DNA of 64,000 bases, taken from positions 1,598,769-1,662,768 of the forward strand of contig NZ_LT671417.1 in assembly GCF_900128445.1 (NCBI RefSeq), written 5' to 3'. The notes beneath the pieces were generated by a model. The model had not been told where the DNA came from, made no database searches, and worked only from the letters and a program-made list of their open reading frames with translations. The DNA is from Thermophilibacter provencensis. GTDB taxonomy: Bacteria; Actinomycetota; Coriobacteriia; Coriobacteriales; Atopobiaceae. Below are positions 1-64,000 of this stretch, one piece after another (the stretch's first letter is position 1; the number at the start of each line of letters is the position of its first letter). The position numbers were made by a program, and so were the translations under genes.

Positions 1-325
1 GGGCGTGTCCGGCGTGCGGGTCTTCCGCCCGCGGGGGGACGTGCGCTACAACTACGCCTACCTGCCCGTCACGTTTGACGCGCGGGCGTTCGGCGCCACG
101 CGCGACGACGTCTACGCCGCCCTCATGGCCAGTGACATCCACCCGCGCAAGTACTTCTACCCGCTCGTGAGCGACTACGAGTGCTACGAGGGCCGCTTCG
201 ACTCCTCCCAGACGCCCGTCGCCAAGCGCGCGGCAAGCGAGGTGCTCACGCTCCCCATGTACGCGGACCTCGCGCCTGAGGACGTGGACTGGATCTGCGA
301 CATCGTCCTTTCTTGCGGGAGGTAG
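1..325 (+). CDS. DegT/DnrJ/EryC1-type sugar aminotransferase, C-terminal part
   Basis: Only the last ~108 codons are in the window; the reading frame is open from base 2, so the gene starts upstream. The fragment carries the C-terminal small-domain pattern of PLP-dependent nucleotide-sugar aminotransferases: a YNYAYLPV strand, the segment IHPRKYFYPL that contributes to the substrate pocket, and the closing LPMYADLAPEDVDWI helix. The PLP lysine lies outside the window. A glycosyltransferase starts 8 bases after the stop, so it probably belongs to the same operon and makes an amino sugar for the surface glycan. The exact sugar cannot be told. Confidence 0.8.
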   Translation, partial: GVSGVRVFRPRGDVRYNYAYLPVTFDARAFGATRDDVYAALMASDIHPRKYFYPLVSDYECYEGRFDSSQTPVAKRAASEVLTLPMYADLAPEDVDWICDIVLSCGR

Positions 326-332
326 CGGGGGG

Positions 333-1301
333 ATGCAGGGGCCACTTGTCAGCGTTCTCGTCTCCACGTACAACCACGAGGGCTACATCGAGGAGTGCCT
401 GAGGAGCATCCTTTCCCAGAAGGTCAGCTTCGAGTATGAGGTGCTGGTCGGCGAGGACTGCTCCCCAGACGGAACAGCCGAGGTCCTCAGGCGGATTCGC
501 CCGGAGTTCCCCGAAAACTTCCAGTTCATCCTGCGCGAGAAGAACCTCGGTGCCGTGAGGAACGGGGAGGACCTCTACGCCCGGGCGCGAGGGAAGTACC
601 TGGTCGACCTCGAGGGCGATGACTTCTTCCTCTATGAGGGCAAGCTCCAGGCGCAGGTGGACTACCTCGAGTCGCATCCGGAATGCTCCGCCACCTACAC
701 GCACTGTGTGGTGGTTGGGGAGGACTCGGTCCCCAACGGCGAGCGATACCCAGACTGCCCGAGCGAGACGTACGACTTCAGGGACTGCTTCTACAGCCGC
801 CTCCCCGGGCAGAGCGGGACGCTCATGTGCCGGCGGGAGCAGTACGTCGACGCGCGCTCGACCTTCATGGAGATGCGCAAGTTCGATTTCTATCCCGGCG
901 ACAGGAGAAACGCCTTCCTCTTCCTTTGCATGGGGGCAGTCCACGTGTTCTGCGAGCCGTGGTCGGCCTATCGCCACGTGAAGAGGAAGGGGTCGACCAG
1001 CTACTCCTCCACGGTCACGTTTGACGACGCCTATGCCAGGAACGAGATAGGGTATGGGAGGACGCTCGTCGCATACGCAGAGCGATATGCCTCCGAGGAG
1101 GCCCTCCGGTGCGCCAAGATGACCTACTACCGCCTTCTTCTCAAGTGGGGCGCGGACCGCCGGAGCTCCGCACGTCTGCGCGATGCGCTCCGGGAGGTCA
1201 TGCGGGAGCCCTCGGGGAGGCTTGGCTTTCTGCTGGCTCCGCTCAAATGGTATACGGTCCTCGCCCTCCGCAAGCTCCGGGGGGTCCCCGTCGACCTCTA
1301 G
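333..1301 (+). CDS. Family 2 glycosyltransferase
   Basis: 322 residues with a GT-A fold signature at the N-terminus: VSVLVSTYNHEGYIEECLRS, then GEDCSPDGT, and the metal-binding acidic cluster LVDLEGDDFF near residue 100. GT2 enzymes of this layout move a sugar from a nucleotide donor to a lipid-linked glycan at the inner membrane face. No membrane segment is evident. The start is supported by a purine-rich GGGAGGTAGCGGGGGG stretch just upstream that overlaps the end of the aminotransferase gene. The next gene is convergent, ending 13 bases away. Donor and acceptor are unknown. Confidence 0.88.
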   Translation: MQGPLVSVLVSTYNHEGYIEECLRSILSQKVSFEYEVLVGEDCSPDGTAEVLRRIRPEFPENFQFILREKNLGAVRNGEDLYARARGKYLVDLEGDDFFLYEGKLQAQVDYLESHPECSATYTHCVVVGEDSVPNGERYPDCPSETYDFRDCFYSRLPGQSGTLMCRREQYVDARSTFMEMRKFDFYPGDRRNAFLFLCMGAVHVFCEPWSAYRHVKRKGSTSYSSTVTFDDAYARNEIGYGRTLVAYAERYASEEALRCAKMTYYRLLLKWGADRRSSARLRDALREVMREPSGRLGFLLAPLKWYTVLALRKLRGVPVDL

Positions 1302-1314
1302 GCCTTGGCGGCGC

Positions 1315-2364
1315 CTACCACTTGATGTCTATTCCCAGCCTGGAAATGAGGAACCGGTATGCGGAGAGGGATACCGGCATGAGGCCGGCACGGTAGAGCC
1401 CCTGCGCAAGCCAGAGCTTCCTGAACGCCCCTCCGGCGTTCCTCACGTACGAGAGGCGAAGATAGGGGGAGCGCGACCATGAGGGGAAGAACTCGTCGAG
1501 ATACCTCGTCATCTCGTCGATGACGCCCCGGATGTCGTTCGTCGGGTCGCAGGAGAGCCTGAAGACGAACGAGACCCCTAAGTGGAGAAACGCCATGAGG
1601 TCGAGCATGGGGAGAAGCTCGGGGCGGCCAGCCTCGTAGTGCCGCCTTATCTCAAGGAAGGCGTCCAGGACTGGCCTCACCTGCGCCATGCCCATGGAGT
1701 TCATGGCGGAGTCCGATCGGACCATGTAATGGACGAGCGGCCTCGGGGCAAATGCGACGACGCCCCTCATGTCGAGGTAAGCGAGGAGGTGGAAGGCGAC
1801 GTCCTCGGCCACGGAGGGAGGGTTGTCCAGGTCTCGCATGGACTTGAGCACGCTGGCCCTGAAGCACTTGTTCCACGGGGCGGTGTTGAGGCCCACAAGG
1901 CGGCCCGGGTCGCGTTCTATGCTGAAGGAGGGGGAGGCCCCACAGAGCTCGCGGGAGAGGACCCTGCCGGTTCCCAGCTCCGTGCGCTCAAAACCACAGA
2001 CGGCAATGTCCGCGTCTGCGGTGCGCGCGGTCTGATAGAGCGTCTCGGCAAGGTCTGGCTCCGCGTAGTCGTCACCATCGAGAAAGCCGATGTACTCGCC
2101 GCGCGCCACGGCTATGCCGTCCCAGCGCCCCCTCCAGGTGCCCTCGTTCTCCTTGTCGATGACGACGATCTTGTCGCTATGACGCCGCTGATACTCCCTG
2201 AGGATGCCTAGGCAGTTGTCGGGTGATCCGTCGTTAATGCATATGATTTCGATTTGGTCGAGCGTCTGGGCAAGGAGGGAGTCAAGGCACTTCGGGAGGT
2301 ACCTCTCGACCTTGTAACAGGGGACGATGAAGCTCAAGAGGATATCCTGCCCTGGTGCGGTCAC
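1315..2364 (-). CDS. Family 2 glycosyltransferase
   Basis: The frame is open to 2538, but the first 58 codons look non-coding and overlap the divergent gene. A GTG at 2364 preceded by GGAG fits better and gives 349 residues. The GT-A core follows directly: LSFIVPCYKVERYLPKCLDS, ICINDGSPDN, and the acceptor/metal motif FLDGDDYAEPD near residue 100. The longer C-terminal half resembles glycosyltransferases that carry a helical extension. It is transcribed divergently from the GT2 gene at 2448 across an 83-bp gap that must hold both promoters. Substrates are not predictable. Confidence 0.85.
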   Translation of the reverse strand: MTAPGQDILLSFIVPCYKVERYLPKCLDSLLAQTLDQIEIICINDGSPDNCLGILREYQRRHSDKIVVIDKENEGTWRGRWDGIAVARGEYIGFLDGDDYAEPDLAETLYQTARTADADIAVCGFERTELGTGRVLSRELCGASPSFSIERDPGRLVGLNTAPWNKCFRASVLKSMRDLDNPPSVAEDVAFHLLAYLDMRGVVAFAPRPLVHYMVRSDSAMNSMGMAQVRPVLDAFLEIRRHYEAGRPELLPMLDLMAFLHLGVSFVFRLSCDPTNDIRGVIDEMTRYLDEFFPSWSRSPYLRLSYVRNAGGAFRKLWLAQGLYRAGLMPVSLSAYRFLISRLGIDIKW

Positions 2365-2447
2365 GTTGGTCTCCAGTCGATTTGCCCATATGCCAAGCCG
2401 TTTTGGATAAGATGGGAAGGCACGGTCGTTCGTCTGGGAGATTTTAC

Positions 2448-3353
2448 ATGAAACAGGTCCACCCCATTGTCGCGGTGATAATGTCCACCTACAACGGAGC
2501 CCGATTCCTCGTCGAGCAGATTGAGAGTGTGCTTGCACAGAGTGACGTCCAAGTGAGGCTCTACGTGAGGGATGATGGCTCCACCGATGAGACGCTGCAA
2601 ATTCTCGAGGGGTTCGAGCGCGAGGGAAGGCTGACGCTCGAGCGTGGCGAGAACATGGGCGTCGTCCCCTCGTTCATCCGTGCGCTCTCCATGGTCCCCT
2701 CGGACATCGAGTTCATTGCTCTCTGTGACCAGGATGATGTCTGGCATAGGGACAAGCTCACGCGTGCGGTGCGCGAGCTCAGTAAGAGGGGCCAGGATGT
2801 CCCCCTCCTCTATTGCAGCGAGTACATGTTCTGCGATTCTGACATGCAGCCTCTTGGGAGGTCCCACCTCAACCGTATCGGGGTTAATTTTGAGACGCTT
2901 CTCTACGAGACGATGGTGTCAGGGAACACCACCGTCATCAACAGGAGACTAGCGGAGCTGGCGATTGCCGCGGGGTCAGAGGGCGTCTACGGTCACGACT
3001 GGTGGCTGGGCCTCATCGCTGCGGGACTGGGAGAGCTCATATTCGACGACTTCATCTCCCTCGATTATCGTCGCACGGGGGGCACGGTCAGCCCTACGGG
3101 GGCATCGCCCGTCACGCTCCTGCTCTATCGGGTAAGGAAGTTTCTTGCCGGGGGGGACCTCGTGAAGATTACCGGGCAGCTGCAACGATATTACCAGTGC
3201 TTTGGGGGGGATCTGCCCGAAGAAAGAAGGAGACTGATTGAGCGCTTCCTGCAGGGCGGCCGCCTCCGCAAGGCGCTCGCCCCGGTTCGTCTCCGTCAGA
3301 AGCCCTTGGAGGAAGTCGCCCTCAGGGTCCTCTTCCTGGCCGGGGCCATCTAG
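2448..3353 (+). CDS. Family 2 glycosyltransferase, rhamnosyltransferase-like
   Basis: 301 residues from the ATG at 2448, which has a CTGGGAG ribosome site; the upstream in-frame ATG at 2355 lies inside the divergent gene's start region and was not used. The motifs are IVAVIMSTYNGARFLVEQI, DDGSTDETL and the tell-tale ALCDQDDVWHRDKL near residue 95. The CDQDDVW signature is typical of GT2 enzymes annotated as rhamnosyl- or alpha-1,3-sugar transferases in capsule and rhamnan loci. It probably acts at the cytoplasmic membrane face. The rhamnose assignment is inference from the motif only. Confidence 0.86.
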   Translation: MKQVHPIVAVIMSTYNGARFLVEQIESVLAQSDVQVRLYVRDDGSTDETLQILEGFEREGRLTLERGENMGVVPSFIRALSMVPSDIEFIALCDQDDVWHRDKLTRAVRELSKRGQDVPLLYCSEYMFCDSDMQPLGRSHLNRIGVNFETLLYETMVSGNTTVINRRLAELAIAAGSEGVYGHDWWLGLIAAGLGELIFDDFISLDYRRTGGTVSPTGASPVTLLLYRVRKFLAGGDLVKITGQLQRYYQCFGGDLPEERRRLIERFLQGGRLRKALAPVRLRQKPLEEVALRVLFLAGAI

Positions 3354-3365
3354 GGAGTGCCTATC

Positions 3366-3710
3366 TCACCTCTCGTCCTTCTCGTGCTGCGAGAGGGCGA
3401 TTTCCTGGGTGAGCTCATTGACCTTGCTTTTGAGGCGTGAGATCTCAGCGGAGTTGGAGAACACCTTCCACAGAAGCAGGACGATAATGGCCAGGTAGAC
3501 GAAGTTGCTGGCAGACATGAAGCCGAGCGCGTACGCCAGGCTGATGGCAATTCCCGGGAAGAGGGCGAGAAGCACAAAGATCGCCGCGAGCACGACCCAG
3601 AACACGGCGTCCTCGACGAGGATCTTCTCCTTCTTGACCTTGCGGCCAACGAGGGCGAGCGCGGCAACGGCTCCGAGGACGAGAAGAACGCGGAGATAGA
3701 CGGGAAGCAT
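3366..3710 (-). CDS. DUF2304 small membrane protein
   Basis: 114 residues starting at the ATG at 3710 behind an AAGGTAGG ribosome site; the longer frame to 3752 overlaps the upstream gene. The layout is that of DUF2304: a short N-terminal hydrophobic helix, a basic loop (GRKVKKEK), two further membrane helices around ALFPGIAISLAYALGF and NFVYLAIIVLLLW, and a C-terminal charged coil. It lies 5 bases downstream of a dolichol-phosphate-mannose-synthase-like GT2 gene. This pairing recurs at 18252-19351, so the protein is probably the membrane partner of that enzyme. Its molecular function is not established. Confidence 0.82.
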   Translation of the reverse strand: MLPVYLRVLLVLGAVAALALVGRKVKKEKILVEDAVFWVVLAAIFVLLALFPGIAISLAYALGFMSASNFVYLAIIVLLLWKVFSNSAEISRLKSKVNELTQEIALSQHEKDER

Positions 3711-3715
3711 CGGAC

Positions 3716-4396
3716 CTACCTTAGTACGCAGGACATGATGATGGAGAGGCACGTTCTCGCCATGTACCCGATGGCGTTGCCCATGTTGAGGTAGCTCTCG
3801 CCACCCTGCCTCTCCTGCATCTGGGCCGGCACCTCAATCACCTTGAACCCCTTGCGGGCGGCGAGCGCGATGGTGTCGGGCTCGGGGGCGCAGTCGAAGG
3901 AGGTAGCAAACCGGTCGATCATGCGCGAGCTGTACATGCGCATCCCCGAGGTCGGGTCGGTGATCGTTGTGTGGGCGGTCATTCGTATAAGCAGCGAGAT
4001 AATCTTGGACCCAACGCCGCGCAGGCCGCCGACCTTTTCGCCGCTCAGAACGCGCGAGGCTATGACAATGTCTGCTCCCTCGCGCTCAAGGGACTCGGCC
4101 ATCGTGGGTATGAAGGAGGGCAGGTGCTGGCCATCGGCGTCGTACTGCACTGCCGCGTCGTAGCCGTTTCTCTGGGCATACTTCATGCCCGCCTTGAAAC
4201 CTGAGGTGAGACCGGTGTTCACGGGGAGGTTGATTCCGTTGAAGCCGCGATCGTAGATAATCTCAGCCGTGCGGTCGCTCGACCCGTCGTTGACAATCAC
4301 GTAGTCGACGTCAGGGCACGTTGCTCTGAGCGCCTCGACCGTCTTCTCGAGGCAGGCTTCTTCGTTATAGGCGGGAATGATGGCAAGTACCTTCAT
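3716..4396 (-). CDS. DPM1-like family 2 glycosyltransferase
   Basis: 226 residues, the length of a soluble polyprenyl-phosphate sugar synthase without its own membrane anchor. Motifs are VLAIIPAYNEEACLEKTVEAL, VIVNDGSSDRT, AVQYDADGQH (the metal-binding DxD at about residue 87) and DPTSGMRMYSSRMI. Such enzymes transfer a sugar from a nucleotide donor to undecaprenyl phosphate, giving a lipid-linked donor that is flipped outward. The DUF2304 gene follows after 5 bases. The substrate sugar is unknown. The gene is transcribed away from the wall-protein gene at 4590. Confidence 0.88.
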   Translation of the reverse strand: MKVLAIIPAYNEEACLEKTVEALRATCPDVDYVIVNDGSSDRTAEIIYDRGFNGINLPVNTGLTSGFKAGMKYAQRNGYDAAVQYDADGQHLPSFIPTMAESLEREGADIVIASRVLSGEKVGGLRGVGSKIISLLIRMTAHTTITDPTSGMRMYSSRMIDRFATSFDCAPEPDTIALAARKGFKVIEVPAQMQERQGGESYLNMGNAIGYMARTCLSIIMSCVLR

Positions 4397-4589
4397 GTGT
4401 CGTCTTTCGATGGTTGTACAGTACTGCGTAGTCTAGCATGCCGAGGCTATGGTGGGATCGGGGGCGGTGTCCATCCGGTATGGGCGAGCGTGCCTGTCCT
4501 GTGAAGAAGTCCTCATTAGGCTATGATAAACAAGATTCTACATACTCTGCATGGTCTATTCTTTGATGGGTTTCCTCAGGGAGTGACGA

Positions 4590-5942
4590 ATGAAATTGAG
4601 GCGTGGTTCCGTTGCAGTGATGGCAGTTACCCTGGCTCTCTCGTTCGGGGCAGCCATGCTTGTCTTTCCCGGCTCTGCTGTAGCCGCTGACGCACAATCA
4701 GATCTTGCTACGGCGGCTGGGAGACTCGAGGAACTGGGCAGCCAGCTTGCAGACCTGCAGAGCCAACTTGCAGTCGCAACCGCCGACTCCGAGGAGCTCG
4801 ATGCCGCGGCAGATGCCAAGGGCGAGGAGGTCGTCGCCGCCCAGGAGGAGCTGTCGGCGCGTCAGGCGGACCTCTCAGAGGACATGCGGTACAACTACAA
4901 AGTGGGATCCTCCTCGATTCTCGAGTTCCTGTTGAGCTCGAGCAGCTTCGAAGATTTCGTCAACAGGACCTATTACGCGGAGAAGATTCTCAGTGACCAA
5001 GCCGAGAAGATCGATTCGGTCAAGTCGGCGGCAGACCGACTCGCTCAGGAGCAGAGGGAGCTCGAGGGTAGACAGGCAGAGCAGCAGGCAAAGGTCGACG
5101 AGCTGATGGCGCTTGTGGAGGAGTATCAGGGAACGGTCGACGAGGCGGCTGCGGTGTATAACTCCCTTGATGAGCAGGCCCGCGCAGAGCTTGTGTCTGA
5201 GCAGGCTCAGAACGAGAACATTGCCACCGCCGTCGAGGCCGCCGAGTCCTCCAGTGCGGACGCGGAGGACCTGAAGCAGGCGGACGCCGATCGTGAGGAC
5301 ACGAAGGAGCCCGAGCCGTCTGAGGGTGGTGAGGGTCAGGACGGTGGGAGCGTAACGAACCCTGGCGACTCCGGGCAAGTGGACAGTGACCCCAACTACA
5401 GCGACGGGCCCCTTACGGGGACCCGGACGCGTGATCCCTATCTCGACACGGTCACGTGGGCGGGTGATACCGAATATATCAACGCCCTCGCCTCAAGAGC
5501 CGCAAGCATCGGAAGTAGCACGAGTTATTTCATAGCATTTGACAACGAGCTTTGCCGCTTCATCGTATTCCAGCGCTCAGGTGGGAGCTGGCAGGCCGTG
5601 AAGCTGTGGAACTGCAATGGTGCCAAAAACACCTACTCGGGCGTCTGGACCGTCGTCCACAAGAAAATTTGCAACTGGGCAGATGAGTACTTTGGGAAGG
5701 GGCTCAACGACTGGTCGACCTGCTATATCGAGTCCTATTCCAGTGACAGCTACGGATACCTCCGATACGTGCCCGGAAAGGGGTATGAGGACTGCGCCGC
5801 CGTGCATTCCACCGGTGAGACAACGACCGGATGGTCGAACCGCGGGTGCGCCGGTCTTCAGTGGGGGAGTGCCAAGTGGGTTTATGACAACATTCCCATT
5901 GGCACGACGCTCTGGGAGTTCCGGTATAGCGACGTTTTCTAG
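4590..5942 (+). CDS. Secreted coiled-coil protein with degenerate YkuD (L,D-transpeptidase) domain
   Basis: 450 residues. A signal peptide (residues 1 to about 33, ending GSAVAADA) is followed by a long Gln/Glu/Ala-rich coiled coil (about 37-215) like the N-terminus of PcsB/CwlO-type wall hydrolases, including the hinge SSSILEFLLSSSSFEDFV. An acidic linker follows, and from about residue 297 a YkuD-like domain that aligns with the C-terminus of the protein at 6098. The upstream HST histidine and the Cys of the RGCAGL segment are kept, but the usual SHGC-x-R signature reads SNRGCAGL, so the histidine next to the Gly-Cys is Arg. It may cross-link peptidoglycan or be a non-catalytic paralogue. 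Confidence 0.75.
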   Translation: MKLRRGSVAVMAVTLALSFGAAMLVFPGSAVAADAQSDLATAAGRLEELGSQLADLQSQLAVATADSEELDAAADAKGEEVVAAQEELSARQADLSEDMRYNYKVGSSSILEFLLSSSSFEDFVNRTYYAEKILSDQAEKIDSVKSAADRLAQEQRELEGRQAEQQAKVDELMALVEEYQGTVDEAAAVYNSLDEQARAELVSEQAQNENIATAVEAAESSSADAEDLKQADADREDTKEPEPSEGGEGQDGGSVTNPGDSGQVDSDPNYSDGPLTGTRTRDPYLDTVTWAGDTEYINALASRAASIGSSTSYFIAFDNELCRFIVFQRSGGSWQAVKLWNCNGAKNTYSGVWTVVHKKICNWADEYFGKGLNDWSTCYIESYSSDSYGYLRYVPGKGYEDCAAVHSTGETTTGWSNRGCAGLQWGSAKWVYDNIPIGTTLWEFRYSDVF

Positions 5943-5993
5943 TCCGATTCGAGTTTGATGAAAAGGCGCATCATTGGGTAGTTGAATATGGGC

Positions 5994-5999
5994 TATAAT
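5994..5999 (+). promoter_or_regulatory. Probable -10 box for the wall-binding transpeptidase gene
   Basis: TATAAT is a perfect match to the bacterial -10 consensus in a locally AT-rich gap. It would place the transcription start near 6006 and leave a leader of about 90 bases before the ATG at 6098. No good -35 element is visible at the right distance, so the call rests on the -10 alone. Confidence 0.4.
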
Positions 6000-6097
6000 G
6001 CTCATGGCTTTACCCCGTAAACGAAACCTAAACGACAGCCAGGGGTCGAAGGGATTATTCGTGTGCCTAACAGGTGCGTGAGGGGATGGAGCTTGCA

Positions 6098-8881
6098 ATG
6101 CCTATGAACAAGAAGCCCTGCGTTGTCGCCGGCCTCATGGCGACGCTAGGACTTGGTGCGACACTTGTCGCCGTGCCATCTGTCGCGCTGGCGGATGAGG
6201 TTGCCCCAAATGCCCCACTGTCTGGGCACGAGGTCCTCGCCGAGGATGAGGCCGGTAGAGATCTTGTTACCTTGCCCGGGACGGATTCCTCTGTAGGCGC
6301 TGAGGTGCCTGATGAGGCCGATGGCGTGACTGTCGACGAGGACACCCCGGATGTCGTAGAGCCCTCGGACCCCGTCTTGGATACTGATGAAACTGAGGGC
6401 ACGCTCCAGGAGGGGTCGGATGCGCTTGGCCCTGACGCGAACTCTCCTGCCGAGAATGGGGCCATCGCCCCCACCGACCCGACTGTCGCAACCGATACAG
6501 ACCTCGTCGAAGAAGACTCTTCCTCAGCGATTGTGGCCGACGATGTCCTCGATGCTTCCGAGACTCCTTCCTCTGATGCTTCGGACGTTGACGTCGAGCT
6601 TCCCAAGGTCGGCTGGGACGGGGACTTCTACTGGGATGGCACCACCAACGAGGACGGGACGGCGAGGGAGTACACCGGCTGGGTGGTCGACGACCATGAG
6701 GGCCAGGGGCTCCAGCGCTACTGGGTGAAGGAAGGCAAGAAGTTCACCGGTGGCGTGTTCGAGATTGGCGACGGCACCTTTGGCTATGCCCTCAGCAGCT
6801 GGGTGCTGCGTGAATCGAAGTGGGTTGGTGACCTCCTTTATATTGCCAATAACGATGGCGTTCTACTTACGGATGGATGGCACGTCGGCGACTTTGGTGA
6901 CGGACAGCAGCGATACTATGTTGAGAGCGACTCCCACGCGATTCGTAGGGGCTATTCCGACTCTACCGAAAATGGCGGTTGGGCGCACTACACCACCGAC
7001 GCAGGCTACGTGCTGCGCGGCGCGGGGCGCGGCTCCGACGACGGCCACATGTACTACGCCGACAACGACGGGCGCCTCTACACCTCCGGGTGGCTCGTGA
7101 CCGACGACTTCGGCCAGGGCCTCCAGCGCTACTGGTTCGAGGGCGACAGGGTCGCCTCCGTGGGCGTCCACCAGACGGGCGCCTCCTCTTGGACCTACGT
7201 CACCTCCGAGGGCTACGTCCTGCGCGGGCACCTTCCCGTGGGCAACCTCGTCTACCTCGCCGACAACGACGGCAACCTCGCCGGGGGCGCCGCTGGCGGC
7301 TGGGTCGTCTCCGACGACTTCGGCCAGGGCCTCCAGCGCTACTGGATCGACGCCGGGAAGCACGCGGCCGTCGTGGGCTACGACAACGGCTCAAAGGGCG
7401 CCGGCAACTGGGCGCACTACACCACCGACGCGGGCTACGTGCTGCGCGGCGCGGGGCGCGGCTCCGACGACGGCCACATGTACTACGCCGACAACGACGG
7501 GCGCCTCTACACCTCCGGGTGGCTCGTGACCGACGACTTCGGCCAGGGCCTCCAGCGCTACTGGTTCGAGGGCGACAGGGTCGCCTCCGTGGGCGTCCAC
7601 CAGACGGGCGCCTCCTCTTGGACCTACGTCACCTCCGAGGGCTACGTCCTGCGCGGGCACCTTCCCGTGGGCAACCTCGTCTACCTCGCCGACAACGACG
7701 GCAACCTCGCCGGGGGCGCCGCTGGCGGCTGGGTCGTCTCCGACGACTTCGGCCAGGGCCTCCAGCGCTACTGGATCGACGCCGGGAAGCACGCGGCCGT
7801 CGTGGGCTACGACAACGGCTCAAAGGGCGCCGGCAACTGGGCGCACTACACCACCGACGCGGGCTACGTGCTGCGCGGTAGTAAGTTAATGGCTAACGGC
7901 TATCTCCTTGCGGACAATGATGGCAAGATTGCTACCGTTGCCGGTGAGTCCGGTTTTGTGGTCTCCTCTGAGTTTGGGAATGGCCTGCAGAGGTATTTCC
8001 TCAAAAAGATTGATGGCGTTTACTACGCTCAGACTGGGCGCATCGATTATGGCGGTAGCCACTATTATGGGCTTAAGAACGTCGGCTATGTTCTCAGGGG
8101 CAAGTTGCGGTATGGTAATGGGATGCTTCTTGCGGACAACGATGGCGTGCTCGCCTGGACCGAGGGCTGGCTCGTTACGGATAAGTACGACGGGTCGATG
8201 CAGCGCTATCGTATCGACAGCGCTCCGGGCGATGGGTTGATGGGAGCCCGTATCGGTTTCTTCACGCTCGACGGGAATGACTACTACGGGCGTGACAATG
8301 AAGGCTATGTTGTGCGTGGCCTGTACATCGCCCCGTCTGGGAATGTGTACTATGGCAACAACGACGGAGTTCTCGAAGATGTCCCCGTCTCTCAGGTTGC
8401 CCTGAATCTCTGGGCGCGCATCAAGGACGTTTACAGTGCCACCCAGTACCTCATTGCCGTTGACTGCGAGAACTGTCACACCGTCGTCTTCCAGGGTAGC
8501 GCCGGCAACTGGAAGCCCATCTTCGACTGGCTCTGCGGCGTCGGGCTTCCCCAGTACAACGGTGGCCAGGGAACCATTCGCGGAACCTATACGATTGGCG
8601 GGGACGGCGCCTACTGCAACTGGACGAGCGACCCCGACTACTCCGAGTATGGCAACCCCTACGACTACCAGACGCGCTACTTCGCCAAGGATGACATCAA
8701 GTGGTACACCAACTTCTGCCTTGACCTTGGTTTCCACTCCACGATTGGCTGGGATGGCGGGTACAGCGACCCCAACCAAATCGGGAAGAAGATTTCCCAC
8801 GGCTGCATTCGCCTGCTCGAGGAGAATGCAAAGTGGATCTACTTTAACGCCTCGTATGGGACTACGGTCGTCACCATCTAG
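6098..8881 (+). CDS. Wall-binding-repeat protein with C-terminal YkuD L,D-transpeptidase
   Basis: 927 residues from the ATG at 6098 (GGAG six bases upstream); in-frame starts at 6074 and 6086 have poorly placed ribosome sites. Order: signal peptide ending VALADE (about 1-34), an Asp/Glu/Ser/Thr-rich linker to about residue 170, about ten wall-binding repeats (GW-V-T-D...G-LQRYW and Y-ADNDG-L), then a YkuD domain from about 767 with the full signature SHGCIRLLEEN near residue 900. YkuD enzymes make 3-3 peptidoglycan cross-links through the active Cys. Residues encoded by 6982-7839 are a 143-residue module present twice in tandem with almost identical DNA, followed by a short third start. A strong hairpin follows the stop. 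Confidence 0.88.
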   Translation: MPMNKKPCVVAGLMATLGLGATLVAVPSVALADEVAPNAPLSGHEVLAEDEAGRDLVTLPGTDSSVGAEVPDEADGVTVDEDTPDVVEPSDPVLDTDETEGTLQEGSDALGPDANSPAENGAIAPTDPTVATDTDLVEEDSSSAIVADDVLDASETPSSDASDVDVELPKVGWDGDFYWDGTTNEDGTAREYTGWVVDDHEGQGLQRYWVKEGKKFTGGVFEIGDGTFGYALSSWVLRESKWVGDLLYIANNDGVLLTDGWHVGDFGDGQQRYYVESDSHAIRRGYSDSTENGGWAHYTTDAGYVLRGAGRGSDDGHMYYADNDGRLYTSGWLVTDDFGQGLQRYWFEGDRVASVGVHQTGASSWTYVTSEGYVLRGHLPVGNLVYLADNDGNLAGGAAGGWVVSDDFGQGLQRYWIDAGKHAAVVGYDNGSKGAGNWAHYTTDAGYVLRGAGRGSDDGHMYYADNDGRLYTSGWLVTDDFGQGLQRYWFEGDRVASVGVHQTGASSWTYVTSEGYVLRGHLPVGNLVYLADNDGNLAGGAAGGWVVSDDFGQGLQRYWIDAGKHAAVVGYDNGSKGAGNWAHYTTDAGYVLRGSKLMANGYLLADNDGKIATVAGESGFVVSSEFGNGLQRYFLKKIDGVYYAQTGRIDYGGSHYYGLKNVGYVLRGKLRYGNGMLLADNDGVLAWTEGWLVTDKYDGSMQRYRIDSAPGDGLMGARIGFFTLDGNDYYGRDNEGYVVRGLYIAPSGNVYYGNNDGVLEDVPVSQVALNLWARIKDVYSATQYLIAVDCENCHTVVFQGSAGNWKPIFDWLCGVGLPQYNGGQGTIRGTYTIGGDGAYCNWTSDPDYSEYGNPYDYQTRYFAKDDIKWYTNFCLDLGFHSTIGWDGGYSDPNQIGKKISHGCIRLLEENAKWIYFNASYGTTVVTI
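6982..7878 (+). repeat. 429-bp in-frame tandem duplication (2.1 copies)
   Basis: Copy 1 occupies 6982-7410, copy 2 7411-7839, and about 38 bases of a third start run to 7878. By eye the copies are identical except for a synonymous third-base change (GCA/GCG) at the start. Each unit encodes 143 residues holding two wall-binding repeats. The DNA is much more GC-rich than the same gene on either side, with abrupt edges. This points to recent unequal exchange or gene conversion from a GC-rich paralogue. Confidence 0.95.
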
Positions 8882-8902
8882 CCGATGACCTAAGGGCATG
8901 TT

Positions 8903-8943
8903 GGGCGCGCGATGTCCGAGAATGACTTGGACATCGCGCGCCC
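8903..8943 (+). terminator. Hairpin after the transpeptidase gene
   Basis: GGGCGCGCGATGTCC (8903-8917) pairs perfectly with GGACATCGCGCGCCC (8929-8943) around an 11-base loop. It sits 21 bases after the stop codon. The following T-tract is poor (TTCCATATGG), so it may work as a terminator with weak release or as an mRNA-stabilising stem. It also lies just upstream of the next operon. Confidence 0.7.
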
Positions 8944-9004
8944 TTCCATATGGTTTAAAATGCTAAAGGTCGTTTCGCCTGTTTTTCTGGAGGTCTTCAA
9001 AGCC

Positions 9005-9985
9005 ATGGCTACCGTTCTCGTCACCTCGCTCGGCTCCGTCGCGGCCGACATCACCATCAAGACCCTCAAGCGTCTCAACCACCGTGTGGTGGGGACCGAC
9101 ATCAACCCGCGCGAGTACGTTGCCGACGCCCTTGAGGTCGGTGCGTTCTATCGCGCGCCCTATACGATGGACGTCGAGAACTACCTCGCCTTCATCGAGG
9201 ACGTCTGCGCGCGCGAGCACGTCGACTTCGTCTTTCCCATGACGGATCTCGACATCGACGTCTTCAACGCCAACCGCGAGCGCCTCGCCAAGACGGGCGC
9301 CACCTTCTGCATGTCACCCAAGAGCGCGCTCGACACGATCCGCAACAAGAAGACGCTCGCGGAGTTCATCAACGAGCACTGCCCCCAGATCAAGACCATC
9401 ACCACGCTCAGCCTCACAGAGTGCCAGGACGGCACGCCGTTCGGCTACCCCGTCATCGTGAAGCCCTATGACGGCCGCAGCAGCATCGGCCTCTATCGCA
9501 TCTACAACGAGTACGACTGGGCGGCCGCCATGGCGGCGATCGAGGAGCCCGAGCGCTACATCGTCCAGCCCTTCGTCGAGGGCCCCATCGTCATGTCAGA
9601 GATCGTGCGCAGCCCCGAGAGCGGAAAGACCGTCGTCGTGGTGCGTGAGGAGCTTCTTGAGACGAGCAACTTCTGTGCCATCACCGTGCGCATGTACCAC
9701 GACGAGGACCTTGAGGCACGCAGCCGCGAGCTCGCCAAGGCGCTCGACATTCGCGGCAGCGTGAACTTCGAGTGGATTCTCGACCCCGAGGGAACCTATC
9801 ACTTCGTTGAGTGCAACCCACGCTTCTCCGCTGGGGCCGAGTTCACCGTCATGAGCGGCTACGAGCTCATCGACAACCACCTCCGCTGCTTCCAGGGTCG
9901 CGACATCGAGGACTACACCTATCGTCACCAGATGATCATCGCCCGCAAGTACGAGGAGTACATCACCAAGATCTTCGAGGACTAG
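9005..9985 (+). CDS. ATP-grasp protein, carbamoyl-phosphate-synthase-like
   Basis: 326 residues from the ATG at 9005, with GGAGG 11 bases upstream; an earlier in-frame ATG at 8912 lies inside the terminator stem and was rejected. The N-terminus TVLVTSLGSVAADITIKTLK is a pre-ATP-grasp nucleotide fold. The middle has the ATP-clamping lysine in GYPVIVKPYDGRSSIGLY, and the end has the metal-binding signature FVECNPRFSAGAEF. ATP-grasp ligases join a carboxylate to an amine via an acyl phosphate. It is first in a four-gene operon with a glutamate carrier, a second ATP-grasp protein and a sugar transaminase, so it may attach an amino acid to an amino sugar. The substrate is inferred from context only. 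Confidence 0.82.
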   Translation: MATVLVTSLGSVAADITIKTLKRLNHRVVGTDINPREYVADALEVGAFYRAPYTMDVENYLAFIEDVCAREHVDFVFPMTDLDIDVFNANRERLAKTGATFCMSPKSALDTIRNKKTLAEFINEHCPQIKTITTLSLTECQDGTPFGYPVIVKPYDGRSSIGLYRIYNEYDWAAAMAAIEEPERYIVQPFVEGPIVMSEIVRSPESGKTVVVVREELLETSNFCAITVRMYHDEDLEARSRELAKALDIRGSVNFEWILDPEGTYHFVECNPRFSAGAEFTVMSGYELIDNHLRCFQGRDIEDYTYRHQMIIARKYEEYITKIFED

Positions 9986-9993
9986 GGGGCATC

Positions 9994-11352
9994 GTGACCG
10001 TCACAGACTTCCTGCTCGACTTCTGCATCATGTCCGGCCTTCTCCTCGTGTCTCACATCATTCGCACGAGGGTAAAGCTCTTTCAGAACCTCTACATCCC
10101 CGCCCCGCTCATCGCGGGGTTCCTAGGCCTCTTCCTCGGTCACCAGTTTCTGAACGTCCTGCCGTTCTCCCCGGCCATCTCCGATTACGCAGGAGTGCTC
10201 ATCTCCGTGGTGTTTGGCACGATGTTCCTGGGGGAGCGTCGCAAGGTCTCCTTTGGCTCCATGGTAAAAAAGGCGGGCGATTCCTTCTTCGTGAACGGTG
10301 CGGCGGAGATTGCTCAGTTCGGCCTCTTCATCCTCATTGGCGTGCTGGTGCTCCCACTCGTCTTCCCCGGTATCAACGAGTCCTTCGGCCTCATGCTGCC
10401 TGCGGGATTTGCGGGCGGCCACGGCACCGCAGCAGCCATGGGGGGCGTCTTCGCCGAGCACGGCTGGGACGAGGCGACGAGCATAGGTCAGGCATTCGCG
10501 ACCATCGGACTGCTCGGCGGCATCGTCTTTGGCGTTGCCCTCGTCAACCTTGGCACGAGGAAGGGCTACACTCGCGTGCTCAAGAAGGTCGAGGAGCTCC
10601 CTGAGGAGATGCGCATCGGACTCAACCCGCCGGAGAAGCGCGAGTCGCTCGGAGAGGACACGGTGAACTCCATCTCCATGGACTCGCTCACGTGGCACGG
10701 CGCTCTCGTCCTCGCAACGACGGGGCTCGCCTACCTCATCAACCACGGGCTCTCCATCGCGCTGCCGCAGATCGCCTTCCCCACGTATGGCATCGCCATC
10801 ATCTGCGGCATCATGCTCCAGGCGCTGCTGCGCGCGCTCAAGCTGGACACCTACGTTGACAAGCGCCCCATCACGCACATCTGCAGCTGCACGACGGACT
10901 ATCTCGTGGCCTTTGGCGTCGCCTCTATCAGCATCAACGTCGTCGTTAAGTACGCGGTTCCCATTGCCGTGCTCGCGGTACTCGGCTTTGCCTGCGTGTT
11001 CTTCTTCCACTTCGTCATCGCGGGGCACTTCCTCAGGAACTGCTGGTACGAGAGGGGCCTCTTCATCTTCGGCCAGTGCACGGGCGTGCTCGCCACGGGC
11101 GTGCTGCTGCTCCGCGTCTCCGACCCCGAGTTCAAGACAGGTGCGCTTGGGGACTTCGGCCTGGTCTGGCTCTTCTTCACCATTGTGGATGCCTTGCTCG
11201 TCGCGCTCACGCCGACCCTCCTGCTCGCTGGGTGGGGGCTTCCTGCGGGGGTCGTCATTACGCTTCTTGCCGTCGTGTTCCTACTCTTGAGCTGGAAGAT
11301 GTTCGGTGTGAGGAAGTTCAACGCGGCCGAGGGCATCCCTACCGAGGAGTAG
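9994..11352 (+). CDS. gltS: Sodium/glutamate symporter
   Basis: 452 residues starting at a GTG with AGGGGG just upstream, 8 bases after the previous stop. Ten or more hydrophobic helices span the protein. The segment MLPAGFAGGHGTAAAMGGVF is the hallmark glycine-rich loop of GltS, and a second related loop, LFIFGQCTGVLATGVLLL, occurs in the C-terminal half as expected for the inverted-repeat fold. GltS imports glutamate with sodium. Its place between two ATP-grasp genes and a glutamate-dependent sugar transaminase suggests it feeds amino donor to that pathway. Confidence 0.9.
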   Translation: MTVTDFLLDFCIMSGLLLVSHIIRTRVKLFQNLYIPAPLIAGFLGLFLGHQFLNVLPFSPAISDYAGVLISVVFGTMFLGERRKVSFGSMVKKAGDSFFVNGAAEIAQFGLFILIGVLVLPLVFPGINESFGLMLPAGFAGGHGTAAAMGGVFAEHGWDEATSIGQAFATIGLLGGIVFGVALVNLGTRKGYTRVLKKVEELPEEMRIGLNPPEKRESLGEDTVNSISMDSLTWHGALVLATTGLAYLINHGLSIALPQIAFPTYGIAIICGIMLQALLRALKLDTYVDKRPITHICSCTTDYLVAFGVASISINVVVKYAVPIAVLAVLGFACVFFFHFVIAGHFLRNCWYERGLFIFGQCTGVLATGVLLLRVSDPEFKTGALGDFGLVWLFFTIVDALLVALTPTLLLAGWGLPAGVVITLLAVVFLLLSWKMFGVRKFNAAEGIPTEE

Positions 11353-11374
11353 GGAAGACCAGGAGGGTAAGACG

Positions 11375-12652
11375 TTGTCTCAACACAAGCTGCTGATTCT
11401 CGGCTCGACCTCAGAGTTCTCACCTCTGGTCAATCGTGCTCGCGAGCGGGGGATTGCTACCGTCGCCTGTGACGGCTATCCTAACGGCCCTGCCAAGGCG
11501 CTCGCCGACGAGAGCTTCGACGTGAGCGTCTATGACCATGACGCCATCGCGGAGGTCTGCCACAGGACGGGCGCCGACGGCATCATCACGGCGTTCTCTG
11601 ACAACCTTGCCGAGCAGGCCTCCATCATCGCTGAGAGGGCGGGGCTGCCGTTCTACCTGCCCTCAGCGCGACTTGCCATCCTGCGCGACAAGACGCGCAT
11701 GAAGTCCATGTTCGACGAGCTGGGGGTGCCCTACCCGAGGACGGCCGTCGTGCGGCGCCAGAGCATCCGTGAGGGCCTGTCTGAGCTCTCCTTTCCCGTG
11801 GTGACCAAGCCGCTCAGCGGCTGGGGCTCTCGCGGCGTCTATCTGCTGGACACCCCAGACCAAGTCGTCGAGCGATTCGATGAGGTGGCGGGCTACTCTA
11901 GCGCCGACAGCATCATCGTGGAGGAGTACAACGACGGCTACGAGCTCAACATGATGAGCTGGGTCGTGGGTGGCGAGCCCATCGTGCTCGAGGTTGCTGA
12001 TCGCGAGAAGACCCATGACGTTCCGTTCGCTATTCCTCACGTGAGCAGAATCGTCTATCCGAGCTGTCTCATTGATGTCGTCATCGACGCTGCCCGTGAC
12101 ATCGCCGGCCGCGTCGCGCGCTATGTTGGCCTTGAGAACGGCCCGCTCTGCATGCAGTTCTTCTGGAAGCCCGGTCGTGGGATCCAGGTGTGCGAGTGCG
12201 CCGGCCGCGTCTTTGGGACCGAGCACGAGATGCTCGAGTATGCTACCTATGGGCGCCTTACCGTAGAGGACCTGCTCATAGACACGGTCTATGAGCCCGA
12301 GCGCCTGGGAGAGAGGCTGGCGGGGCACGACCCGCACCTCGACAGGGTGGCGTGCGGCCTCTTCTTCCATGGGAAGGAGGGGAGAATCGCCAAGATAGAG
12401 GGAGTCCCGTCCCCGGAGGCGGACCCACGCGTCATTGACACGCTCATGTACTACGCTGTTGGCGAGGACATCCGGCGGGGCGCCCAGCCCTACGTGATGC
12501 GGAGCTATCTCGCCTCCGAAGCACGAGGGGAGCTTGACGAGCTGACCGACAAGATCAACGACTCCTTCTCCGTGTTCTCCGAGGACGGCTCCTCGCTTCT
12601 GCTGCATAATGAGCGCATGACCTATGAGACGGCCCCCGAGGGGGATAGATAG
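11375..12652 (+). CDS. ATP-grasp ligase
   Basis: 425 residues from a TTG start that has a strong AGGAGG site 9 bases upstream. An N-terminal nucleotide-binding-like fold (KLLILGSTSEFSPLVNRARERG) precedes the ATP-grasp core: DKTRMKSMFDELGVPYPRT, LSFPVVTKPLSGWGSRGVY with the ATP lysine, EEYNDGYELNM, and CMQFFWKPGRGIQVCECAGRVFG near the metal site. The family includes PurK/PylC/BL00235-type ligases. The gene stops one base before the WecE-type gene begins, so the two are translationally coupled. A role in amide-bond modification of an amino sugar or its precursor is inference. Confidence 0.85.
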   Translation: MSQHKLLILGSTSEFSPLVNRARERGIATVACDGYPNGPAKALADESFDVSVYDHDAIAEVCHRTGADGIITAFSDNLAEQASIIAERAGLPFYLPSARLAILRDKTRMKSMFDELGVPYPRTAVVRRQSIREGLSELSFPVVTKPLSGWGSRGVYLLDTPDQVVERFDEVAGYSSADSIIVEEYNDGYELNMMSWVVGGEPIVLEVADREKTHDVPFAIPHVSRIVYPSCLIDVVIDAARDIAGRVARYVGLENGPLCMQFFWKPGRGIQVCECAGRVFGTEHEMLEYATYGRLTVEDLLIDTVYEPERLGERLAGHDPHLDRVACGLFFHGKEGRIAKIEGVPSPEADPRVIDTLMYYAVGEDIRRGAQPYVMRSYLASEARGELDELTDKINDSFSVFSEDGSSLLLHNERMTYETAPEGDR

Positions 12653-12653
12653 C

Positions 12654-13787
12654 ATGATTGATTTCAACGTTCCGCCCTACGTGGGCACCGAGATGGACTA
12701 CGTCCGCGAGGCCGCCGAGAAGAACCGCAAGATCTGCGGCGATGGCCCCTTCTCCCGCAAGTGCCACGCCTGGATGGAGGAGCGCTTCGGCGCGGAGAAG
12801 GTCCTGCTCACCACGAGTGGCACGGCCGCGCTCGAGATGGCCGCCGTGCTCTGCGACCTCAAGCCCGGTGACGAGGTGATTCTCCCAAGCTTCACCTTCT
12901 CGTCCACGGCGACGGCCTTCCAGGCGATGGGCGCCACGCTCGTCTTCGTGGACATCCGCCCGGACACCATGAACATCGATGAGGCCAAGATCGAGGACGC
13001 CATCACGGAGCGCACTCGCGTTATTGTTCCCGTGCACTATGCCGGCGTGTCCTGCGAGATGGACGAGATTGTTCGCATCGCCCGCAAGCACAACCTCATC
13101 GTGGTCGAGGATGCAGCCCAGGGCGTCATGAGCACCTACAAGGGGCGTGCCCTGGGAACCATCGGCACCTTCGGCTGCTACTCGTTCCACGAGACCAAGA
13201 ACTACTCGATGGGGGAGGGCGGTGCCCTTGTCATCAACGACCCGGCCTACATCGAACGCGCGGAGATCATCCGCGAGAAGGGCACCAACCGCTCGCTCTT
13301 CAAGCTTGGCCAGGTGGACAAGTACACGTGGGTCGACCGCGGCAGCTCCTATCTCCAGAGCGACCTCAACGCCGCCTACCTCTGGGCCCAGCTCGAGAGG
13401 GCGGACGAGATCAACGATGACCGCCTTGCCACTTGGCATGCGTACTACGAGGCGTTTGAGCCTCTCGCGGAGGCGGGGAAGGTCGAGCTTCCCGTGGTGC
13501 CCGAGGGGTGCGTGCACAACGCGCACATGTTCTACCTCAAGGTAAGGGACCTCGAGGAGAGGACCGCCTTCATCGAGCATCTCAAGCAGCATGGCGTCAT
13601 GGCGGTGTTCCACTACGTGCCGCTGCACAGCTCGCCCGCGGGGCTCAGATTCGGCAGGTTCCATGGGGAGGACGTCTACACCACGAAGGAGAGCGACCGA
13701 CTGGTGAGGTTGCCGATGTATTATGGGCTTTCGGCTGAGGATTGTGCGTCTGTGGTCGGTGCCGTGAAAGGGTTCTTTGGGGTGTGA
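12654..13787 (+). CDS. wecE: dTDP-4-amino-4,6-dideoxygalactose transaminase-like (WecE/RffA)
   Basis: 377 residues, the normal length. The sequence resembles enterobacterial RffA/WecE along its whole length: CGDGPFSRKC, LLTTSGTAALEMA, SFTFSSTATAF, RPDTMNIDE, VVEDAAQGVMSTYKGRALG, and the PLP lysine at about residue 182 in SFHETKNYSMGEGGA. The enzyme transfers the amino group of glutamate to a dTDP-4-keto-6-deoxy sugar, which is also why an upstream GltS carrier makes sense. The dTDP-sugar synthesis genes are not in the window. The start is the ATG one base past the previous stop; an in-frame ATG at 12624 would overlap it. Confidence 0.92.
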   Translation: MIDFNVPPYVGTEMDYVREAAEKNRKICGDGPFSRKCHAWMEERFGAEKVLLTTSGTAALEMAAVLCDLKPGDEVILPSFTFSSTATAFQAMGATLVFVDIRPDTMNIDEAKIEDAITERTRVIVPVHYAGVSCEMDEIVRIARKHNLIVVEDAAQGVMSTYKGRALGTIGTFGCYSFHETKNYSMGEGGALVINDPAYIERAEIIREKGTNRSLFKLGQVDKYTWVDRGSSYLQSDLNAAYLWAQLERADEINDDRLATWHAYYEAFEPLAEAGKVELPVVPEGCVHNAHMFYLKVRDLEERTAFIEHLKQHGVMAVFHYVPLHSSPAGLRFGRFHGEDVYTTKESDRLVRLPMYYGLSAEDCASVVGAVKGFFGV

Positions 13788-14462
13788 CGAATGGCGCCAT
13801 GTCTTTCGGTGGTGTCAATCTTTTCATATCGCTGCTTCGAGAACGTGCCGGATGAGACAAGCTATGCGCACGCAGGGCTATCGCGGATGATGATGGGCAT
13901 TATGTCGCTATTGCTCACATGTAATCTCAAGGCATAGAGTGTGCGGCAAGAGGATAGTGAGTGGAGCACTTCGCGGTCAACGCGTTATCGAGCGGTCCTC
14001 GTTGTGTTGACCATTGCCTTGACTTTGGATTGCATCGAATCGCATTACTGACTGCATATGCCGTGGTTCCGTAGGGACCTCCCTATGATGAGGGTGATAA
14101 AGCCCGTTCAAACGGATATGTCCGACGCCGCAGCGCAACTCTATGAATTGTGTATGGATGACGAGGTGGAAGAAGCGACAATAACGTAATCCGTGGAGTG
14201 AATATCTCCTGGCATAGGTGTGCAATGAATCGGTAGGAGTGCTGTATCTTGGGTGCGAATCAGGCATTACGCTTCTGAGATAATCGGCTCATACCGCCTC
14301 TGTCGCTGGGCATGTCGTCTTGCTTGTAAAACTCTGCACGCTTCTGCCCGGCTTCTACAGTACGCGTTCATTTCAATTTGGCATTCAGTTTTTCTAATCT
14401 GATGGTAAAATATGAACACATAATGCGTGATTTGCCGACCAGATTTCCTCTTGGGAGAGACC
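13788..14462. other. 675-bp gene-free gap at a composition boundary
   Basis: No convincing gene, tRNA or IS end was found here. Short frames on the minus strand (for example 13977-14267) have no ribosome site and unlikely protein composition. The gap separates the GC-rich operon ending at 13787 from a 12-kb block with more A/T-ending and CGA/TCG-type codons. A TAAAAT at 14406-14411 could be the -10 box of the lic fusion gene. The rest may be a recombination scar or decayed DNA. Confidence 0.5.
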
Positions 14463-16241
14463 ATGTCGCTCACGAAAAACGAATTCAAGATCCTGAATGC
14501 GCTCAGCAAGACGGGCGATACCTTGACGAGGCGCCAAATCGCGCAGGAGACCGGTTTGGCTTTGGGTACGGTAAGCTCCGTTGCCCGCGGACTTGAGGCA
14601 GATGGCAAGATGCTCGATGGGCGCATCACCGAAAGGGGCATCTCCGCGCTCGAGCCCTATCGAATCGACAATGCGGTCATCATGGCGGCCGGTCTCTCCA
14701 GCCGTTTCGTACCCCTCTCATACGAGCGACCCAAAGGCATGTTGCGTGTTAAGGGCGAGATTCTCATCGAGCGACAGATCGAGCAGCTGCTCGAGCGCGG
14801 CATCTCGGACATCACGGTTGTCGTCGGCTATAAGAAAGAGTATTTCTTCTACCTGGTGGCAAAGTATGGCGTCAAGATCGTTGTGAACGATTTGTACGCC
14901 GAGCGCAACAATAGTTGGACGCTTTGGCTCGTGCGCGATCGGTTGCGCAATACCTACGTTTGCTCTTCAGATGACTATTTTACGGTCAATCCATTTGAGC
15001 GATACGTATACAAAGCCTATTACGCCTCTGTGTATGCACAGGGAGAGACGGCAGAGTGGTGCATTGGGACCGGATCGGGCGGTCGTATCACCAAGCTTTC
15101 CATCGGCGGCCGCGATTCATGGATCATGCTCGGGCATGCGTATTTCGATCGCGCATTCTCCGAACGATTCGTGCGACTCCTTGGCGATGTGATCGAGCGT
15201 CCCGACACATTCGGCAGACTATGGGAAGATGTCTACGCCGCACATCTCGACCTTTTGGACATGGAGATTCGACGGTACGACGAAGGCGTGATTTGGGAGT
15301 TCGATTCGCTTGCGGAGCTCGAAGACTTCGACCCGGACTTCATCTTCAATGTCGATTCGGAGATCTTCGACAACATCGAACGCGTCCTTGGATGCAAGCG
15401 GGAGGAGATTACCCACTTCTATCCCATGAGCCAAGGTATCACGAACCTCTCATGCCACTTTGCGGTCGGTGACCATGAATATGTATACCGACATCCCGGT
15501 GTGGGAACCGAAAAGCTCATAAATCGCAAAACGGAGGTTGCCGCTAACACGGCGGCGCGGTCAATCGGTGTCGACCGGACATTCATGTACGAGGATGATG
15601 AGCGGGGGTGGAAGATCTGCCATTTCATCTCTCATGCCCGCACGCTCGACCCGTCAAGTCCCACGGACGTGAAGCGTGCCATGGAACTTTGCCGCCGCAT
15701 TCACGAGTCGGATGTGGAACTCGATACGGTATTCGATTTCTTCGAGAACGGTGTTGGCTACGAGAAGGCACTTGCGGAACGCGGCGCCATCGATATCCCG
15801 GGTTACTTTGAGTTGCGCGGAAAGGTGGCGCGTCTTAACGAGCTCTCGAAATGCGATGGATACGGCCTGTGCTTTAGTCATAACGACTATCTGCAGTTCA
15901 ACATCCTCTTCGATGATGAAGGCGAGCTTAGCATCATCGATTGGGAGTATGCGGGAATGTCCGACCCCATGAATGACGTTGCGACGTATGCGGTGTGCAG
16001 TGAGGCGGATGAACATCTCGCGGAACAAGCGTTGACTTTTTATCTGGGGAAACGTCCGACGTCGCGCGAGCTGAGGCACTTCTGGTCGCGCGTGGTGCTT
16101 GCCGGATGGTGCTGGTATGTATGGGCTCTGGTGAAGGAGGCCGAGGGTGCCGGCGTCGGTGAATGGCTGTATATCTATTACCGGTACGCCGCTCAATATG
16201 TGGATGCGGCGCTACGTCGATACGAGGATGTGGCGGAATGA
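14463..16241 (+). CDS. licC: Winged-helix / CTP:phosphocholine cytidylyltransferase / choline kinase fusion
   Basis: 592 residues from the ATG at 14463 (GGGAGAG upstream). Three parts are visible. Residues 1-65 are a MarR-like winged helix (LTRRQIAQETGLALGTVSSVARGL). Residues about 70-290 are a LicC-type nucleotidyltransferase with AVIMAAGLSSRFVPL and the lysine of YERPKGMLRVKGEILIERQI. Residues about 310-592 are a LicA/choline-kinase domain with the catalytic motif FSHNDYLQFNIL (HND at 473-475) and metal-binding IDWEYAGMSDP. Together they would phosphorylate choline and activate it to CDP-choline. The permease gene overlaps the stop (ATGA). LicD, which would transfer phosphocholine to the glycan, is not in the window. 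Confidence 0.9.
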   Translation: MSLTKNEFKILNALSKTGDTLTRRQIAQETGLALGTVSSVARGLEADGKMLDGRITERGISALEPYRIDNAVIMAAGLSSRFVPLSYERPKGMLRVKGEILIERQIEQLLERGISDITVVVGYKKEYFFYLVAKYGVKIVVNDLYAERNNSWTLWLVRDRLRNTYVCSSDDYFTVNPFERYVYKAYYASVYAQGETAEWCIGTGSGGRITKLSIGGRDSWIMLGHAYFDRAFSERFVRLLGDVIERPDTFGRLWEDVYAAHLDLLDMEIRRYDEGVIWEFDSLAELEDFDPDFIFNVDSEIFDNIERVLGCKREEITHFYPMSQGITNLSCHFAVGDHEYVYRHPGVGTEKLINRKTEVAANTAARSIGVDRTFMYEDDERGWKICHFISHARTLDPSSPTDVKRAMELCRRIHESDVELDTVFDFFENGVGYEKALAERGAIDIPGYFELRGKVARLNELSKCDGYGLCFSHNDYLQFNILFDDEGELSIIDWEYAGMSDPMNDVATYAVCSEADEHLAEQALTFYLGKRPTSRELRHFWSRVVLAGWCWYVWALVKEAEGAGVGEWLYIYYRYAAQYVDAALRRYEDVAE

Positions 16242-17179
16242 TATTCGGTATCGGGGCGGCGATCACGTGGGCGCTCGATACGGTGATTCTCGGTATCGCC
16301 CTCGCAACGGCAGTGTTTTCAGCAAGTCCGATGGCCATCGCCCTTGCCTCGTTTACGAGCACGTTCCTGCACGATGCGTGCTCCGCGCTATACACCCTCG
16401 TTTACTTGTCGACACGCGGAAAGCTGCGCACCGCCATGCGCACGCTCTTCTCACGCAATGGACTCGTTGTGGCCGGTGCCGCGCTGGTGGGAGCCCCTCT
16501 GGGAATGACGGGCTATGTAGTGGCCATCGATAACATCGGACCTGCGTATACTGCTGCGATCTCGGCCTTTTTCCCGGCGTGGGGCGCATTGCTGTCCACC
16601 CTTCTGCTCAAGGAACGTATGAAGGGCTATCAATGGGCAGGACTTTCGGTGTGCCTCGTAAGCGTCGCGGCTTTGAGCTGGTCTCCCGCCGCAAATGTGC
16701 CGGGTAACTGGGCAATTGGCATCGCGGCCGCACTCGCTTGCGTTTTCGGGTGGGGTACCGAGGCCGTTATTATCGACTGGAAGCTGCGGGACGCCTCGAT
16801 CGACGATGAGTGCGCGATGCAGATTCGCGAAATCGTATCGGCTCTGACCTACGCCTTGATAATCCTGCCCGTGCTAGGTGGCTGGAGCTGTGCGCTTGAT
16901 GCGTTGAGAAGCAGTGCGATGCCGTTTATCGCGATAGCGGCATTCTGCGGTACGGTCTCGTATCTCCTGTATTACAAGGCCATCGCGCGGCTTGGCGCCG
17001 CACGTGCGATGGCCCTGAACATCACGTATTCAGCTTGGACTATTCCGTTTTCGCTGATTATGCTGGGGGCGATGCCCGACCTGCGCGGCGTGATGTGCGC
17101 TCTTCTGATTATCGTTGGGGCCATTGTAGCGGCGACGGATCTGCCCTCGTTGTTTGATACGTCGAACCGGCGTGCATAG
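16238..17179 (+). CDS. licB: LicB-like choline permease, EamA/DMT family
   Basis: 313 residues with about ten hydrophobic helices in two EamA halves; the conserved segment IGPAYTAAISAFFPAWGALLSTLLLKERM closes the first half. The family is that of LicB, which brings choline into the cell in phosphocholine-decorating bacteria, although DMT carriers with other substrates look similar. The ATG overlaps the stop codon of the licC-licA fusion (ATGA), so the products are translationally coupled, and this is the main reason for the choline assignment. Confidence 0.82.
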   Translation: MIFGIGAAITWALDTVILGIALATAVFSASPMAIALASFTSTFLHDACSALYTLVYLSTRGKLRTAMRTLFSRNGLVVAGAALVGAPLGMTGYVVAIDNIGPAYTAAISAFFPAWGALLSTLLLKERMKGYQWAGLSVCLVSVAALSWSPAANVPGNWAIGIAAALACVFGWGTEAVIIDWKLRDASIDDECAMQIREIVSALTYALIILPVLGGWSCALDALRSSAMPFIAIAAFCGTVSYLLYYKAIARLGAARAMALNITYSAWTIPFSLIMLGAMPDLRGVMCALLIIVGAIVAATDLPSLFDTSNRRA

Positions 17180-17324
17180 GGCGTGCGCAATTTGCATGGT
17201 CGGAGGTTTCAGCGAGCGCTGAGCAGCTACAATGGGGAGAACAGCAGCGTTTCATTATGCGCTGCGGCGTCTGCGCGGAAATGCGCCCGCCACGGCGGGA
17301 TGGGAAGAGTGTCGGGACGGAGTC

Positions 17325-18143
17325 ATGCCTTTTTCTGCAGCTGACCATACGTTTGTGATATGCGCTTACGGTGAGACCAAGTTTCTGTCTGACTGCGCGA
17401 GGTCTCTCTGCGAGCAGACGCTGCCAACTCGCATTCTTATCGCAACTAGTACGCCCAACGATTCCATTCGACGTGTAGCCGCTAGCTACAAGCTCAGGCT
17501 GTGCATCAACGAAGGGGCCCCGAGCATCGCGCACGACTGGAATTGTGCGCTAGGCCATTGCGAAACGCCTTTGGTTACCATCGCTCACCAAGATGACGTC
17601 TATGCGCCTCAATTTGCAGAGCTGGTGCTCGACTACGTGAACCGTGCCGAGCATCCCCTGCTTGCTTTTACGGACTACGGTGAAATCCGTATGGGTTCCC
17701 ACTCGGGGAGCGATGGCATCGTCGTCGACAACACGAAAATGCTAGCGGTGAAGCGCGCGATGCTCGCTCCGTTGAAGCACCGGAGGGCTTGGCGCAATAG
17801 GCCTCTCCGTCGTCGTATGATGTCGCTCGGCTCTCCCATCTGCTGCCCCTCGGTGACATATTGCCTGCCCAATCTGCCCAGTCCCGTGTTTCGCAGCCAG
17901 ATGCGTGGGGGACTTGATTGGGATGCATGGGAGCGTATCTCGCGCATGCAAGGGGACTTCGTGTACATCCCCCGCATCCTCATGCATCACCGCATCCATC
18001 TCGAGTCCGAGACGTCCGCGTTGATTCAGGACAATATCCGATCTCAAGAAGACCTCGAGATGTTCCGTCGCTTTTGGCCGAAACCGGTTGCGCGTGCTCT
18101 CAACGGCCTTTACGGATTGAGCCTTCGTAGCAATAGCCTGTGA
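17325..18143 (+). CDS. Family 2 glycosyltransferase
   Basis: 272 residues if begun at the ATG at 17325, behind GGGACGG; the frame stays open to an ATG at 17232, giving 303 residues, but those extra codons have no ribosome site. The N-terminus reads HTFVICAYGETKFLSDCARSL, followed by the GT-A acidic motif TIAHQDDVYAPQFAEL near residue 90 and LDWDAWERIS further on. It is a short, soluble GT2 of the kind that begins with a glutamine-DD rather than DxD motif. Downstream come more glycan genes on the same strand. Confidence 0.78.
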   Translation: MPFSAADHTFVICAYGETKFLSDCARSLCEQTLPTRILIATSTPNDSIRRVAASYKLRLCINEGAPSIAHDWNCALGHCETPLVTIAHQDDVYAPQFAELVLDYVNRAEHPLLAFTDYGEIRMGSHSGSDGIVVDNTKMLAVKRAMLAPLKHRRAWRNRPLRRRMMSLGSPICCPSVTYCLPNLPSPVFRSQMRGGLDWDAWERISRMQGDFVYIPRILMHHRIHLESETSALIQDNIRSQEDLEMFRRFWPKPVARALNGLYGLSLRSNSL

Positions 18144-18251
18144 GCGAGGGGCGCCGTGCGAGCGATTCGATTCGGCCGATTTCCGATTCTTGGTGTTGGT
18201 GGGACGTGGGCATATACTTATGTTCATATTCATGCATGATTGAGGTGGATT

Positions 18252-18983
18252 ATGCAACAGGGCAAACGAGATATGTCACGGCCCCGCGTGCTTGTGATTA
18301 TTCCTGCATACAACGAGCAGGAGAGCATCGTCGATGTCGTCCGCAGCGTTGTTGCGGCTGGATATGACTATATCGTAGTGAATGATGGATCATCCGATGC
18401 GACGCTTTCGATTTGTCGCGAGAATGGCATCTCCGTGCTCAACCTTCCGCAGAACCTTGGCATAGGGGGAGCGGTTCAAGCGGGGCACCGTTTCGCACAG
18501 ACGTTCGGTTACGATATCGACGTTCAGTTCGACGGGGATGGCCAGCATGATGCACGCTTCCTAGATGCGATTGTCGCGCTTGTCGAATCGGGCGCCGATT
18601 TGGCGATAGGTTCGCGCTTCTTGGAGGAAACGGGCGGATTTACATCGACATTCATGAGGCGCGTCGGCAAGTCGTGGCTTTCGTGGTGCCTGAGGCACTT
18701 CGCCCATATCTCGGTGAGCGATCCGACTTCCGGGTTCCGTGCTTGCGGTAGGCGGGCTATCGACCTATTCGCCGACAACTACCCGATTGATTACCCGGAG
18801 CCGGAGTCGATTGCCGTAGCAGCGGGCTTGGGGCTTACGATTCGCGAGATGCCGGTGGTCATGCACGAACGGCAGGGCGGCGTTTCGTCCATCGGGTTCG
18901 CAGCGAGTGCTTACTATATGGTGAAAGTGACGCTTGCCATTCTCATTGCCGCTATGGGACATACCGCAAGGAGAGGGAGGTAG
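18252..18983 (+). CDS. DPM1-like family 2 glycosyltransferase
   Basis: 243 residues from the ATG at 18252, with TGAGGTGG four bases upstream. The pattern matches a polyprenyl-phosphate sugar synthase: VLVIIPAYNEQESIVDVV, VVNDGSSDATL, DVQFDGDGQHD (metal site), DPTSGFRACGRRAID and the C-terminal MHERQGGVSSI. It is a diverged paralogue of the gene at 3716, with which it shares the whole motif set. The DUF2304 gene starts 6 bases after the stop. It probably makes an undecaprenyl-phosphate-linked sugar for modification outside the membrane. Confidence 0.86.
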   Translation: MQQGKRDMSRPRVLVIIPAYNEQESIVDVVRSVVAAGYDYIVVNDGSSDATLSICRENGISVLNLPQNLGIGGAVQAGHRFAQTFGYDIDVQFDGDGQHDARFLDAIVALVESGADLAIGSRFLEETGGFTSTFMRRVGKSWLSWCLRHFAHISVSDPTSGFRACGRRAIDLFADNYPIDYPEPESIAVAAGLGLTIREMPVVMHERQGGVSSIGFAASAYYMVKVTLAILIAAMGHTARRGR

Positions 18984-18988
18984 GGCTC

Positions 18989-19351
18989 ATGTCCGTCACG
19001 CTGCGCATCTGCATTGCCATCTTTTGCATTCTGCTGGCATTCTACGTGATTCGTCTCGTTTCCCGAAGGCGCCTGCTGCTCAAGTACTCCCTACTATGGC
19101 TTACGCTCGTAGTGGGCTTGCTCCTGAGTGCCCTGTTCCCGGACTGCGTCATTCTGCTTTCAGGTCTGCTGGGCTTCGAAATGGCAGCAAACTTCATCTT
19201 CTTCATCGGCTTGTTCTGTCTTATGGCAATCGCGCTGTCCCTTACGGTTATCGTGAGCAGGCAGTCGCAAAAAATCAGCGTGCTCACGCAACGGTTGGCC
19301 ATAGTCGAGTATTGCCAAGACAAGCGACAGGATACGCGGGGCGACGCATGA
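18989..19351 (+). CDS. DUF2304 small membrane protein
   Basis: 120 residues with three hydrophobic helices (RICIAIFCILLAFYVIRLV, LWLTLVVGLLLSALFP, NFIFFIGLFCLMAIALS) and a C-terminal charged coil (SRQSQKISVLTQRLAIVEY), the DUF2304 layout. It is coupled to the DPM1-like GT2 gene upstream and overlaps the next glycosyltransferase by ATGA. This is the second GT2/DUF2304 pair in the window, which supports a joint role, perhaps holding the synthase at the membrane or flipping its product. That role is inference. Confidence 0.82.
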   Translation: MSVTLRICIAIFCILLAFYVIRLVSRRRLLLKYSLLWLTLVVGLLLSALFPDCVILLSGLLGFEMAANFIFFIGLFCLMAIALSLTVIVSRQSQKISVLTQRLAIVEYCQDKRQDTRGDA

Positions 19352-20517
19352 GAATCGCGATGGTGTTTGATGGCTTGGGCATGGGGGGAATTGAGCGGGT
19401 CGGTATCCAATACGTCGCGCTTCTGACCCAAGCCGGTCACGAGGTAGATGTCTATAACCTGCAGCCGGAAAAATCAGAACTGCAGGATGAATTTGAAGGT
19501 GTCGCGGATGCTGTCTATCCGGGATTTCTCCCGCTATCCTGCGTTCCAGGACAGTATATGCTCATGGTCAAGCGGTGGTGGTGGGGAAAGTACGCCTACC
19601 CGCTTGCCTACCTGGTGAGCAAGCTGTGCATGTTGGTGCTTCGGATTGTTCAGCCGAAGAGACGCTACGATGTTGCCATCGCATTTTCTGGCCATATGCG
19701 GGACCTGACGTTCGTCGCACATGGTTTCGTGCGGGCAGAAAAGCGCATGGCTTGGGTGCATGGTGCAATTCTTGAGTATCTCGTGCTCTCTCCCACATTC
19801 GCAGACCTGTATCGGAAGGTTCGCAACTTATGCGTGCTCTCGACGGATCGACAGGAATTCGTTTTTAGCTCCCATCCGTATCTCTCAGACGACTTGTCGG
19901 TCCACCAGCTCTATAACCCCATCGACTTATCCGCTCGCCCGCCCCACGCGGATGCCGTTGCGGCGCTTCGTCGGGCTCATGGGGGTTATATCCTTGTAGT
20001 GGGGAGGCTCGACCGCGATAAGGACCCGGCGACCGTCATTCGCGCTCGCAAGATTCTGGAGGAACGTTATGGCAAAACGCCTCATGTCGTTTTGGTTGGA
20101 GACGGCTCTCAGCGAGCGGAGCTCGAGGCACTTACTCGTTCGTTGGGACTCGATGATTCCGTGTTCTTCGTCGGGCTGCGCCACGATGTCGAGGATTTCT
20201 ATGCTTCGGCACAGCTTTTCGTTCACTCCAGTCCATGTGAGGGATTTGGATTTGTGCTGTTGGAAGCCATGAAATATGGAGCGCCGATTGTGGCAACCGA
20301 TAGCCCTCCCGGTGTAAGTGAAGTTCTTGGTAGCGATAGGTATGGCTTGCGTTGTCGCGTCGGTGATGCCGAAGACATGGCTGCGAAAATCGCAACTATG
20401 TTGGATGATGCCGGCTTGCGCGAGCACTACCGTGAGAGCGGATTCAATCGCGTGCGGGACTTTTCGTGTGAAACAATCTCAGTCAAGCTTAACCAGATAC
20501 TCAAGGACCTTCGATAG
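19348..20517 (+). CDS. Family 4-type glycosyltransferase (GT-B fold)
   Basis: 389 residues starting at an ATG that overlaps the previous stop. The N-terminal domain opens MRIAMVFDGLGMGGIERVG, the glycine-rich loop typical of GT4 enzymes. The C-terminal donor domain has ILVVGRLDRDKDPATVIRA, VVLVGDGSQRAELE, VFFVGLRHDVEDFYASA and the EX7E signature in SPCEGFGFVLLEAMKYG. Such enzymes are retaining transferases using nucleotide sugars on the cytoplasmic side. Longer upstream frames reaching 18934 are shadows of the genes before it. Confidence 0.9.
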   Translation: MRIAMVFDGLGMGGIERVGIQYVALLTQAGHEVDVYNLQPEKSELQDEFEGVADAVYPGFLPLSCVPGQYMLMVKRWWWGKYAYPLAYLVSKLCMLVLRIVQPKRRYDVAIAFSGHMRDLTFVAHGFVRAEKRMAWVHGAILEYLVLSPTFADLYRKVRNLCVLSTDRQEFVFSSHPYLSDDLSVHQLYNPIDLSARPPHADAVAALRRAHGGYILVVGRLDRDKDPATVIRARKILEERYGKTPHVVLVGDGSQRAELEALTRSLGLDDSVFFVGLRHDVEDFYASAQLFVHSSPCEGFGFVLLEAMKYGAPIVATDSPPGVSEVLGSDRYGLRCRVGDAEDMAAKIATMLDDAGLREHYRESGFNRVRDFSCETISVKLNQILKDLR

Positions 20518-20547
20518 ACGCGGCATAAAGCAGCGGAAAGGGACGAC

Positions 20548-21564
20548 ATGCTGTTCACGGTCATAGTGCCGGCATACAATGCCGCACGTTATCTGGAGGC
20601 AGGTCTCCTTTCGCTCGATGCTCAAACGTATCGCGATTTCGAAGTCGTGATTATCGATGATGGGTCGACCGATGAGACGGGGGACATTGCGGAGGAGTTC
20701 TCAGCGTCGGCTGGAAACGTTTCTGTCGTGCACAAGGACAATGAAGGAGTGCTCAGGGCGCGTTGCGACGGCATCGCCCGAGCCCAAGGAACCTACACCG
20801 TGTTCCTTGATGCGGACGACCGTCTTGCTCCACATGCTCTTGCCTCGCTGGCGGCGCGCATTGCCGAGACAGAATCGGACATCGTTCAGTATGCCTTCTG
20901 CCAGGATACCGCGTTCCGCCATCGAATCAAGACGTTTGATCTGCCCGATGGCGAATACCGGGGGAAGGACTTTGCGTACGTGCGACGCCAATTGCTCGCA
21001 GGAAAGATGAACAGCATATGGAGCAGGGCGGTTCGAACCAGCCTGCTGCGTGCGGACGGATTTCCCAGCGACCGGTTCAAATCCGTCATGCATGGTGAGG
21101 ACATTCTCCAATCTCTGTACACGTTTGACCGTGCTGCAAGTGCGACGATTTTTGCGGAGGCGCTGTATTACTATCGACCGAATGACGGTGCTTCGACGGC
21201 GTCCTATCGATCGGGTCAGCTGGCAGGTATCGAAGTGGTTTGCCGGGAGCTGTTGGAGGTGGCTCGGCGTTGGGGAAGCGATTACGTCCCGTACGCGATG
21301 CAGGGTGCCGCGGTGCAATATGCATATCTGCTTAACATTCTAATCGGCTCAACTGACAAAGACATCTCTACCGAGCTTGAGCGCATTGCAGAGAGCTTTG
21401 AGCGCTTGGGCGGCCTTGAGGTGGTACGTGGCGCCGAGGCCATTCGGGTGGACTGTCTCATCATGTTGAAGCTGCTGTGCCGTCGCCGCCTTCGCGTGCT
21501 GCGGCGCTTCGCGGGCTCCATCGAATGTGCCCGCCGGCAGACGCGTCGTTTGCTCAGCAGGTAG
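20548..21564 (+). CDS. Family 2 glycosyltransferase
   Basis: 338 residues, with GGAAAGG before the ATG. GT-A motifs: FTVIVPAYNAARYLEAGLLS, VIIDDGSTDETGD, and VFLDADDRLAPHA (DAD metal site, about residue 90). The remainder is the variable acceptor domain ending in a basic tail rich in Arg, a possible membrane-surface patch. It is last in the + strand series that began with the lic fusion; the next genes converge on it. Confidence 0.87.
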   Translation: MLFTVIVPAYNAARYLEAGLLSLDAQTYRDFEVVIIDDGSTDETGDIAEEFSASAGNVSVVHKDNEGVLRARCDGIARAQGTYTVFLDADDRLAPHALASLAARIAETESDIVQYAFCQDTAFRHRIKTFDLPDGEYRGKDFAYVRRQLLAGKMNSIWSRAVRTSLLRADGFPSDRFKSVMHGEDILQSLYTFDRAASATIFAEALYYYRPNDGASTASYRSGQLAGIEVVCRELLEVARRWGSDYVPYAMQGAAVQYAYLLNILIGSTDKDISTELERIAESFERLGGLEVVRGAEAIRVDCLIMLKLLCRRRLRVLRRFAGSIECARRQTRRLLSR

Positions 21565-21594
21565 TCGTCGGGGCGCACAGTTTTCCGTCGGACG

Positions 21595-22641
21595 CTAGAA
21601 CATCGCTGTGCGGTCGGGAACTCGTTCGAAGGGGAAACGGTAGAGAAATTCCGGTAACGCTCGCTCGATTGCGATGCGTTCATCACGGTATTCGGGAATG
21701 AGAAAGAGCTGCGTGTTATTGAGCGACTGCTCCGGGATCAATTTCGTGCGCGGCGCAACGTGGTCGTCCGCTCGCAGCCCGAGTGTCTTGAGGGTGGACG
21801 CCACGGTGTCATCGTATCGATACAGTAGGTCCTCGAAGCTAAGGCGCATGACGTGAGGGAAACTATGAGGGAGCGTTTCCATATCACGCATCCTACGGTA
21901 GTAAGCGCAAAATGCATGCACATCGGTGGGGAACGGCACAGGGTTGCCCTGCGGAAGCCATACATATTTATTGAGCAGAAAGACGTCACGCGGGTCGCGC
22001 TGAACGACGAACACAAACGCGTTGTCGGAAAAATACGAATCAAGTCGAGAGAGGTTGAAGGGGAGTACGAGCTGGTCGAGAACCAGATGGTGCTCTTCGA
22101 TGCCAAGATCGATAAAAATATCCTGCAAGAAATGCCGTGCAGCTTGATAGTACTCTTCAGAGGTGGGGAGCGCGATAGCCATCGGTGCGTAGCGTAGCAT
22201 CTTGGGGAAACTGATCATGCCGCGCGTCAGGCGCGTGCATGCTCGCTTTGCGAGGGATAGAGCGAGCCGGGGCCCCGTGAGACGCTCTTGGTGATACCAA
22301 TAGGCATCCGATGTGAAATCGACAAGCTCATCCACAAAGGCATAGACGCGGTCCATGAAGGTCTCGGAAAGATTCGCGCGGTAGTTTCCAGGCCACCAAA
22401 ACTTCGACTCGAAGAGAGCCTCCATGGTCTCGATGAAGGAGTGGATCGCTTCGTCGCTACGGATGGCGTTGTTGTTTCTGAGCAATTTCTCTTCCAAGTC
22501 GAAAACGCCATCGGGGCAATGAAGGAAAATGTATTCAAAACTGCCGTGGTTTTCCGTGTAGCCGCGAAACTCGCCTATTAAATCGGTAAGGGCGGATGAG
22601 CCCGACCCCATATAACCCGTTGGAATAACCACGTTATTCAT
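21595..22641 (-). CDS. Sulfotransferase-like P-loop protein
   Basis: 348 residues. The N-terminal loop PTGYMGSGSSALTDL (residues 7-21) occupies the place of the phosphosulfate-binding loop of PAPS-dependent sulfotransferases, and FVVQRDPRDVFLLNK (about 211-225) matches the second PAPS-binding segment, with the Arg and the following acidic residues. The protein could sulfate a glycan or an envelope lipid. The start overlaps the end of the flippase gene by 8 bases, so both are expressed together. No PAPS synthesis genes are in the window, so the substrate and the reaction are inferred from the motifs. Confidence 0.7.
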   Translation of the reverse strand: MNNVVIPTGYMGSGSSALTDLIGEFRGYTENHGSFEYIFLHCPDGVFDLEEKLLRNNNAIRSDEAIHSFIETMEALFESKFWWPGNYRANLSETFMDRVYAFVDELVDFTSDAYWYHQERLTGPRLALSLAKRACTRLTRGMISFPKMLRYAPMAIALPTSEEYYQAARHFLQDIFIDLGIEEHHLVLDQLVLPFNLSRLDSYFSDNAFVFVVQRDPRDVFLLNKYVWLPQGNPVPFPTDVHAFCAYYRRMRDMETLPHSFPHVMRLSFEDLLYRYDDTVASTLKTLGLRADDHVAPRTKLIPEQSLNNTQLFLIPEYRDERIAIERALPEFLYRFPFERVPDRTAMF

Positions 22642-24067
22642 GCGTGCCTCCCGACCTGACGTTGGAGAGAAATGGCTTGAGCGAAGGCGCGAGGGAAACG
22701 CCCGCGGCGACCGTCATGGCGACCATGATGGCATAGCGTATGATGATGTGGCTTGAAAGCGCCTGCATGGCGAATGCGAACGCAACCATGAACACAAGGC
22801 TTCCCCCCAAAAGCGGAATGCGATACGTTGCCCGAACGTCAAGGCGCGTGACGAATGCATAGTTGATGGCAAACAGAATCGCGTAGCTCAAAAGGGTGAT
22901 GTAGCTGACGGAAAGGTATCCGAGGAAGGGGACGAGTGCGAAATTGAGTCCGATGTTGATGACGGCCGTGATAACGGAGCCGATTGCGATCCAGTGGGCC
23001 TTTTTATGGTAATACTCCAGGTCATATAAGAAGAGATAGCAAAACTGGAAGTACATGGCCGCAACGAGCGGGATGGTGATGGTCGTGGTGTCCGCGTAGG
23101 AGGCGGGGAGAAACAGGGTTACGACTTCGGGGGCGATGGTAATGAGGCCACATGAAAGATAGACGCCGAGGCAGATGACGACGGCACAATTGCAACGCAC
23201 GACGTCCCTCTCGCCGTCACGGAGGCGTCGGTAGACCCAAGGAGACCATGCTGCCATGATTTGCGTCATAACGGTATAGGCAAGATTGCCGACAGTGTGT
23301 CCCATGCTGTAAATGCCGCCTTTGTCCGCTCCTGCGAGCATGGTCACGATGGTGAGATCGAATTGCGTTAACACCATTTGGGAAAAGAGGTGCGGGATAA
23401 GGGGGATGGTGAAGCGCAGCGCAGCACGGACGTAGGAGGTGTTCGGCCGTGCCGGCTCCTTTCCGAAGCACAGATAACATATGAGTACTATTGAAATGAC
23501 GACGTAGGTCGCATCGAGGCCGATGACGCGTCCCAGCTGGCCGTAACCGTGAAACAGCTGCGCGAGGGCGACTGAGACAACCTGTGCAACGGGACCAACG
23601 CAAAGCACGATCCAAAATAGGATGCTGGTTTTGTTTTTGAAGATACAGAAATAGTAGGCGATGTAGTACAGCGCGAGGCATGCCATGCTGGGGAATAGCC
23701 AGAAGAATAGGAAGTCGTCAAGAAAGAGCAGCTGCTGGATCTGCTGTTTAAAGGGCAACGCAATCACGAGCGCAGCGAAGACCGCTGCACCGACGAACGC
23801 GGCGACCGATCCGATAAAGTCCTTGTGCCTGCTGGGATAATCGATGAGCCCATGGTTGACAAATGCATAGATGGCAAGCGAAACGATGATGCTGGCGGTA
23901 TTGCGCGTCGAGATGAACGTGGCGGCAATGCCGAGCTCTTCAGGGGAGAGAACGCGTGTGATGAGGGGTACCATCGCCGTGCCCACGATGAGGGAGAGCA
24001 CGTTCGCAACGGTGTTCCAAAATGCGGTGTTGAGTGTTTTTCGCGTGTCGGCTTCGGTGGGTTTCAT
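22634..24067 (-). CDS. Wzx-type polysaccharide flippase
   Basis: 477 residues with about 12-14 hydrophobic helices spread over the whole length, beginning FWNTVANVLSLIVGTAMVPLITRVLSPEELG, the usual start of the MOP-family lipid-linked oligosaccharide flippases (RfbX/Wzx). It would move undecaprenyl-linked repeat units across the membrane. It overlaps the sulfotransferase-like gene. No Wzy polymerase is recognised nearby, so either the polymerase lies elsewhere or one of the unassigned multi-span proteins has that role. Confidence 0.87.
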   Translation of the reverse strand: MKPTEADTRKTLNTAFWNTVANVLSLIVGTAMVPLITRVLSPEELGIAATFISTRNTASIIVSLAIYAFVNHGLIDYPSRHKDFIGSVAAFVGAAVFAALVIALPFKQQIQQLLFLDDFLFFWLFPSMACLALYYIAYYFCIFKNKTSILFWIVLCVGPVAQVVSVALAQLFHGYGQLGRVIGLDATYVVISIVLICYLCFGKEPARPNTSYVRAALRFTIPLIPHLFSQMVLTQFDLTIVTMLAGADKGGIYSMGHTVGNLAYTVMTQIMAAWSPWVYRRLRDGERDVVRCNCAVVICLGVYLSCGLITIAPEVVTLFLPASYADTTTITIPLVAAMYFQFCYLFLYDLEYYHKKAHWIAIGSVITAVINIGLNFALVPFLGYLSVSYITLLSYAILFAINYAFVTRLDVRATYRIPLLGGSLVFMVAFAFAMQALSSHIIIRYAIMVAMTVAAGVSLAPSLKPFLSNVRSGGTHE

Positions 24068-24120
24068 GGATTGCGGATGTCTCCAATGCGCGTTGATGAG
24101 GGTGTAGCTGGCCGCAAGGG

Positions 24121-25101
24121 CTACATTAGGGCGGCGAGCGTATAGACGATGCCGTCGCAGTGGATTCTCCTAAGGCGCATCAAAAGCCATACCGACAGGC
24201 GGATTTTGAGCGTCTGCCCTCGGGAGGCTCTTAGCGCGATCAGGGGATTCCGGTCAATGTCTGGGAATCGATGGAGCGCGTCGTCGAAGACGAAGGCGCG
24301 CTTCTCTCGCATGCGGCGTATTCCGCATCCTCGATTGTGAACGAGCAGCGCGTTTAACATGTTGGCGAGGTAGGTGTATTGCACGACCCACTTCTGTTCC
24401 ACGGTCAGCTGCTCGAGCGGATGGTCGGCAAGGAGCTCGTCGAATAGCCGCGCGACGAACACCTCGTGGTCTTTCGTGTGGTCGAGAGAGCCCGTGATGG
24501 ATGCGCGATTGAAAAAGTAATGGTATCCAGCATAGGGAATGACGCGAAAGCTCGGCGAACAGCAGAATAGCGAAGAGCTGAAGTAGATATCCTCTCCGCA
24601 GCGCGAACGTGAAAAATGCAGGTCGTGTTCGCGAAGGAATGCCGTTCGAAACAACTTGGCACAGGCGATCGTGTACGTCGTGAGGCTCCAGACGCTATCG
24701 GCTGCAAAATGAGGGGTCAGCTTGCCGTCGACATCTCGCGTGTAGCCTCCAACCACGACGTCGACGGGCTGTTCACACATCGCGGTGAGGTAGGTGCCGA
24801 GATAATCCGATGAGACGTAGTCGTCGCTGTCCACGAACATGAGATACTCGCCGCGGGCTTCGGCAATGCCGCGGTCTCGCGTTGCGCCAAGGCCGAGATT
24901 CTCGCTGTTGACGATATACCGGATGAGGTGTGGATAGCGCGTTGCATAGCTCTGCGCAATGGCGGAGGAGCCATCGGTTCCTTGGTCATCGATGAGGACG
25001 ATCTCGAAGTCTTGGTAGTTTTGGACGATAAGGCTGTCAAGGCACCGGCCAAGATAGCGTTCTACGTTATATACCGGCACGATAACCGAAATGACAGGCA
25101 T
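24121..25101 (-). CDS. Family 2 glycosyltransferase
   Basis: 326 residues from the ATG at 25101, which sits 7 bases from an AGAGGGG ribosome site; the GTG at 25107 is too close to it. Motifs: ISVIVPVYNVERYLGRCLDS, VLIDDQGTDGSS and the acidic MFVDSDDYVSSDYLG at about residue 95, with CGEDIYFSSSLF in the acceptor part. It belongs to the EpsJ/CpsI-like group of capsule GT2 enzymes. The flippase gene follows after 53 bases. Confidence 0.87.
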   Translation of the reverse strand: MPVISVIVPVYNVERYLGRCLDSLIVQNYQDFEIVLIDDQGTDGSSAIAQSYATRYPHLIRYIVNSENLGLGATRDRGIAEARGEYLMFVDSDDYVSSDYLGTYLTAMCEQPVDVVVGGYTRDVDGKLTPHFAADSVWSLTTYTIACAKLFRTAFLREHDLHFSRSRCGEDIYFSSSLFCCSPSFRVIPYAGYHYFFNRASITGSLDHTKDHEVFVARLFDELLADHPLEQLTVEQKWVVQYTYLANMLNALLVHNRGCGIRRMREKRAFVFDDALHRFPDIDRNPLIALRASRGQTLKIRLSVWLLMRLRRIHCDGIVYTLAALM

Positions 25102-25126
25102 GGACACACCCCTCTTCGCCTAGCTT

Positions 25127-26143
25127 CTAGTGCGTGATGCGCGCGATATATCCCGCGTCGTTCGACCAGATGACCTCGAGGTTACCCGAGAGCTTTTCGG
25201 CAGCGGTGCGGGACTCAATCGATCCGACGCTCTCAAAAGGCTCACGTGTCAGGACGACGACGTAATCACACTGAACCGTTATCTCCTGTACGGCCTCATC
25301 GACGGTGGCGGTTTCCCAAGGACGGATGCCCGGGACGTAGTCTTGGCGAACCAACGCAATCCACCAGTAGCATTGTTCGATATTGCCCAAGAATGCTATC
25401 GGTCGGTCCGAAATCTCGGTAAGATGATCGGCCTGCTCGTAGACGGCGAGTGTACCGGGGTCAAACTCGCTGCCAGGTCGTAGATAGGAGTCGTTCCAGG
25501 TGTAAATGTCAAAAAAGGGCTGGTAACTTGCAACAACTCCATAGTTCGAGCGAGGCATGAGGTTCGCAAGCCTTTGGTCAAGCTGCGTGACGTTGATGCC
25601 GACGAGCGCACATATCGTCGCGACGCATCCAGCGAGGAAGGGCTTAGAGGCTCCGCGTGCGACCTGCAGGACGCCAAAGACAGCGCAGGCCATCATGAGA
25701 GGCTCCATCAAATAGTAAAATTTGAAGAAATAGTACGTTGAGATGATGTTGGGAAACGTCAGCAGGAAGCATACGGCTAACGTCGCGACAATGCCGATGA
25801 GTACGCCCTGTCGATACCAAGCGACCGCTAGGCATGCAAAGGAGGCGAGGTAGATCGTTGGGGCGAAGAGCGCGTAGCTGGTGATAAGACCGAGCGGCAT
25901 CCTGCCCAATCCGGCATAGGATGCGGGCGTCGATTCGTTCAGGATGCAGGCACAGAAGAAGGCAACGCCTATCGCCATGGAGACGCCGACGCCGAGGTGG
26001 AAAAAGCTATCGACATGGCGAATTGTGTGGAATGGTGTCATCAATGAACCCCCAGAGTCGATTGCAGATTTCCCATTGTACTCAAGCGGGATGCGACGAG
26101 AAACGGCTATGTCGGTCGGTTCGGCTTCTGTGGCAAAACTGCG
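25127..26143 (-). pseudogene. Membrane protein gene truncated at its 5' end by an IS element
   Basis: Several hydrophobic helices (for example FLLTFPNIISTYYFFKFYYLMEPLMMACAVFG) are followed by a ~120-residue soluble tail ending WSNDAGYIARITH. A start is possible at 26041, but the frame stays open upstream through 26143 with protein-like sequence (EAEPTDIAVSRRIPLEYNGK), then meets a stop where the IS3-like element begins. The general layout, helices then a short extracytoplasmic C-terminal domain, resembles the DUF6541 protein at 56244, which has 698 residues. So probably half the gene was lost. The product may be non-functional. Confidence 0.65.
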
Positions 26144-26153
26144 CTATTGGGAC

Positions 26154-27576
26154 TGCGGACATTTTCTTGTACACCCCACACGGTGTAGCTGTGCTCCCTC
26201 CTGTGCTCGTCCGGCGTGAGCCACCCGAGCGCCTGCGACGTGGACTCCTCGTGGAACGAGGCTCCGGACAAAATCTCGGAGCAAACTTGGTCCAGGAGGG
26301 AGTCCGATGTACACCAAGGAGGAGCGCGAGGGGATTCTCTGGGAGTTCCACCGCAGCGGCATGAGCGTCCCGGAGGCGTGTCGGCTATCGCCACTGTTCC
26401 CTGTCGCAACAACCTGTATCGTTGGCTCAGGATGGAGGCCGCGATGGCGGGCGCGCCCGAGCAGATCGACTGGAGGGACTGGGGCGCCGACCTGCCGGAG
26501 GAGCCTGCGGAGCGCGCGAGGATGGCCGAGGTCAAGCTGGCGGAGGCACTGGCGGTGTTGGACGTCCTAAAAGCACCAGGCCCGGCCTCTTTGACCGGCG
26601 AGGAGAGGCGGCGGGCCGGGGAGCTGGCGCGGGGGAGGTGCCCGCTCGTCAGGCCCGGGGACGCGGCCGAGACGCTCTTGATAACGAAGAGCACCTACCT
26701 CGACTATGCCGCGAGGGCCGCTAGGCCCGATCCCAAGGTCGCCCTGCGTGAGCGCGTGCGCGCATCCTTCGAGGCGAGCGGAGGGTCTTACGGATTCGAG
26801 TCGGCGGCCGCCGACCCCGGGTCCGGGGAGGGCGCCGGTGTCCTGGCGCGACCTCGAACCGGGGGCGCGTCCACGCCCGTCGCGGCCCCGGGGAAGGTTG
26901 TGCGCGCCATCATAGCCGAGGAGGGCCTCGTCGCCCGCAAGGCGGCGCGGATGGCGCGGGAGGCGGTGGTCGAGCTACGCCGGCGAGCTGTCCGAGCGGC
27001 CCGCCAGCGCCCCGCCCGCCGAGGACGGCACTCACGACTTCCATGCGTCTGAGCCGTGGCCGCTCGTCGTCACCGACGTCACGGAGGTACGCCTTGACGG
27101 CCTCAAGGCGTACCTCTCGCCGGCGATTGACTGCCTCGATGGCTGGCAGGTTTGCTGGAGGCTGTCCCTGCACCCCGACAAGGAACTCATGGTCGGTATG
27201 CTCTCCGACCTCGTCGCGGAGGTGGCCCCGACCGAAGAGCGCCCCCTGGTGGTGCACACCGACGGGGGCTCGGCCTGCATGACCGACGACTGGGCGCCGG
27301 CGCGCCGGGCGGGGCGCGCCACGCGGTTGATGTCGCGGAAGGCGGGGGCCACGACAACGCCCGCGCCGAGGGGTTCTTCGGCACGCCCGAGTGCGACTTC
27401 TTCGAGGGCCGCAACTGGACGGGAGTCGGGTTCGAGGAGTTTGCGACCAAGCTGGACGGGTGCATCGAGTGGTGCCGCAGCGGGAAGCTCAAGAAGTCAC
27501 TGGGATGGAGGACCATCAGGCGGAGCCGCGAGGAGCTTGGTCACGCGGCGTAGTCGTTAGTCCGAAAAACATCCGA
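26154..27576 (+). mobile_element. Decayed IS3-family element
   Basis: About 1.42 kb. The outer sequences TGCGGACATTTTCTTGTAC (left) and the reverse complement of the right edge, TCGGATGTTTTTCGGACTA, are only partly alike, so the ends are approximate. The element separates the truncated membrane gene from an IS21 remnant. No flanking duplication can be shown because the right side is itself an IS. Confidence 0.7.
26307..27553 (+). pseudogene. IS3-family transposase (orfA/orfB), multiply frameshifted
   Basis: The start, MYTKEEREGILWEFHRSGMS, is the helix-turn-helix protein OrfA; its continuation switches to the frame of 26216 (GAPEQIDWRDWGADLPEEPAER). Pieces of the DDE integrase OrfB follow in different frames, including KVVRAIIAEEGLVARKAARM, SPAIDCLDGWQVCW, RPLVVHTDGGSACMTDDWA, DNARAEGFFGTPECDFFEG and KLKKSLGWRTIRRSREELG. 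At least four frame changes are needed, so the transposase is dead. Confidence 0.8.
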
Positions 27577-28608
27577 GGTCCCGAGGCGCCCACCGACCTC
27601 GGTGCGGACCTCAGGGCGCTGCGTGACGCGGGCGCGTCGCGGCCACCCTCGAGCTCGCCGCTACCAGGGCTGCCGCGGGCGATGCTGTGGTCGCCTACGA
27701 CGCGCCGGTCGACCTTGCGGGGTACGACCGGGCCGCGGGCAGCTGGAGGGGGCGGCGCCAGTGCCTAGGCCGGCCGACGAGGGACGCGGGGAGTTCCCCT
27801 CCCGGGCGAGGTCGCTGTTCATCTCGGAGGCGACGATATCTTGGTTCCTCGAGACCGTCATCTCCGGCCAGCTCGCGGCGTGCTCATCGATGCTCGCCCG
27901 CGAGCCGGGGTCGCGCGAGCGCTCAAAGCGCGCGAGGCTGCTGAGGCAGGCTCGCTTCCCGGTGCCCAAGGCCGTCGAGTGCTTCGACTGGTCCCACGCC
28001 CGATTCCCGGAGGGCTGGGGCCGCGAGGAGATGCTCTCGCTCGAGTTCGTGGGGCGTGCTGAGGACCTCGTCTTCCACGGCCCCACGGGACGGGGCAAGA
28101 CGCATGTGGCGACGGCGCTCGGTATCGAGGTGACCCACTGCGGCGTCCCCCTTCGGCTCTTCCAGACGGCGGCGCTTGTACCGCGGCCCGGCAGGGCCAA
28201 GCGCGAGGGAACGCTCGACAGGCTGCTGGCGAACGTCGGCAAGGCCCATCTCGTGGTCCTCGACGAGTTCGGTAACGTGCCCTTCGACGTGGAGGGCGCC
28301 CGCCTGCTCTACCAGGTCATATCCGGCAGCTACGAGGGGAGGAGCATGGTGCCTGTCACCAGCGTTGAGCTCGGCCGCTGGGGAACGATCTTCGCGGACG
28401 ACAGGCTCGCCGCCGCGATTGTCGGCCGCGTCGTCCACCAAGGCAGGCTCGTGGGGCTCGACGGTCCCAGCCATGGGCTCGAGGAGTCGCTCATGCTGGG
28501 CAGGTCGGGAAGCTAGCGGCGTGCCCGTGCCGGAAACCGAAAAACTTGCGTGGAGAAACCCGAAAGAAGGTCACGCTCTTTTCCGAAAGCGAGACTTGAC
28601 AAAACACA
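27577..28608 (+). mobile_element. IS21-family remnant, 5' part missing
   Basis: The left edge carries the last part of an istA gene (PEAPTDLGADLRALRD, matching EAPADLAADLRVLRD in the element at 50590), then an out-of-frame stretch, then istB. The right end has the multiple AACCGAAAAA / AACCCGAAAG terminal repeats and finishes CTTGACAAAACACA, very like the CTTGACTAAACACA end at 53104. It abuts the inside of an ISL3 transposase gene on the right and the IS3 remnant on the left. Confidence 0.8.
27761..28516 (+). CDS. istB: IstB-like ATPase of an IS21 remnant
   Basis: 251 residues from a GTG at 27761. It aligns along its length with the IstB at 52242: LFISEATISWFLETVISGQL, ARLLRQARFPVPK, the Walker A loop GPTGRGKTHVATALG, and LVVLDEFGNVPFDVEGARLL (Walker B). 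IstB is the AAA+ helper that presents target DNA to IstA. The partner istA is only a fragment here, so this copy cannot transpose by itself. Some changes at conserved sites (TTNVE to TSVEL) suggest early decay. Confidence 0.8.
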   Translation: MPRPADEGRGEFPSRARSLFISEATISWFLETVISGQLAACSSMLAREPGSRERSKRARLLRQARFPVPKAVECFDWSHARFPEGWGREEMLSLEFVGRAEDLVFHGPTGRGKTHVATALGIEVTHCGVPLRLFQTAALVPRPGRAKREGTLDRLLANVGKAHLVVLDEFGNVPFDVEGARLLYQVISGSYEGRSMVPVTSVELGRWGTIFADDRLAAAIVGRVVHQGRLVGLDGPSHGLEESLMLGRSGS

Positions 28609-29630
28609 CAGGAGAGCGCCCGGTCGAGCCCGGCGGCCTCCTCCTCCCTCGTCTCGCACGAGTAGACCGCGCGCACCGCCTCGACCATCGCGCACGCGCG
28701 CGCCGTCAGCAGGTGCTCGGAGGCGAGCGACGCGCGCTTGGCCGCCTGCCGCTCGGTGAGGTTCTCGGGGCGCTTGAGCCACACGTACTTGGTGCCCCTG
28801 AGCAGGCGCCTCTTCTCCTCGCAGCTCTTCGCCTCGGCGCGCCTCGTCCTGTCCAGCGCCCTCGTCAGCAGCTGCGTCACGTGGAAGCGGTCCACGGTCT
28901 GGGCCGCGCCCGGCATCGCCTCGGCGCAGCCCAGCGAGTAGGAGCTCGCCATGTCGCGCGTGACCTCGGCGACCGCCGAGCGGTCGCCGCCCCGCGCCTC
29001 GAGCTGGTCGCAGAGCCTGCCGGGCGCGCCGCGGTCCCTGCCCTCGGTGACGGCGACCACGCGCCTGCCGTCGACGTCGGCCATCACCGATATGTAGCGC
29101 TGGCCCCTGGCGCGGGCCGTGTCGTCGATGCCGACCCCGGTCACGCCGGAGTAGTCGGCGCCCTCGCGCGCCTCGGACACGGCCCTCCCGAGCATCGCCC
29201 ACACGCGCGAGTCCGACTCGCGCACCTGCGCCGATATGGCGCTGACGGCCATCCCCGACATCGCCATCACGAGGACCTGCGCCTCGAAGAGCGCCGTGAA
29301 GTGCGAGTTCGGGCGCACCTCCCAGGGCACCCTCGCGGTCCTGGGGCCGTGCTCCGGGCAGTCGGCGCGGGGCACCCGGCAGTGCACGACGGTGCGGAGC
29401 TGCCAGATGTCGAGGTGGCGCCAGGTTCGCTCGCGCGCGTCGTAGACGCCGCAGCGGGCGCCGCACTCCGGGCACGCCACGGCCGCCCCGGGCGCCCTGC
29501 CCACGCGGATGTGCAGCTCCTCGTCGCCGGACTCGGGCGACTCGAACCACACGTCCTCGACCCGCCACTCGGGCCCCAGGCCCATCGAGCGCTCGAAGAG
29601 CCTCGCCAGCATCCCGGCCTGCGCGTCCAT
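28609..29630 (-). pseudogene. ISL3-family transposase, C-terminus lost
   Basis: About 340 residues remain of a protein normally over 400. An N-terminal zinc-finger region (VACPECGARCGVYDARERTWRH...CRVPRADCPEHG) is followed by the DDE core: VTGVGIDDTARARGQRY (first Asp), VAEVTRDMASSYSLGCAEA (second Asp), TVDRFHVTQLLTRALDRTR. The catalytic Glu region is replaced by IS21 sequence: after GLDRALS the frame continues to 28491 as CVFCQVSLSEKSV, which is the reverse of the IS21 end. The protein should be inactive. Confidence 0.82.
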
Positions 29631-29731
29631 GTGGGCACCTCCCGTCGCCGCCCGACGACAGAATGGTACCGCTCGGGGTCACGCGGTCACGAGGGGCTGG
29701 GTGCGCTACCCACTAAAAGTTCCGAAGAGCC
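28609..29731 (-). mobile_element. ISL3-family element, truncated
   Basis: The intact end is at 29731: on the minus strand it reads GGCTCTTCGGAACTTTTAGT, the typical ISL3 terminal repeat. The transposase gene runs inward from 29630. The other end is missing; the coding region stops matching at 28609, where the IS21 end begins, so the IS21 element landed in this transposase gene, and the far side was later lost. Confidence 0.78.
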
Positions 29732-29943
29732 TCAATTTGTTCGTTTTGGCTCTCCAGTCGCAATTTGCGGATGCTATCGAGATTACTATTGAGATGGGAT
29801 GCGTTGATGAATATGGTCGATTATGGGTCTCGGTTGCTACAATTCACATGATGTAACTACTATACGAGACCTCTGGCTATATTGCCTATTCAACTCTCAA
29901 GTCACGCCTCGTTCCTATAGGACTTTGAAGATTGGATGCGTCA
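29732..29943 (+). other. Leader of the tandem glycosyltransferase gene
   Basis: A 212-bp AT-rich gap between the ISL3 end and the next gene. It contains a short open stretch ending at 29856 (SQFADAIEITIEMGCVDEYG) that could be the tail of a gene broken by the ISL3 insertion, but it is too short to judge. No clear promoter boxes or terminator were found. Confidence 0.35.
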
Positions 29944-32394
29944 ATGAATAGAGAGTCCTTGTGCCTGTGCAGGTCGAGCGACAAGGTATTTGAGGAAGTG
30001 TTGATTGAGGGGCTTCCGGAGGGCCACGTCCTTGCCCCCATTGTCTCCGCGAGCGAGACGGGTACGTCGCTGCCCTTTCGCATATATCCCATGGACGAGC
30101 GTCCCGAATACCGGAACTCCCTCCTCTTTGTCTATCCGCTGCTTCCGCTGCGCTCCGCCTCGTTCGTCGTTGGTGAGTATGACGAAGACGGCGGCCTCCT
30201 TGAGACCCATTCGTTTGAGCTTGATTACGAGAAGGCCAAGTGGCGCTCACGACTGAACTACAGGGTAAACCGCAGCAGGTGTGTTCGCCTCAAGGAATGT
30301 CCGCGAGGAAAATGGCCGGCTGGCAAGGCCCGCATCATTCTCAACACGGCGGCTATCTCGCCCTGGCACATCGTGATTCGCGGTGCCATGAGGATTCCTT
30401 CAACGGCGACAGAGGTTCCAAGAGTGGTCTGTTCCGATAAGTGGCTTAATCGCATCGACAGCGACTTCACCCTGTTGAATCCCCTTGACGAGCCGCAATC
30501 AAGCTGCGGCTACAGAGATGTTGACTTCTCACTCCGCATACCGTCCGGTAAGAGGACCCTCATCGCCGACGACGTGTTCCTGTCCCTTGTCACAGAGACC
30601 CCCTCAATTGGGGTGACGGCATCTCGTAGGTTCTCTGCCAAAAAATGCAAGACCATGGTAAAGGCCAGCGAGCGCCTTTACCTTGACATCGACTGCAATT
30701 CCGAATACCAACAGTGGAGGGAGCTGACCCGTGCATCGGCCGAAGAGGTGCGCCGACAGAGCAACGTCAGCTTCCCGATCTCTCCGATGTTCAGCATTGT
30801 CGTCCCCCTCTTCAAAACGCCCAGGCGCCTCTTCATGGAGATGGTCGATTCTGTTCGTCGCCAGTCCTATCGGAACTGGGAGCTCATTCTCGTAAACGCC
30901 AGCCCTGAGGACTCGGAGTTGAGGCAAAGCATCCAGGAAGTTCTTGCGAACGACCAGAGAATCTCCCTGGTTGAGCTCGAGCGAAACTACGGCATATCAC
31001 TCAACACCAATGCCGGTATTCGCGCTGCGGGCGGGGACTTCGTGTGTTTCTTCGACCACGATGATCTCCTGGAGCCAGATCTTCTGTTTGAATACGTCAA
31101 GGCCATCAACGAGCATCCGGAGACCGATGCGCTCTTCTGCGACGAGGACAAGCTGACTCCCGACGGGTTTCACGTCGATCCCAAGTTCAAGCCGGATTTC
31201 AGCCTGGATTACCTGTGTGATAACAACTACATCTGTCATTTGATGACAGTGCGGACGGAGCTTCTCAGATCCCTCCCAGAGAACACGGAGGAGTTCGATG
31301 GCGCCCAGGATCACAACCTGATGCTTCGTGTTGCCGAGAGCGCCCGTCACATACATCACGTTCGGAGGATCCTCTACCACTGGCGGATGTCCGAGACGTC
31401 CACCGCGGGAAACCCAGATACCAAGCCATATGCGACGCTGGCAGGCATCAGAGCGGTTCAGGCGCACTTCGATCGGGCGGGGATACCGGCGATTGTTGGG
31501 AAAAGCCGAAGGAACTTCACGTATGCCATCCGCTATCTCGCTCCGACCGATCGGCCGCTGGTGTCGGCCGTTATCTCGTCTGACTGCGGAAGTGCAATGC
31601 TCGGGCGATGCGTGGACGCCCTGAACGCGAGCTGCGACTACCCGAATCTGGAAATCATTGTCGTTAGGACCGGACACTCCAGCGAAGCTTCCAGCCCTTG
31701 CAGTCTCGAGTCGCGTTTTGCGGGTAGATATCCCGTTACGGTGGTCGATGTTGACTCTTCCTCCACACCTCAGGAGGCCATGAACAGGGGGGCGGCCTGC
31801 GCTCACGGGGAGTTCCTTCTTTTCATGCACGATGACGTATGTGTCGAGGCTCCTTTTGACCTAGGGCATTTGGTGGGTGCCGCGAATCGTTCTGACATCG
31901 GCGCCGTGGGATGCAGGCTGTTCTACCCTGACGATTGCCTGCAGCATGCCGGGTATCGAATAGGGAGGGATGGGAGAATAAAGGACTTCTTCAAGGGAAT
32001 TCCCCGCATGCGCTGGGGGCTGCTCTGCCTTGCGGATTCCCAGCGAAACGTCACCGCCGTCTCCTCTGCTTGCATGATGATCTCGAGCAAGGACTTCTCA
32101 CGCGTCGGGGGTTTTGACGAAGATCTCTGGGGAGAATTCGGAGACGTCGATCTCTGCCTGAGGCTGGCGGAAGAAGGCCTTCAGACGCTTTTCACCCCGG
32201 AAGTGAACGCCGTTCATTGCGAGTGCTCTCCTCATGAGAAGTTTGGACGAAATGCCGTCCTGGCAGCTGCGGAGGTGGAAAATGCCTCTCGATTCTCAGC
32301 AAAATGGGGCGATAAGATAGAGGCGAGCGACCCATTTTACGGAGACACGCTTGAGGAGATCATGGCTACCTCATACGAGGCATGTCTTCTCTAA
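29944..32394 (+). CDS. Large glycosyltransferase with two GT2 (GT-A) domains
   Basis: 816 residues from the ATG at 29944; a TTG at 29932 is an alternative. Residues 1 to about 270 form a beta-rich N-terminal region without known motifs. A first GT2 domain follows (MFSIVVPLFKTPRRLFMEMV, ELILVNASPED, CFFDHDDLLEPDLLFEY), then a second (LVSAVISSDCG, LEIIVVRTGHS, LLFMHDDVCVEAP, GGFDEDLWGEFGDVDLCLR). The architecture is that of glycan-chain polymerising or alternating transferases in rhamnan and O-antigen loci. It is related to the gene at 54072, which has the same first-domain signature. An inverted repeat at 32409-32452 follows the stop. Confidence 0.86.
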   Translation: MNRESLCLCRSSDKVFEEVLIEGLPEGHVLAPIVSASETGTSLPFRIYPMDERPEYRNSLLFVYPLLPLRSASFVVGEYDEDGGLLETHSFELDYEKAKWRSRLNYRVNRSRCVRLKECPRGKWPAGKARIILNTAAISPWHIVIRGAMRIPSTATEVPRVVCSDKWLNRIDSDFTLLNPLDEPQSSCGYRDVDFSLRIPSGKRTLIADDVFLSLVTETPSIGVTASRRFSAKKCKTMVKASERLYLDIDCNSEYQQWRELTRASAEEVRRQSNVSFPISPMFSIVVPLFKTPRRLFMEMVDSVRRQSYRNWELILVNASPEDSELRQSIQEVLANDQRISLVELERNYGISLNTNAGIRAAGGDFVCFFDHDDLLEPDLLFEYVKAINEHPETDALFCDEDKLTPDGFHVDPKFKPDFSLDYLCDNNYICHLMTVRTELLRSLPENTEEFDGAQDHNLMLRVAESARHIHHVRRILYHWRMSETSTAGNPDTKPYATLAGIRAVQAHFDRAGIPAIVGKSRRNFTYAIRYLAPTDRPLVSAVISSDCGSAMLGRCVDALNASCDYPNLEIIVVRTGHSSEASSPCSLESRFAGRYPVTVVDVDSSSTPQEAMNRGAACAHGEFLLFMHDDVCVEAPFDLGHLVGAANRSDIGAVGCRLFYPDDCLQHAGYRIGRDGRIKDFFKGIPRMRWGLLCLADSQRNVTAVSSACMMISSKDFSRVGGFDEDLWGEFGDVDLCLRLAEEGLQTLFTPEVNAVHCECSPHEKFGRNAVLAAAEVENASRFSAKWGDKIEASDPFYGDTLEEIMATSYEACLL

Positions 32395-32408
32395 ACGATA
32401 GATGCGCT

Positions 32409-32452
32409 AAGCCGGAGATGACCGCATATAAAACTACTGCCCTCTCCGGCTT
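32409..32452 (+). terminator. Hairpin after the tandem glycosyltransferase gene
   Basis: AAGCCGGAGA (32409-32418) pairs perfectly with TCTCCGGCTT (32443-32452) around a 24-base loop, 15 bases after the stop. There is no U-run, and the loop is long. The stem reads alike from both sides and may serve both this gene and the convergent gene beyond the IS. Confidence 0.45.
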
Positions 32453-32509
32453 ATGCCTGCTCTATTTCATTTGCGAATTGATTTAGAGCTGAGCATGTTG
32501 TAGTTTCAG

Positions 32510-32518
32510 AGCCGGCAT
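32510..32518. repeat. 9-bp target duplication, left copy
   Basis: AGCCGGCAT directly precedes the left end of the IS21-family element and recurs at 35065-35073 directly after its right end. The identical copies mark a recent insertion by this element into a convergent gap. Confidence 0.85.
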
Positions 32519-32612
32519 GAGTAGTGCGCCTAGTTGGTACCGTCGTTCTGCATAAGCGGTACCGCCCCTCCGACGAGGCGGTACCGGTGTTCCGCCTACC
32601 GGGTACCGGACG

Positions 32613-34922
32613 TCACTTCCAGTAGTCCTCGTCCTTCCCGGCCCGCAGTCTCGCGGTGTATTCGCGCATGTTCGGCCCCTTGATGTCCAGGAGCCTGGCG
32701 TGCTCCACGACCCTGTTCAGGATCGAGTCGGCACACAATTCCGAGTTGATTCTCAGGTACCACTGGTCGGGCTCCAGCTGCGACGCGATGAGAGTTGAGC
32801 CACGGCCCTCGCGCGCCTCCAGTATCTCGAAGAGGTCCACCGCGTTGAGCGGGTTCTCGATCGGCGTCGTGAAGAAGTCGTCCAGCATCAGGAGGTCCGG
32901 ACCCGAGAAGCGGTCGAGCGCGTCGTAGACGCGCCCCTCCGTCCTGGCGACGTTGACCTCCCGGAACATGTCGTTGAGCCTCGCGTGGCGCACCGACATC
33001 AGCCGCCGGCACGCCGAGACGCCCAGGGCCTGCGCGACGTAGCTCTTCCCGCCGCCGCTCTCCGAGATGACCACGGGGTTCTCGCGGGCCTCGACCCACG
33101 CGCAGGACGCGAGCCTGGCCACGCGGTCGCGCGTCAGGCTGCGGTCGGGCAGGTAGTATATGTCCTCGACGCAGGCGCCCTTGATCTTGAACCTCGCGGA
33201 GCGCACGGCCCCCTCTATCTTCCTGCCGTCGCGCGCCTCGATCTCGGCGTCCACGCACGGCTCGACCTTCTCCTCGAAGGCCATGTCGTCGTAGGACTCG
33301 TCCTCGCAGACCTCGCGCAGCCTGCGCCCGAAGGCGCCGACCCCCCACTTCGCGAAGAGGGCGAGCCTCTCGTCGCCGAGCACCGGCCTCACCTCCTGTC
33401 CCTGCGGTAGTGGCCGGCTCCGCGGACCCTGCCGACGTGCGCGGCGCGGTCCGCTGGCGCCCCCGGCCCTCAGCGCGGCCATCGTGTTCTTCACGCGCGC
33501 GTAGGTCGCGGCGCCGCCCAGCTCGTTGACGCGGGCGCACGCGGCCTCGAGCTCGGCTGCGCGGCCCCTGCGCGAGAGCGAGAGTATGTTGGCGCACGGG
33601 ACGTAGCCCCGCGCCTCGACCGGGTGGGCGTCGAGCACGGCGGCCACCAGCCTCTTCGTCTCGGGGCCCACCTCCCCGGCGCGGCGCTCGAGCCACGCGC
33701 GCGTCCACAGCGACTGCGCCTCGAGGTGCGCGGGCGGCATGTGGGCGGGGTCGGTTGAGTACTGGCCCCTCCGGCCGCGCAGCCTCCGGTGCTCGGCGAC
33801 GACCTCGCCGCCGTCCAGGACGGCGACCGTCGCGGCGCCGAGCCTGACGTCGACGGTCCTGCCGACCGGGCGGTGCGGCACCGAGTGGCGCATGTTGTCG
33901 CACTGCACGTGGTAGTCCGGCGACACCTTGCGGCGGCGCCACTCGTACCACTCGAAGGGGGCCGCGGGCAGCGGGTTCAGCGCGGCCCTCTCCTCGCCGA
34001 GGAAGGCGTCGTCCCGGCAGCCCTCGCGCCTGGAGAACGGGCGGGCGTTGAGCGCGCCGACGAGGCGGCGCACCTCGGCGTTCAGCCCATCGAAGGACGT
34101 GAACCTCTCCTCGGCCAGCGGGGCGAGCACCCACGTCTCGCGCAGGTCGACGGCCTTCTCCGCGGACGCCTTGTCCCTCGGCTTGCGCACGCGCGCCGGG
34201 ACCACCGCGCAGCCGTGGTGCTCGGCCATCTCGAGGTAGGCGTCGTTGACCTTCACCGGCTCCGACTTGCGACGGCGGTCCGTGGCGGTGGCGCAGTTGT
34301 CGGGCACGAGGATGTCGGGGACCCCGCCGGCGGCCCGGAAGGCGTGCACGTGGGCCTGGATCCAGGAGCGCGTCCGCATGTCGGGGAAGCACTCCGCGTA
34401 GACCCACGCCGACCAGGGGAGCGACGCGACGAACAGGTACGCGGGCGACCGCCTGCCCGTCACGGGGTCGAAGACCGAGGCGGCGAGCCCGGCCCAGTCG
34501 ACGGGCATCGTCCTGCCGGGCTCGTGCGCGATGCGGGCGACGAGGTCGTGCGTCCGGGCGTAGTCGCCGACCTTCTTGCAGAACTGCGAGTACTGGTAGA
34601 GGCGCTTGCCGCACGGGTTACAATCGAGGTAGCGCGCCCACTGCAGCGCGAGCGTCATCTTCGGCACCCTCGCGAGCTGGTCGCAGACGCGCGCGTAGTC
34701 GGGCTCGAGGTACTCTTCGCCGCGCTTTGACCGGCCGTCGGCGAAGAGGCCCGAGACCTCCGCGTCCGTCATCGACTCCAGCCTCTCGGCGCCGATGCGC
34801 TCCTCCTCCATCTTCGCGGCGCACCTCGCGACCGTCGCCTTGCTGCAGCCGAGGGACCGAGCGGCCTCGTTCCAGCTCACCCCCTTCAGCAGCTGGCGCA
34901 TGATTTCCTTCTTCGTGGCCAT
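32613..34922 (-). CDS. istA: IstA transposase and IstB ATPase in one continuous frame
   Basis: 769 codons without an internal stop. Residues 1 to about 513 are IstA: an N-terminal helix-turn-helix (SWNEAARSLGCSKATVARCA), the DDE-type integrase core (MPVDWAGLAASVF, PDILVPDNCATATD, KPRDKASAEKAVDL) and a C-terminal DNA-binding part. Residues from about 514 are IstB, with Walker A-like VVISESGGGKSYVAQALG and Walker B LLMLDDFFTTP. In most IS21 elements these are two overlapping genes. Here an excellent ribosome site (AGGAGGTGAGG) precedes a GTG at 33383, which would give a separate 256-residue IstB, so either a true fusion or internal initiation is possible. Confidence 0.85.
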   Translation of the reverse strand: MATKKEIMRQLLKGVSWNEAARSLGCSKATVARCAAKMEEERIGAERLESMTDAEVSGLFADGRSKRGEEYLEPDYARVCDQLARVPKMTLALQWARYLDCNPCGKRLYQYSQFCKKVGDYARTHDLVARIAHEPGRTMPVDWAGLAASVFDPVTGRRSPAYLFVASLPWSAWVYAECFPDMRTRSWIQAHVHAFRAAGGVPDILVPDNCATATDRRRKSEPVKVNDAYLEMAEHHGCAVVPARVRKPRDKASAEKAVDLRETWVLAPLAEERFTSFDGLNAEVRRLVGALNARPFSRREGCRDDAFLGEERAALNPLPAAPFEWYEWRRRKVSPDYHVQCDNMRHSVPHRPVGRTVDVRLGAATVAVLDGGEVVAEHRRLRGRRGQYSTDPAHMPPAHLEAQSLWTRAWLERRAGEVGPETKRLVAAVLDAHPVEARGYVPCANILSLSRRGRAAELEAACARVNELGGAATYARVKNTMAALRAGGASGPRRARRQGPRSRPLPQGQEVRPVLGDERLALFAKWGVGAFGRRLREVCEDESYDDMAFEEKVEPCVDAEIEARDGRKIEGAVRSARFKIKGACVEDIYYLPDRSLTRDRVARLASCAWVEARENPVVISESGGGKSYVAQALGVSACRRLMSVRHARLNDMFREVNVARTEGRVYDALDRFSGPDLLMLDDFFTTPIENPLNAVDLFEILEAREGRGSTLIASQLEPDQWYLRINSELCADSILNRVVEHARLLDIKGPNMREYTARLRAGKDEDYWK
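33381..33398 (-). promoter_or_regulatory. Internal ribosome site and GTG start for istB
   Basis: On the minus strand AGGAGGTGAGG lies three bases before GTG (codon 33383-33381), inside the long istA-istB frame. The strength and spacing suggest that IstB is also made as a free protein of the normal 256-residue length. Confidence 0.6.
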
Positions 34923-35064
34923 GCGGGCCCCCCTTCCAACGGGCGAGGGCGCCCGGATGGCGCCCTCCTCGCTGAAAGGTTATCGGGTTCACCGGCCGGT
35001 ACCGGTTATGCGGAACGCCGGTACCGCTTATGCAGAACGACGGTACCAACTAGGCGCAGTACTC

Positions 35065-35073
35065 AGCCGGCAT
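35065..35073. repeat. 9-bp target duplication, right copy
   Basis: AGCCGGCAT follows the IS directly and matches 32510-32518. Its last base is also the last base of the stop codon of the DUF2142 gene, so the duplication kept that codon intact. Confidence 0.85.
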
Positions 35074-37145
35074 CAGATGTAGTTCAGCGTGACAAAGCGG
35101 ACGATGCATACGACAAGAATGACCGTGCAAATAATGGGGAACGCGGCTTCCCATTTTTGGCGACTTCGGCTGAACGCTCCGGAGATGGTTTTGTTGTTAC
35201 AGGCAAAGGCGACAAAAGGTACCAGAAGCGGGATATGGTACCTGTATTGCCAATAGTTGACCGTATCAGCGCCAACGGGAGTGATGGTGATATACATGGA
35301 GATGGTGACTAAAATAACTGCCAGCAAGGAGACGAACAGAGCCCAGAGAGTTGCTGAGACGCTGGCCGAAGATCTGCTTGCCTTGTTTCCTTCGATGAAT
35401 CCCGGCAACAAGACATAAAGTATTTGAATAAAATCAATAATGTAACGTTCAAGATTCGATGATGCTTCTGCTCCAAAATAGCCGAGATACCCAAAATTAA
35501 GGATAAAGTCCATCCTAAATGGGTTGAGGAATTCGCTAAAGAGGAATCCAAAGAGCATCCCGAGGAACTGAAGTGGGTTGGAAATAATATAGGCAAATTG
35601 GCCGGATGCGCTTACGTCCGACCCCCCACGGGAGTCCGTTGCTCCCTCTCCTCCGGTAGACAAGAAGGGCGTAGCAAAAGTGGAGAGCAGAAATAGGCCC
35701 AAGAATATGATTCCGGTGAAATAGAGAAGACGCTGCCTGCGACTCGAGAACTTTTGTCTGGGCATGAGAAAGAATAGTCCGAGAATTGGGCAGTAGACCG
35801 CCTTAATCATTATTCCAACAGAAACAAGTATCAGACTCAGCGCTATCGTCCTAGGATCCAGGGACGGCGAGTCGCCCCATGCCTCACGCATCAGGAGCGC
35901 GCACCCGCATGCAATAAAAGCGATGATCCATGGATCGTAGGAGTAGTTGCTCGCAAGAAAGATGTTGCTTGGAAGAAGTCCAATTACCAGCAACACCAGC
36001 TTCTTTGTGGGGGCAACCTTGATGGCAAAAAAGAAGAGCAGGATGTATGTGAACAGGTTGCCAAGGCGTCCCATAACCACGAGTAGGGAAAACGGCACGT
36101 GCAGGAGGCGTCCTAGCCAGAGGCCGGCGGCCATGGGGAGATAACCAAGCGCCGTTCTGTCTAAGATGAAGCTATCGGATCCCTCGTCTGCAACTACGTT
36201 GGCAGCTAGGTCGGATTCATACCGGCTGTCAAGTTCCTGAGAATAGAGTTCAGTTGTCTGCCCCGTCCAATCCGAGAGGGAGAGGACATCTTCGCCGAGG
36301 GCGCGCCGCTGGGCAATCTCAGAGAAGTAGACCTCCGCGGGCGTCATTTTCCCATTGATGATGTATGAGACCTGTGTGGCGTTCTTGAAATGTATCTGGT
36401 CGTCCCAAGAAATCCCCGTTGTTGTGGGAAGCACGATACAAAGGTAGGAGCCAAAGAGAAACGCAATGAGCGCAAATAGGGTCTCAAGGGCAATTGAGTG
36501 GAATCTGCGGAAGAGCACAATTGCATAGGTAGAGATGAAGACCGCAGTCAAGAGCCCAAATATTGCAAGCAGAGGCGTGTCGATTGCGTTACAGATGACG
36601 AGCGAAACGAGCAGGGCTATGAAGACAAGTAGGACTAGCGGCGGCAAATTACGTCGGATGTTACGTGCGGAGAGCGTGCGTGACTGCCGGCAATTGCTCT
36701 TGCGCCGTGCATAAAAAAGAAAGACTCCAACCGTAAGAAGATACCCAATCGGGATATAAATGATCAGGCGCTTCTTTGACCAGCATTCAAACGAGAGAAC
36801 GTCTGACCCCGGCGTCCCGATGACGGTGGCCCCCTCAAGAATAATGGCAGCTACAACGCTAAGGCAAATTACCAAGAGCGCGATTTGGCCGGCAGAGTGC
36901 CGAAATGTGCCGTTATGAGAGAAACGCCTTATAGAGCTGACTGACCAGATGAATGCGAGATAGAAGAGCACCTGATAAATGAACAGGAAGAAGAGGCTGC
37001 CGAGCGAAAAGTAAGAGGAGATGAATGCTGCCGTACCGATGGCAAGGATCCAATACGCAACTGAAATCGCTCGTAATACTTTGGAATCCGAGTGGGTCAC
37101 ACTTGCGAGATGTTTTGCATGAAAGTGCATCGACACGCCAATCAT
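35073..37145 (-). CDS. DUF2142 multi-span membrane protein
   Basis: 690 residues from the ATG at 37145 with AAGGGCGG seven bases upstream; the longer frame to 37220 has no ribosome site. About 14 hydrophobic helices surround a large outside loop (about residues 240-340, from LPTTTGISWDDQIHFKNATQ to DRTALGYLP). That loop, with its WDDQ/H motif, is the mark of DUF2142, a group thought to include GT-C type transferases acting on lipid-linked sugars at the outer face of the membrane. The role in polymerising or modifying the surface glycan is inference. Codon use is more AT-rich than its neighbours. Confidence 0.82.
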   Translation of the reverse strand: MIGVSMHFHAKHLASVTHSDSKVLRAISVAYWILAIGTAAFISSYFSLGSLFFLFIYQVLFYLAFIWSVSSIRRFSHNGTFRHSAGQIALLVICLSVVAAIILEGATVIGTPGSDVLSFECWSKKRLIIYIPIGYLLTVGVFLFYARRKSNCRQSRTLSARNIRRNLPPLVLLVFIALLVSLVICNAIDTPLLAIFGLLTAVFISTYAIVLFRRFHSIALETLFALIAFLFGSYLCIVLPTTTGISWDDQIHFKNATQVSYIINGKMTPAEVYFSEIAQRRALGEDVLSLSDWTGQTTELYSQELDSRYESDLAANVVADEGSDSFILDRTALGYLPMAAGLWLGRLLHVPFSLLVVMGRLGNLFTYILLFFFAIKVAPTKKLVLLVIGLLPSNIFLASNYSYDPWIIAFIACGCALLMREAWGDSPSLDPRTIALSLILVSVGIMIKAVYCPILGLFFLMPRQKFSSRRQRLLYFTGIIFLGLFLLSTFATPFLSTGGEGATDSRGGSDVSASGQFAYIISNPLQFLGMLFGFLFSEFLNPFRMDFILNFGYLGYFGAEASSNLERYIIDFIQILYVLLPGFIEGNKASRSSASVSATLWALFVSLLAVILVTISMYITITPVGADTVNYWQYRYHIPLLVPFVAFACNNKTISGAFSRSRQKWEAAFPIICTVILVVCIVRFVTLNYI

Positions 37146-37407
37146 AGAATAGCCGCCCTTTGTCAAATGAGATACTACAGGTTGGGCAGGCCATTTGCAT
37201 GCTCGCTGGATGCTCGGCACAAAATGGCCTCTACAGACAGTTAGAGAGATTCATGTGTGGGGCGGGTATTTCTGCTTGTGCTCTCACCCCCGTATTGTTC
37301 TTGATTGTCGAGGCGCGCCTCTGCGACCCTTGGTAGAATCGTTTGGCTGACCTTAAGGGAGAGCGCCTTTCTCCGGTGTTCTCACCCAAACCGACCATTG
37401 GAGTGTC

Positions 37408-40400
37408 ATGAGAGCTCCCGAGAAGATCGCAGTAGCGGCGTCGCTTGCACTTGCCACCTCGCTCGCCTCGCAGATGGGCGCACCCTCTGTCGCTTCCGCC
37501 GAGGAGATCTGCCCGGACTGCGTCCAGGAGTCCACGGAGTGCGACTCCCTTGAGGAGGAGAGGGACATCCTAGAGGACCCGCTTCAGGACTCGGAGGGTG
37601 TGGGGCCTTGGGGCGAGGAGGGGCCCTCGGAGGACGGTTCCGAGGAGCCCGAGCTTGGGGATGACGTCACGAACGTTCCAGGCTCTGCCCTCGATGCGGG
37701 TGACGAGGGTGATGGCCTAGAGGGTGAGGGGGACGTCCCCTCGGGAGACTCCGTGCTCGTGGATGATGGCATCGAGGGGCCCGGCGAGGCCATCTCCGCT
37801 TCTGATGACGTAAAAGGCGAGGTTGCTAACGACTCCCTCCCTGAGACGCCCTCGAATGATTTCGGCGTGACTCAGGGTGATTCCCAGATGTCCGAGGCTT
37901 CTGAGGCCCATGATCAGGCCGAGGAGGAGAAGGTCACCCGTCCTGACGGCTGGTATCTCGACGAGGAGGGCTTCTGGCGCTGGAGCCAGGCAAACAAGGA
38001 CCTGAGCGGCTGGCTCGTGACCGAGTACCTTCCCGGGCATAGCGCGGGATCGGGACTTCAGCGCTACTGGCTCGAGGACGGCAGGCTCGTCCACTTCGAC
38101 GAGGTCTTCCAGGCTACCACGGACGGCGTGAGCGAGTGGTTCTATGCCACAAACCAGGGCTACGTATCGCGTGGCAAGCTGGTGGCCAAGAGGGCGGACG
38201 GGACCTACGTTTACCTCTCCGACAACGAGGGCCGCCTGGAGGACGCCGGATGGCTCGTCACCGGAAAGTACGACGGCGGCACCCTGCAGCGTTACTGGAT
38301 AGACGCGGACGCCCGTGCCGCCGTGGTGGGCCAGTACTCGTCCGAGGGCGGCTACGGTCACGTGACGGGCGAACAGGGCCATACCGTCAGGGGCACCGCG
38401 ACGGTTCAGGGCAGGCGCTACATCGCCGACAACGACGGCCGCCTGACGAGGAACACCTGGGTCGTGACGGGTGCCTTCGCGGGCGGTAACCTCGAGCGCT
38501 ACTGGGCGGGCGAGACCGGTGCTTTTGTGGTTGACACGCTCGTCAACGCAGGTGGCGGCTACTTTGCCTATGCGACCTCCAGCGGCGCGGTGGTGAGGGG
38601 CTCTCACCGCGTGGGCAACCTCGTCTACCTTGCGGACAACGACGGCCGGCTCGCTCACTCCGGATGGGTCGTGACCGACGTCTACGGCCAGGGCCTCCAG
38701 CGCTATTGGATAGACCCCCAGAAGCACGCCGCGGTTATCGGCTATTCCAAGGCTGGGTATGGGCACTACACGCTTGAGACGGGATACGTGCTTCGCGGCA
38801 AGTACGACACGGGCCGCGGGCTCGTCTACGTTGCCGACAACGACGGCAGGCTCGCGGTCTCTCAGGCACCCGGTGCTGATGGCTCTGGATGGCTCATCAC
38901 TGGCGTCTATGACGGCGGCGCCCTCCAGCGCTACTGGATTGACGGCAAGAGCGGCGCAGCTCGCTCCGGCCTCTTCAACGCTGCCGCGTCTGCCCACTAT
39001 GGTCTTGCCGGTCAGGGTTACGTGCTCCGCAGCGCCCTGACGACGTCCTACGGATCCGTGTATGCGGACAACGACGGCGTGCTGAAGGAGAGCGGATGGC
39101 TCGTGACCGACGCCTTTGGCGCCGGGCTCCAGCGCTATTGGTTTGACGACTGCAGGATGGTCACCCACTCCCTCATCGATGCCAAGGAAGCCGGCTGGTG
39201 GGCCTATGCCCGTCCGGAGGGCTATGTGGTGCGCGGCAAGTACGTTGCCGGCGACGGCAGGGTCTATCTCGCCAACAACGACGGCAAGCTCGAGAACCCC
39301 GGCTGGCTGATTACCGGTGCCTATGACGGCGGCGGCCTCCAGCGCTACTACATCGATGGGGTCACGCGAGCGGCTAAGACCGGAGTCTTCCAGGTTGGGC
39401 CGGAGAGCTACCTGGGCCTCTCGGGCAGGGGGTACGTTCTGAGGGGCACCACGCGCCTTGGCGACCAGTACTATCGTGCGGATAACGACGGCATGCTCGT
39501 GCTCTCGTTCTTCTCATCCGTGGGGACGAGGGAGGGGGAAGCTGCTGCGAGCGTGGTCTCCACCTTCGTGGGGGACATGCCCTACCTCTTCCTCCCGTCC
39601 CATGCTGACATCAGCAAGGTGTCGCTCGGCTTCAGGCCGTTCGACGGAAGCGAGAGCATCCTGATCTCCTTTGGGGACAGCCCGTTCGTGGAGTACGAGA
39701 GCGGCGTCATCCTCGATCTGGGCTCCCTTGCCAAGGGTGCCAACGGCGCGCGCGTGGTGCGCTTCAAGACCTCCGCGGGCGCGCGCGAGCGCACCCTCTC
39801 CGTCATGATCTCCGCTAACGTGGGCTCCATGTATCTCATCAGCGACGACCCCATCAACGAGGGCAGGCCCTTCGTGGACGGCAGCCCGGACCACTCCACT
39901 AAGGCAAAGGGCACCATGCTCTACGTCCTGCCTGACGGGACGGTCGTCTACAACGGGGAGCTCACCCAGATCAAGGGCAGGGGCAACACCACGTGGGGCA
40001 ACTCCGCCAAGAAGCCCTACCAGATCAAGCTCGACAAGAAGGCTGACCTCCTTGGCCTGGGCGATGACGAGAAGGCGAAGACCTGGGTGCTCCTTGCCAA
40101 CGCCAATGACGCCACTCTCGTGCACAACACGCTCGCCTACCAGCTGGCGCAGATGCTCGGCCTCTCCGAGACCCCGCAGTCTGCCGCCATAGACCTCTAC
40201 TACGACGGTGAGTACCGAGGCTCTTACCTGCTCTGCGAGAAGGTCGAGATCAACGGTGGACGCGTTGACATAGACAAGCTCGAGGATGCCATCGAGGAGG
40301 CCAACCCCGGGGTCGACCTTGGGGAGCTGCCCCTCTCCACGGGCAGCAACAAGTACGGAAACACTTTCCAGTACGTGGAGGGGATGAACAGCCCCGAGGA

Positions 40401-41121
40401 CATCTCCGGAGGCTATCTCGTCGAGTTTGACGCCGCATATTACAGGACCGAGCGCTGCTGGTTCATGACCTCCGTCGGGGCATTCGTGGTGAAGGGCCCC
40501 GAGAACCTCTCGTATCAGCAGATGCGCTACATCAGCGAGTTTGTTCAGGCAGCCATCAACGCGACCGTCTCCGGGGAAGACGCGAGCAAGTACCTTGACG
40601 TTGACTCCTGCACGGCGGTCTGGGCGGTCAATGAGTTCTCCAAGAACATCGACTGGAGCGCCTCGTCCGCCTACTACTACCTTCCCTCCAGCTCCGACGA
40701 GACCCTCGACCATGTTCTCTACGCAGGTCCCATCTGGGACTTTGACGCGTCGTTTGGCATTCGGAATGATTTCCCCGAGGCGAGCGACCCCACGGGCGCG
40801 TGCTTCCCCAACAACCACTTGCCTGAGGTGTGGTTCACCAAGAACCCCGTCGTCTCAGACGAGGCAGATCGCGTGATTTCACAGGAACTCGCCTCCGCGG
40901 TCGAATGGGTGCTCGGAGACGGAGGGGAGGAGAGCGACTATCTCACCCTCGACCAGATGGTCGCTCAAGTCAGGGAGTCCCAGCATATGAACCAGGTTCT
41001 CTGGGGGCTCACCTCATTCGGCAATTGCCACGACCCCAGACCCACGTACGAGGAGAACGTCGCATACCTGCGCAGCTGGCTCGAGTCTCGCTTGGCATGG
41101 GTGAGGCAGTACTACAAGTAG
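37408..41121 (+). CDS. Wall-binding-repeat protein with C-terminal CotH kinase-like domain
   Basis: 1237 residues; GGAG lies four bases before the ATG. Order: signal peptide ending SVASAEE (1 to about 32), an acidic linker to about 175, about seven wall-binding repeats (GWLVT...LQRYW...YLADNDGRL) to about 690, a beta-rich spacer, and from about 830 a CotH domain: KGRGNTTWGNSAKKPYQIKL, LGLGDDEKAKTWVLLANAND, YYDGEYRGSYLLCEKVEI and GPIWDFDASFG. CotH proteins are atypical protein kinases first known from spore coats and also occur as secreted or surface proteins. A non-spore-former carrying one on wall-binding repeats suggests phosphorylation of a surface protein. The substrate is unknown. Confidence 0.87.
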   Translation: MRAPEKIAVAASLALATSLASQMGAPSVASAEEICPDCVQESTECDSLEEERDILEDPLQDSEGVGPWGEEGPSEDGSEEPELGDDVTNVPGSALDAGDEGDGLEGEGDVPSGDSVLVDDGIEGPGEAISASDDVKGEVANDSLPETPSNDFGVTQGDSQMSEASEAHDQAEEEKVTRPDGWYLDEEGFWRWSQANKDLSGWLVTEYLPGHSAGSGLQRYWLEDGRLVHFDEVFQATTDGVSEWFYATNQGYVSRGKLVAKRADGTYVYLSDNEGRLEDAGWLVTGKYDGGTLQRYWIDADARAAVVGQYSSEGGYGHVTGEQGHTVRGTATVQGRRYIADNDGRLTRNTWVVTGAFAGGNLERYWAGETGAFVVDTLVNAGGGYFAYATSSGAVVRGSHRVGNLVYLADNDGRLAHSGWVVTDVYGQGLQRYWIDPQKHAAVIGYSKAGYGHYTLETGYVLRGKYDTGRGLVYVADNDGRLAVSQAPGADGSGWLITGVYDGGALQRYWIDGKSGAARSGLFNAAASAHYGLAGQGYVLRSALTTSYGSVYADNDGVLKESGWLVTDAFGAGLQRYWFDDCRMVTHSLIDAKEAGWWAYARPEGYVVRGKYVAGDGRVYLANNDGKLENPGWLITGAYDGGGLQRYYIDGVTRAAKTGVFQVGPESYLGLSGRGYVLRGTTRLGDQYYRADNDGMLVLSFFSSVGTREGEAAASVVSTFVGDMPYLFLPSHADISKVSLGFRPFDGSESILISFGDSPFVEYESGVILDLGSLAKGANGARVVRFKTSAGARERTLSVMISANVGSMYLISDDPINEGRPFVDGSPDHSTKAKGTMLYVLPDGTVVYNGELTQIKGRGNTTWGNSAKKPYQIKLDKKADLLGLGDDEKAKTWVLLANANDATLVHNTLAYQLAQMLGLSETPQSAAIDLYYDGEYRGSYLLCEKVEINGGRVDIDKLEDAIEEANPGVDLGELPLSTGSNKYGNTFQYVEGMNSPEDISGGYLVEFDAAYYRTERCWFMTSVGAFVVKGPENLSYQQMRYISEFVQAAINATVSGEDASKYLDVDSCTAVWAVNEFSKNIDWSASSAYYYLPSSSDETLDHVLYAGPIWDFDASFGIRNDFPEASDPTGACFPNNHLPEVWFTKNPVVSDEADRVISQELASAVEWVLGDGGEESDYLTLDQMVAQVRESQHMNQVLWGLTSFGNCHDPRPTYEENVAYLRSWLESRLAWVRQYYK

Positions 41122-41167
41122 GGTTCTTTGCCATCCGCGATTCTGGGACGGGGGTATCTATAGGATC

Positions 41168-41173
41168 TTGACA
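41168..41173 (+). promoter_or_regulatory. Possible -35 box for the glucosaminidase gene
   Basis: TTGACA is a perfect -35 match in the gap after the CotH gene. Possible -10 sequences 17-19 bases on (TCTGTA or TGTAGA) are weak, so the promoter is only suggested. Confidence 0.3.
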
Positions 41174-41289
41174 CACAGCTCTGTTGTGGTTCTGTAGACA
41201 AGCGATCCTTCGAGGTCGGTCTCGTCCCTTCACCTAAACTTGAGAATTGGTGAAAGGCACAACGGACCTCAATCGAAAGGATGCCGTTC

Positions 41290-43263
41290 ATGATCCTTAG
41301 GAGCTCGGTAGTATCAGGTCTTCGTACGGGTGCCGCCGCTTGCGCGTGCGCAGCCGCGCTTTCGCTTCCGGTTGCCGTTGCTCCCGCATTTGCGGATGGT
41401 GTTTCCTCTATTACCTCGGAACGAGCCGCGACTATGACGGGCTGGCATCTGGAGGGCGGCGAATACGTCTACTACCGCTCCGACGGAACAAGGGCAACCG
41501 ACTGGCTCGTGGTCTCCGAACGCCCCGACGGCTCCCGGGGCGGCCTCGAGCGCTACTGGCTTAACCCCGATGGCACCCTCGCCAGGGGAGAGCTCGTTCA
41601 CGCTGCCGATGGTAGCTATGGCTACGCAAAGCCTGACGGCACCATCGTGAGGGGAAAATGGACAGACCCCAGCACGGGCTATGTGTATCTTGCCAACAAC
41701 GACGGTCAGCTGGAGAGAACCGGTTGGGTCGTCACGGGCTCCTATACTGGCGGTTACCTTGAGCGCTACTGGGTGGACCCCGTGAGTCACGCCTGCGAAC
41801 CCGGTCCTTCGACCGAGGGCTGGGCGCACTACACTCTTTCGAACGGGGCCGTCCTCCGCGGAGCCGGATACAACTCCTCGAACGAGAAGATCTACGCCGA
41901 CAACGACGGTCGCCTCTTCCAGTATGGCTGGCTCGTAACGGGCTCCTATACGTCCGGAGCGCTCGAGAGGTATTGGTTTGAGGACGGCCGCGCCGTGAGC
42001 AACACCCTCATCCCCGCCTCCAAGGCCGGTTGGCGTGCATACGCCAAGGACACAGGCGCCGTGGTGCGCGGCAAGTGGACGGACCCCTCTACGGGTTACG
42101 TCTACCTCGCCAACAACGACGGCAGACTCGAGAACGCCGGCTGGCTCGTCACTGGCGCTTATACGGGCGGAGCCTTGGAGCGCTATTGGGTTGATGGGGA
42201 GACCGGTGCCTGCGTCCCCGGACGCTCTTCCGCGGGATGGGACCACTACACCACCTCCTCCGGTCATGTCCTTCGCACTACTGCCGTTGTCGACGGCAAG
42301 CGGCTCGCTGCCAACAACGACGGGCGACTTACGACTGATGGCTGGGTTGTCACCAACAAGTGGGGACAGGGCCAGCAGCGCTACTGGCTCAGGGACGGGG
42401 AGGTCGTCTCCGGCGAGCTGATTTACACCGGCTCTACCTATGCCTACGCCAAAGACGACGGGACTATCCTGCGCGGTAAGCTCGCCATGGACGGCGTCAT
42501 GCTCCTCGCGGACAACGACGGAAGGCTCGCCTGGGGCGAGGGATGGCTCATTACGGGGATGTATGATGGCGGTGGTCTCCAGCGCTACTATCTCGCTAAG
42601 TCCGCCTCGGGGGCGTATTGCGGTGCTCGTATCGGTAGCTTCTCCGTGGGAAGCTCGGAGTATTATGGGCGCGAGGACACCGGCTACGTTGTGCGCGGAT
42701 CTTACGTCACGCCGGACGGCACCAAGCTCTTTGCGGACAACGACGGCGTGCTCGGTCACCGCATTATGGGCACCTCTCAGAACACCGTGGACCAGATGGT
42801 CCGCTACTACAACGCTCAGGGAAAGACCTACCCCTCTGCTGCCCTCGGAAGGGGAGGCGCGCCCGACATTCAGACGTTCTGCTCCATCATCTGCGAGGAG
42901 GCTGCCGCGGAGGGCGTAAGGGCAGAGATCGTCTTTACCCAGGCCATGCTCGAGACCGGCTGGCTCCAGTTCGGCGGGGACGTGAGCGTAGACCAGTTCA
43001 ACTTCGCGGGGATCGGTGCTACGGGAGGCGGTGTTCCTGGCAACTCCTTCCCGGACGTCCGCACGGGAATCAGGGCTCAGGTCCAACACCTCAAGGCCTA
43101 TGCGTCCACAGACCCTCTCAATAATGACTGTGTCGACCCGCGCTTTCACTACGTGACTCGAGGAAGCGCCCCAACCATGGAGCAGCTTGCGGGCAAGTGG
43201 GCTGCCAGCACGGGCTACGGGGAGGGACTGAGGAACATTCTCTCTGGGCTTTCACAGTATTAG
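41290..43263 (+). CDS. Wall-binding-repeat protein with GH73 glucosaminidase domain
   Basis: 657 residues from the ATG at 41290, nine bases after GAAAGGA; the ATG at 41281 touches that site. A signal peptide ends at about residue 36 (VAPAFADG). Unlike its relatives it has almost no acidic linker. About seven wall-binding repeats follow (YLANNDGRLENAGWLVTGAYTGGALERYW and similar). The C-terminal ~160 residues are a GH73 domain with the catalytic Glu in VFTQAMLETGWLQFGG and the QFNFAGIGATGGG segment. GH73 enzymes cut between GlcNAc and MurNAc in peptidoglycan, for cell separation or wall turnover. The next gene starts 41 bases on. Confidence 0.9.
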   Translation: MILRSSVVSGLRTGAAACACAAALSLPVAVAPAFADGVSSITSERAATMTGWHLEGGEYVYYRSDGTRATDWLVVSERPDGSRGGLERYWLNPDGTLARGELVHAADGSYGYAKPDGTIVRGKWTDPSTGYVYLANNDGQLERTGWVVTGSYTGGYLERYWVDPVSHACEPGPSTEGWAHYTLSNGAVLRGAGYNSSNEKIYADNDGRLFQYGWLVTGSYTSGALERYWFEDGRAVSNTLIPASKAGWRAYAKDTGAVVRGKWTDPSTGYVYLANNDGRLENAGWLVTGAYTGGALERYWVDGETGACVPGRSSAGWDHYTTSSGHVLRTTAVVDGKRLAANNDGRLTTDGWVVTNKWGQGQQRYWLRDGEVVSGELIYTGSTYAYAKDDGTILRGKLAMDGVMLLADNDGRLAWGEGWLITGMYDGGGLQRYYLAKSASGAYCGARIGSFSVGSSEYYGREDTGYVVRGSYVTPDGTKLFADNDGVLGHRIMGTSQNTVDQMVRYYNAQGKTYPSAALGRGGAPDIQTFCSIICEEAAAEGVRAEIVFTQAMLETGWLQFGGDVSVDQFNFAGIGATGGGVPGNSFPDVRTGIRAQVQHLKAYASTDPLNNDCVDPRFHYVTRGSAPTMEQLAGKWAASTGYGEGLRNILSGLSQY

Positions 43264-43303
43264 AATGAGAAGCCGTCGGGCGAGGACGCCCGAAGGAGAA
43301 GGG

Positions 43304-45832
43304 ATGAACGTGACTACAAGTAAACGATACATGGGGCCCGTGCTCCTCACCTCGGCTATCACCGGCGCCCTCAGCATGGGGTTTGTTGGCATTGCTCAGG
43401 CGAGTGAGTTGGGGGTAGGCAAGGCAGAGGCCGCCGTAAATGCCGGGCTCAACATACCCGTCGTCGCCTCTTCGGTTGACACCGTTCCTACTGCGTCCGA
43501 CGTGATCAACGCAAACGTTCCGACGATCTCTGGCAACGGGACTGCGGTATCCACGGGTGGCGGACAGCAGACACCCGTCGCTGGGGGCAATCTTGGAGGC
43601 GCTCAGAGCAATGGCTTCGAGTCCGAGACCCTTGGCGAAGAGGACGTCGAGCCTGGTTCCTCCGAACCCGGGTCCGAGGTCCCCGGCGAGGAGGTTCCCG
43701 GATCCGAGACCACCGAGACCCCCGGCGAGGGGGGCTCCGAGGCCGGCGGAGCCGGGTCCGAGACCGAGGGCGAGGCCCCCGGCGACGGGGGCCCCGGGGC
43801 GGACGGCGCCGATGCCGGGACCCCCGGCGCGGAGGGCGCCGGGTCCGACGCCCCCGCGCAGACGGTGACCGAGGCGCCCTCGCTCTCCGCGTCAGTGGCC
43901 GCGACCTCCGAGCCCCAGGTTGGCGAGGCCGCGGAGAAGGAGCCCTACCCGGCGACCGGCTGGGTCGTGGAGGACCGCGGCGACGGCCTGCAGCGCTACT
44001 ACGTGAGCGGCGGCGAGACGCTCAAGGGCCTCTTCGAGGCCGTCATCGACGGCGTCTCGAGCTGGTTCTACGGCCGCGAGGACCTCGGCGGCGCCGTCGT
44101 CCGCGGCAAGTGGGACAACGGGCGCGGGCGCGTCTACCTCGCCGACAACGACGGCCGCCTCGCCGAGGTCGCCTGCGGCTCCGGCTGGCTCGTGACCGAC
44201 GCCTACGACGGCGAGCTGCAGCGCTACTACATCGACGGCGCCGCCCACGCCGCGGTCTCGGGCTACTTCTCCACCGACGCCTACGGCAGGCTCGGCTCCG
44301 AGGGCGCGCTCGACCGCGACCACTTCGGCCTCGGCGGCGAGGGCTACGTGCTGCGCGGCGCCGGCAGCGGGGTGCGCTCCGACAGGATCCTCGCCGACAA
44401 CGACGGCCGCCTCGCCGAGGGCTGGGTCGTCACCGACGTCTTCGGCCAGGGCCTGCAGCGCTACTGGTTCGACTCCGAGGGCGTCATGGCCACGGGGAGG
44501 CTCGTGGGGGCTACCGAGGGCGACGCCTCGGGCTGGTACGCCTACGCCCTCTCCGACGGCAGGATCCTGCGCGGTGGCGCTACCGTTGAAGGCAATCGGT
44601 ATTTGGCTGACAACGACGGTAGACTTTCTACCAACTGCTGGGTCATCACCGGCGCCTTCACCGGCGGGGCTCTGGAGCGTTACTACGCTGGAAGTGACGG
44701 CGCCTTCCTCAAGTCGGGTCTTTTCCGCGCCAGTGATGGAACGTGGGCCTACGCCAAGTCCGACACTTCTATCCTCAGGACCCGTCTCAAGGTTGGCGAT
44801 CTTGTCTACCTTGCGGACAACGACGGCCGACTGGCTGGGCCCGGTTGGGTCCTCTCCGACAAGTATGGCCAGGGTCTCCAGCGATACTGGGTCGATTCCC
44901 AGGCTCACGCCGCAAAGGTTGGCTTCTTCGTAGCTAACGATGGTAAGACTTATTACACCACCGAGAATGGGTATGTTCTGAGGGGTGTCAAGAGCTTTGG
45001 CTCCTCTGCTGCGGGAAAGATTGTTCAGGTTGCGGACAACGATGGCAAGCTGATCGAGAACTTCGCCTCAAATGCCGGGTGGCTTGTTACCGGTGCCATG
45101 ACGAACGGAACGCTTCAGCGTTACTACCTCGTTGATACTGACGGTCATCTCTTTGCTCGGGTCGACCTCTTCGAAGCTGATCTTGCCGGTAAGAAGAGCT
45201 CCTTCTACGGTAACGCGAGCACTGGCTATGTTTCACGCAACCAGGTTCTTTCAGTCAACGGAAAGACCTATCGAAGCGACAACGACGGTCGTCTCATTGT
45301 TGCTGCCGTTCGTGTTTACCTTGATTCCGGCCACGGTGCGAGCGGTTCGTTCGATCCGGGTTCCAGCGGCTCTGGTTATCAGGAGTACAAGCTCACCGAG
45401 GAGCTCGTCAACATGATCGCGAGCATCCTTCAGAACAAGTATGGCATTGAGGTCGTCAAGCACGGGAATACCAACTACAGCGACCGGCAGGATGAGGCTT
45501 CGGCCAACAACTGCGACTTCCTCGTGTCCATTCACTTCAACGCCGGTGGCGGAACGGGCTCTGAGAGCTACATTCACACCATCCACGCTGCCCCAGGTTC
45601 CGAGGAGCTTCAGGATATCATGCACAAGTATCTGGTCGAAGGCCTGGGCCTCGCCGATCGCGGCCAGAAGGAGGAGCAGTTTGCCGTAGTGGGTGGCAAG
45701 GTTCCGGGCGTCTTGCTCGAGGTCTGCTTCATCGACAACGCAAATGACATGGCGCAGTATCAGGCTCGCAAGCAGACGCTTGCGGAGAAGCTCGCTGCCG
45801 GAATCGCTGAGTTCGCTCAGAAGATCTCCTAA
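43304..45832 (+). CDS. Wall-binding-repeat protein with N-acetylmuramoyl-L-alanine amidase (Amidase_3) domain
   Basis: 842 residues; GAAGGAGAAGGG lies before the ATG at 43304. Order: signal peptide ending GIAQASE (about 1-30), a Gly/Glu/Pro-rich low-complexity linker (about 100-200), about six wall-binding repeats, and an Amidase_3 domain from about 667. The zinc ligands are visible as the His of YLDSGHGASG, the Glu of YQEYKLTEEL and the His of FLVSIHFNAGG, with the catalytic Glu in GVLLEVCFIDN. It would cut the bond between MurNAc and the stem peptide. Bases about 43600-44580 are far more GC-rich than the rest of the gene, with a sharp edge at 44580, suggesting a swapped-in segment. Confidence 0.9.
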   Translation: MNVTTSKRYMGPVLLTSAITGALSMGFVGIAQASELGVGKAEAAVNAGLNIPVVASSVDTVPTASDVINANVPTISGNGTAVSTGGGQQTPVAGGNLGGAQSNGFESETLGEEDVEPGSSEPGSEVPGEEVPGSETTETPGEGGSEAGGAGSETEGEAPGDGGPGADGADAGTPGAEGAGSDAPAQTVTEAPSLSASVAATSEPQVGEAAEKEPYPATGWVVEDRGDGLQRYYVSGGETLKGLFEAVIDGVSSWFYGREDLGGAVVRGKWDNGRGRVYLADNDGRLAEVACGSGWLVTDAYDGELQRYYIDGAAHAAVSGYFSTDAYGRLGSEGALDRDHFGLGGEGYVLRGAGSGVRSDRILADNDGRLAEGWVVTDVFGQGLQRYWFDSEGVMATGRLVGATEGDASGWYAYALSDGRILRGGATVEGNRYLADNDGRLSTNCWVITGAFTGGALERYYAGSDGAFLKSGLFRASDGTWAYAKSDTSILRTRLKVGDLVYLADNDGRLAGPGWVLSDKYGQGLQRYWVDSQAHAAKVGFFVANDGKTYYTTENGYVLRGVKSFGSSAAGKIVQVADNDGKLIENFASNAGWLVTGAMTNGTLQRYYLVDTDGHLFARVDLFEADLAGKKSSFYGNASTGYVSRNQVLSVNGKTYRSDNDGRLIVAAVRVYLDSGHGASGSFDPGSSGSGYQEYKLTEELVNMIASILQNKYGIEVVKHGNTNYSDRQDEASANNCDFLVSIHFNAGGGTGSESYIHTIHAAPGSEELQDIMHKYLVEGLGLADRGQKEEQFAVVGGKVPGVLLEVCFIDNANDMAQYQARKQTLAEKLAAGIAEFAQKIS

Positions 45833-45859
45833 CTGAACGAGGTTATTTATACGTGCAGG

Positions 45860-45889
45860 GCGGACGTTGGGTTGTTTCCCGGCGTCCGC
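45860..45889 (+). terminator. Terminator after the amidase gene
   Basis: GCGGACGTTGGG (45860-45871) pairs with CCCGGCGTCCGC (45878-45889) around the loop TTGTTT, using two G-T pairs, and is followed by TCGTCTT. This closes the series of wall-protein genes. Confidence 0.6.
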
Positions 45890-46022
45890 TCGTCTTAAAA
45901 GAGTGAGCTCGCTCCTCGCTTCTAGTGGCTGCCCCGTTTCAAAATGGTTTACGATGGGGCAGAATCTCAAGATCATGAGATATGAGTACAGTTCCTTTGC
46001 CTGTCTTTCGCGGAGGTAATCC

Positions 46023-47903
46023 TTGGATAAAACAAAGATCATGAACGTTCTGCTGAGCGATGACCAGCAGTTTGTTCAGTCTCCCACGCTACTTTGTCGC
46101 TCTTCCGGTCGATGGTCCCCTTCATCTTCCATAGACGGCGCCTGGCGCTTTGCTGGACCCGCGACGCATGACTTCACCACCTTCTTCAACGCGCTTCCGG
46201 TGAGGAAGTGGAGGCGCTACACCGTCGCCGACTCCTTTGGGATTCACCTCGAGGTCAGGGGTGCGGCTTCGACCTATTCCCAGACCAGGGCGGACTCCTT
46301 CAGCAGGTACACGGACGTCGTTGAGGGCACCTCGCGCGAGCTTCCCGCCTCCGAGGCATGGCAGTCGTACGACTTTGACCTCGCGTATACCGACTACGAC
46401 ACCATCGTGTCGTTCATGATCTCCTGCGAGGGGGAGGTGGAGCTCAGGAACTGTTACTACTACGCCGAGGTCCCCGAGGGGTCCGTGCGCGACGTGGAGC
46501 TTGCCCTCTGCACCACCACGTTCAAGAAGGAGGAGTACATCCTCCGCAACATCGGGCTTATGCGCAAGGACGTCCTGGGCTCGGACAACGCCGTCGCCGG
46601 TCACTTCTGGGCCCATGTCGTGGACAACGGGAGGACGCTCGACGCCGAGGCCCTGTCCGACGAGCGCATCAAGGTGCACCCCAACGACAACGTTGGCGGC
46701 GCGGGCGGCTTTGCCCGCGGCATGATCGAGTCCATGGAGCAGGAGCCGAGGGCTACGCACGTCCTGCTCATGGACGACGACGTCGTCATATCCCCCGAGA
46801 GCATTGTCCGCACCTACAACCTGCTCGCTCTCGTGCGGGAAGAGTATGCCGATGCGTTCGTTGGCGGCTCGATGATGAGCCTTGACGAGCCGACCGACAT
46901 GTACGAGCGCATGGGGTTCATGAGGTTCGACGGGGTCTGTGACAGGATGCACCCCACCATGCACATGGACGTGCTACATGACGTCGCCTCCGTGGACGAC
47001 TTTGACGTGCCGAGCTACTTGCCCGGCTGCGCCGACCAGGAACAGCAGTACTTTGCCTGGTGGTACTGCGTCATCCCCATGACCCAGGTCGAGAGGCACG
47101 GCCTGCCACTGCCCATCTTCGTGCGCTACGACGACGTGGAGTACAGCCGTCGATGCAAGCCCAGGTTCATGAACATGATAGGCATCTGCGTCTGGCACAG
47201 CCCGTTCTTCATGCGCTACAGCGGGGCGTCCGAGCGCTATCAGACCACGCGCAACGCGCTCATCGCTCAGTATGCGAGCGACTTTGCGCCGCTCTCCGAC
47301 TTTGTGGGCATGCTCTACCACTGGTTCTACATGGAGATTGCGAGGTTCAACTACGCTCACGCCGCACTGCTGATCAAGGGGATGGAGGACTTTCTCAAGG
47401 GTCCGGAGTGGATCATGCGACCGTTGGCACAGCAGGCGTTCATGGATGCCAACCGTGCCGCCGAGAAGATGCGTCCGGTCGAGGAGTTGGACGGGGAGCT
47501 GCGCGCGCTCGGCGTGAACCTCGACAAGCTCACAGACTGGATTATCTACCGTGACGCCCCGATGTCACCCAGGGAGCGCAGGCTCTCCGAGCTCACCTAC
47601 AACGGGCATCGCGGGCCGAGGTCTTATATCGTTGAGGGGAAGGTTGCAGTAATCGACGCATTTGACTTTGAGCACGGTCTTGGCAAGCTCCCTCGGGCCG
47701 AGACCGTTGTCGCGATTGACATTCCCAACCGTCAGGCGTCCATCCGTCGGCGTAGCCGCACTCGTTTCAAGGAGCTTCACACGCGCTTCCACTCCCTCAT
47801 CAAGGAGCTGCATGACCGCGAAGATGAGCTCAAAGAGGCGTACTCCAGCGCTTTGCCGCAGATGACGTCTTTCCCCTTCTGGAAGGAGTATCTGGGCATC
47901 TAA
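46023..47903 (+). CDS. GlfT2-like galactofuranosyltransferase
   Basis: 626 residues from a TTG start with GGAGGTAA six bases upstream. An N-terminal beta-sandwich region (to about 165) precedes the GT-A core, as in mycobacterial GlfT2: CTTTFKKEEYILRNI, VHPNDNVGGAGGFARGM, and the metal triad THVLLMDDDVVISPES at about residue 250, then FVRYDDVEYSRRC and the base region VWHSPFFMRY. GlfT2 extends galactan chains with galactofuranose from UDP-Galf. The UDP-galactopyranose mutase gene is not here. The stop lies three bases from the stop of the convergent gene at 54072 once the inserted IS481 is removed. Confidence 0.87.
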   Translation: MDKTKIMNVLLSDDQQFVQSPTLLCRSSGRWSPSSSIDGAWRFAGPATHDFTTFFNALPVRKWRRYTVADSFGIHLEVRGAASTYSQTRADSFSRYTDVVEGTSRELPASEAWQSYDFDLAYTDYDTIVSFMISCEGEVELRNCYYYAEVPEGSVRDVELALCTTTFKKEEYILRNIGLMRKDVLGSDNAVAGHFWAHVVDNGRTLDAEALSDERIKVHPNDNVGGAGGFARGMIESMEQEPRATHVLLMDDDVVISPESIVRTYNLLALVREEYADAFVGGSMMSLDEPTDMYERMGFMRFDGVCDRMHPTMHMDVLHDVASVDDFDVPSYLPGCADQEQQYFAWWYCVIPMTQVERHGLPLPIFVRYDDVEYSRRCKPRFMNMIGICVWHSPFFMRYSGASERYQTTRNALIAQYASDFAPLSDFVGMLYHWFYMEIARFNYAHAALLIKGMEDFLKGPEWIMRPLAQQAFMDANRAAEKMRPVEELDGELRALGVNLDKLTDWIIYRDAPMSPRERRLSELTYNGHRGPRSYIVEGKVAVIDAFDFEHGLGKLPRAETVVAIDIPNRQASIRRRSRTRFKELHTRFHSLIKELHDREDELKEAYSSALPQMTSFPFWKEYLGI

Positions 47904-47905
47904 CC

Positions 47906-47911
47906 CCTAGC
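47906..47911. repeat. IS481 target site, left copy
   Basis: CCTAGC borders the left end of the composite and CCTAGG (54071-54076) borders the right end. IS481 elements are known to insert at NCTAGN and duplicate these six bases; here the five bases CCTAG match and the last differs. Confidence 0.75.
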
Positions 47912-48011
47912 TGTTCAGTGCCAAGACGTTGTTTACGCCCCGAGGGTGACAAATAGGGATGGCTGCCGCATGCTGTGAGTTGTTCAGGCTTGCAGCGAAG
48001 GGGGCCATCCC

Positions 48012-48352
48012 ATGTCCCAACATCCTAACGCAAGGCTCACGCCGCGCGGCCGAGAGCTGCTGTGCAGCCGGGTCGCCGCCGGCGCGCGCGTCTCCGAGGC
48101 GGCGCGCCAGGCGGGCGTGAGCAGGCAGACCGCCTCGAAGTGGCTCGCCAGGGCCCGGCGGGGCGAGCCGATGTCCGACCGGCCGAGCAGGCCTCGCAGG
48201 CTCGCGAGGTCCACGCCGCTCGAGACCGAGGCGCGCGTCCTCGGGGCGCGCTCCTCGATGCTCCTGGCCCCGCTCGCCCTCGCCGCCGCGACGGGCGTGC
48301 CTGCCCGGACCTGCGCGAGGATCGTGGCGCGCTCCGGCTTGCCGCGGTACCG
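48012..48352 (+). pseudogene. IS481-family transposase, N-terminal fragment
   Basis: About 113 residues beginning MSQHPNARLTPRGRELLCSR, with the helix-turn-helix SEAARQAGVSRQTASKWLAR and a second DNA-binding segment, AAATGVPARTCARIVARSGL. It breaks off where the IS256 end starts. The C-terminus of the same protein lies at 53847-54075. Confidence 0.85.
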
Positions 48353-48708
48353 TCAAGATTCTTGCGCACTTTCAGACAGCCCTATAGGCCCGCCTCCCGG
48401 TGCGCCTCCTCCGGCAGCGTCACGTCCAGGTAGCGTCTCGAGCCCCACTCGCTCTCGGCGACGTACTTGAGCCTCTCGGTCACGAGCATGAGGGCGCTCC
48501 TCCCGTCCGGGAAGGTGCCCACCACGCGGGTGCGGCGGCGGCGGATCTCGCGGTTGAGGCGCTCGATGGCGTTGTTCGTGCGGATCCCCCGCCGGTGCTC
48601 GCGGGGGAACCTGGTGTAGGTCAGCGTCTCGGCGAAGCCCTCCCTGACCACCTTGGCGGCCTCCTTGAGCCTGAGCGACTCCAGCTCCCCGGCGACGGCG
48701 AGTAGTAA
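48353..48708 (-). pseudogene. IS256-family (mutator) transposase, C-terminal fragment
   Basis: The minus strand encodes ESLRLKEAAKVVREGFAETL, RTNNAIERLNREIRRRRTRV and VGTFPDGRSALMLVTERLKY, the end of an IS256-type transposase, with its stop at 48382. Just outside is the IS256 terminal repeat GGGCTGTCTGAAAGTGCGCA (minus strand, ending near 48353). The N-terminal two thirds are absent. Confidence 0.82.
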
Positions 48709-48891
48709 CCCAATTTGGTAACGCCAGTCAGCTGGAATGGTACCGGCGGTCAGCAGCTGTGGTACCGGTGATCGGCTCGAGTGGCATCGCCCCTAGAATC
48801 CGTGGGGAGGGCGCCCGAATGGCGGGCGCCGCGACACGGAAAGGGGCTGGTGCCCATGTCCAAGAGAAAGAAGATCCTCCTGATGTGTCTG
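48709..48891 (+). mobile_element. 5' fragment of an IS21-family element
   Basis: GGTACCGGC / GGTACCGGT motifs, a GC-rich leader and the start of an istA gene (ATG at 48856, MSKRKKILLM) resemble the start region of the element at 32519, whose IstA begins MATKKEIMRQLL. The coding region is cut after about 12 codons by the next IS21 end at 48892. Confidence 0.6.
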
Positions 48892-48970
48892 TGTCAACGA
48901 TAATTTGCCCTGATTCACAATCCGTTTGGGACACCTTCACGACGGGGAAATCCCCAGCTTCACGATTCCG

Positions 48971-49711
48971 CTACGACGACCGCATCAGTGCGTGTCGGAG
49001 CCTGTAGCTCTCGCCCTCGAAGACGACGAGCTGCCCGTGGTGCGCGACCCGGTCGATGATCGCGGCCGCCATCTGGTCGTCGGTCAGCACCGCCCCCCAC
49101 CTGGAGAAGTCCACGTTGGTCGTTATGGCCAGCGACCGCCTCTCGTAGCTCGCGTCGATCACCTGGAAGAGGAGGCGCGCGCCGTCCCGGTCGACCGGGA
49201 CGTAGCCGAACTCGTCGAGCAGGATCAGGTCGGTCCCCTCCGGGGACCTCATGAGCTTTCTCGCCGTGCCGTCCCTCTTCGCCTCCGAGAGGAGCGTCAC
49301 CAGCTCCGTCGTCGTGAAGTAGCGCACCCTCATTCCCATGGAGCACGCGACCGTCCCCATCGCGACGAGCATGTGCGTCTTCCCGGTCCCGACCGGGCCG
49401 AACAGGACGAGGTTCTGAGCCTTCCTCACGAACGCGCACGTCGTCACGTCCTCCCGGGACAGCCTGGGCGGCAGCCTCACTGCCGACCAGTCGTACCCCT
49501 CGAAGGTCTTCGGGACCGGGAAGTTCGCGCGCTCGGGCAGGCGCCTCCTCCTGTTCGAGTCGCGGAAGGCGAGCTCGGCCCCCGGCATCCTGGAGATCGC
49601 CCCCTTCTCGACGTCCGAGTAGTTCTCCACGACGTCGCCCATGGTGTGGTTGGAGAGCATCACGGCCCTCCCGCAGGCCCTGAGCCTGGCGTCCGAGGCG
49701 GAGTCCGCCAT
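48971..49711 (-). CDS. istB: IstB ATPase of IS21 element A
   Basis: 246 residues: an N-terminal helical part, then NLVLFGPVGTGKTHMLVAMG (Walker A), DLILLDEFGYVPVDRDGARLL (Walker B) and SLAITTNVDFSRWGAVLTDD (sensor). It is full length for IstB and appears intact. Its istA partner is broken, so it could act only with another element's transposase. Confidence 0.87.
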   Translation of the reverse strand: MADSASDARLRACGRAVMLSNHTMGDVVENYSDVEKGAISRMPGAELAFRDSNRRRRLPERANFPVPKTFEGYDWSAVRLPPRLSREDVTTCAFVRKAQNLVLFGPVGTGKTHMLVAMGTVACSMGMRVRYFTTTELVTLLSEAKRDGTARKLMRSPEGTDLILLDEFGYVPVDRDGARLLFQVIDASYERRSLAITTNVDFSRWGAVLTDDQMAAAIIDRVAHHGQLVVFEGESYRLRHALMRSS

Positions 49712-50584
49712 GCCACGACGCCTCCTTCCCGAGGAACGCGCGGTCGTACTCGGAGAGGTCCGGTCCCGGGTCGGGCCCGGAGACGCCGGAGAGCAGCCTC
49801 AGGGAGAGGACGCGGAGGTCGCTGCGGCCGAGGTCGCCGCCACGCCTCACGAGCTCGAGCATCGACTCGCCCGCGGCCTCGACCCCCTCCTCCCCGGCGA
49901 CCTCCGAGAGCATCGTCACGCTCCTCGACAGCGACGCCCTGTCGAGCCCGTCCAGGTACTCGACCACCCCGGCGGGCAGCGCCGAGCGCACGCGGGACTC
50001 GCGCCAGGCCCCAGGCCGCCGGCCAAGGAGCCTGAGCTCCGCCACGGGGTCGACGTCGACCGTGACGCCCCCGCCGAACCTCCTGCGGCACCTGGCGACG
50101 AGCTCGCCCGTCCCCTGGCCGGCGATCGTCACCTCGTGGGCGCCGAGACCGACCGCGACGTCGGCGCCCGCGAGCTCGGGCCCGGCGCCGTAGGAGTGGG
50201 CGCCCACGGTGACCTCGCCCCGCTCGTCGCACGGTCTCACGAGCCAGGTCACGCGGGAGAACGGCCTGGAGGGCAGGAGGCGGAGGGCGGCGCGGTCCGA
50301 CTCGAAGAGCTCGCCCCACGTGCCGTCCCTCCTCCAGTGCCCCCTCTCGCCGAAGCCGTCCGCCACCCCGAGGAGGGACTCGTCGTGCTCCCGCAGGTCG
50401 CCGACGCGGGGGACGGGGACGAATGCGTTGGAGCGCACGAAGGCGACCTTGCGCTCGACGTGACCCTTCTCGTGCCCCGCGTCGGGGTCGCGGAACCTCG
50501 CCTCGAAGCCGTAGTGGAGCCTGAACCTGCGGAAGAGCTCGGCCTCCCTCACCTCGTCGAGGACCCGGCGCCCCGCCCCGGTCG
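49712..50584 (-). pseudogene. istA of element A, C-terminal part
   Basis: It resumes directly after the inserted element with ATGAGRRVLDEVREAELFRR and includes YGFEARFRDPDAGHEKGHVE, the end of the integrase core, and the C-terminal DNA-binding part. The matching N-terminal part is at 53110-53695. The frame does not meet a stop at istB and remains open through the whole istB gene to 48960. Confidence 0.8.
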
Positions 50585-50589
50585 CGTTG
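50585..50589. repeat. 5-bp target duplication of element B, left copy
   Basis: CGTTG precedes the TGTGTTTGATA end and recurs at 53105-53109 after TAAACACA. Joining the two flanks restores the istA reading frame as F-D-N-A-T. Confidence 0.85.
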
Positions 50590-50746
50590 TGTGTTTGATA
50601 GCCTCGAAGTTGCGGGTTTGAGCGTCGGACAGTTTCGGGTCTGAGCACGAAATTCTTTCGGCTTTGAGCATGGGCACGCCGACCATCCGCAATCGGCCCA
50701 ACAATGTCGTTGCTTCGGTTTACGACGTGAGGAGGGCCAGAGAGGA

Positions 50747-53026
50747 ATGATCGGCGTGGACAAGATAGAGGATATACGCAAGAGGGCCAGGGGCGGCGAG
50801 TCAATCGCCTCAATCGCGAGGGCGGTCGGCGCGTCGGAGCCGACGGTCAGGAAGTACGCCAGGATGGAGGACCTGTCGCCTGAGCCCCCGAGGCGGCGCG
50901 AGCCCGAGAGCGAGGTCCTCGCGCCATACGAGGAGACGATCGACTCCTGGCTCGACGACGACTGCAGGAACTGGCGCAAGCAGCGCCACACGGCGACGAG
51001 GGTCTACGTGAGGCTTCGCGACGAGGAGGGCTACACGGGCAGCCACCCCGCCGCGCGGCGCCACGCCAGGCGCCGCCGCGAGGAGATGGCCCGCGAGCGC
51101 GAGCGCAGGGACGCCGAGGGGTTCCTGACGCTGGGATGGCTGCCCGGCGAGGTCCAGGTCGACTTCGGCGAGGCGGACCTCGGGGTCCGCGGCGTGGTCA
51201 CCAGGGGCGAGTACCTGACGGTCACCTTCCCGCACTCCAACGTCGGGCTCACCCAGGTCTTCTGGGGCGAGACGGCCGAGTGCGTCTGCCAGGGGCTCCT
51301 CAACGTCTTCGAGTTCGTCGGCGGCGTGCCCAGGAGGGCGGTCTTCGACAACGCCACCGAGGTCGGCAGGCGCGTCGGCGGGGAGGTGAGGACGTCCGAG
51401 CTCTTCCGCCGCTTCGCGGCCCACTACGGGCTCGACTACACCCTCGCCAACCCCTACTCGGGCAACGAGAAGGGCAACGTCGAGAACAAGGTCGGCTGCC
51501 ACAGGAGGAACCTCTTCGTCCCCGTCCCGTCGTTCCACGACGTCCGCGCGCTCGACCGCAGGCTGCTCGAAGACTGCCTCGACCTGAGCGAGGGCAAGCG
51601 CCACTACAGGCTCGGCACGCCCGAGTCCGAGCTGTTCGGAGAGGACAGGGAGGCGCTCTCGCCGCTGCCGCCGGCTGCGTTCTCGTGCGTGAGGTGGGAG
51701 ACCAGGAGGTGCAACAAGCAGGGCACGATCACGGTCGGCGGGGTGCACCGCTACTCGGCCGGCCCCGCCTACGCGCGCCGCGAGGTCGCCGTCGCGCTCG
51801 GCGCCTTCGACGTCGCGGTCTGCGACTGCGAGACCGGGGAGGTCGTCGCCGCCTACGAGCGCGAGTGGGGCGAGGCCCCGACCGACGGCTCGGACCCGAC
51901 GCCGCGGCTGAGGCTCCTGTGCATGAGGCCCGCCGGATGGAGGGACTCGAGCGTGAGGGCGTCGCTGCCCGCCGAGCTCGTCGCCTTCCTCGACTCCGAG
52001 GCGCCCGCCGATCTCGCCGCCGACCTCAGGGTGCTGCGCGACGAGAGCGCGGAGCGCGGGTGGGGCGCCGCCGTGGAGGGGATGTCGCGCTCGCTCGCGT
52101 CGACCGGAGGCGTCGACCGCGCCTCGGTCGCCCTCTCGGCCGCCAGGGCCGCATCGGGAGACGAGCGCGTCGAGTACGACGAGGAGGTCGACCTGGGCGT
52201 CTGCGACGGGGCGCTGAGGCTGCTCGAGGGAGGCGGGCGGCATGCCGCAGACGAGCTCGGAGCGCGGGGCCGCCCAGGCGGCCTTCCGCGGCGCCGCGAG
52301 GGCCCTCTTCATATCCGGCGACACGATCGGCGCCTTCCTCGCCTCCGCGACGCCGGGCCAGGTGGCCGCGTGCACGGCGATGCTCGAGTCCGAGATCGCC
52401 CGCCGCGACAGGGCGAGGCGGGCGCGCCTGCTCAGGCAGGCGAGGTTCCCCGTTCCCAGGTCGGCCGGGGGCTTCGACCGGCCCGACGTCTCGTTCCCCG
52501 ACGGCTGGGGCCGCGACGAGATGCTCTCGCTGGCGTTCGTGCGCGACGCGGAGGACCTGGTCTTCTACGGCCAGACGGGGCGCGGCAAGACCCACATGGC
52601 CACCGCCCTCGGGATCGCCGCGACCTCGGCGGGCTACCCCGTGAGGTTCTGGCGGACCGCGCAGCTGGTGCCGCGGCTCGGCAAGGCCAAGCGGGAGGGG
52701 ACGCTCGACCGGCTGCTCGCCGACGTGGCCAAGGCGAGGCTCCTGGTCCCGGGCGAGTTCGGCTACGTGCCCTTCGACGTGGACGGGGCGAGGCTCCTGT
52801 ACCAGGTCATATCGGACAGCTACGAGAGGAGGAGCGTGATATTCACCACCAACGTCGAGTCCGGCAGGTGGGGCACGGTCTTCGCCGACGACAAGCTCGC
52901 GGCGGCCATCGTCGACCGCGTGGTGCACCACGGCAGGCTCGTGGAGTTCGGAGGGCCCAGCCACAGGCTCGAGGAGTCCCTCATGCTGGGAAAGTCGGGA
53001 AGGTAGAGACGGCGGCGCGCCCGTGA
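50747..53026 (+). CDS. istA: IstA transposase of IS21 element B
   Basis: The first ~498 codons are a normal IstA: a helix-turn-helix (SIASIARAVGASEPTVRKYA), the integrase core with VQVDFGEADL, AVFDNATEVG and YSGNEKGNVENKVG (DDE positions), and the C-terminal part through ASGDERVEYDEEVDLGVCDG. IstA would be expected to stop near the istB start at 52242, but no stop is met; the frame stays open for another 260 codons through istB in another frame, giving Arg/Gly-rich sequence, and ends at 53026. So either the stop was lost or the long product is real. The match to the family covers only the first part. Confidence 0.8.
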   Translation: MIGVDKIEDIRKRARGGESIASIARAVGASEPTVRKYARMEDLSPEPPRRREPESEVLAPYEETIDSWLDDDCRNWRKQRHTATRVYVRLRDEEGYTGSHPAARRHARRRREEMARERERRDAEGFLTLGWLPGEVQVDFGEADLGVRGVVTRGEYLTVTFPHSNVGLTQVFWGETAECVCQGLLNVFEFVGGVPRRAVFDNATEVGRRVGGEVRTSELFRRFAAHYGLDYTLANPYSGNEKGNVENKVGCHRRNLFVPVPSFHDVRALDRRLLEDCLDLSEGKRHYRLGTPESELFGEDREALSPLPPAAFSCVRWETRRCNKQGTITVGGVHRYSAGPAYARREVAVALGAFDVAVCDCETGEVVAAYEREWGEAPTDGSDPTPRLRLLCMRPAGWRDSSVRASLPAELVAFLDSEAPADLAADLRVLRDESAERGWGAAVEGMSRSLASTGGVDRASVALSAARAASGDERVEYDEEVDLGVCDGALRLLEGGGRHAADELGARGRPGGLPRRREGPLHIRRHDRRLPRLRDAGPGGRVHGDARVRDRPPRQGEAGAPAQAGEVPRSQVGRGLRPARRLVPRRLGPRRDALAGVRARRGGPGLLRPDGARQDPHGHRPRDRRDLGGLPREVLADRAAGAAARQGQAGGDARPAARRRGQGEAPGPGRVRLRALRRGRGEAPVPGHIGQLREEERDIHHQRRVRQVGHGLRRRQARGGHRRPRGAPRQARGVRRAQPQARGVPHAGKVGKVETAARP
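52242..53006 (+). CDS. istB: IstB ATPase of IS21 element B
   Basis: 254 residues with all IstB marks: ALFISGDTIGAFLASATPGQ, RARLLRQARFPVPRSAGGF, DLVFYGQTGRGKTHMATALG (Walker A), FGYVPFDVDGARLLYQVIS, and VIFTTNVESGRWGTVFADDK. At the Walker B position LLVPGEF replaces the usual LL-LDEF, losing the Asp that coordinates magnesium, so activity is doubtful. It lies in the +1 frame relative to istA. Confidence 0.85.
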   Translation: MPQTSSERGAAQAAFRGAARALFISGDTIGAFLASATPGQVAACTAMLESEIARRDRARRARLLRQARFPVPRSAGGFDRPDVSFPDGWGRDEMLSLAFVRDAEDLVFYGQTGRGKTHMATALGIAATSAGYPVRFWRTAQLVPRLGKAKREGTLDRLLADVAKARLLVPGEFGYVPFDVDGARLLYQVISDSYERRSVIFTTNVESGRWGTVFADDKLAAAIVDRVVHHGRLVEFGGPSHRLEESLMLGKSGR

Positions 53027-53104
53027 CGAAACCCGAAAAAGTTGCGTGCCAGAACCCGAAAGAAATCTGTGCTCAAAACCGAAAGTCAAGCTTGACTAAA
53101 CACA

Positions 53105-53109
53105 CGTTG
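53105..53109. repeat. 5-bp target duplication of element B, right copy
   Basis: CGTTG, identical to 50585-50589, directly follows the TAAACACA end of element B. Confidence 0.85.
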
Positions 53110-53695
53110 TCGAACACGACGACGGGAGGGACTCCCCCCATGTGGCGGAAGACGTCGGCGAGGCCCTGACACACGCACTCCGACGCGCGCCCCCGGAACA
53201 CCTGGAACCACGACATGCCGGGGTGCGGGAACGAGACCACGAGGAACAGCATCCGCTCCCTGCCGTCCGCGGTGTCGAATCGGCCTCGCCGAAGTCGGCC
53301 TGCGCGGTTCCGGGGGACCACTCGAGGTCGAGGAAGCCCTCGGGGGCTCGGCCCCTCATCTCGAGCTTCCTGTCGTGGACGTACTTCTGGACCAGGGTGT
53401 ACCCGCCGTCGTAGCCGGCGCGGCGGAGCTCGGCGAGGATCTTCCTCGCGGTGTGGCGCTGCTTCCTCCAGACGTGCCTGTCGGCCTCCAGTATGGAGTC
53501 GATCGTCGGCTTGTACGGATCCAGCCTCGACGGCCCCGGGACGACGCCGGCGGGAGGCTCGGGCGAGAAGTCGACCTCGTCGAGGAACTTTCTGACCGTC
53601 TTCCTGTCGTGCCCCGTCCTACGGGCTATCTCGGATATGCAGCACCCCTCCGACCACAGCCTTCGCATGTCATCGATTTGCGGCATGCCCGGCAT
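53110..53695 (-). pseudogene. istA of element A, N-terminal part
   Basis: It begins MPGMPQIDDMRRLWSEGCCI with the helix-turn-helix SEIARRTGHDRKTVRKFLDE, then GTAQADFGEAD. Near 53285 the reading frame shifts to RERMLFLVVSFPHPGMSWFQ and GGVPPVVVFDN, where element B is inserted. So this istA has both a frameshift and a split. Confidence 0.8.
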
Positions 53696-53846
53696 CCTCT
53701 CCACGACCCTTCTCCTCATCGCTGGCTTGGACCCCAACGACTCGAGGGTAGGTCGTCTCTAGGTTGTTCGGCATGCCGTCACTAACAAACTGGGGAATTC
53801 CCCGCCGTGATTCCGGGTGGAGGCCACTACACCACTTTTCGCGACA

Positions 53847-54075
53847 CTACCGGCTCTTCAGCCCCTGGCAGAACGGCAAGGTGGAGCGGATGAACGGGAC
53901 GCTCGCGCAGGAGTGGCAGTACGGCAGGGCGTGGGAGAGCGAGGCGGGCAGGGCCTCGGCCCTGCCCGCCCACATCGAGCACTATAATTGGTCCCGTCCG
54001 CACAGCGCCTGCGGGGGCCTGCCGCCCATGTCGCGCGTCGCCGGTGTAAACAACCTATTGGCACACAACACCTAG
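53847..54075 (+). pseudogene. IS481-family transposase, C-terminal fragment
   Basis: YRLFSPWQNGKVERMNGTLA contains the last catalytic Glu of the DDE triad, followed by HIEHYNWSRPHSACGGLPPM and the end GVNNLLAHNT. The TAG stop lies in the CCTAG target sequence outside the element, so the element itself carries no stop for its transposase. Confidence 0.85.
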
Positions 54076-54076
54076 G
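54071..54076. repeat. IS481 target site, right copy
   Basis: CCTAGG; pairs with 47906-47911. It contains the stop codon of the convergent glycosyltransferase gene as well as that of the IS481 transposase on the other strand. Confidence 0.75.
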
Positions 54077-55958
54077 AACGTGGCAGCTGGCAGTAGGGTG
54101 AAGCCTGGTCAAAGTTGGAGCTGTAGTAGGGGTCGCCCGCGGCTCGAGCGGCGGGCCACTTCTCATCGAAGAGCTTGAGATCATCCGCTCTGAAATCGGG
54201 CGCTTGTGTTTGGGTGTTGTAGGGGGTTTGTGGTGCCGCCTCATCAACTTCAACTTTAACTAGGGGGGTCGCTACGATGCGAAGACTATGATTCAGGACG
54301 CGCCTACAGAGGTCTGCGGCGCCAATCTCCCCCTCGAAGCGCTCGTCAAAGCCACCGAGGACATGGAATAGGTCATGGGATATGCAGAGTCCTTGCAACG
54401 AGCAGGCGCTGACATTCTGGAACGCGCGTGCATTGCATTGGTATGCGGGAAAGTCGTCGGGATAGCCTCGATGAAGGGGCATGATGCGCCCTTCAGTTAC
54501 TGCAACGCCAAAGCACTTGGTACTGCCGTTAGGGTAGAGCAGCTTTGGCGCGGAGATTCCAACGCCGTTAAGCGCACACAGCGCACCGAGCTGCCTAAGC
54601 GGTTCCGGCGTAATAAATGAGCAGAGATCGTCAACAAAAACCAGGTTTTTGCCCTTTGCATGGCGGGCTCCGTCATTGTAGTCGCATAACTTATTTCCTT
54701 GGGAGGAAATTAGTGTTAAGGAGGCCGGAATTGGGAAACCGTCAAGTGACACACTGCGAAGGGCTTCCCGCAAAACAGGCTTGTTGCCAACAAATATGAC
54801 ATCCGTGCTAGTAGGCAGGTTTGCCTCCAGAAGGGATATAAGGAAGTTCCTGCATACCCTAAAGTCATCAGCGCAAGAGACAACTACCGACGTTGTGGGC
54901 GCGCTTCCGTTGAACCAGACGTTATGTAAATTGAATATGCCAGAGGAGACAAGCGCAGCATTCAGCTGCCTTGTCTCAATGTGTGAGAAAACTGAGAGCT
55001 TGTTGGCTATACGAGAGTATGGCTTGGAATCTGGATTTGTCGCAGTTGAGGCGGGATGAATTCGCCAGTGGTAGAGGACCTTTTCGATACAGCGGACGCT
55101 ACGTGCCCGACCAATGCAGCGAAGAACCATATTGTAGTCCTGGGCGCCGTCATATCTTGCATCCGGACGGGACATCGACTCAATGAGCGTCCGTCGTACG
55201 GTCATAAGATGAATGATGTAGTTCTTGCAAAGAAGAAGCTCAGGAGAGAACTGCGGCTTGAACATGGGATTGAGGTGCTGAAACGCCTGTGTTTTCTCGT
55301 CAAAACTCACCATGTCCTCGTCGCAATAGAGGAAGTCGATGGTAGGGTCATCGTTGAGGGCGGACGCGTACTCGAAGAGGAGGTTGGGCTCTATAAAGTC
55401 ATCATGGTCGAGGAAACAACAGAAGTCGCCCTTTGAGACAGAAATCCCTCGGTTGGTGTTTTCAGTGATTCCGTAGTTTTCATCGAGGGTAACGACTGTG
55501 ATGCGTCTGTCTCGCTCTTGGTAAGTGCGCAGCTCATCAGCAAGCTCCAAGAGCTCTGGGCTTGCATTGATCAGAACGAGCTCAAAATTGTCGAAAGTTT
55601 GGGCAAGTACCGAGTCCGCCATTGTGCGGAAGTATTCGATTGGTGTCTTATAGAGGGGGACAATGATGCTAAAGAGAGGGCGTATGGCAAGGTCGGCCTG
55701 AGCGTCACGCTGCTCCTGGAGCTGTACCTCTGAGGCTTGGTGTGCTCGGAACCACGTCTCGTAGTAGGGGTCGGTCCAGGCGTCAATGGGGTAGCCGTCC
55801 GGTCCAAAGGGGCGATGGTAAATTGCCTTCTGAACCTCATCGAGGCTGTCGTAGAGTTTTTTCTCCGGAGACTCGTTCTCGGTAGAAGTGCGAGGTGCAC
55901 CATTACTGGGCGAGGAATTACTTGTCATGAATGAGACAAACCGACGAAGGATGGACAT
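54072..55958 (-). CDS. Large glycosyltransferase with GT2 domains
   Basis: 628 residues from the ATG at 55958 (GGAG upstream); the frame is open to 56171 but that part looks non-coding. After a linker of about 60 residues and a short conserved DEVQKAIYHRPFGPDGYPID segment, a GT2 domain follows (LFSIIVPLYKTPIEYFRTMA, ELVLINASPELLE, CCFLDHDDFIEPNLLFEYAS, CDEDMVSFDEKT). A second, more worn GT-A-like domain follows (TTSVVVSCADDFRVC, NLVFVDDLCSF, GGFDERFEGEIGAADLCRR). It closely follows the plan of the gene at 29944 without that protein's N-terminal region. It belongs to glycan chain extension; sugars are unknown. Confidence 0.84.
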   Translation of the reverse strand: MSILRRFVSFMTSNSSPSNGAPRTSTENESPEKKLYDSLDEVQKAIYHRPFGPDGYPIDAWTDPYYETWFRAHQASEVQLQEQRDAQADLAIRPLFSIIVPLYKTPIEYFRTMADSVLAQTFDNFELVLINASPELLELADELRTYQERDRRITVVTLDENYGITENTNRGISVSKGDFCCFLDHDDFIEPNLLFEYASALNDDPTIDFLYCDEDMVSFDEKTQAFQHLNPMFKPQFSPELLLCKNYIIHLMTVRRTLIESMSRPDARYDGAQDYNMVLRCIGRARSVRCIEKVLYHWRIHPASTATNPDSKPYSRIANKLSVFSHIETRQLNAALVSSGIFNLHNVWFNGSAPTTSVVVSCADDFRVCRNFLISLLEANLPTSTDVIFVGNKPVLREALRSVSLDGFPIPASLTLISSQGNKLCDYNDGARHAKGKNLVFVDDLCSFITPEPLRQLGALCALNGVGISAPKLLYPNGSTKCFGVAVTEGRIMPLHRGYPDDFPAYQCNARAFQNVSACSLQGLCISHDLFHVLGGFDERFEGEIGAADLCRRVLNHSLRIVATPLVKVEVDEAAPQTPYNTQTQAPDFRADDLKLFDEKWPAARAAGDPYYSSNFDQASPYCQLPRS

Positions 55959-56243
55959 GACGTGCACTCCAAGTTGTCTGCGACTACATGAACTGGCTAT
56001 GGCGAAGTATAGATGAGTTCGTTGGCATTCTTTCTTTCGTCTGTACGGAAGTCGATTAGTTTTCGGAGCCGATCCTAGGTTGCGGACATGCGCAGCAACT
56101 GATGGGAGAGGCAGCGAGCAGGCAAGCTGTTTATGCAGACCAGCATGCCTGCCGCAAAGGTAGATGTCCATATATGTCCATGCTGGACGGCTGTGTCGAC
56201 CCCGAATGCACAGCCGACCCCTAGATGCAATAAGGAGCAGCGT

Positions 56244-58340
56244 CTACCGATCAATCTTGTATAACCCCAGCGCCCCGCTCTCGCAGATGCACGTGAAGCC
56301 AGGGGTTTCTGAGGTGATTGAGGAAATACCGGCAAACAGCGACTCGTCGTAGTCGCCACGCAGGTTGATGAAGGCGCTCTTCTCCTCGCCATCTCGTAGG
56401 ACGATCACGTAGCGCGCGTCGACAGACTCAACGGCAGCCTGAACCTCGGGGTCCGTCGCATAGTCACAGAGCCGCTCACGGATGATCTTGCTCTCTTCGG
56501 TCTCGTTCTCGTCTCCGTAGCCACCAACGAAGTTGCGATAATAGACCCTGAGTCCCGTGGTGCCGTAGGCGAGGAAGCTGCCGTCCATGGGGTTGTTGAT
56601 GACGAGGTCGTCCTCTGGAACAAGGGACTGAATCTTGATTTTATTGAGGAAGAGCTGCTCGCTCACATCGAGCGGCTGATCAACCGAGTATGCGTCCTCG
56701 ATTCCCTTTCGAAAGTCCCCGAACGTGGTGTGTACGCTCTTGGGCCAGTCTCTGACCTGCTCGTATTTATATGCCTCCTGCTCCTGAAGGGTGTACTTGT
56801 GATGCAGCCCGGGGAAGTTGAACTCGGGCATGAAGTTGAGGATGAGAAACGCTGCGGCAGCGGAGGCGGCAATGAGGAGTCTGTTTGGTCTCGCACCCCT
56901 TGCACCATTATTGGCAGCAACAAGCTTTACCAGGGTGTCGTAGGCCCACGCCGCCCCGAGCGTGGCAAGCGGGATGCCCGCGATGGCAGCGATGGCTGCG
57001 AGCCTCATCGGGTCGGTGTACCAAAACCCCGCGAGCAATTGCTTCAGCTCATCTTGATGGGTGGCGCTGACGAGAAGGATGTAGCAGATTAACATATAGG
57101 ACGCCAAGAGCCATCGCCGCCCGGGGGTGTGCAGAGCGCGTATGGCGCCCGCGATGACGAGGATTCCCAGAACGATCTGGGCAGCTGTCTCATAGTTGAA
57201 ACCCATGTTATAGCAGAGCGTGAGTATGTTGATGACTTGCTGGAACAATCTGGAGAAGGGGGGCCAGACATGGGTGACGGTCCCCTCGAACATGGGCAGG
57301 TGGTAGCAGAGGACCCAGAATCCGGCGCAGAGCGCCGCGAACGCGACGCTGAGGGCGACCTTGCACAGGGCTCCCCAGCCGCGCGCGCCGCATGCATCGC
57401 AGATTCTGGAGATGCAATAGGGGGCAAGAAAAACAATGCACGTGAAGATGGTGTTCGGGTGGCAGAGCGCTAGTCCGACGGCTGAAATTGCAAGTGCGGA
57501 GAGCGTGCGCGCGCGCATGGCAGGGGATGGGCCGTTGGAGAGCATGTGGACGAAGAGCGCCATTGCGCTGGGCATGAGCGAAAAGCCGGCTACGTTCGCG
57601 TAGACAGGGCCAAACGCGAGGAGGTTCCAGGGGAAGGCGACAAAGGCAAGGGAGGTGAGGGAGCCGCAGTAGTGTGCGGTCCTTGACTCGGGGAAGAGTA
57701 CTCCCACCAGCGCGAGTACGGAAAGGGGAAAGGCGATGCAGCTAAGCGCGAACATGGACGCATTGATGACAAGCGGTACCGGGCACCCCGTGATTTGGAC
57801 GACAAGGGCGCAGACGGCGTGCCATGCAGCGGGATAGAAGCCGGTGTTTCCGAGAGGGTCGATTGCCTGGTCGGCCGCCGATAGGTACGGTCCCACATTC
57901 AGCGAGGTGAGAGTCCCTGAGTCTGCCATCGACTGGATGAGGTTGAGGTGCTGCGTGACGTCATAGGCTTGGAAGAGGCTATACGGCGTTCCGAGGCGCG
58001 AGAGGAACAAGTTGTATCCTAGGGCGATCCCGAGGACGAGGCAGAGGACAAGAGCCCAAGGCTCAACACGCGGGAGCATGAGATTGAGGTTTCGCCTGCG
58101 GGTAAGGAGGAGGCCCAGCAGCGGAAGCGAAACGACAACACCGAGGAGCGTCAGCGGGGTGGATGCTATGTGAATGAGCGCGAAAGCCTGCCCCACGATC
58201 GCAATGAGCGAAAGGCCTACGATGGGCGCGAGGAGCACCGGCCACGCACCCTTGGCGCCAATCGCGCGCATCGACAGGTACCCGGGGATGAGCAGCACCC
58301 CAAGCGTAACGAGCAGCACCAGGGCAAACTCATTCCACAT
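56244..58340 (-). CDS. DUF6541 multi-span membrane protein
   Basis: 698 residues with about 12 helices in the first 520, starting FALVLLVTLGVLLIPGYLSM, then a soluble tail with VEPDDLVINNPMDGS-like sequence (actual: LVPEDDLVINNPMDGSFLAY) and the end SGALGLYKIDR. An outside loop after the third or fourth helix has SLFQAYDVTQHLNLIQSMAD, an Asp/His motif as in other DUF6541 proteins, which are often found in actinobacterial glycan loci and proposed to be GT-C-like transferases. The truncated gene at 25127 has the same general layout. Function is not established. Confidence 0.8.
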   Translation of the reverse strand: MWNEFALVLLVTLGVLLIPGYLSMRAIGAKGAWPVLLAPIVGLSLIAIVGQAFALIHIASTPLTLLGVVVSLPLLGLLLTRRRNLNLMLPRVEPWALVLCLVLGIALGYNLFLSRLGTPYSLFQAYDVTQHLNLIQSMADSGTLTSLNVGPYLSAADQAIDPLGNTGFYPAAWHAVCALVVQITGCPVPLVINASMFALSCIAFPLSVLALVGVLFPESRTAHYCGSLTSLAFVAFPWNLLAFGPVYANVAGFSLMPSAMALFVHMLSNGPSPAMRARTLSALAISAVGLALCHPNTIFTCIVFLAPYCISRICDACGARGWGALCKVALSVAFAALCAGFWVLCYHLPMFEGTVTHVWPPFSRLFQQVINILTLCYNMGFNYETAAQIVLGILVIAGAIRALHTPGRRWLLASYMLICYILLVSATHQDELKQLLAGFWYTDPMRLAAIAAIAGIPLATLGAAWAYDTLVKLVAANNGARGARPNRLLIAASAAAAFLILNFMPEFNFPGLHHKYTLQEQEAYKYEQVRDWPKSVHTTFGDFRKGIEDAYSVDQPLDVSEQLFLNKIKIQSLVPEDDLVINNPMDGSFLAYGTTGLRVYYRNFVGGYGDENETEESKIIRERLCDYATDPEVQAAVESVDARYVIVLRDGEEKSAFINLRGDYDESLFAGISSITSETPGFTCICESGALGLYKIDR

Positions 58341-58613
58341 TGCAAATTCACCTCATACTTTTGCGGTCCGATGAAAACGGGCAGCAGATTTCGTATCGTC
58401 TGGTCTTTCATCATCAACTATATCGTATGGGGCCGAGGTACCGCGCTTCGCAATCAACGTGCGGGCGCGCTCCCGGAGGGCATGCATTGGGGTGTCGGGG
58501 CGGCGTGGCGTACCGCCCCGCCCATTCGCCTGACGCCCATCCCACACCTCTGACTTTGCTGCTTGCCTAGCTTGGCGCGGCGGAGGTTCAATACCCCTCC
58601 GCCGCCTCGGCGG

Positions 58614-59807
58614 TTATGGCTTGCATCGTTTGCAGGGGGTGTAGCCCAGGTTCTGTGCCATAGAGAGCGAGATGGGGTGACAGGACTCGCGGAGGTACTG
58701 GCAACCGTATCGGTGGTACTTCTCTCCCGTGTCGGTGATGTAGACGGTTTGCTCGGTCGTCTCCTGCTGGCGCTCGGCCTCGGCCTGGGCCTCCGTCTCG
58801 GCCTGTGCTCGCGCTGCCGCTTCGGCCTCAGCCTGGGCCTTTGCCTCGGCCTCGGCGCGTGCGCGCTCCTCCTCTGCGCGCTGCTCGGCGAGGGCCCGCG
58901 TCGCCTCCTCGTCAACGGTGACGCGCACCGTCACGAGCACGTCCTCGCGTCTGGTGAACGTTCTGGTCTCGGTGCTTGCGGAGAAGACGGTGTCCCCCTG
59001 CGTGAGAACGCTCTCGTCAACGGAGAAGGAGTAGGTGCCCGCCTCGTAGCCGCTGAGCGAGAACGAGGTGCCGGGCGAGGCCGGGATTGTCTCGCTGACG
59101 CGGCCCCCATCCTCCAGGGCTCCCGAGACCGTGACGGGAATCGAGCCGTACGACGCGTCCCAGCCCTCGGCCTCGACGGTGAACTCGAGCGTACCGTCCT
59201 GAGGGACGAGGACGAGCGCAATGCTGACGTCAACGTCCTCCTCGAGCCTGAGCGTGCAGGTGGCCCGGGGCTCTGTCGGCTCGAAGAGCTCCTCCCCGTG
59301 CCTGAGCGAGGACTCCTCCACGGTGAACGAGTAGGTGCCGGTCTCGTAGTCCCCCAAGGTGCTCGTCGTTCCGGGGACGACCTCCAGCGAGTCGCTCACC
59401 TCGTCTCCGGACTCCGTGGTTCCCTCGACGCTGATGGCAACGGCGCCGTATTCCTGCCGCCAGGCCGGCGCGTCGACGGAGACCCTGATGACGCCCGGTT
59501 GCGGCGGGACATACGTCGAGAGCGCCGCGCAAACAAGGATGCCGAGGGCGCCGAGGGCGACGGAGGCGCGCGGGGCCCTCACGTACTGGCGCGGCACCTT
59601 GAAGAGTGCGAGTGCGACAAGCGCGGCAATCCCGACCACCATTCCCGCCCATGGAAGCGCGCGTGCGGCGAGCGCCAGGACGCAGGACGCAATGGCGAGC
59701 CAAAATGGCAGCTCGAAGCGCCACCCCTGGGGTGGGACGTACCCCGCTTGGTCGAACTCCTCCTCGGATGGCCCGTCGAAAGGAGCCTTGCCGTGCTTCT
59801 CGGTCAT
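58614..59807 (-). CDS. Membrane-anchored protein with two beta repeats and a C-terminal His/Cys motif
   Basis: 397 residues from the ATG at 59807 (GAGGGGG upstream). A short cytoplasmic end is followed by two or three hydrophobic helices (about 33-95), then two ~90-residue repeats that resemble one another (GVIRVSVDAPAW...ETGTYSFTVEESSL and GTLEFTVEAEGW...EAGTYSFSVDESVL), an Ala/Glu-rich charged helix, and the ending VYITDTGEKYHRYGCQYLRE...GYTPCKRCKP. That H-x3-C...C-x2-C ending is seen at the C-terminus of many secreted nucleases and surface proteins and may bind zinc. No enzyme domain is recognised. It is divergent from the gene at 59951. Confidence 0.7.
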   Translation of the reverse strand: MTEKHGKAPFDGPSEEEFDQAGYVPPQGWRFELPFWLAIASCVLALAARALPWAGMVVGIAALVALALFKVPRQYVRAPRASVALGALGILVCAALSTYVPPQPGVIRVSVDAPAWRQEYGAVAISVEGTTESGDEVSDSLEVVPGTTSTLGDYETGTYSFTVEESSLRHGEELFEPTEPRATCTLRLEEDVDVSIALVLVPQDGTLEFTVEAEGWDASYGSIPVTVSGALEDGGRVSETIPASPGTSFSLSGYEAGTYSFSVDESVLTQGDTVFSASTETRTFTRREDVLVTVRVTVDEEATRALAEQRAEEERARAEAEAKAQAEAEAAARAQAETEAQAEAERQQETTEQTVYITDTGEKYHRYGCQYLRESCHPISLSMAQNLGYTPCKRCKP

Positions 59808-59867
59808 GGGATGCCCCCTCCCTGACGCCTGCCGGGACCGTTCGTCGAGGCGGTAACGTGTCAGCTT

Positions 59868-59890
59868 CCTGTCAGTATACTCAGGACAGG
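59868..59890. promoter_or_regulatory. Inverted repeat in a divergent promoter gap
   Basis: CCTGTC and GACAGG flank AGTATACT, itself a palindrome that gives a TATACT -10-like box on both strands. It sits in the 143-bp gap between the genes at 59807 (minus) and 59951 (plus). It could be a shared promoter and regulator site; no -35 boxes are clear. Confidence 0.4.
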
Positions 59891-59950
59891 GCGGGGCCCT
59901 TTGCTGTTGGGCGGTCGTTCGGCGGACGGTCTCGGAACGGAGGAGCGAGG

Positions 59951-60904
59951 ATGGCTGACTCTGGTCAGGTTGATGCACGGTCTTTGAGGAGGCTGTCGTT
60001 TCCCGGTTCGCACGCAGCCGACCCAGAGGGGACGATGTTTCGTCTCTGGAGGGACGTCCGTCCGCTGCGCACCGCAGGGTCCCTCGAGGCGGAGATGGGT
60101 TCCCTGACGCCACGGCTCTACGAGCGAAAGACGTTCGAGGCCCCCTATCCCGCCCTGGACGAAGTGCGGGAGGCGCTTTCCCGCGAGGCGGACGAGAAGG
60201 TGCGCCCCCTTGCGTTCTGGAGGGCCTGGCAGCTGAGAGACGAGTACGTGAAAGGGCATGTCAGAGAGCGCTATGCGAAGCTCGTCGCCTCCTGGGAGCG
60301 AGAGAGGGAGGCCTTTGATGCGCGGGAGGCCCGCATTGCCGAGGAGCGGGATGCTGCGGCCGTGAAAAACTGCGAGCGCAGGCGCGGGCACATTCGAAAG
60401 GTGCTCGAGGGGGATGCGGGTGCTATCGGGGAGGGCGCCGAGAGGCTTTCCTCGGAGTGCGCCATCCCTCTTCCATTTACTCTGAGGTACGCCTATGAGG
60501 AGGGCGCCGGCAGAATGGCGGCGGAGGTCGATTTGCCGTCCCCGGGAGGGCTGCCCCAGACCACCGTCGAGGTGATGAAGAGCGGGAGGAGTCGGCCGAG
60601 GCCCAAAACGCAGAGGGCGGTGCGCGAGGAGTACGCCCGGTACGTCTTCGCGCTTATCGCATATCTCGCTCACGGGCTGTTTGACCTGAGCCCGGCCATC
60701 GGGCACGTTGTCATCTCGGGCTATCGGACCGGTGAGGGAGACGGCGGGGAGTGCGTCCTGTCCGTCCTGTTTGACCGGGAGGGGTTCGTTGCGGCCCTGG
60801 ATGACGTTGCCGATCCCGAGGCGCTCTGCCTTAGCTTCGAGCACCGCTGCCAGATGACGAAGACGAAGGTCATAAAGCCGGTAGAGCCCCTGGAGCGCCT
60901 GTAG
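59951..60904 (+). CDS. Uncharacterised protein
   Basis: 317 residues from the ATG at 59951 with GGAGGAGCGAGG upstream. No signal peptide or membrane helix. The middle (about 85-140) is a strongly charged helix (RERYAKLVASWEREREAFDA). The C-terminal third has a conserved look (QRAVREEYARYVFALIAYLA, LSPAIGHVVISGY, LCLSFEHRCQMTKTKVIKPV), like the tail of some cytosolic bacterial proteins of unknown function next to DUF4236. It is a likely cytoplasmic protein; I do not recognise a function. Confidence 0.65.
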   Translation: MADSGQVDARSLRRLSFPGSHAADPEGTMFRLWRDVRPLRTAGSLEAEMGSLTPRLYERKTFEAPYPALDEVREALSREADEKVRPLAFWRAWQLRDEYVKGHVRERYAKLVASWEREREAFDAREARIAEERDAAAVKNCERRRGHIRKVLEGDAGAIGEGAERLSSECAIPLPFTLRYAYEEGAGRMAAEVDLPSPGGLPQTTVEVMKSGRSRPRPKTQRAVREEYARYVFALIAYLAHGLFDLSPAIGHVVISGYRTGEGDGGECVLSVLFDREGFVAALDDVADPEALCLSFEHRCQMTKTKVIKPVEPLERL

Positions 60905-60965
60905 CGGGATAGTGCCCCGAAAGCGCGGGAGCGCTTGCGGCGGAGATGCCTACCCCGGCGGTTGC

Positions 60966-60971
60966 TATACT
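60966..60971 (+). promoter_or_regulatory. Possible -10 box for the DUF4869 operon
   Basis: TATACT, 39 bases before the ATG at 61010, in a GC-rich gap. No fitting -35 box is visible. Confidence 0.35.
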
Positions 60972-61009
60972 TTGCATCGACGTAATATGCGGACGAGGCG
61001 GTCGTACAC

Positions 61010-61576
61010 ATGCTGAGCATCCAGTTCGGTCATATGCCGGAGGCGATTTTTGACACGGCGACCTTTTTCAGAAACGTGTACCTCGACGCGTGGCTCGATG
61101 ACCCCCTTGCCAAGAGGATGATCAAGTCCGTCGACAAGTCGGAGGTTCTCGGCGAGCGCCTCATCAGGAGCAGGGCGCTCGGCCTCATCCCGCCGACGGA
61201 CCTCTCCGGCGGCGTCAAGACGTTGCTGCTCATCTACAACATGCCCGAGAGGGTGTTCAACGCGTCAACGTGCGGGGACAACTGCGCATACTGGATTCTT
61301 GAGATCGCGCGCAGGCAGGACATCACCATCAACCTGAGGCACATCATGAACTTCGGGCGGGGACGCTTCTCGATCAAGGTCCTCAACACGGGTGAGGTCG
61401 CGCACTCGATGGCGGAGCTTGTGCCCATGGCCATCGACCATCTGAGGGACGGCATGGAGATTGACAGGGAGCTCGAGCGCACGGACCTGCGCGAGGACCC
61501 CATCCTCCGCGTGCCGCCCGGAGCCATGCCGGCCATCCAGCGAGATGATATCGCGTTTGGGGGTGACCGTCTGTGA
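61010..61576 (+). CDS. DUF4869 family protein
   Basis: 188 residues, opening MLSIQFGHMPEAIFDTATFF as DUF4869 proteins do, with GGVKTLLLIYNMPERVFNAS, CGDNCAYWILEIA and INLRHIMNFGRGRFSIKVLN in order. It is a soluble protein without a known active site. The downstream P-loop gene overlaps its stop by GTGA, so the two proteins are made together and probably work together. Family recognition is from memory of the conserved blocks. Confidence 0.75.
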   Translation: MLSIQFGHMPEAIFDTATFFRNVYLDAWLDDPLAKRMIKSVDKSEVLGERLIRSRALGLIPPTDLSGGVKTLLLIYNMPERVFNASTCGDNCAYWILEIARRQDITINLRHIMNFGRGRFSIKVLNTGEVAHSMAELVPMAIDHLRDGMEIDRELERTDLREDPILRVPPGAMPAIQRDDIAFGGDRL

Positions 61577-62550
61577 GGGGGACACATCAGGTCATCGTGC
61601 GCAACAATCGCGTGCAGTTCAAGTTTGAAGTATCGCGCAACATCACTATTATCCGGGGTGACAGCGCTACGGGAAAGACCACGCTCATCGGGATGATTGC
61701 CGACTACGAGCGCAACGGTGCGGCGAGCGGCATCGAGCTCTTCTGCGACGTCCCGTGCGTCATCCTTGAAGGTCCCCGATGGAAGCGGGACCTCTCCTTC
61801 ATTCACGGGTCGATTGTCTTTGTCGACGAGGGCAATGCGTTCACGTCCTCGCATGACTTTGCCCGTGCCGTAAGGGACAGTGACAACTACTACGTCATCG
61901 CCACGAGGGAGAGCCTCTTCTCGCTCCCGTACAGCGTCAGCGAGGTCTATGGAATCAGGAACAGCGGCAGGAGCTCGTCGAGGTACCCACAGGTATCCCG
62001 CCTGTACAGCACCTTCTACCAGATTTATGATCCGAGCCCCTCGGCTCCGTTCATCCCGGAGCTGGTTGTGGTCGAGGACAGCAACGCGGGCTTCGAGTTC
62101 TTCTCAGAGCTCTTCTCCCGGGTGGGTATTCCATGCGTTTCTGCGGGAGGGAAGGGCAACGTCTGCCGAACGGTCAAGGACGCTTCCGAGCAGTCAATCT
62201 TGGTGATTGCCGACGGGGCGGCGTTTGGCCCGGAGATGGAGGGCGCAACCTCCCTCGGTGCGTACAAGCGGGTGCGGCTGTTCCTGCCCGAGTCGTTCGA
62301 GTGGCTCGTCCTAAACTCCGGGCTAATCGGCGGTTCCGATGTTGCCGACGCTCTCGCAAATCCCTCCGACCATATTGAGTCGCGTGACTTCTTCAGCTGG
62401 GAGCGATTCTTCACTGCGTTTCTTGTGGGTAAGACTCGCGGCACGTACCTGCAGTACGAGAAGAGGGCGCTCAACCCCGCGTATCTGCAGGACCACGAGA
62501 TGGGAGCCATCAAGGGCGAGATGCCCAAGGACATAGGCGTCTCCCTCTAG
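61573..62550 (+). CDS. P-loop ATPase-like protein with possible Toprim-like C-terminal half
   Basis: 325 residues from a GTG that overlaps the previous stop. Walker A is at residues 29-37 (RGDSATGKTTL), a Walker B-like SIVFVDEGNAF at 80-90, with no obvious ABC signature between them. The second half (about 163-217) runs PELVVVEDSNAGFEFFSELF, SAGGKGNV, ILVIADGAAFGPEME. The order of acidic Glu, Gly-Lys-Gly and hydrophobic-Asp recalls a Toprim fold, as in OLD-family nucleases, but the match is by eye only. The protein always pairs here with DUF4869. Function is unknown. Confidence 0.65.
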   Translation: MRGTHQVIVRNNRVQFKFEVSRNITIIRGDSATGKTTLIGMIADYERNGAASGIELFCDVPCVILEGPRWKRDLSFIHGSIVFVDEGNAFTSSHDFARAVRDSDNYYVIATRESLFSLPYSVSEVYGIRNSGRSSSRYPQVSRLYSTFYQIYDPSPSAPFIPELVVVEDSNAGFEFFSELFSRVGIPCVSAGGKGNVCRTVKDASEQSILVIADGAAFGPEMEGATSLGAYKRVRLFLPESFEWLVLNSGLIGGSDVADALANPSDHIESRDFFSWERFFTAFLVGKTRGTYLQYEKRALNPAYLQDHEMGAIKGEMPKDIGVSL

Positions 62551-62579
62551 CCCCCGGCGTTCAACGTCACTGTCAGATT

Positions 62580-62652
62580 AACGCGCACTCGCGCACGTCC
62601 TTCTCGGCGCTTGCCCGGCCGGGCGGTCGGGAGGCGTGTGCGAGTGCGCGTT
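62580..62652. repeat. Long hairpin after the P-loop gene
   Basis: AACGCGCACTCGCGCACG (62580-62597) pairs with CGTGTGCGAGTGCGCGTT (62635-62652) over 18 bases with one G-T pair. The loop holds its own GCCCGGCCGGGC palindrome. It separates the DUF4869 operon from the MarR promoter and may be a terminator, though it lacks a T-run. Confidence 0.8.
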
Positions 62653-62672
62653 GGTCACCAGGACAGACTCCC

Positions 62673-62701
62673 TTGACAACCGTCCGAAATCGGACTAGTC
62701 T
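62673..62701 (+). promoter_or_regulatory. MarR promoter with operator-like palindrome
   Basis: TTGACA (62673-62678), a 17-base spacer and TAGTCT (62696-62701) make a good promoter. The spacer holds the perfect inverted repeat GTCCGAAATCGGAC (62682-62695). A MarR repressor bound there would block RNA polymerase, so self-control of the regulator and exporter genes is likely. Confidence 0.7.
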
Positions 62702-62739
62702 TGCCTTCCGCACGTTGGGAAGCACGACGGAGCGGGGCC

Positions 62740-63210
62740 ATGGAGACAAACAAGCCCGAGGTCACGAGCGTACGAGAGCTCGACGTCCTCTACCAGAAGA
62801 CCGACAAGATCTACTACGAGCTCGCACGCGGGTGCGGGCTCTCCGAGACCGCGTACTGGATCCTCTACGCGGTCGAGGTCTCGGGCGGGGCGGCCACGCA
62901 GGCGCGCATCGCAGAGGAGTTCTCGTACTCGCGGCAGACGGTCAACTCCGCGCTCAAGACGCTTGAGGCGCGCGGCCTCGTCGAGCTCGCCTGCGCGGAG
63001 GGCGATCGCCGCGCCAAGGAGGTGAGGCTCACGTCGGAGGGCCGCTCCTTCGCCGACGAGCGCATCGTGCCCGCCATCGAGGCCGAGGACCGCGCGTTCG
63101 GCACGCTCCTTCCCGAGGAGCGCGCCGAGTTCCTGCGCCTGGCCGACGCCTACGCGCGCGCCATAGACGACGAGCTCACCAGGCTGAGGGAGAGGGGAGC
63201 AACCGAGTGA
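62740..63210 (+). CDS. MarR-family transcriptional regulator
   Basis: 156 residues from the ATG at 62740; the frame open from 62701 would start inside the -10 box. The winged helix is typical: SETAYWILYAVEVSGGAATQ, ARIAEEFSYSRQTVNSALKT (recognition helix), then the wing AEGDRRAKEVRLTSEGRSFA. The ABC exporter gene overlaps its stop by GTGA. MarR proteins next to multidrug exporters usually repress them until a small toxic molecule binds. Confidence 0.88.
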   Translation: METNKPEVTSVRELDVLYQKTDKIYYELARGCGLSETAYWILYAVEVSGGAATQARIAEEFSYSRQTVNSALKTLEARGLVELACAEGDRRAKEVRLTSEGRSFADERIVPAIEAEDRAFGTLLPEERAEFLRLADAYARAIDDELTRLRERGATE

Positions 63211-64000
63211 GCAAGAGACAGAAGGGGCGGGACTACAGCAAGCGCACCTCCGCACGGCTTCTGCTGAGCCTCGTCTCGCCGTACAAGGGGCTTCTTGCAG
63301 CCATCTGCGTGGCGGCGATCTGTGACATGACGGGCATGCTGTTCATCCCGACGCAGCTCTCCGCCATGGTGAACGTCGCCGTCAACACGCGCGACATGTC
63401 GGCCCTCATGGGGCACGGCGTGGCCATGCTCATCGCCGCCCTCGTGGGGTCGGGGGGATATCTCACGACGGTCTTTCTCGCCTCGCGCCTGTGCGCCAAG
63501 GTGGGGCGCGACCTGCGGACGCGGGTCTATGACGCGTCGCTCGCGTTCTCGGGGTCGGACTTCAACGCCTTCGGCACCGGCTCCATGATCACGCGCACGC
63601 TCTCGGATGCCAACGTGGTGCAGCAGACGCTGCTCATGTCCATCCTCATGATTTTCCCAGTTCCGCTCGCGTGCGTGATCGCTGTGGCGCTCGCGTTCTC
63701 CACGGACGTGGTCATGGGCTGGGTGCTCCTGGCCGTGACGCTCGTGGTCATCGGTATCTGCGCGCTCGCCGTGGCCAAGTCCGCGCCCATCTTCACGCGC
63801 CTCCAGGGCTTCATCGACAACATGAACACCCGCCTGCGCGAGTCCATCACCGGCGTGCGCGTGATCCGCGCCTTCGGCAAGGAGGCCCGCGAGCGCGGCC
63901 GCCTCGGCGAGACGTTCGAGGACTTCGCCACCAACGCCATCCGCGTGAACTTCGTCTTCGCGCTCACGGACTCCATCACGTTCTTCCTCATGAACGCTGT
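63207..64000 (+). CDS. Multidrug-type ABC exporter, N-terminal membrane part
   Basis: The GTG at 63207 overlaps the MarR stop codon; the frame is open to the window end (264 codons). It encodes a type I exporter membrane domain: two helix regions (GLLAAICVAAICDMTGMLFI and VAMLIAALVGSGGYLTTVFL), the coupling-type segment GRDLRTRVYDASLAFSGSDF, FGTGSMITRTLSDANVVQQT, and RLRESITGVRVIRAFGKEAR. The ATPase domain lies beyond the window. In this family the second half of a heterodimer often follows as another gene. Confidence 0.85.
   Translation, partial: MSKRQKGRDYSKRTSARLLLSLVSPYKGLLAAICVAAICDMTGMLFIPTQLSAMVNVAVNTRDMSALMGHGVAMLIAALVGSGGYLTTVFLASRLCAKVGRDLRTRVYDASLAFSGSDFNAFGTGSMITRTLSDANVVQQTLLMSILMIFPVPLACVIAVALAFSTDVVMGWVLLAVTLVVIGICALAVAKSAPIFTRLQGFIDNMNTRLRESITGVRVIRAFGKEARERGRLGETFEDFATNAIRVNFVFALTDSITFFLMNA

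Follow-up and report, generated by a model that had tools for sequence, protein, structure and literature searches.

Architecture of the cassette

Two adjoining genes in the window, the 64-kb stretch of Thermophilibacter provencensis DNA analysed here, raise the question of whether a single protein can both activate choline and control its own gene. The initial annotation had read the first gene as a fusion of a DNA-binding winged helix, a CTP:phosphocholine cytidylyltransferase (LicC) and a choline kinase (LicA), and the second as a LicB-like permease coupled to it by ATGA; this observation is confirmed by the reading frame, Pfam, PDB matches and an AlphaFold model (Table 1), while the interpretation built on it is, as a whole, partly supported. 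The fusion is a single open reading frame that starts with ATG; translation could also begin further upstream, at an in-frame GTG at 14427, but the alignments of relatives begin at 14463. In the model (mean pLDDT 91.5) the N-terminus forms helices at residues 5-17, 23-30 and 34-46 and short strands at 50-55, followed by the two catalytic domains. The permease start codon falls within the final codons of the fusion, and S. pneumoniae LicB is the sole PDB match of the permease at E up to 1. That the fusion might be an oddity of one locus is contradicted by its distribution, as the family is common in Coriobacteriia (152 of 396 genomes) and is also present in Actinomycetaceae, with relatives in Actinomyces and Schaalia.

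Table 1. Positions of the cassette and of the elements ahead of it, numbered from the first letter of the window
Feature	Position	Strand	Evidence
Additional GTTCA half-site off the family spacing (42 bp to the right arm of the operator-like repeat)	14366..14370	+	Repeat scan
Operator-like inverted repeat ATTCA-N25-TGAAC, one mismatch from GTTCA-N24..26-TGAAC	14383..14417	.	Repeat scan
TAAAAT, putative -10-like hexamer within the operator-like repeat	14406..14411	+	Inferred; not listed by the consensus promoter scan
Whole fusion gene wHTH-LicC-LicA, 592 aa	14463..16241	+	ORF, Pfam, PDB sequence matches, AlphaFold model
Winged helix-turn-helix (wHTH) domain, aa 1-66	14463..14660	+	Pfam HTH_24 1.4e-6; wHTH secondary structure in model; conserved columns (117 relatives aligned)
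LicC-like CTP:phosphocholine cytidylyltransferase domain, aa 67-294	14661..15344	+	1jyk 7.8e-39; 1jyl Z 29.4
LicA-like choline kinase domain, aa 312-592	15396..16238	+	4r77 2.1e-23; Foldseek against LicA 1.6e-17; Brenner motif; aromatic residues
LicB-like choline permease (EamA/DMT), 313 aa, ATGA overlap with the fusion	16238..17179	+	LicB 7b0k 3.7e-29; Pfam EamA 4.9e-19

The catalytic domains belong to the choline branch

Pfam places NTP_transf_3 on residues 71-145 of the fusion (7e-10), APH on residues 395-536 (1e-12) and Choline_kinase on residues 450-509 (1e-7). The best solved-structure matches of both catalytic domains are pneumococcal proteins, LicC (1jyk, residues 64-286) and the choline kinase LicA (4r77, residues 312-576); best matches to sugar nucleotidyltransferases or sugar kinases were looked for and did not occur, and the proposed LicC and LicA identities hold. 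Superposition of the LicC-like domain on 1jyl aligns 228 residues at an rmsd of 1.9, and the kinase domain carries the Brenner motif H473-N-D-x4-N480.

The choline pocket of LicA is described as four aromatic residues, Tyr197, Trp251, Trp254 and Tyr268 (PMC4364537), which in the 4r77 alignment correspond to Y496, W551, W554 and W568 of the fusion; the pocket-rim Glu213 is not kept there, its counterpart being C512. Asp105 and Asp192 of LicC, described as thought to leave room for choline (PMC6697681), are not kept in the fusion, which has S168 and E255, as do 87 and 99 of 100 LicB-linked relatives, respectively. W549, C550, Y552 and Y572 occur in 92, 92, 91 and 94 of 100 LicB-linked proteins and in none of nine EutH-linked ones, and the window protein has all four. 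In a tree that took in 114 of 169 rows it falls within a choline clade of 65 rows (support 99), of which 45 have LicB as gene neighbour, 20 are unlabelled and 0 have an ethanolamine-type neighbour. Elsewhere in the family, paralogues are partnered by LicB, by ethanolamine transporters (EutH or ethanolamine permease) or, in the kinase-less wHTH-LicC form, by nearby aminoethylphosphonate-type importer genes.

A fixed-spacing inverted repeat precedes family genes

If the fusion is an autoregulatory DNA-binding enzyme, a conserved repeat is expected ahead of its own gene, and at the family level this is what we found. The new element, a fixed-spacing inverted repeat GTTCA-N24..26-TGAAC, occurs in 76 of the 137 non-redundant upstream regions, or in 104 if one mismatch is allowed. 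GTTCA and TGAAC lie 8-40 bp apart in 77 of these regions, whereas 20 shuffles gave 0.85 on average and never more than 4; spacings of 24, 25 and 26 account for 25, 49 and 9 regions, and the next count is 14, at 52. Most exact sites in 2.41 Mb (98 of 125) fall no more than 250 bp before a family gene, and the repeat also stands ahead of LicB, an NCS1 permease and an aminoethylphosphonate-type importer. A stricter form of the pattern occurs in 75 of 103 genomes with the family versus 65 of 193 without it (p 1.2e-10), in the latter partly in coding-like DNA. Among the matches listed in a literature search, covering titles and abstract openings with subscription papers and preprints mostly outside it, there was no winged-helix LicC-LicA fusion and no such repeat or regulator.

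The repeat tracks the type of helix: at one mismatch or fewer it accompanies 100 of 123 genes with a canonical helix versus 4 of 14 without, a link that falls short of significance when restricted to seven tree-independent pairs (median p 0.375). Eight of ten distinct helix-poor relatives have no such site in the 250 bp upstream covered. Of nine distinct kinase-less wHTH-LicC genes whose helix is canonical, eight show an exact site in the 4.5 kb upstream, the ninth being covered for 1.5 kb, and the repeat is found across the choline, ethanolamine and aminoethylphosphonate-type branches. With the repeat before its own gene, the link to helix type and the sites at transporters, the family looks like a self-regulating enzyme.

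Helix and operator-like site of the window copy have drifted

The annotated DNA-binding winged helix stands on HTH_24, its best helix model (residues 4-48), and on the wHTH fold of the model, and does not extend to a MarR assignment, as both MarR models fall below cut-off; HTH_IclR barely reaches its own. A sequence search with the first 66 residues returned nothing better than E 0.15, and a whole-model fold search tells little about the helix because the catalytic domains fill the match list. Across the relatives' alignment the mean top-residue frequency is 0.53 for the helix, 0.75 for LicC and 0.67 for LicA, with conserved helix positions Q23 (91%), R24 (91%), S33 (86%) and N38 (87%) lying where helix 2 and the recognition helix begin. 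The window helix departs at three of them (R23, A33 and S38) and belongs to the 14 of 137 copies with an altered recognition helix. Its identity to four sisters is 45-59% in the helix domain, 74-78% in LicC and 66-72% in LicA, a pattern as under relaxed constraint.

The window contains ten repeat sites at one mismatch or fewer, so that the operator-like repeat before the fusion is weak taken alone; the sole exact site lies elsewhere, at 63341, and the only match to the stricter pattern in the genome is at C3:1360481, away from the fusion. The consensus promoter scan gave nothing on the + strand ahead of the fusion. The regulatory role proposed for the helix gains independent support for the family from the operator-like repeat and its link to helix type, but the recognition helix of the window copy is altered. 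With that change and a site one mismatch off, regulation in the window strain is uncertain, and with both having drifted it may be weakened or retuned.

LicD and candidate substitutes

The absence of LicD near the cassette, noted at the outset, was borne out and extends to the whole genome (2.63 Mb, 99.5% complete), in which PF04991, a model that detects LicD in 170 of 396 genomes of the class, has no match. Within the window there is no convincing LicD remnant (best tblastn 0.004, at 51.8 kb). In the class as a whole, the family and LicD tend to occur together, LicD being present in 121 of 152 family genomes (odds ratio 15.5). No TagB/F-type (Glyphos_transf) transferase was found in the window genome, which is thus one of 10 of the 152 family genomes with neither; four of these ten are less than 90% complete. 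A YidC-Glyphos_transf fusion lies near the cassette in four LicD-less genomes (L134, L135, L138 and L149); as it does so in LicD genomes too (L051, L113, L130 and L132), we rejected it as a general LicD substitute and keep it as a lead for LicD-less genomes. Genomes lacking LicD show no enrichment of Glyphos_transf (21 of 31 versus 69 of 121 genomes, p 0.31). A membrane sulfatase-type protein of LicD-less relatives was likewise rejected, having a weak match (7.5e-4) in the window genome and a similar one in the fusion-less genome G084.

Comparison with known systems

The cassette shares uptake, phosphorylation and CTP activation with Lic-1 (LicA, LicB, LicC and LicD) of S. pneumoniae and H. 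influenzae, and by sequence has a LicA-type kinase, a LicC-type cytidylyltransferase and a LicB-type permease. It differs in that a winged helix precedes LicC and LicA in one fused protein and that LicD was not found in the genome. Treponema denticola reportedly has a licCA fusion, said to have been described by Kent et al. in 2004, with the LicC and LicA steps in one protein like the window fusion; it feeds phosphatidylcholine and, to our knowledge, is without a winged helix.

In architecture the window protein follows the plan of NadR, an N-terminal HTH, a nucleotidyltransferase and a kinase in one salvage protein, and NadR of S. typhimurium is described as an NAD-dependent repressor (PMC7221760). 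NadR combines NMN adenylyltransferase and ribosylnicotinamide kinase and acts on another substrate, whereas the window domains match LicC and LicA best; by analogy the window protein may work like NadR without being a member, the catalytic families being unrelated. PntC aminoethylphosphonate cytidylyltransferases are, like the window middle domain, relatives of LicC, and for Olsenella uli and Atopobium rimae lic genes are described at a relatively short distance from them (PMC6697681); nowhere in the main text there do the terms helix, MarR or DNA-binding occur. PntC has no kinase and uses aminoethylphosphonate, in contrast to the window protein with its fused kinase and LicB neighbour, and at the S168/E255 positions the kinase-less wHTH-LicC relatives have E/D.

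A probable self-regulating choline cassette and its alternatives

From the domains, motif residues, choline-clade membership and the repeat with its link to helix type we infer enzyme activities, DNA binding, a sign of regulation and a ligand. The cassette is probably one for choline salvage, in which the family winged helix controls its own gene and the transporter through the repeat. The permease would import choline, the C-terminal kinase would convert choline and ATP to phosphocholine, and the middle domain would convert phosphocholine and CTP to CDP-choline. The family winged helix would bind GTTCA-N24..26-TGAAC shortly before the gene, most likely as a repressor sensing a pathway ligand (choline, phosphocholine, CDP-choline or CTP). 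For CDP-choline, the likeliest fate is attachment to a surface glycan by a transferase other than LicD. Evenly poised, in our judgement, is the broader proposal of a modular self-regulating family in which one helix and one operator code serve the choline, ethanolamine and kinase-less aminoethylphosphonate branches, setting which phosphorus head group decorates the surface, and in which the transferase using CDP-choline in genomes like that of the window is neither LicD nor TagB/F-type.

We count against the self-regulating cassette that the repeat might serve a different regulator of choline genes, with the winged helix being a structural or dimerisation module that does not bind DNA. Its lower conservation relative to the enzymes would fit, as would the non-significant tree-independent pairs and the loci L124 and L125, which have an exact site despite an altered helix, albeit in genomes that both hold a second copy with a canonical helix (L018 and L010). 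We consider this unlikely, because the conserved positions include those where helix 2 and the recognition helix begin and because the site tracks helix type even in kinase-less genes and across three substrate branches. Doubtful, if somewhat less so, is a reading of decay, in which the cassette of the window is a relic that no longer modifies the cell surface. LicD was not found, helix and repeat have drifted, the genome is among the few family genomes with neither transferase type, and the end branch of the window copy is 0.32 versus 0.15-0.20 in three near sisters; against decay, both reading frames are intact, the LicB coupling is kept, and D170, E279, H473, D475, N480 and D493, which we take to be catalytic from the LicC alignment and the Brenner motif, are retained. 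Also counted against the main reading are the changes at S168, E255 and C512, the lack of a LicD match in the window genome and the stricter pattern in 65 family-free genomes.

Two other fates of the product are each very improbable. CDP-choline could serve phosphatidylcholine synthesis, which in Treponema is described as relying on a choline phosphotransferase within a CDP-choline pathway (PMC7368946) and would suit a genome without a LicD match. The window genome has two PF01066 matches, yet the 256-aa one occurs in 30 of 31 genus genomes, fusion present or not, and a second, weaker one in each of those 30, so that neither looks dedicated to choline and both resemble genus core genes, which does not prove their substrates; the association of the family with LicD also argues against this route. 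Alternatively, phosphocholine could anchor the window's repeat proteins, as in pneumococcal choline-binding proteins: one of them passes Pfam Choline_bind_3 (45.4 bits, cut-off 27), and in Collinsella aerofaciens proteins linked to them by BLAST alone flank the fusion. By a profile built from the window repeats only, which other repeat types may escape, this type is associated neither with the fusion (16 of 33 repeat genomes versus 136 of 363, p 0.26) nor with LicD (p 0.85), and 13 repeat genomes have neither.

Surface phosphocholine and phosphoethanolamine of bacteria shape host recognition, and in these gut and oral actinobacteria one protein apparently couples uptake-linked activation to gene control. 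The repeat renders this regulation directly testable and points to further candidate regulon members, and the enzyme-bearing genomes without LicD point to another route for using or attaching phosphocholine.

Architecture and substrate of the fusion protein

The initial annotation placed a winged helix, a LicC-like cytidylyltransferase and a LicA-like choline kinase in one protein, coupled by ATGA to a LicB-like permease; both points are borne out, with three delimited domains (Table) and pneumococcal LicB as the permease's sole solved-structure match at E up to 1. Sugar nucleotidyltransferases and sugar kinases, named there as the best matches that would speak against the assignment, do not take that place, as LicC (Z 29.4) and LicA (Z 24.5) rank first in the structural comparison of the fusion and sugar nucleotidyltransferases lower. 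Judged by their sequences the window enzymes look intact, and each single enzyme of the cassette is of a known kind.

Table. Positions of the features in the window
Feature	Position	Remark
Four wall proteins	6092-8881, 37408-41121, 41281-43263, 43265-45832	about 70-aa repeats; YkuD, CotH, glucosaminidase, Amidase_3 domains
WecE-type transaminase, two ATP-grasp proteins, glutamate symporter	8912-13787	in a row; transaminase above NCBIfam cut-off
Additional GTTCA half-site	14366	
Best site, ATTCA-N25-TGAAC	14383-14417	
wHTH-LicC-LicA fusion	14463-16241	one 592-aa protein
Winged helix	aa 1-66	
LicC-like domain	aa 67-294	
LicA-like domain	aa 312-592	
LicB-like gene	16238-17179	ATGA overlap with fusion gene
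348-aa protein	21595-22641	no Pfam match
Long frames	26000-35000, 48000-53700	

Of 239 gene hits to the family (one gene may count twice where loci overlap), 202 were of sufficient length, which gave 169 distinct proteins; the nearest transporter within 1.2 kb of these is LicB for 100, EutH for 9, an amino-acid permease type for 6, NCS1 for 3 and unknown for 5, with none for 46. One EutH protein tested scores above its NCBIfam cut-off, as does one amino-acid permease-type protein above that for ethanolamine permease. Kinase columns tell proteins linked to LicB apart from those linked to EutH, and at 549, 550, 552 and 572 the window protein is LicB-type; its leucine at column 477 is a minor state (8/100 LicB-linked). 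In a FastTree phylogeny of 114 of the 169 proteins (every second LicB row retained, unknown rows left out) it falls in a 65-row clade (support 99) of 45 LicB-linked and 20 unlabelled rows, free of other transporter types. All four aromatic positions of the LicA choline pocket are also aromatic here, with the rim glutamate changed to cysteine, and two LicC pocket aspartates are replaced (S168, E255), as in 87/100 and 99/100 LicB-linked relatives, respectively. Neighbours, clade and pocket residues thus point to choline as the likeliest substrate.

Elsewhere in the family, fusion paralogues adjoin EutH, an ethanolamine transporter, at seven loci (L145, L113, L120, L119, L116, L193 and L166); L145 has one paralogue beside a EutH copy and another beside a LicB copy, with an MttB-family gene near. 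At L202, in G122 (a genome closely related to the window's, and one with LicD), an 882-aa relative that ends in a second LicC-like stretch adjoins an amino-acid permease-type gene.

LicD and the use of CDP-choline

That LicD, the phosphocholine transferase, is not visible near the cassette holds genome-wide: in the window's genome (2.63 Mb, 99.5% complete) the PF04991 profile search found no LicD and the Glyphos_transf search no TagB/F-type enzyme. Relatives occur in 152 of 396 genomes of the class (E up to 1e-20), a count that takes in some helix-less or partial proteins, and they associate with LicD per genome (121 both, 31 family alone, 49 LicD alone, 195 neither). The window's genome is among the 31, and among the 10 of these also without a Glyphos_transf match. 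Of the 109 loci in the scan 80 were retained; they belong to Coriobacteriia and to Actinomyces, Schaalia, Arcanobacterium and their relatives. At least 45 of the 80 have a LicD-like gene in their flanks, recognised by motif (at L034 by agreement with the PF04991 place); this count is too low because simple frame picking masked LicD at L033, where a PF04991 profile search recovered it in the same stretch.

As far as tested in this genome, a dedicated lipid enzyme is probably not the user of CDP-choline. Since the polysaccharide locus that contains the cassette also encodes glycosyltransferases, a flippase, a WecE-type transaminase and ATP-grasp proteins, a glycan would be the likeliest acceptor. 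We would guess that the transaminase row perhaps joins an amino acid to a 4-amino sugar. The repeat-bearing wall proteins show no co-occurrence tie to the cassette across the class genomes; their repeat type, present in 33/396, tracks neither LicD nor the fusion.

The 348-aa protein carries motifs that we take to resemble those of a sulfotransferase, and the long frames, by eye, resemble insertion-element transposase and helper genes that interrupt the polysaccharide locus. At other loci (L134, L135, L138, L149, L051, L113, L130 and L132) a YidC (60KD_IMP)-Glyphos_transf fusion of about 640 aa, called by Pfam for the L135 and L138 proteins and by tblastn for the others, lies near the cassette, and such genes are also found near membrane Sulfatase-family proteins. 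This fusion is a possible alternative transferase.

An inverted repeat upstream of family genes

The 200-bp regions upstream of family genes (186, thinned to 137 by shared 10-mers) contain GTTCA and, 8-40 bp further on, TGAAC in 77 cases, compared with a mean of 0.85 and a maximum of 4 in 20 dinucleotide shuffles. When spacings of 0 to 70 bp were scanned, peaks appeared at 24, 25 and 26 bp (25, 49 and 9 regions), with 14 regions at 52. The resulting 34-36-bp form is exact in 76 regions, has one mismatch in 28 more and two or more in 33. A set of 119 sequences, each 12 kb or longer and together 2.41 Mb with the window, contains 125 distinct exact sites, 98 of them between 20 bp inside and 250 bp before a family gene.

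The other 27 compare with about 7 expected by simple base counting. About 20 were inspected, and several look like chance matches within coding DNA; others precede LicB (L062, L065), an NCS1 permease (L114, L139), a Sulfatase-family protein (L138) or a lone LicC-like gene (L203). At six loci (L039, L043, L044, L117, L119 and L120) exact sites precede an aminoethylphosphonate-type binding protein; for one such importer phnS2 and PhnU2 score highest among the NCBIfam models, each under its cut-off. Kinase-less wHTH-LicC relatives lie near these repeat-preceded ABC importer genes.

A stricter form searched in 296 genomes was present, among the matches listed, in 75/103 with the family and 65/193 without it, and a reversed control pattern in 21, again among the matches listed. 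Many of these stricter-form sites have coding-like composition, so that, with only the matches listed to go by, the result is an association only. The single exact stricter-form site of the window's genome among the matches listed (C3:1360481-1360518) lies outside the window and is common to G015, another genome of the class.

Helix type and site

Helix residues Q23, R24, S33 and N38 are each kept in 86-91% of 117 aligned proteins, and a site deviating at no more than one position precedes 100 of 123 genes whose proteins have at least three of them, compared with 4 of 14 others (p 9.8e-5). Tree-independent pairs show the same trend, not significantly (7 pairs, median p 0.375). At L033 and L034 the DNA upstream of the second copy is the end of another gene; these copies lack a site, and their helix is degenerate. 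Against the link stand L124 and L125, where an altered helix accompanies an exact site, although both genomes carry a second, canonical copy. Of ten distinct relatives in which the helix is largely or wholly missing (250 bp upstream each), eight are without a site that comes within one mismatch. Of the two that have one, L051 retains part of its helix, and the other, the gene at L144/L160 that encodes LicA alone, has its upstream region in common with a divergent fusion. Among nine distinct kinase-less proteins with a canonical helix, eight are preceded by an exact site no more than 4.5 kb away; for the ninth, 1.5 kb was covered.

The regulatory role first attributed to the helix is therefore favoured by a helix-site link at the level of the family, but not by the window copy, whose helix is altered (R23, R24, A33, S38) and whose best site is inexact, leaving regulation in this strain a candidate only. 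Its two best half-sites are separated by 42 bp (24-26 elsewhere in the family), and as the 64 kb contain ten sites that match with one mismatch or none, the window site counts only by its place. Identity to four sisters is 45-59% in the helix domain, 74-78% in LicC and 66-72% in LicA; drifted helices also occur in sisters L004 and L005.

In layout the fusion protein resembles NadR. A phosphorylcholine gene survey lists Lic-1 enzymes for Actinomyces gerencseriae and A. viscosus, and the available part of its text contains no "fusion", "fused" or "helix" (PMC10434233). The fusions described in the available text of PMC6697681 involve Ppm enzymes, or PntC joined to a transaminase, and that text has no "helix", "MarR" or "DNA-binding"; the text of PMC7368946 has no "fused", "fusion" or "bifunctional". 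What is new here is the regulatory proposal for the family, which is testable.
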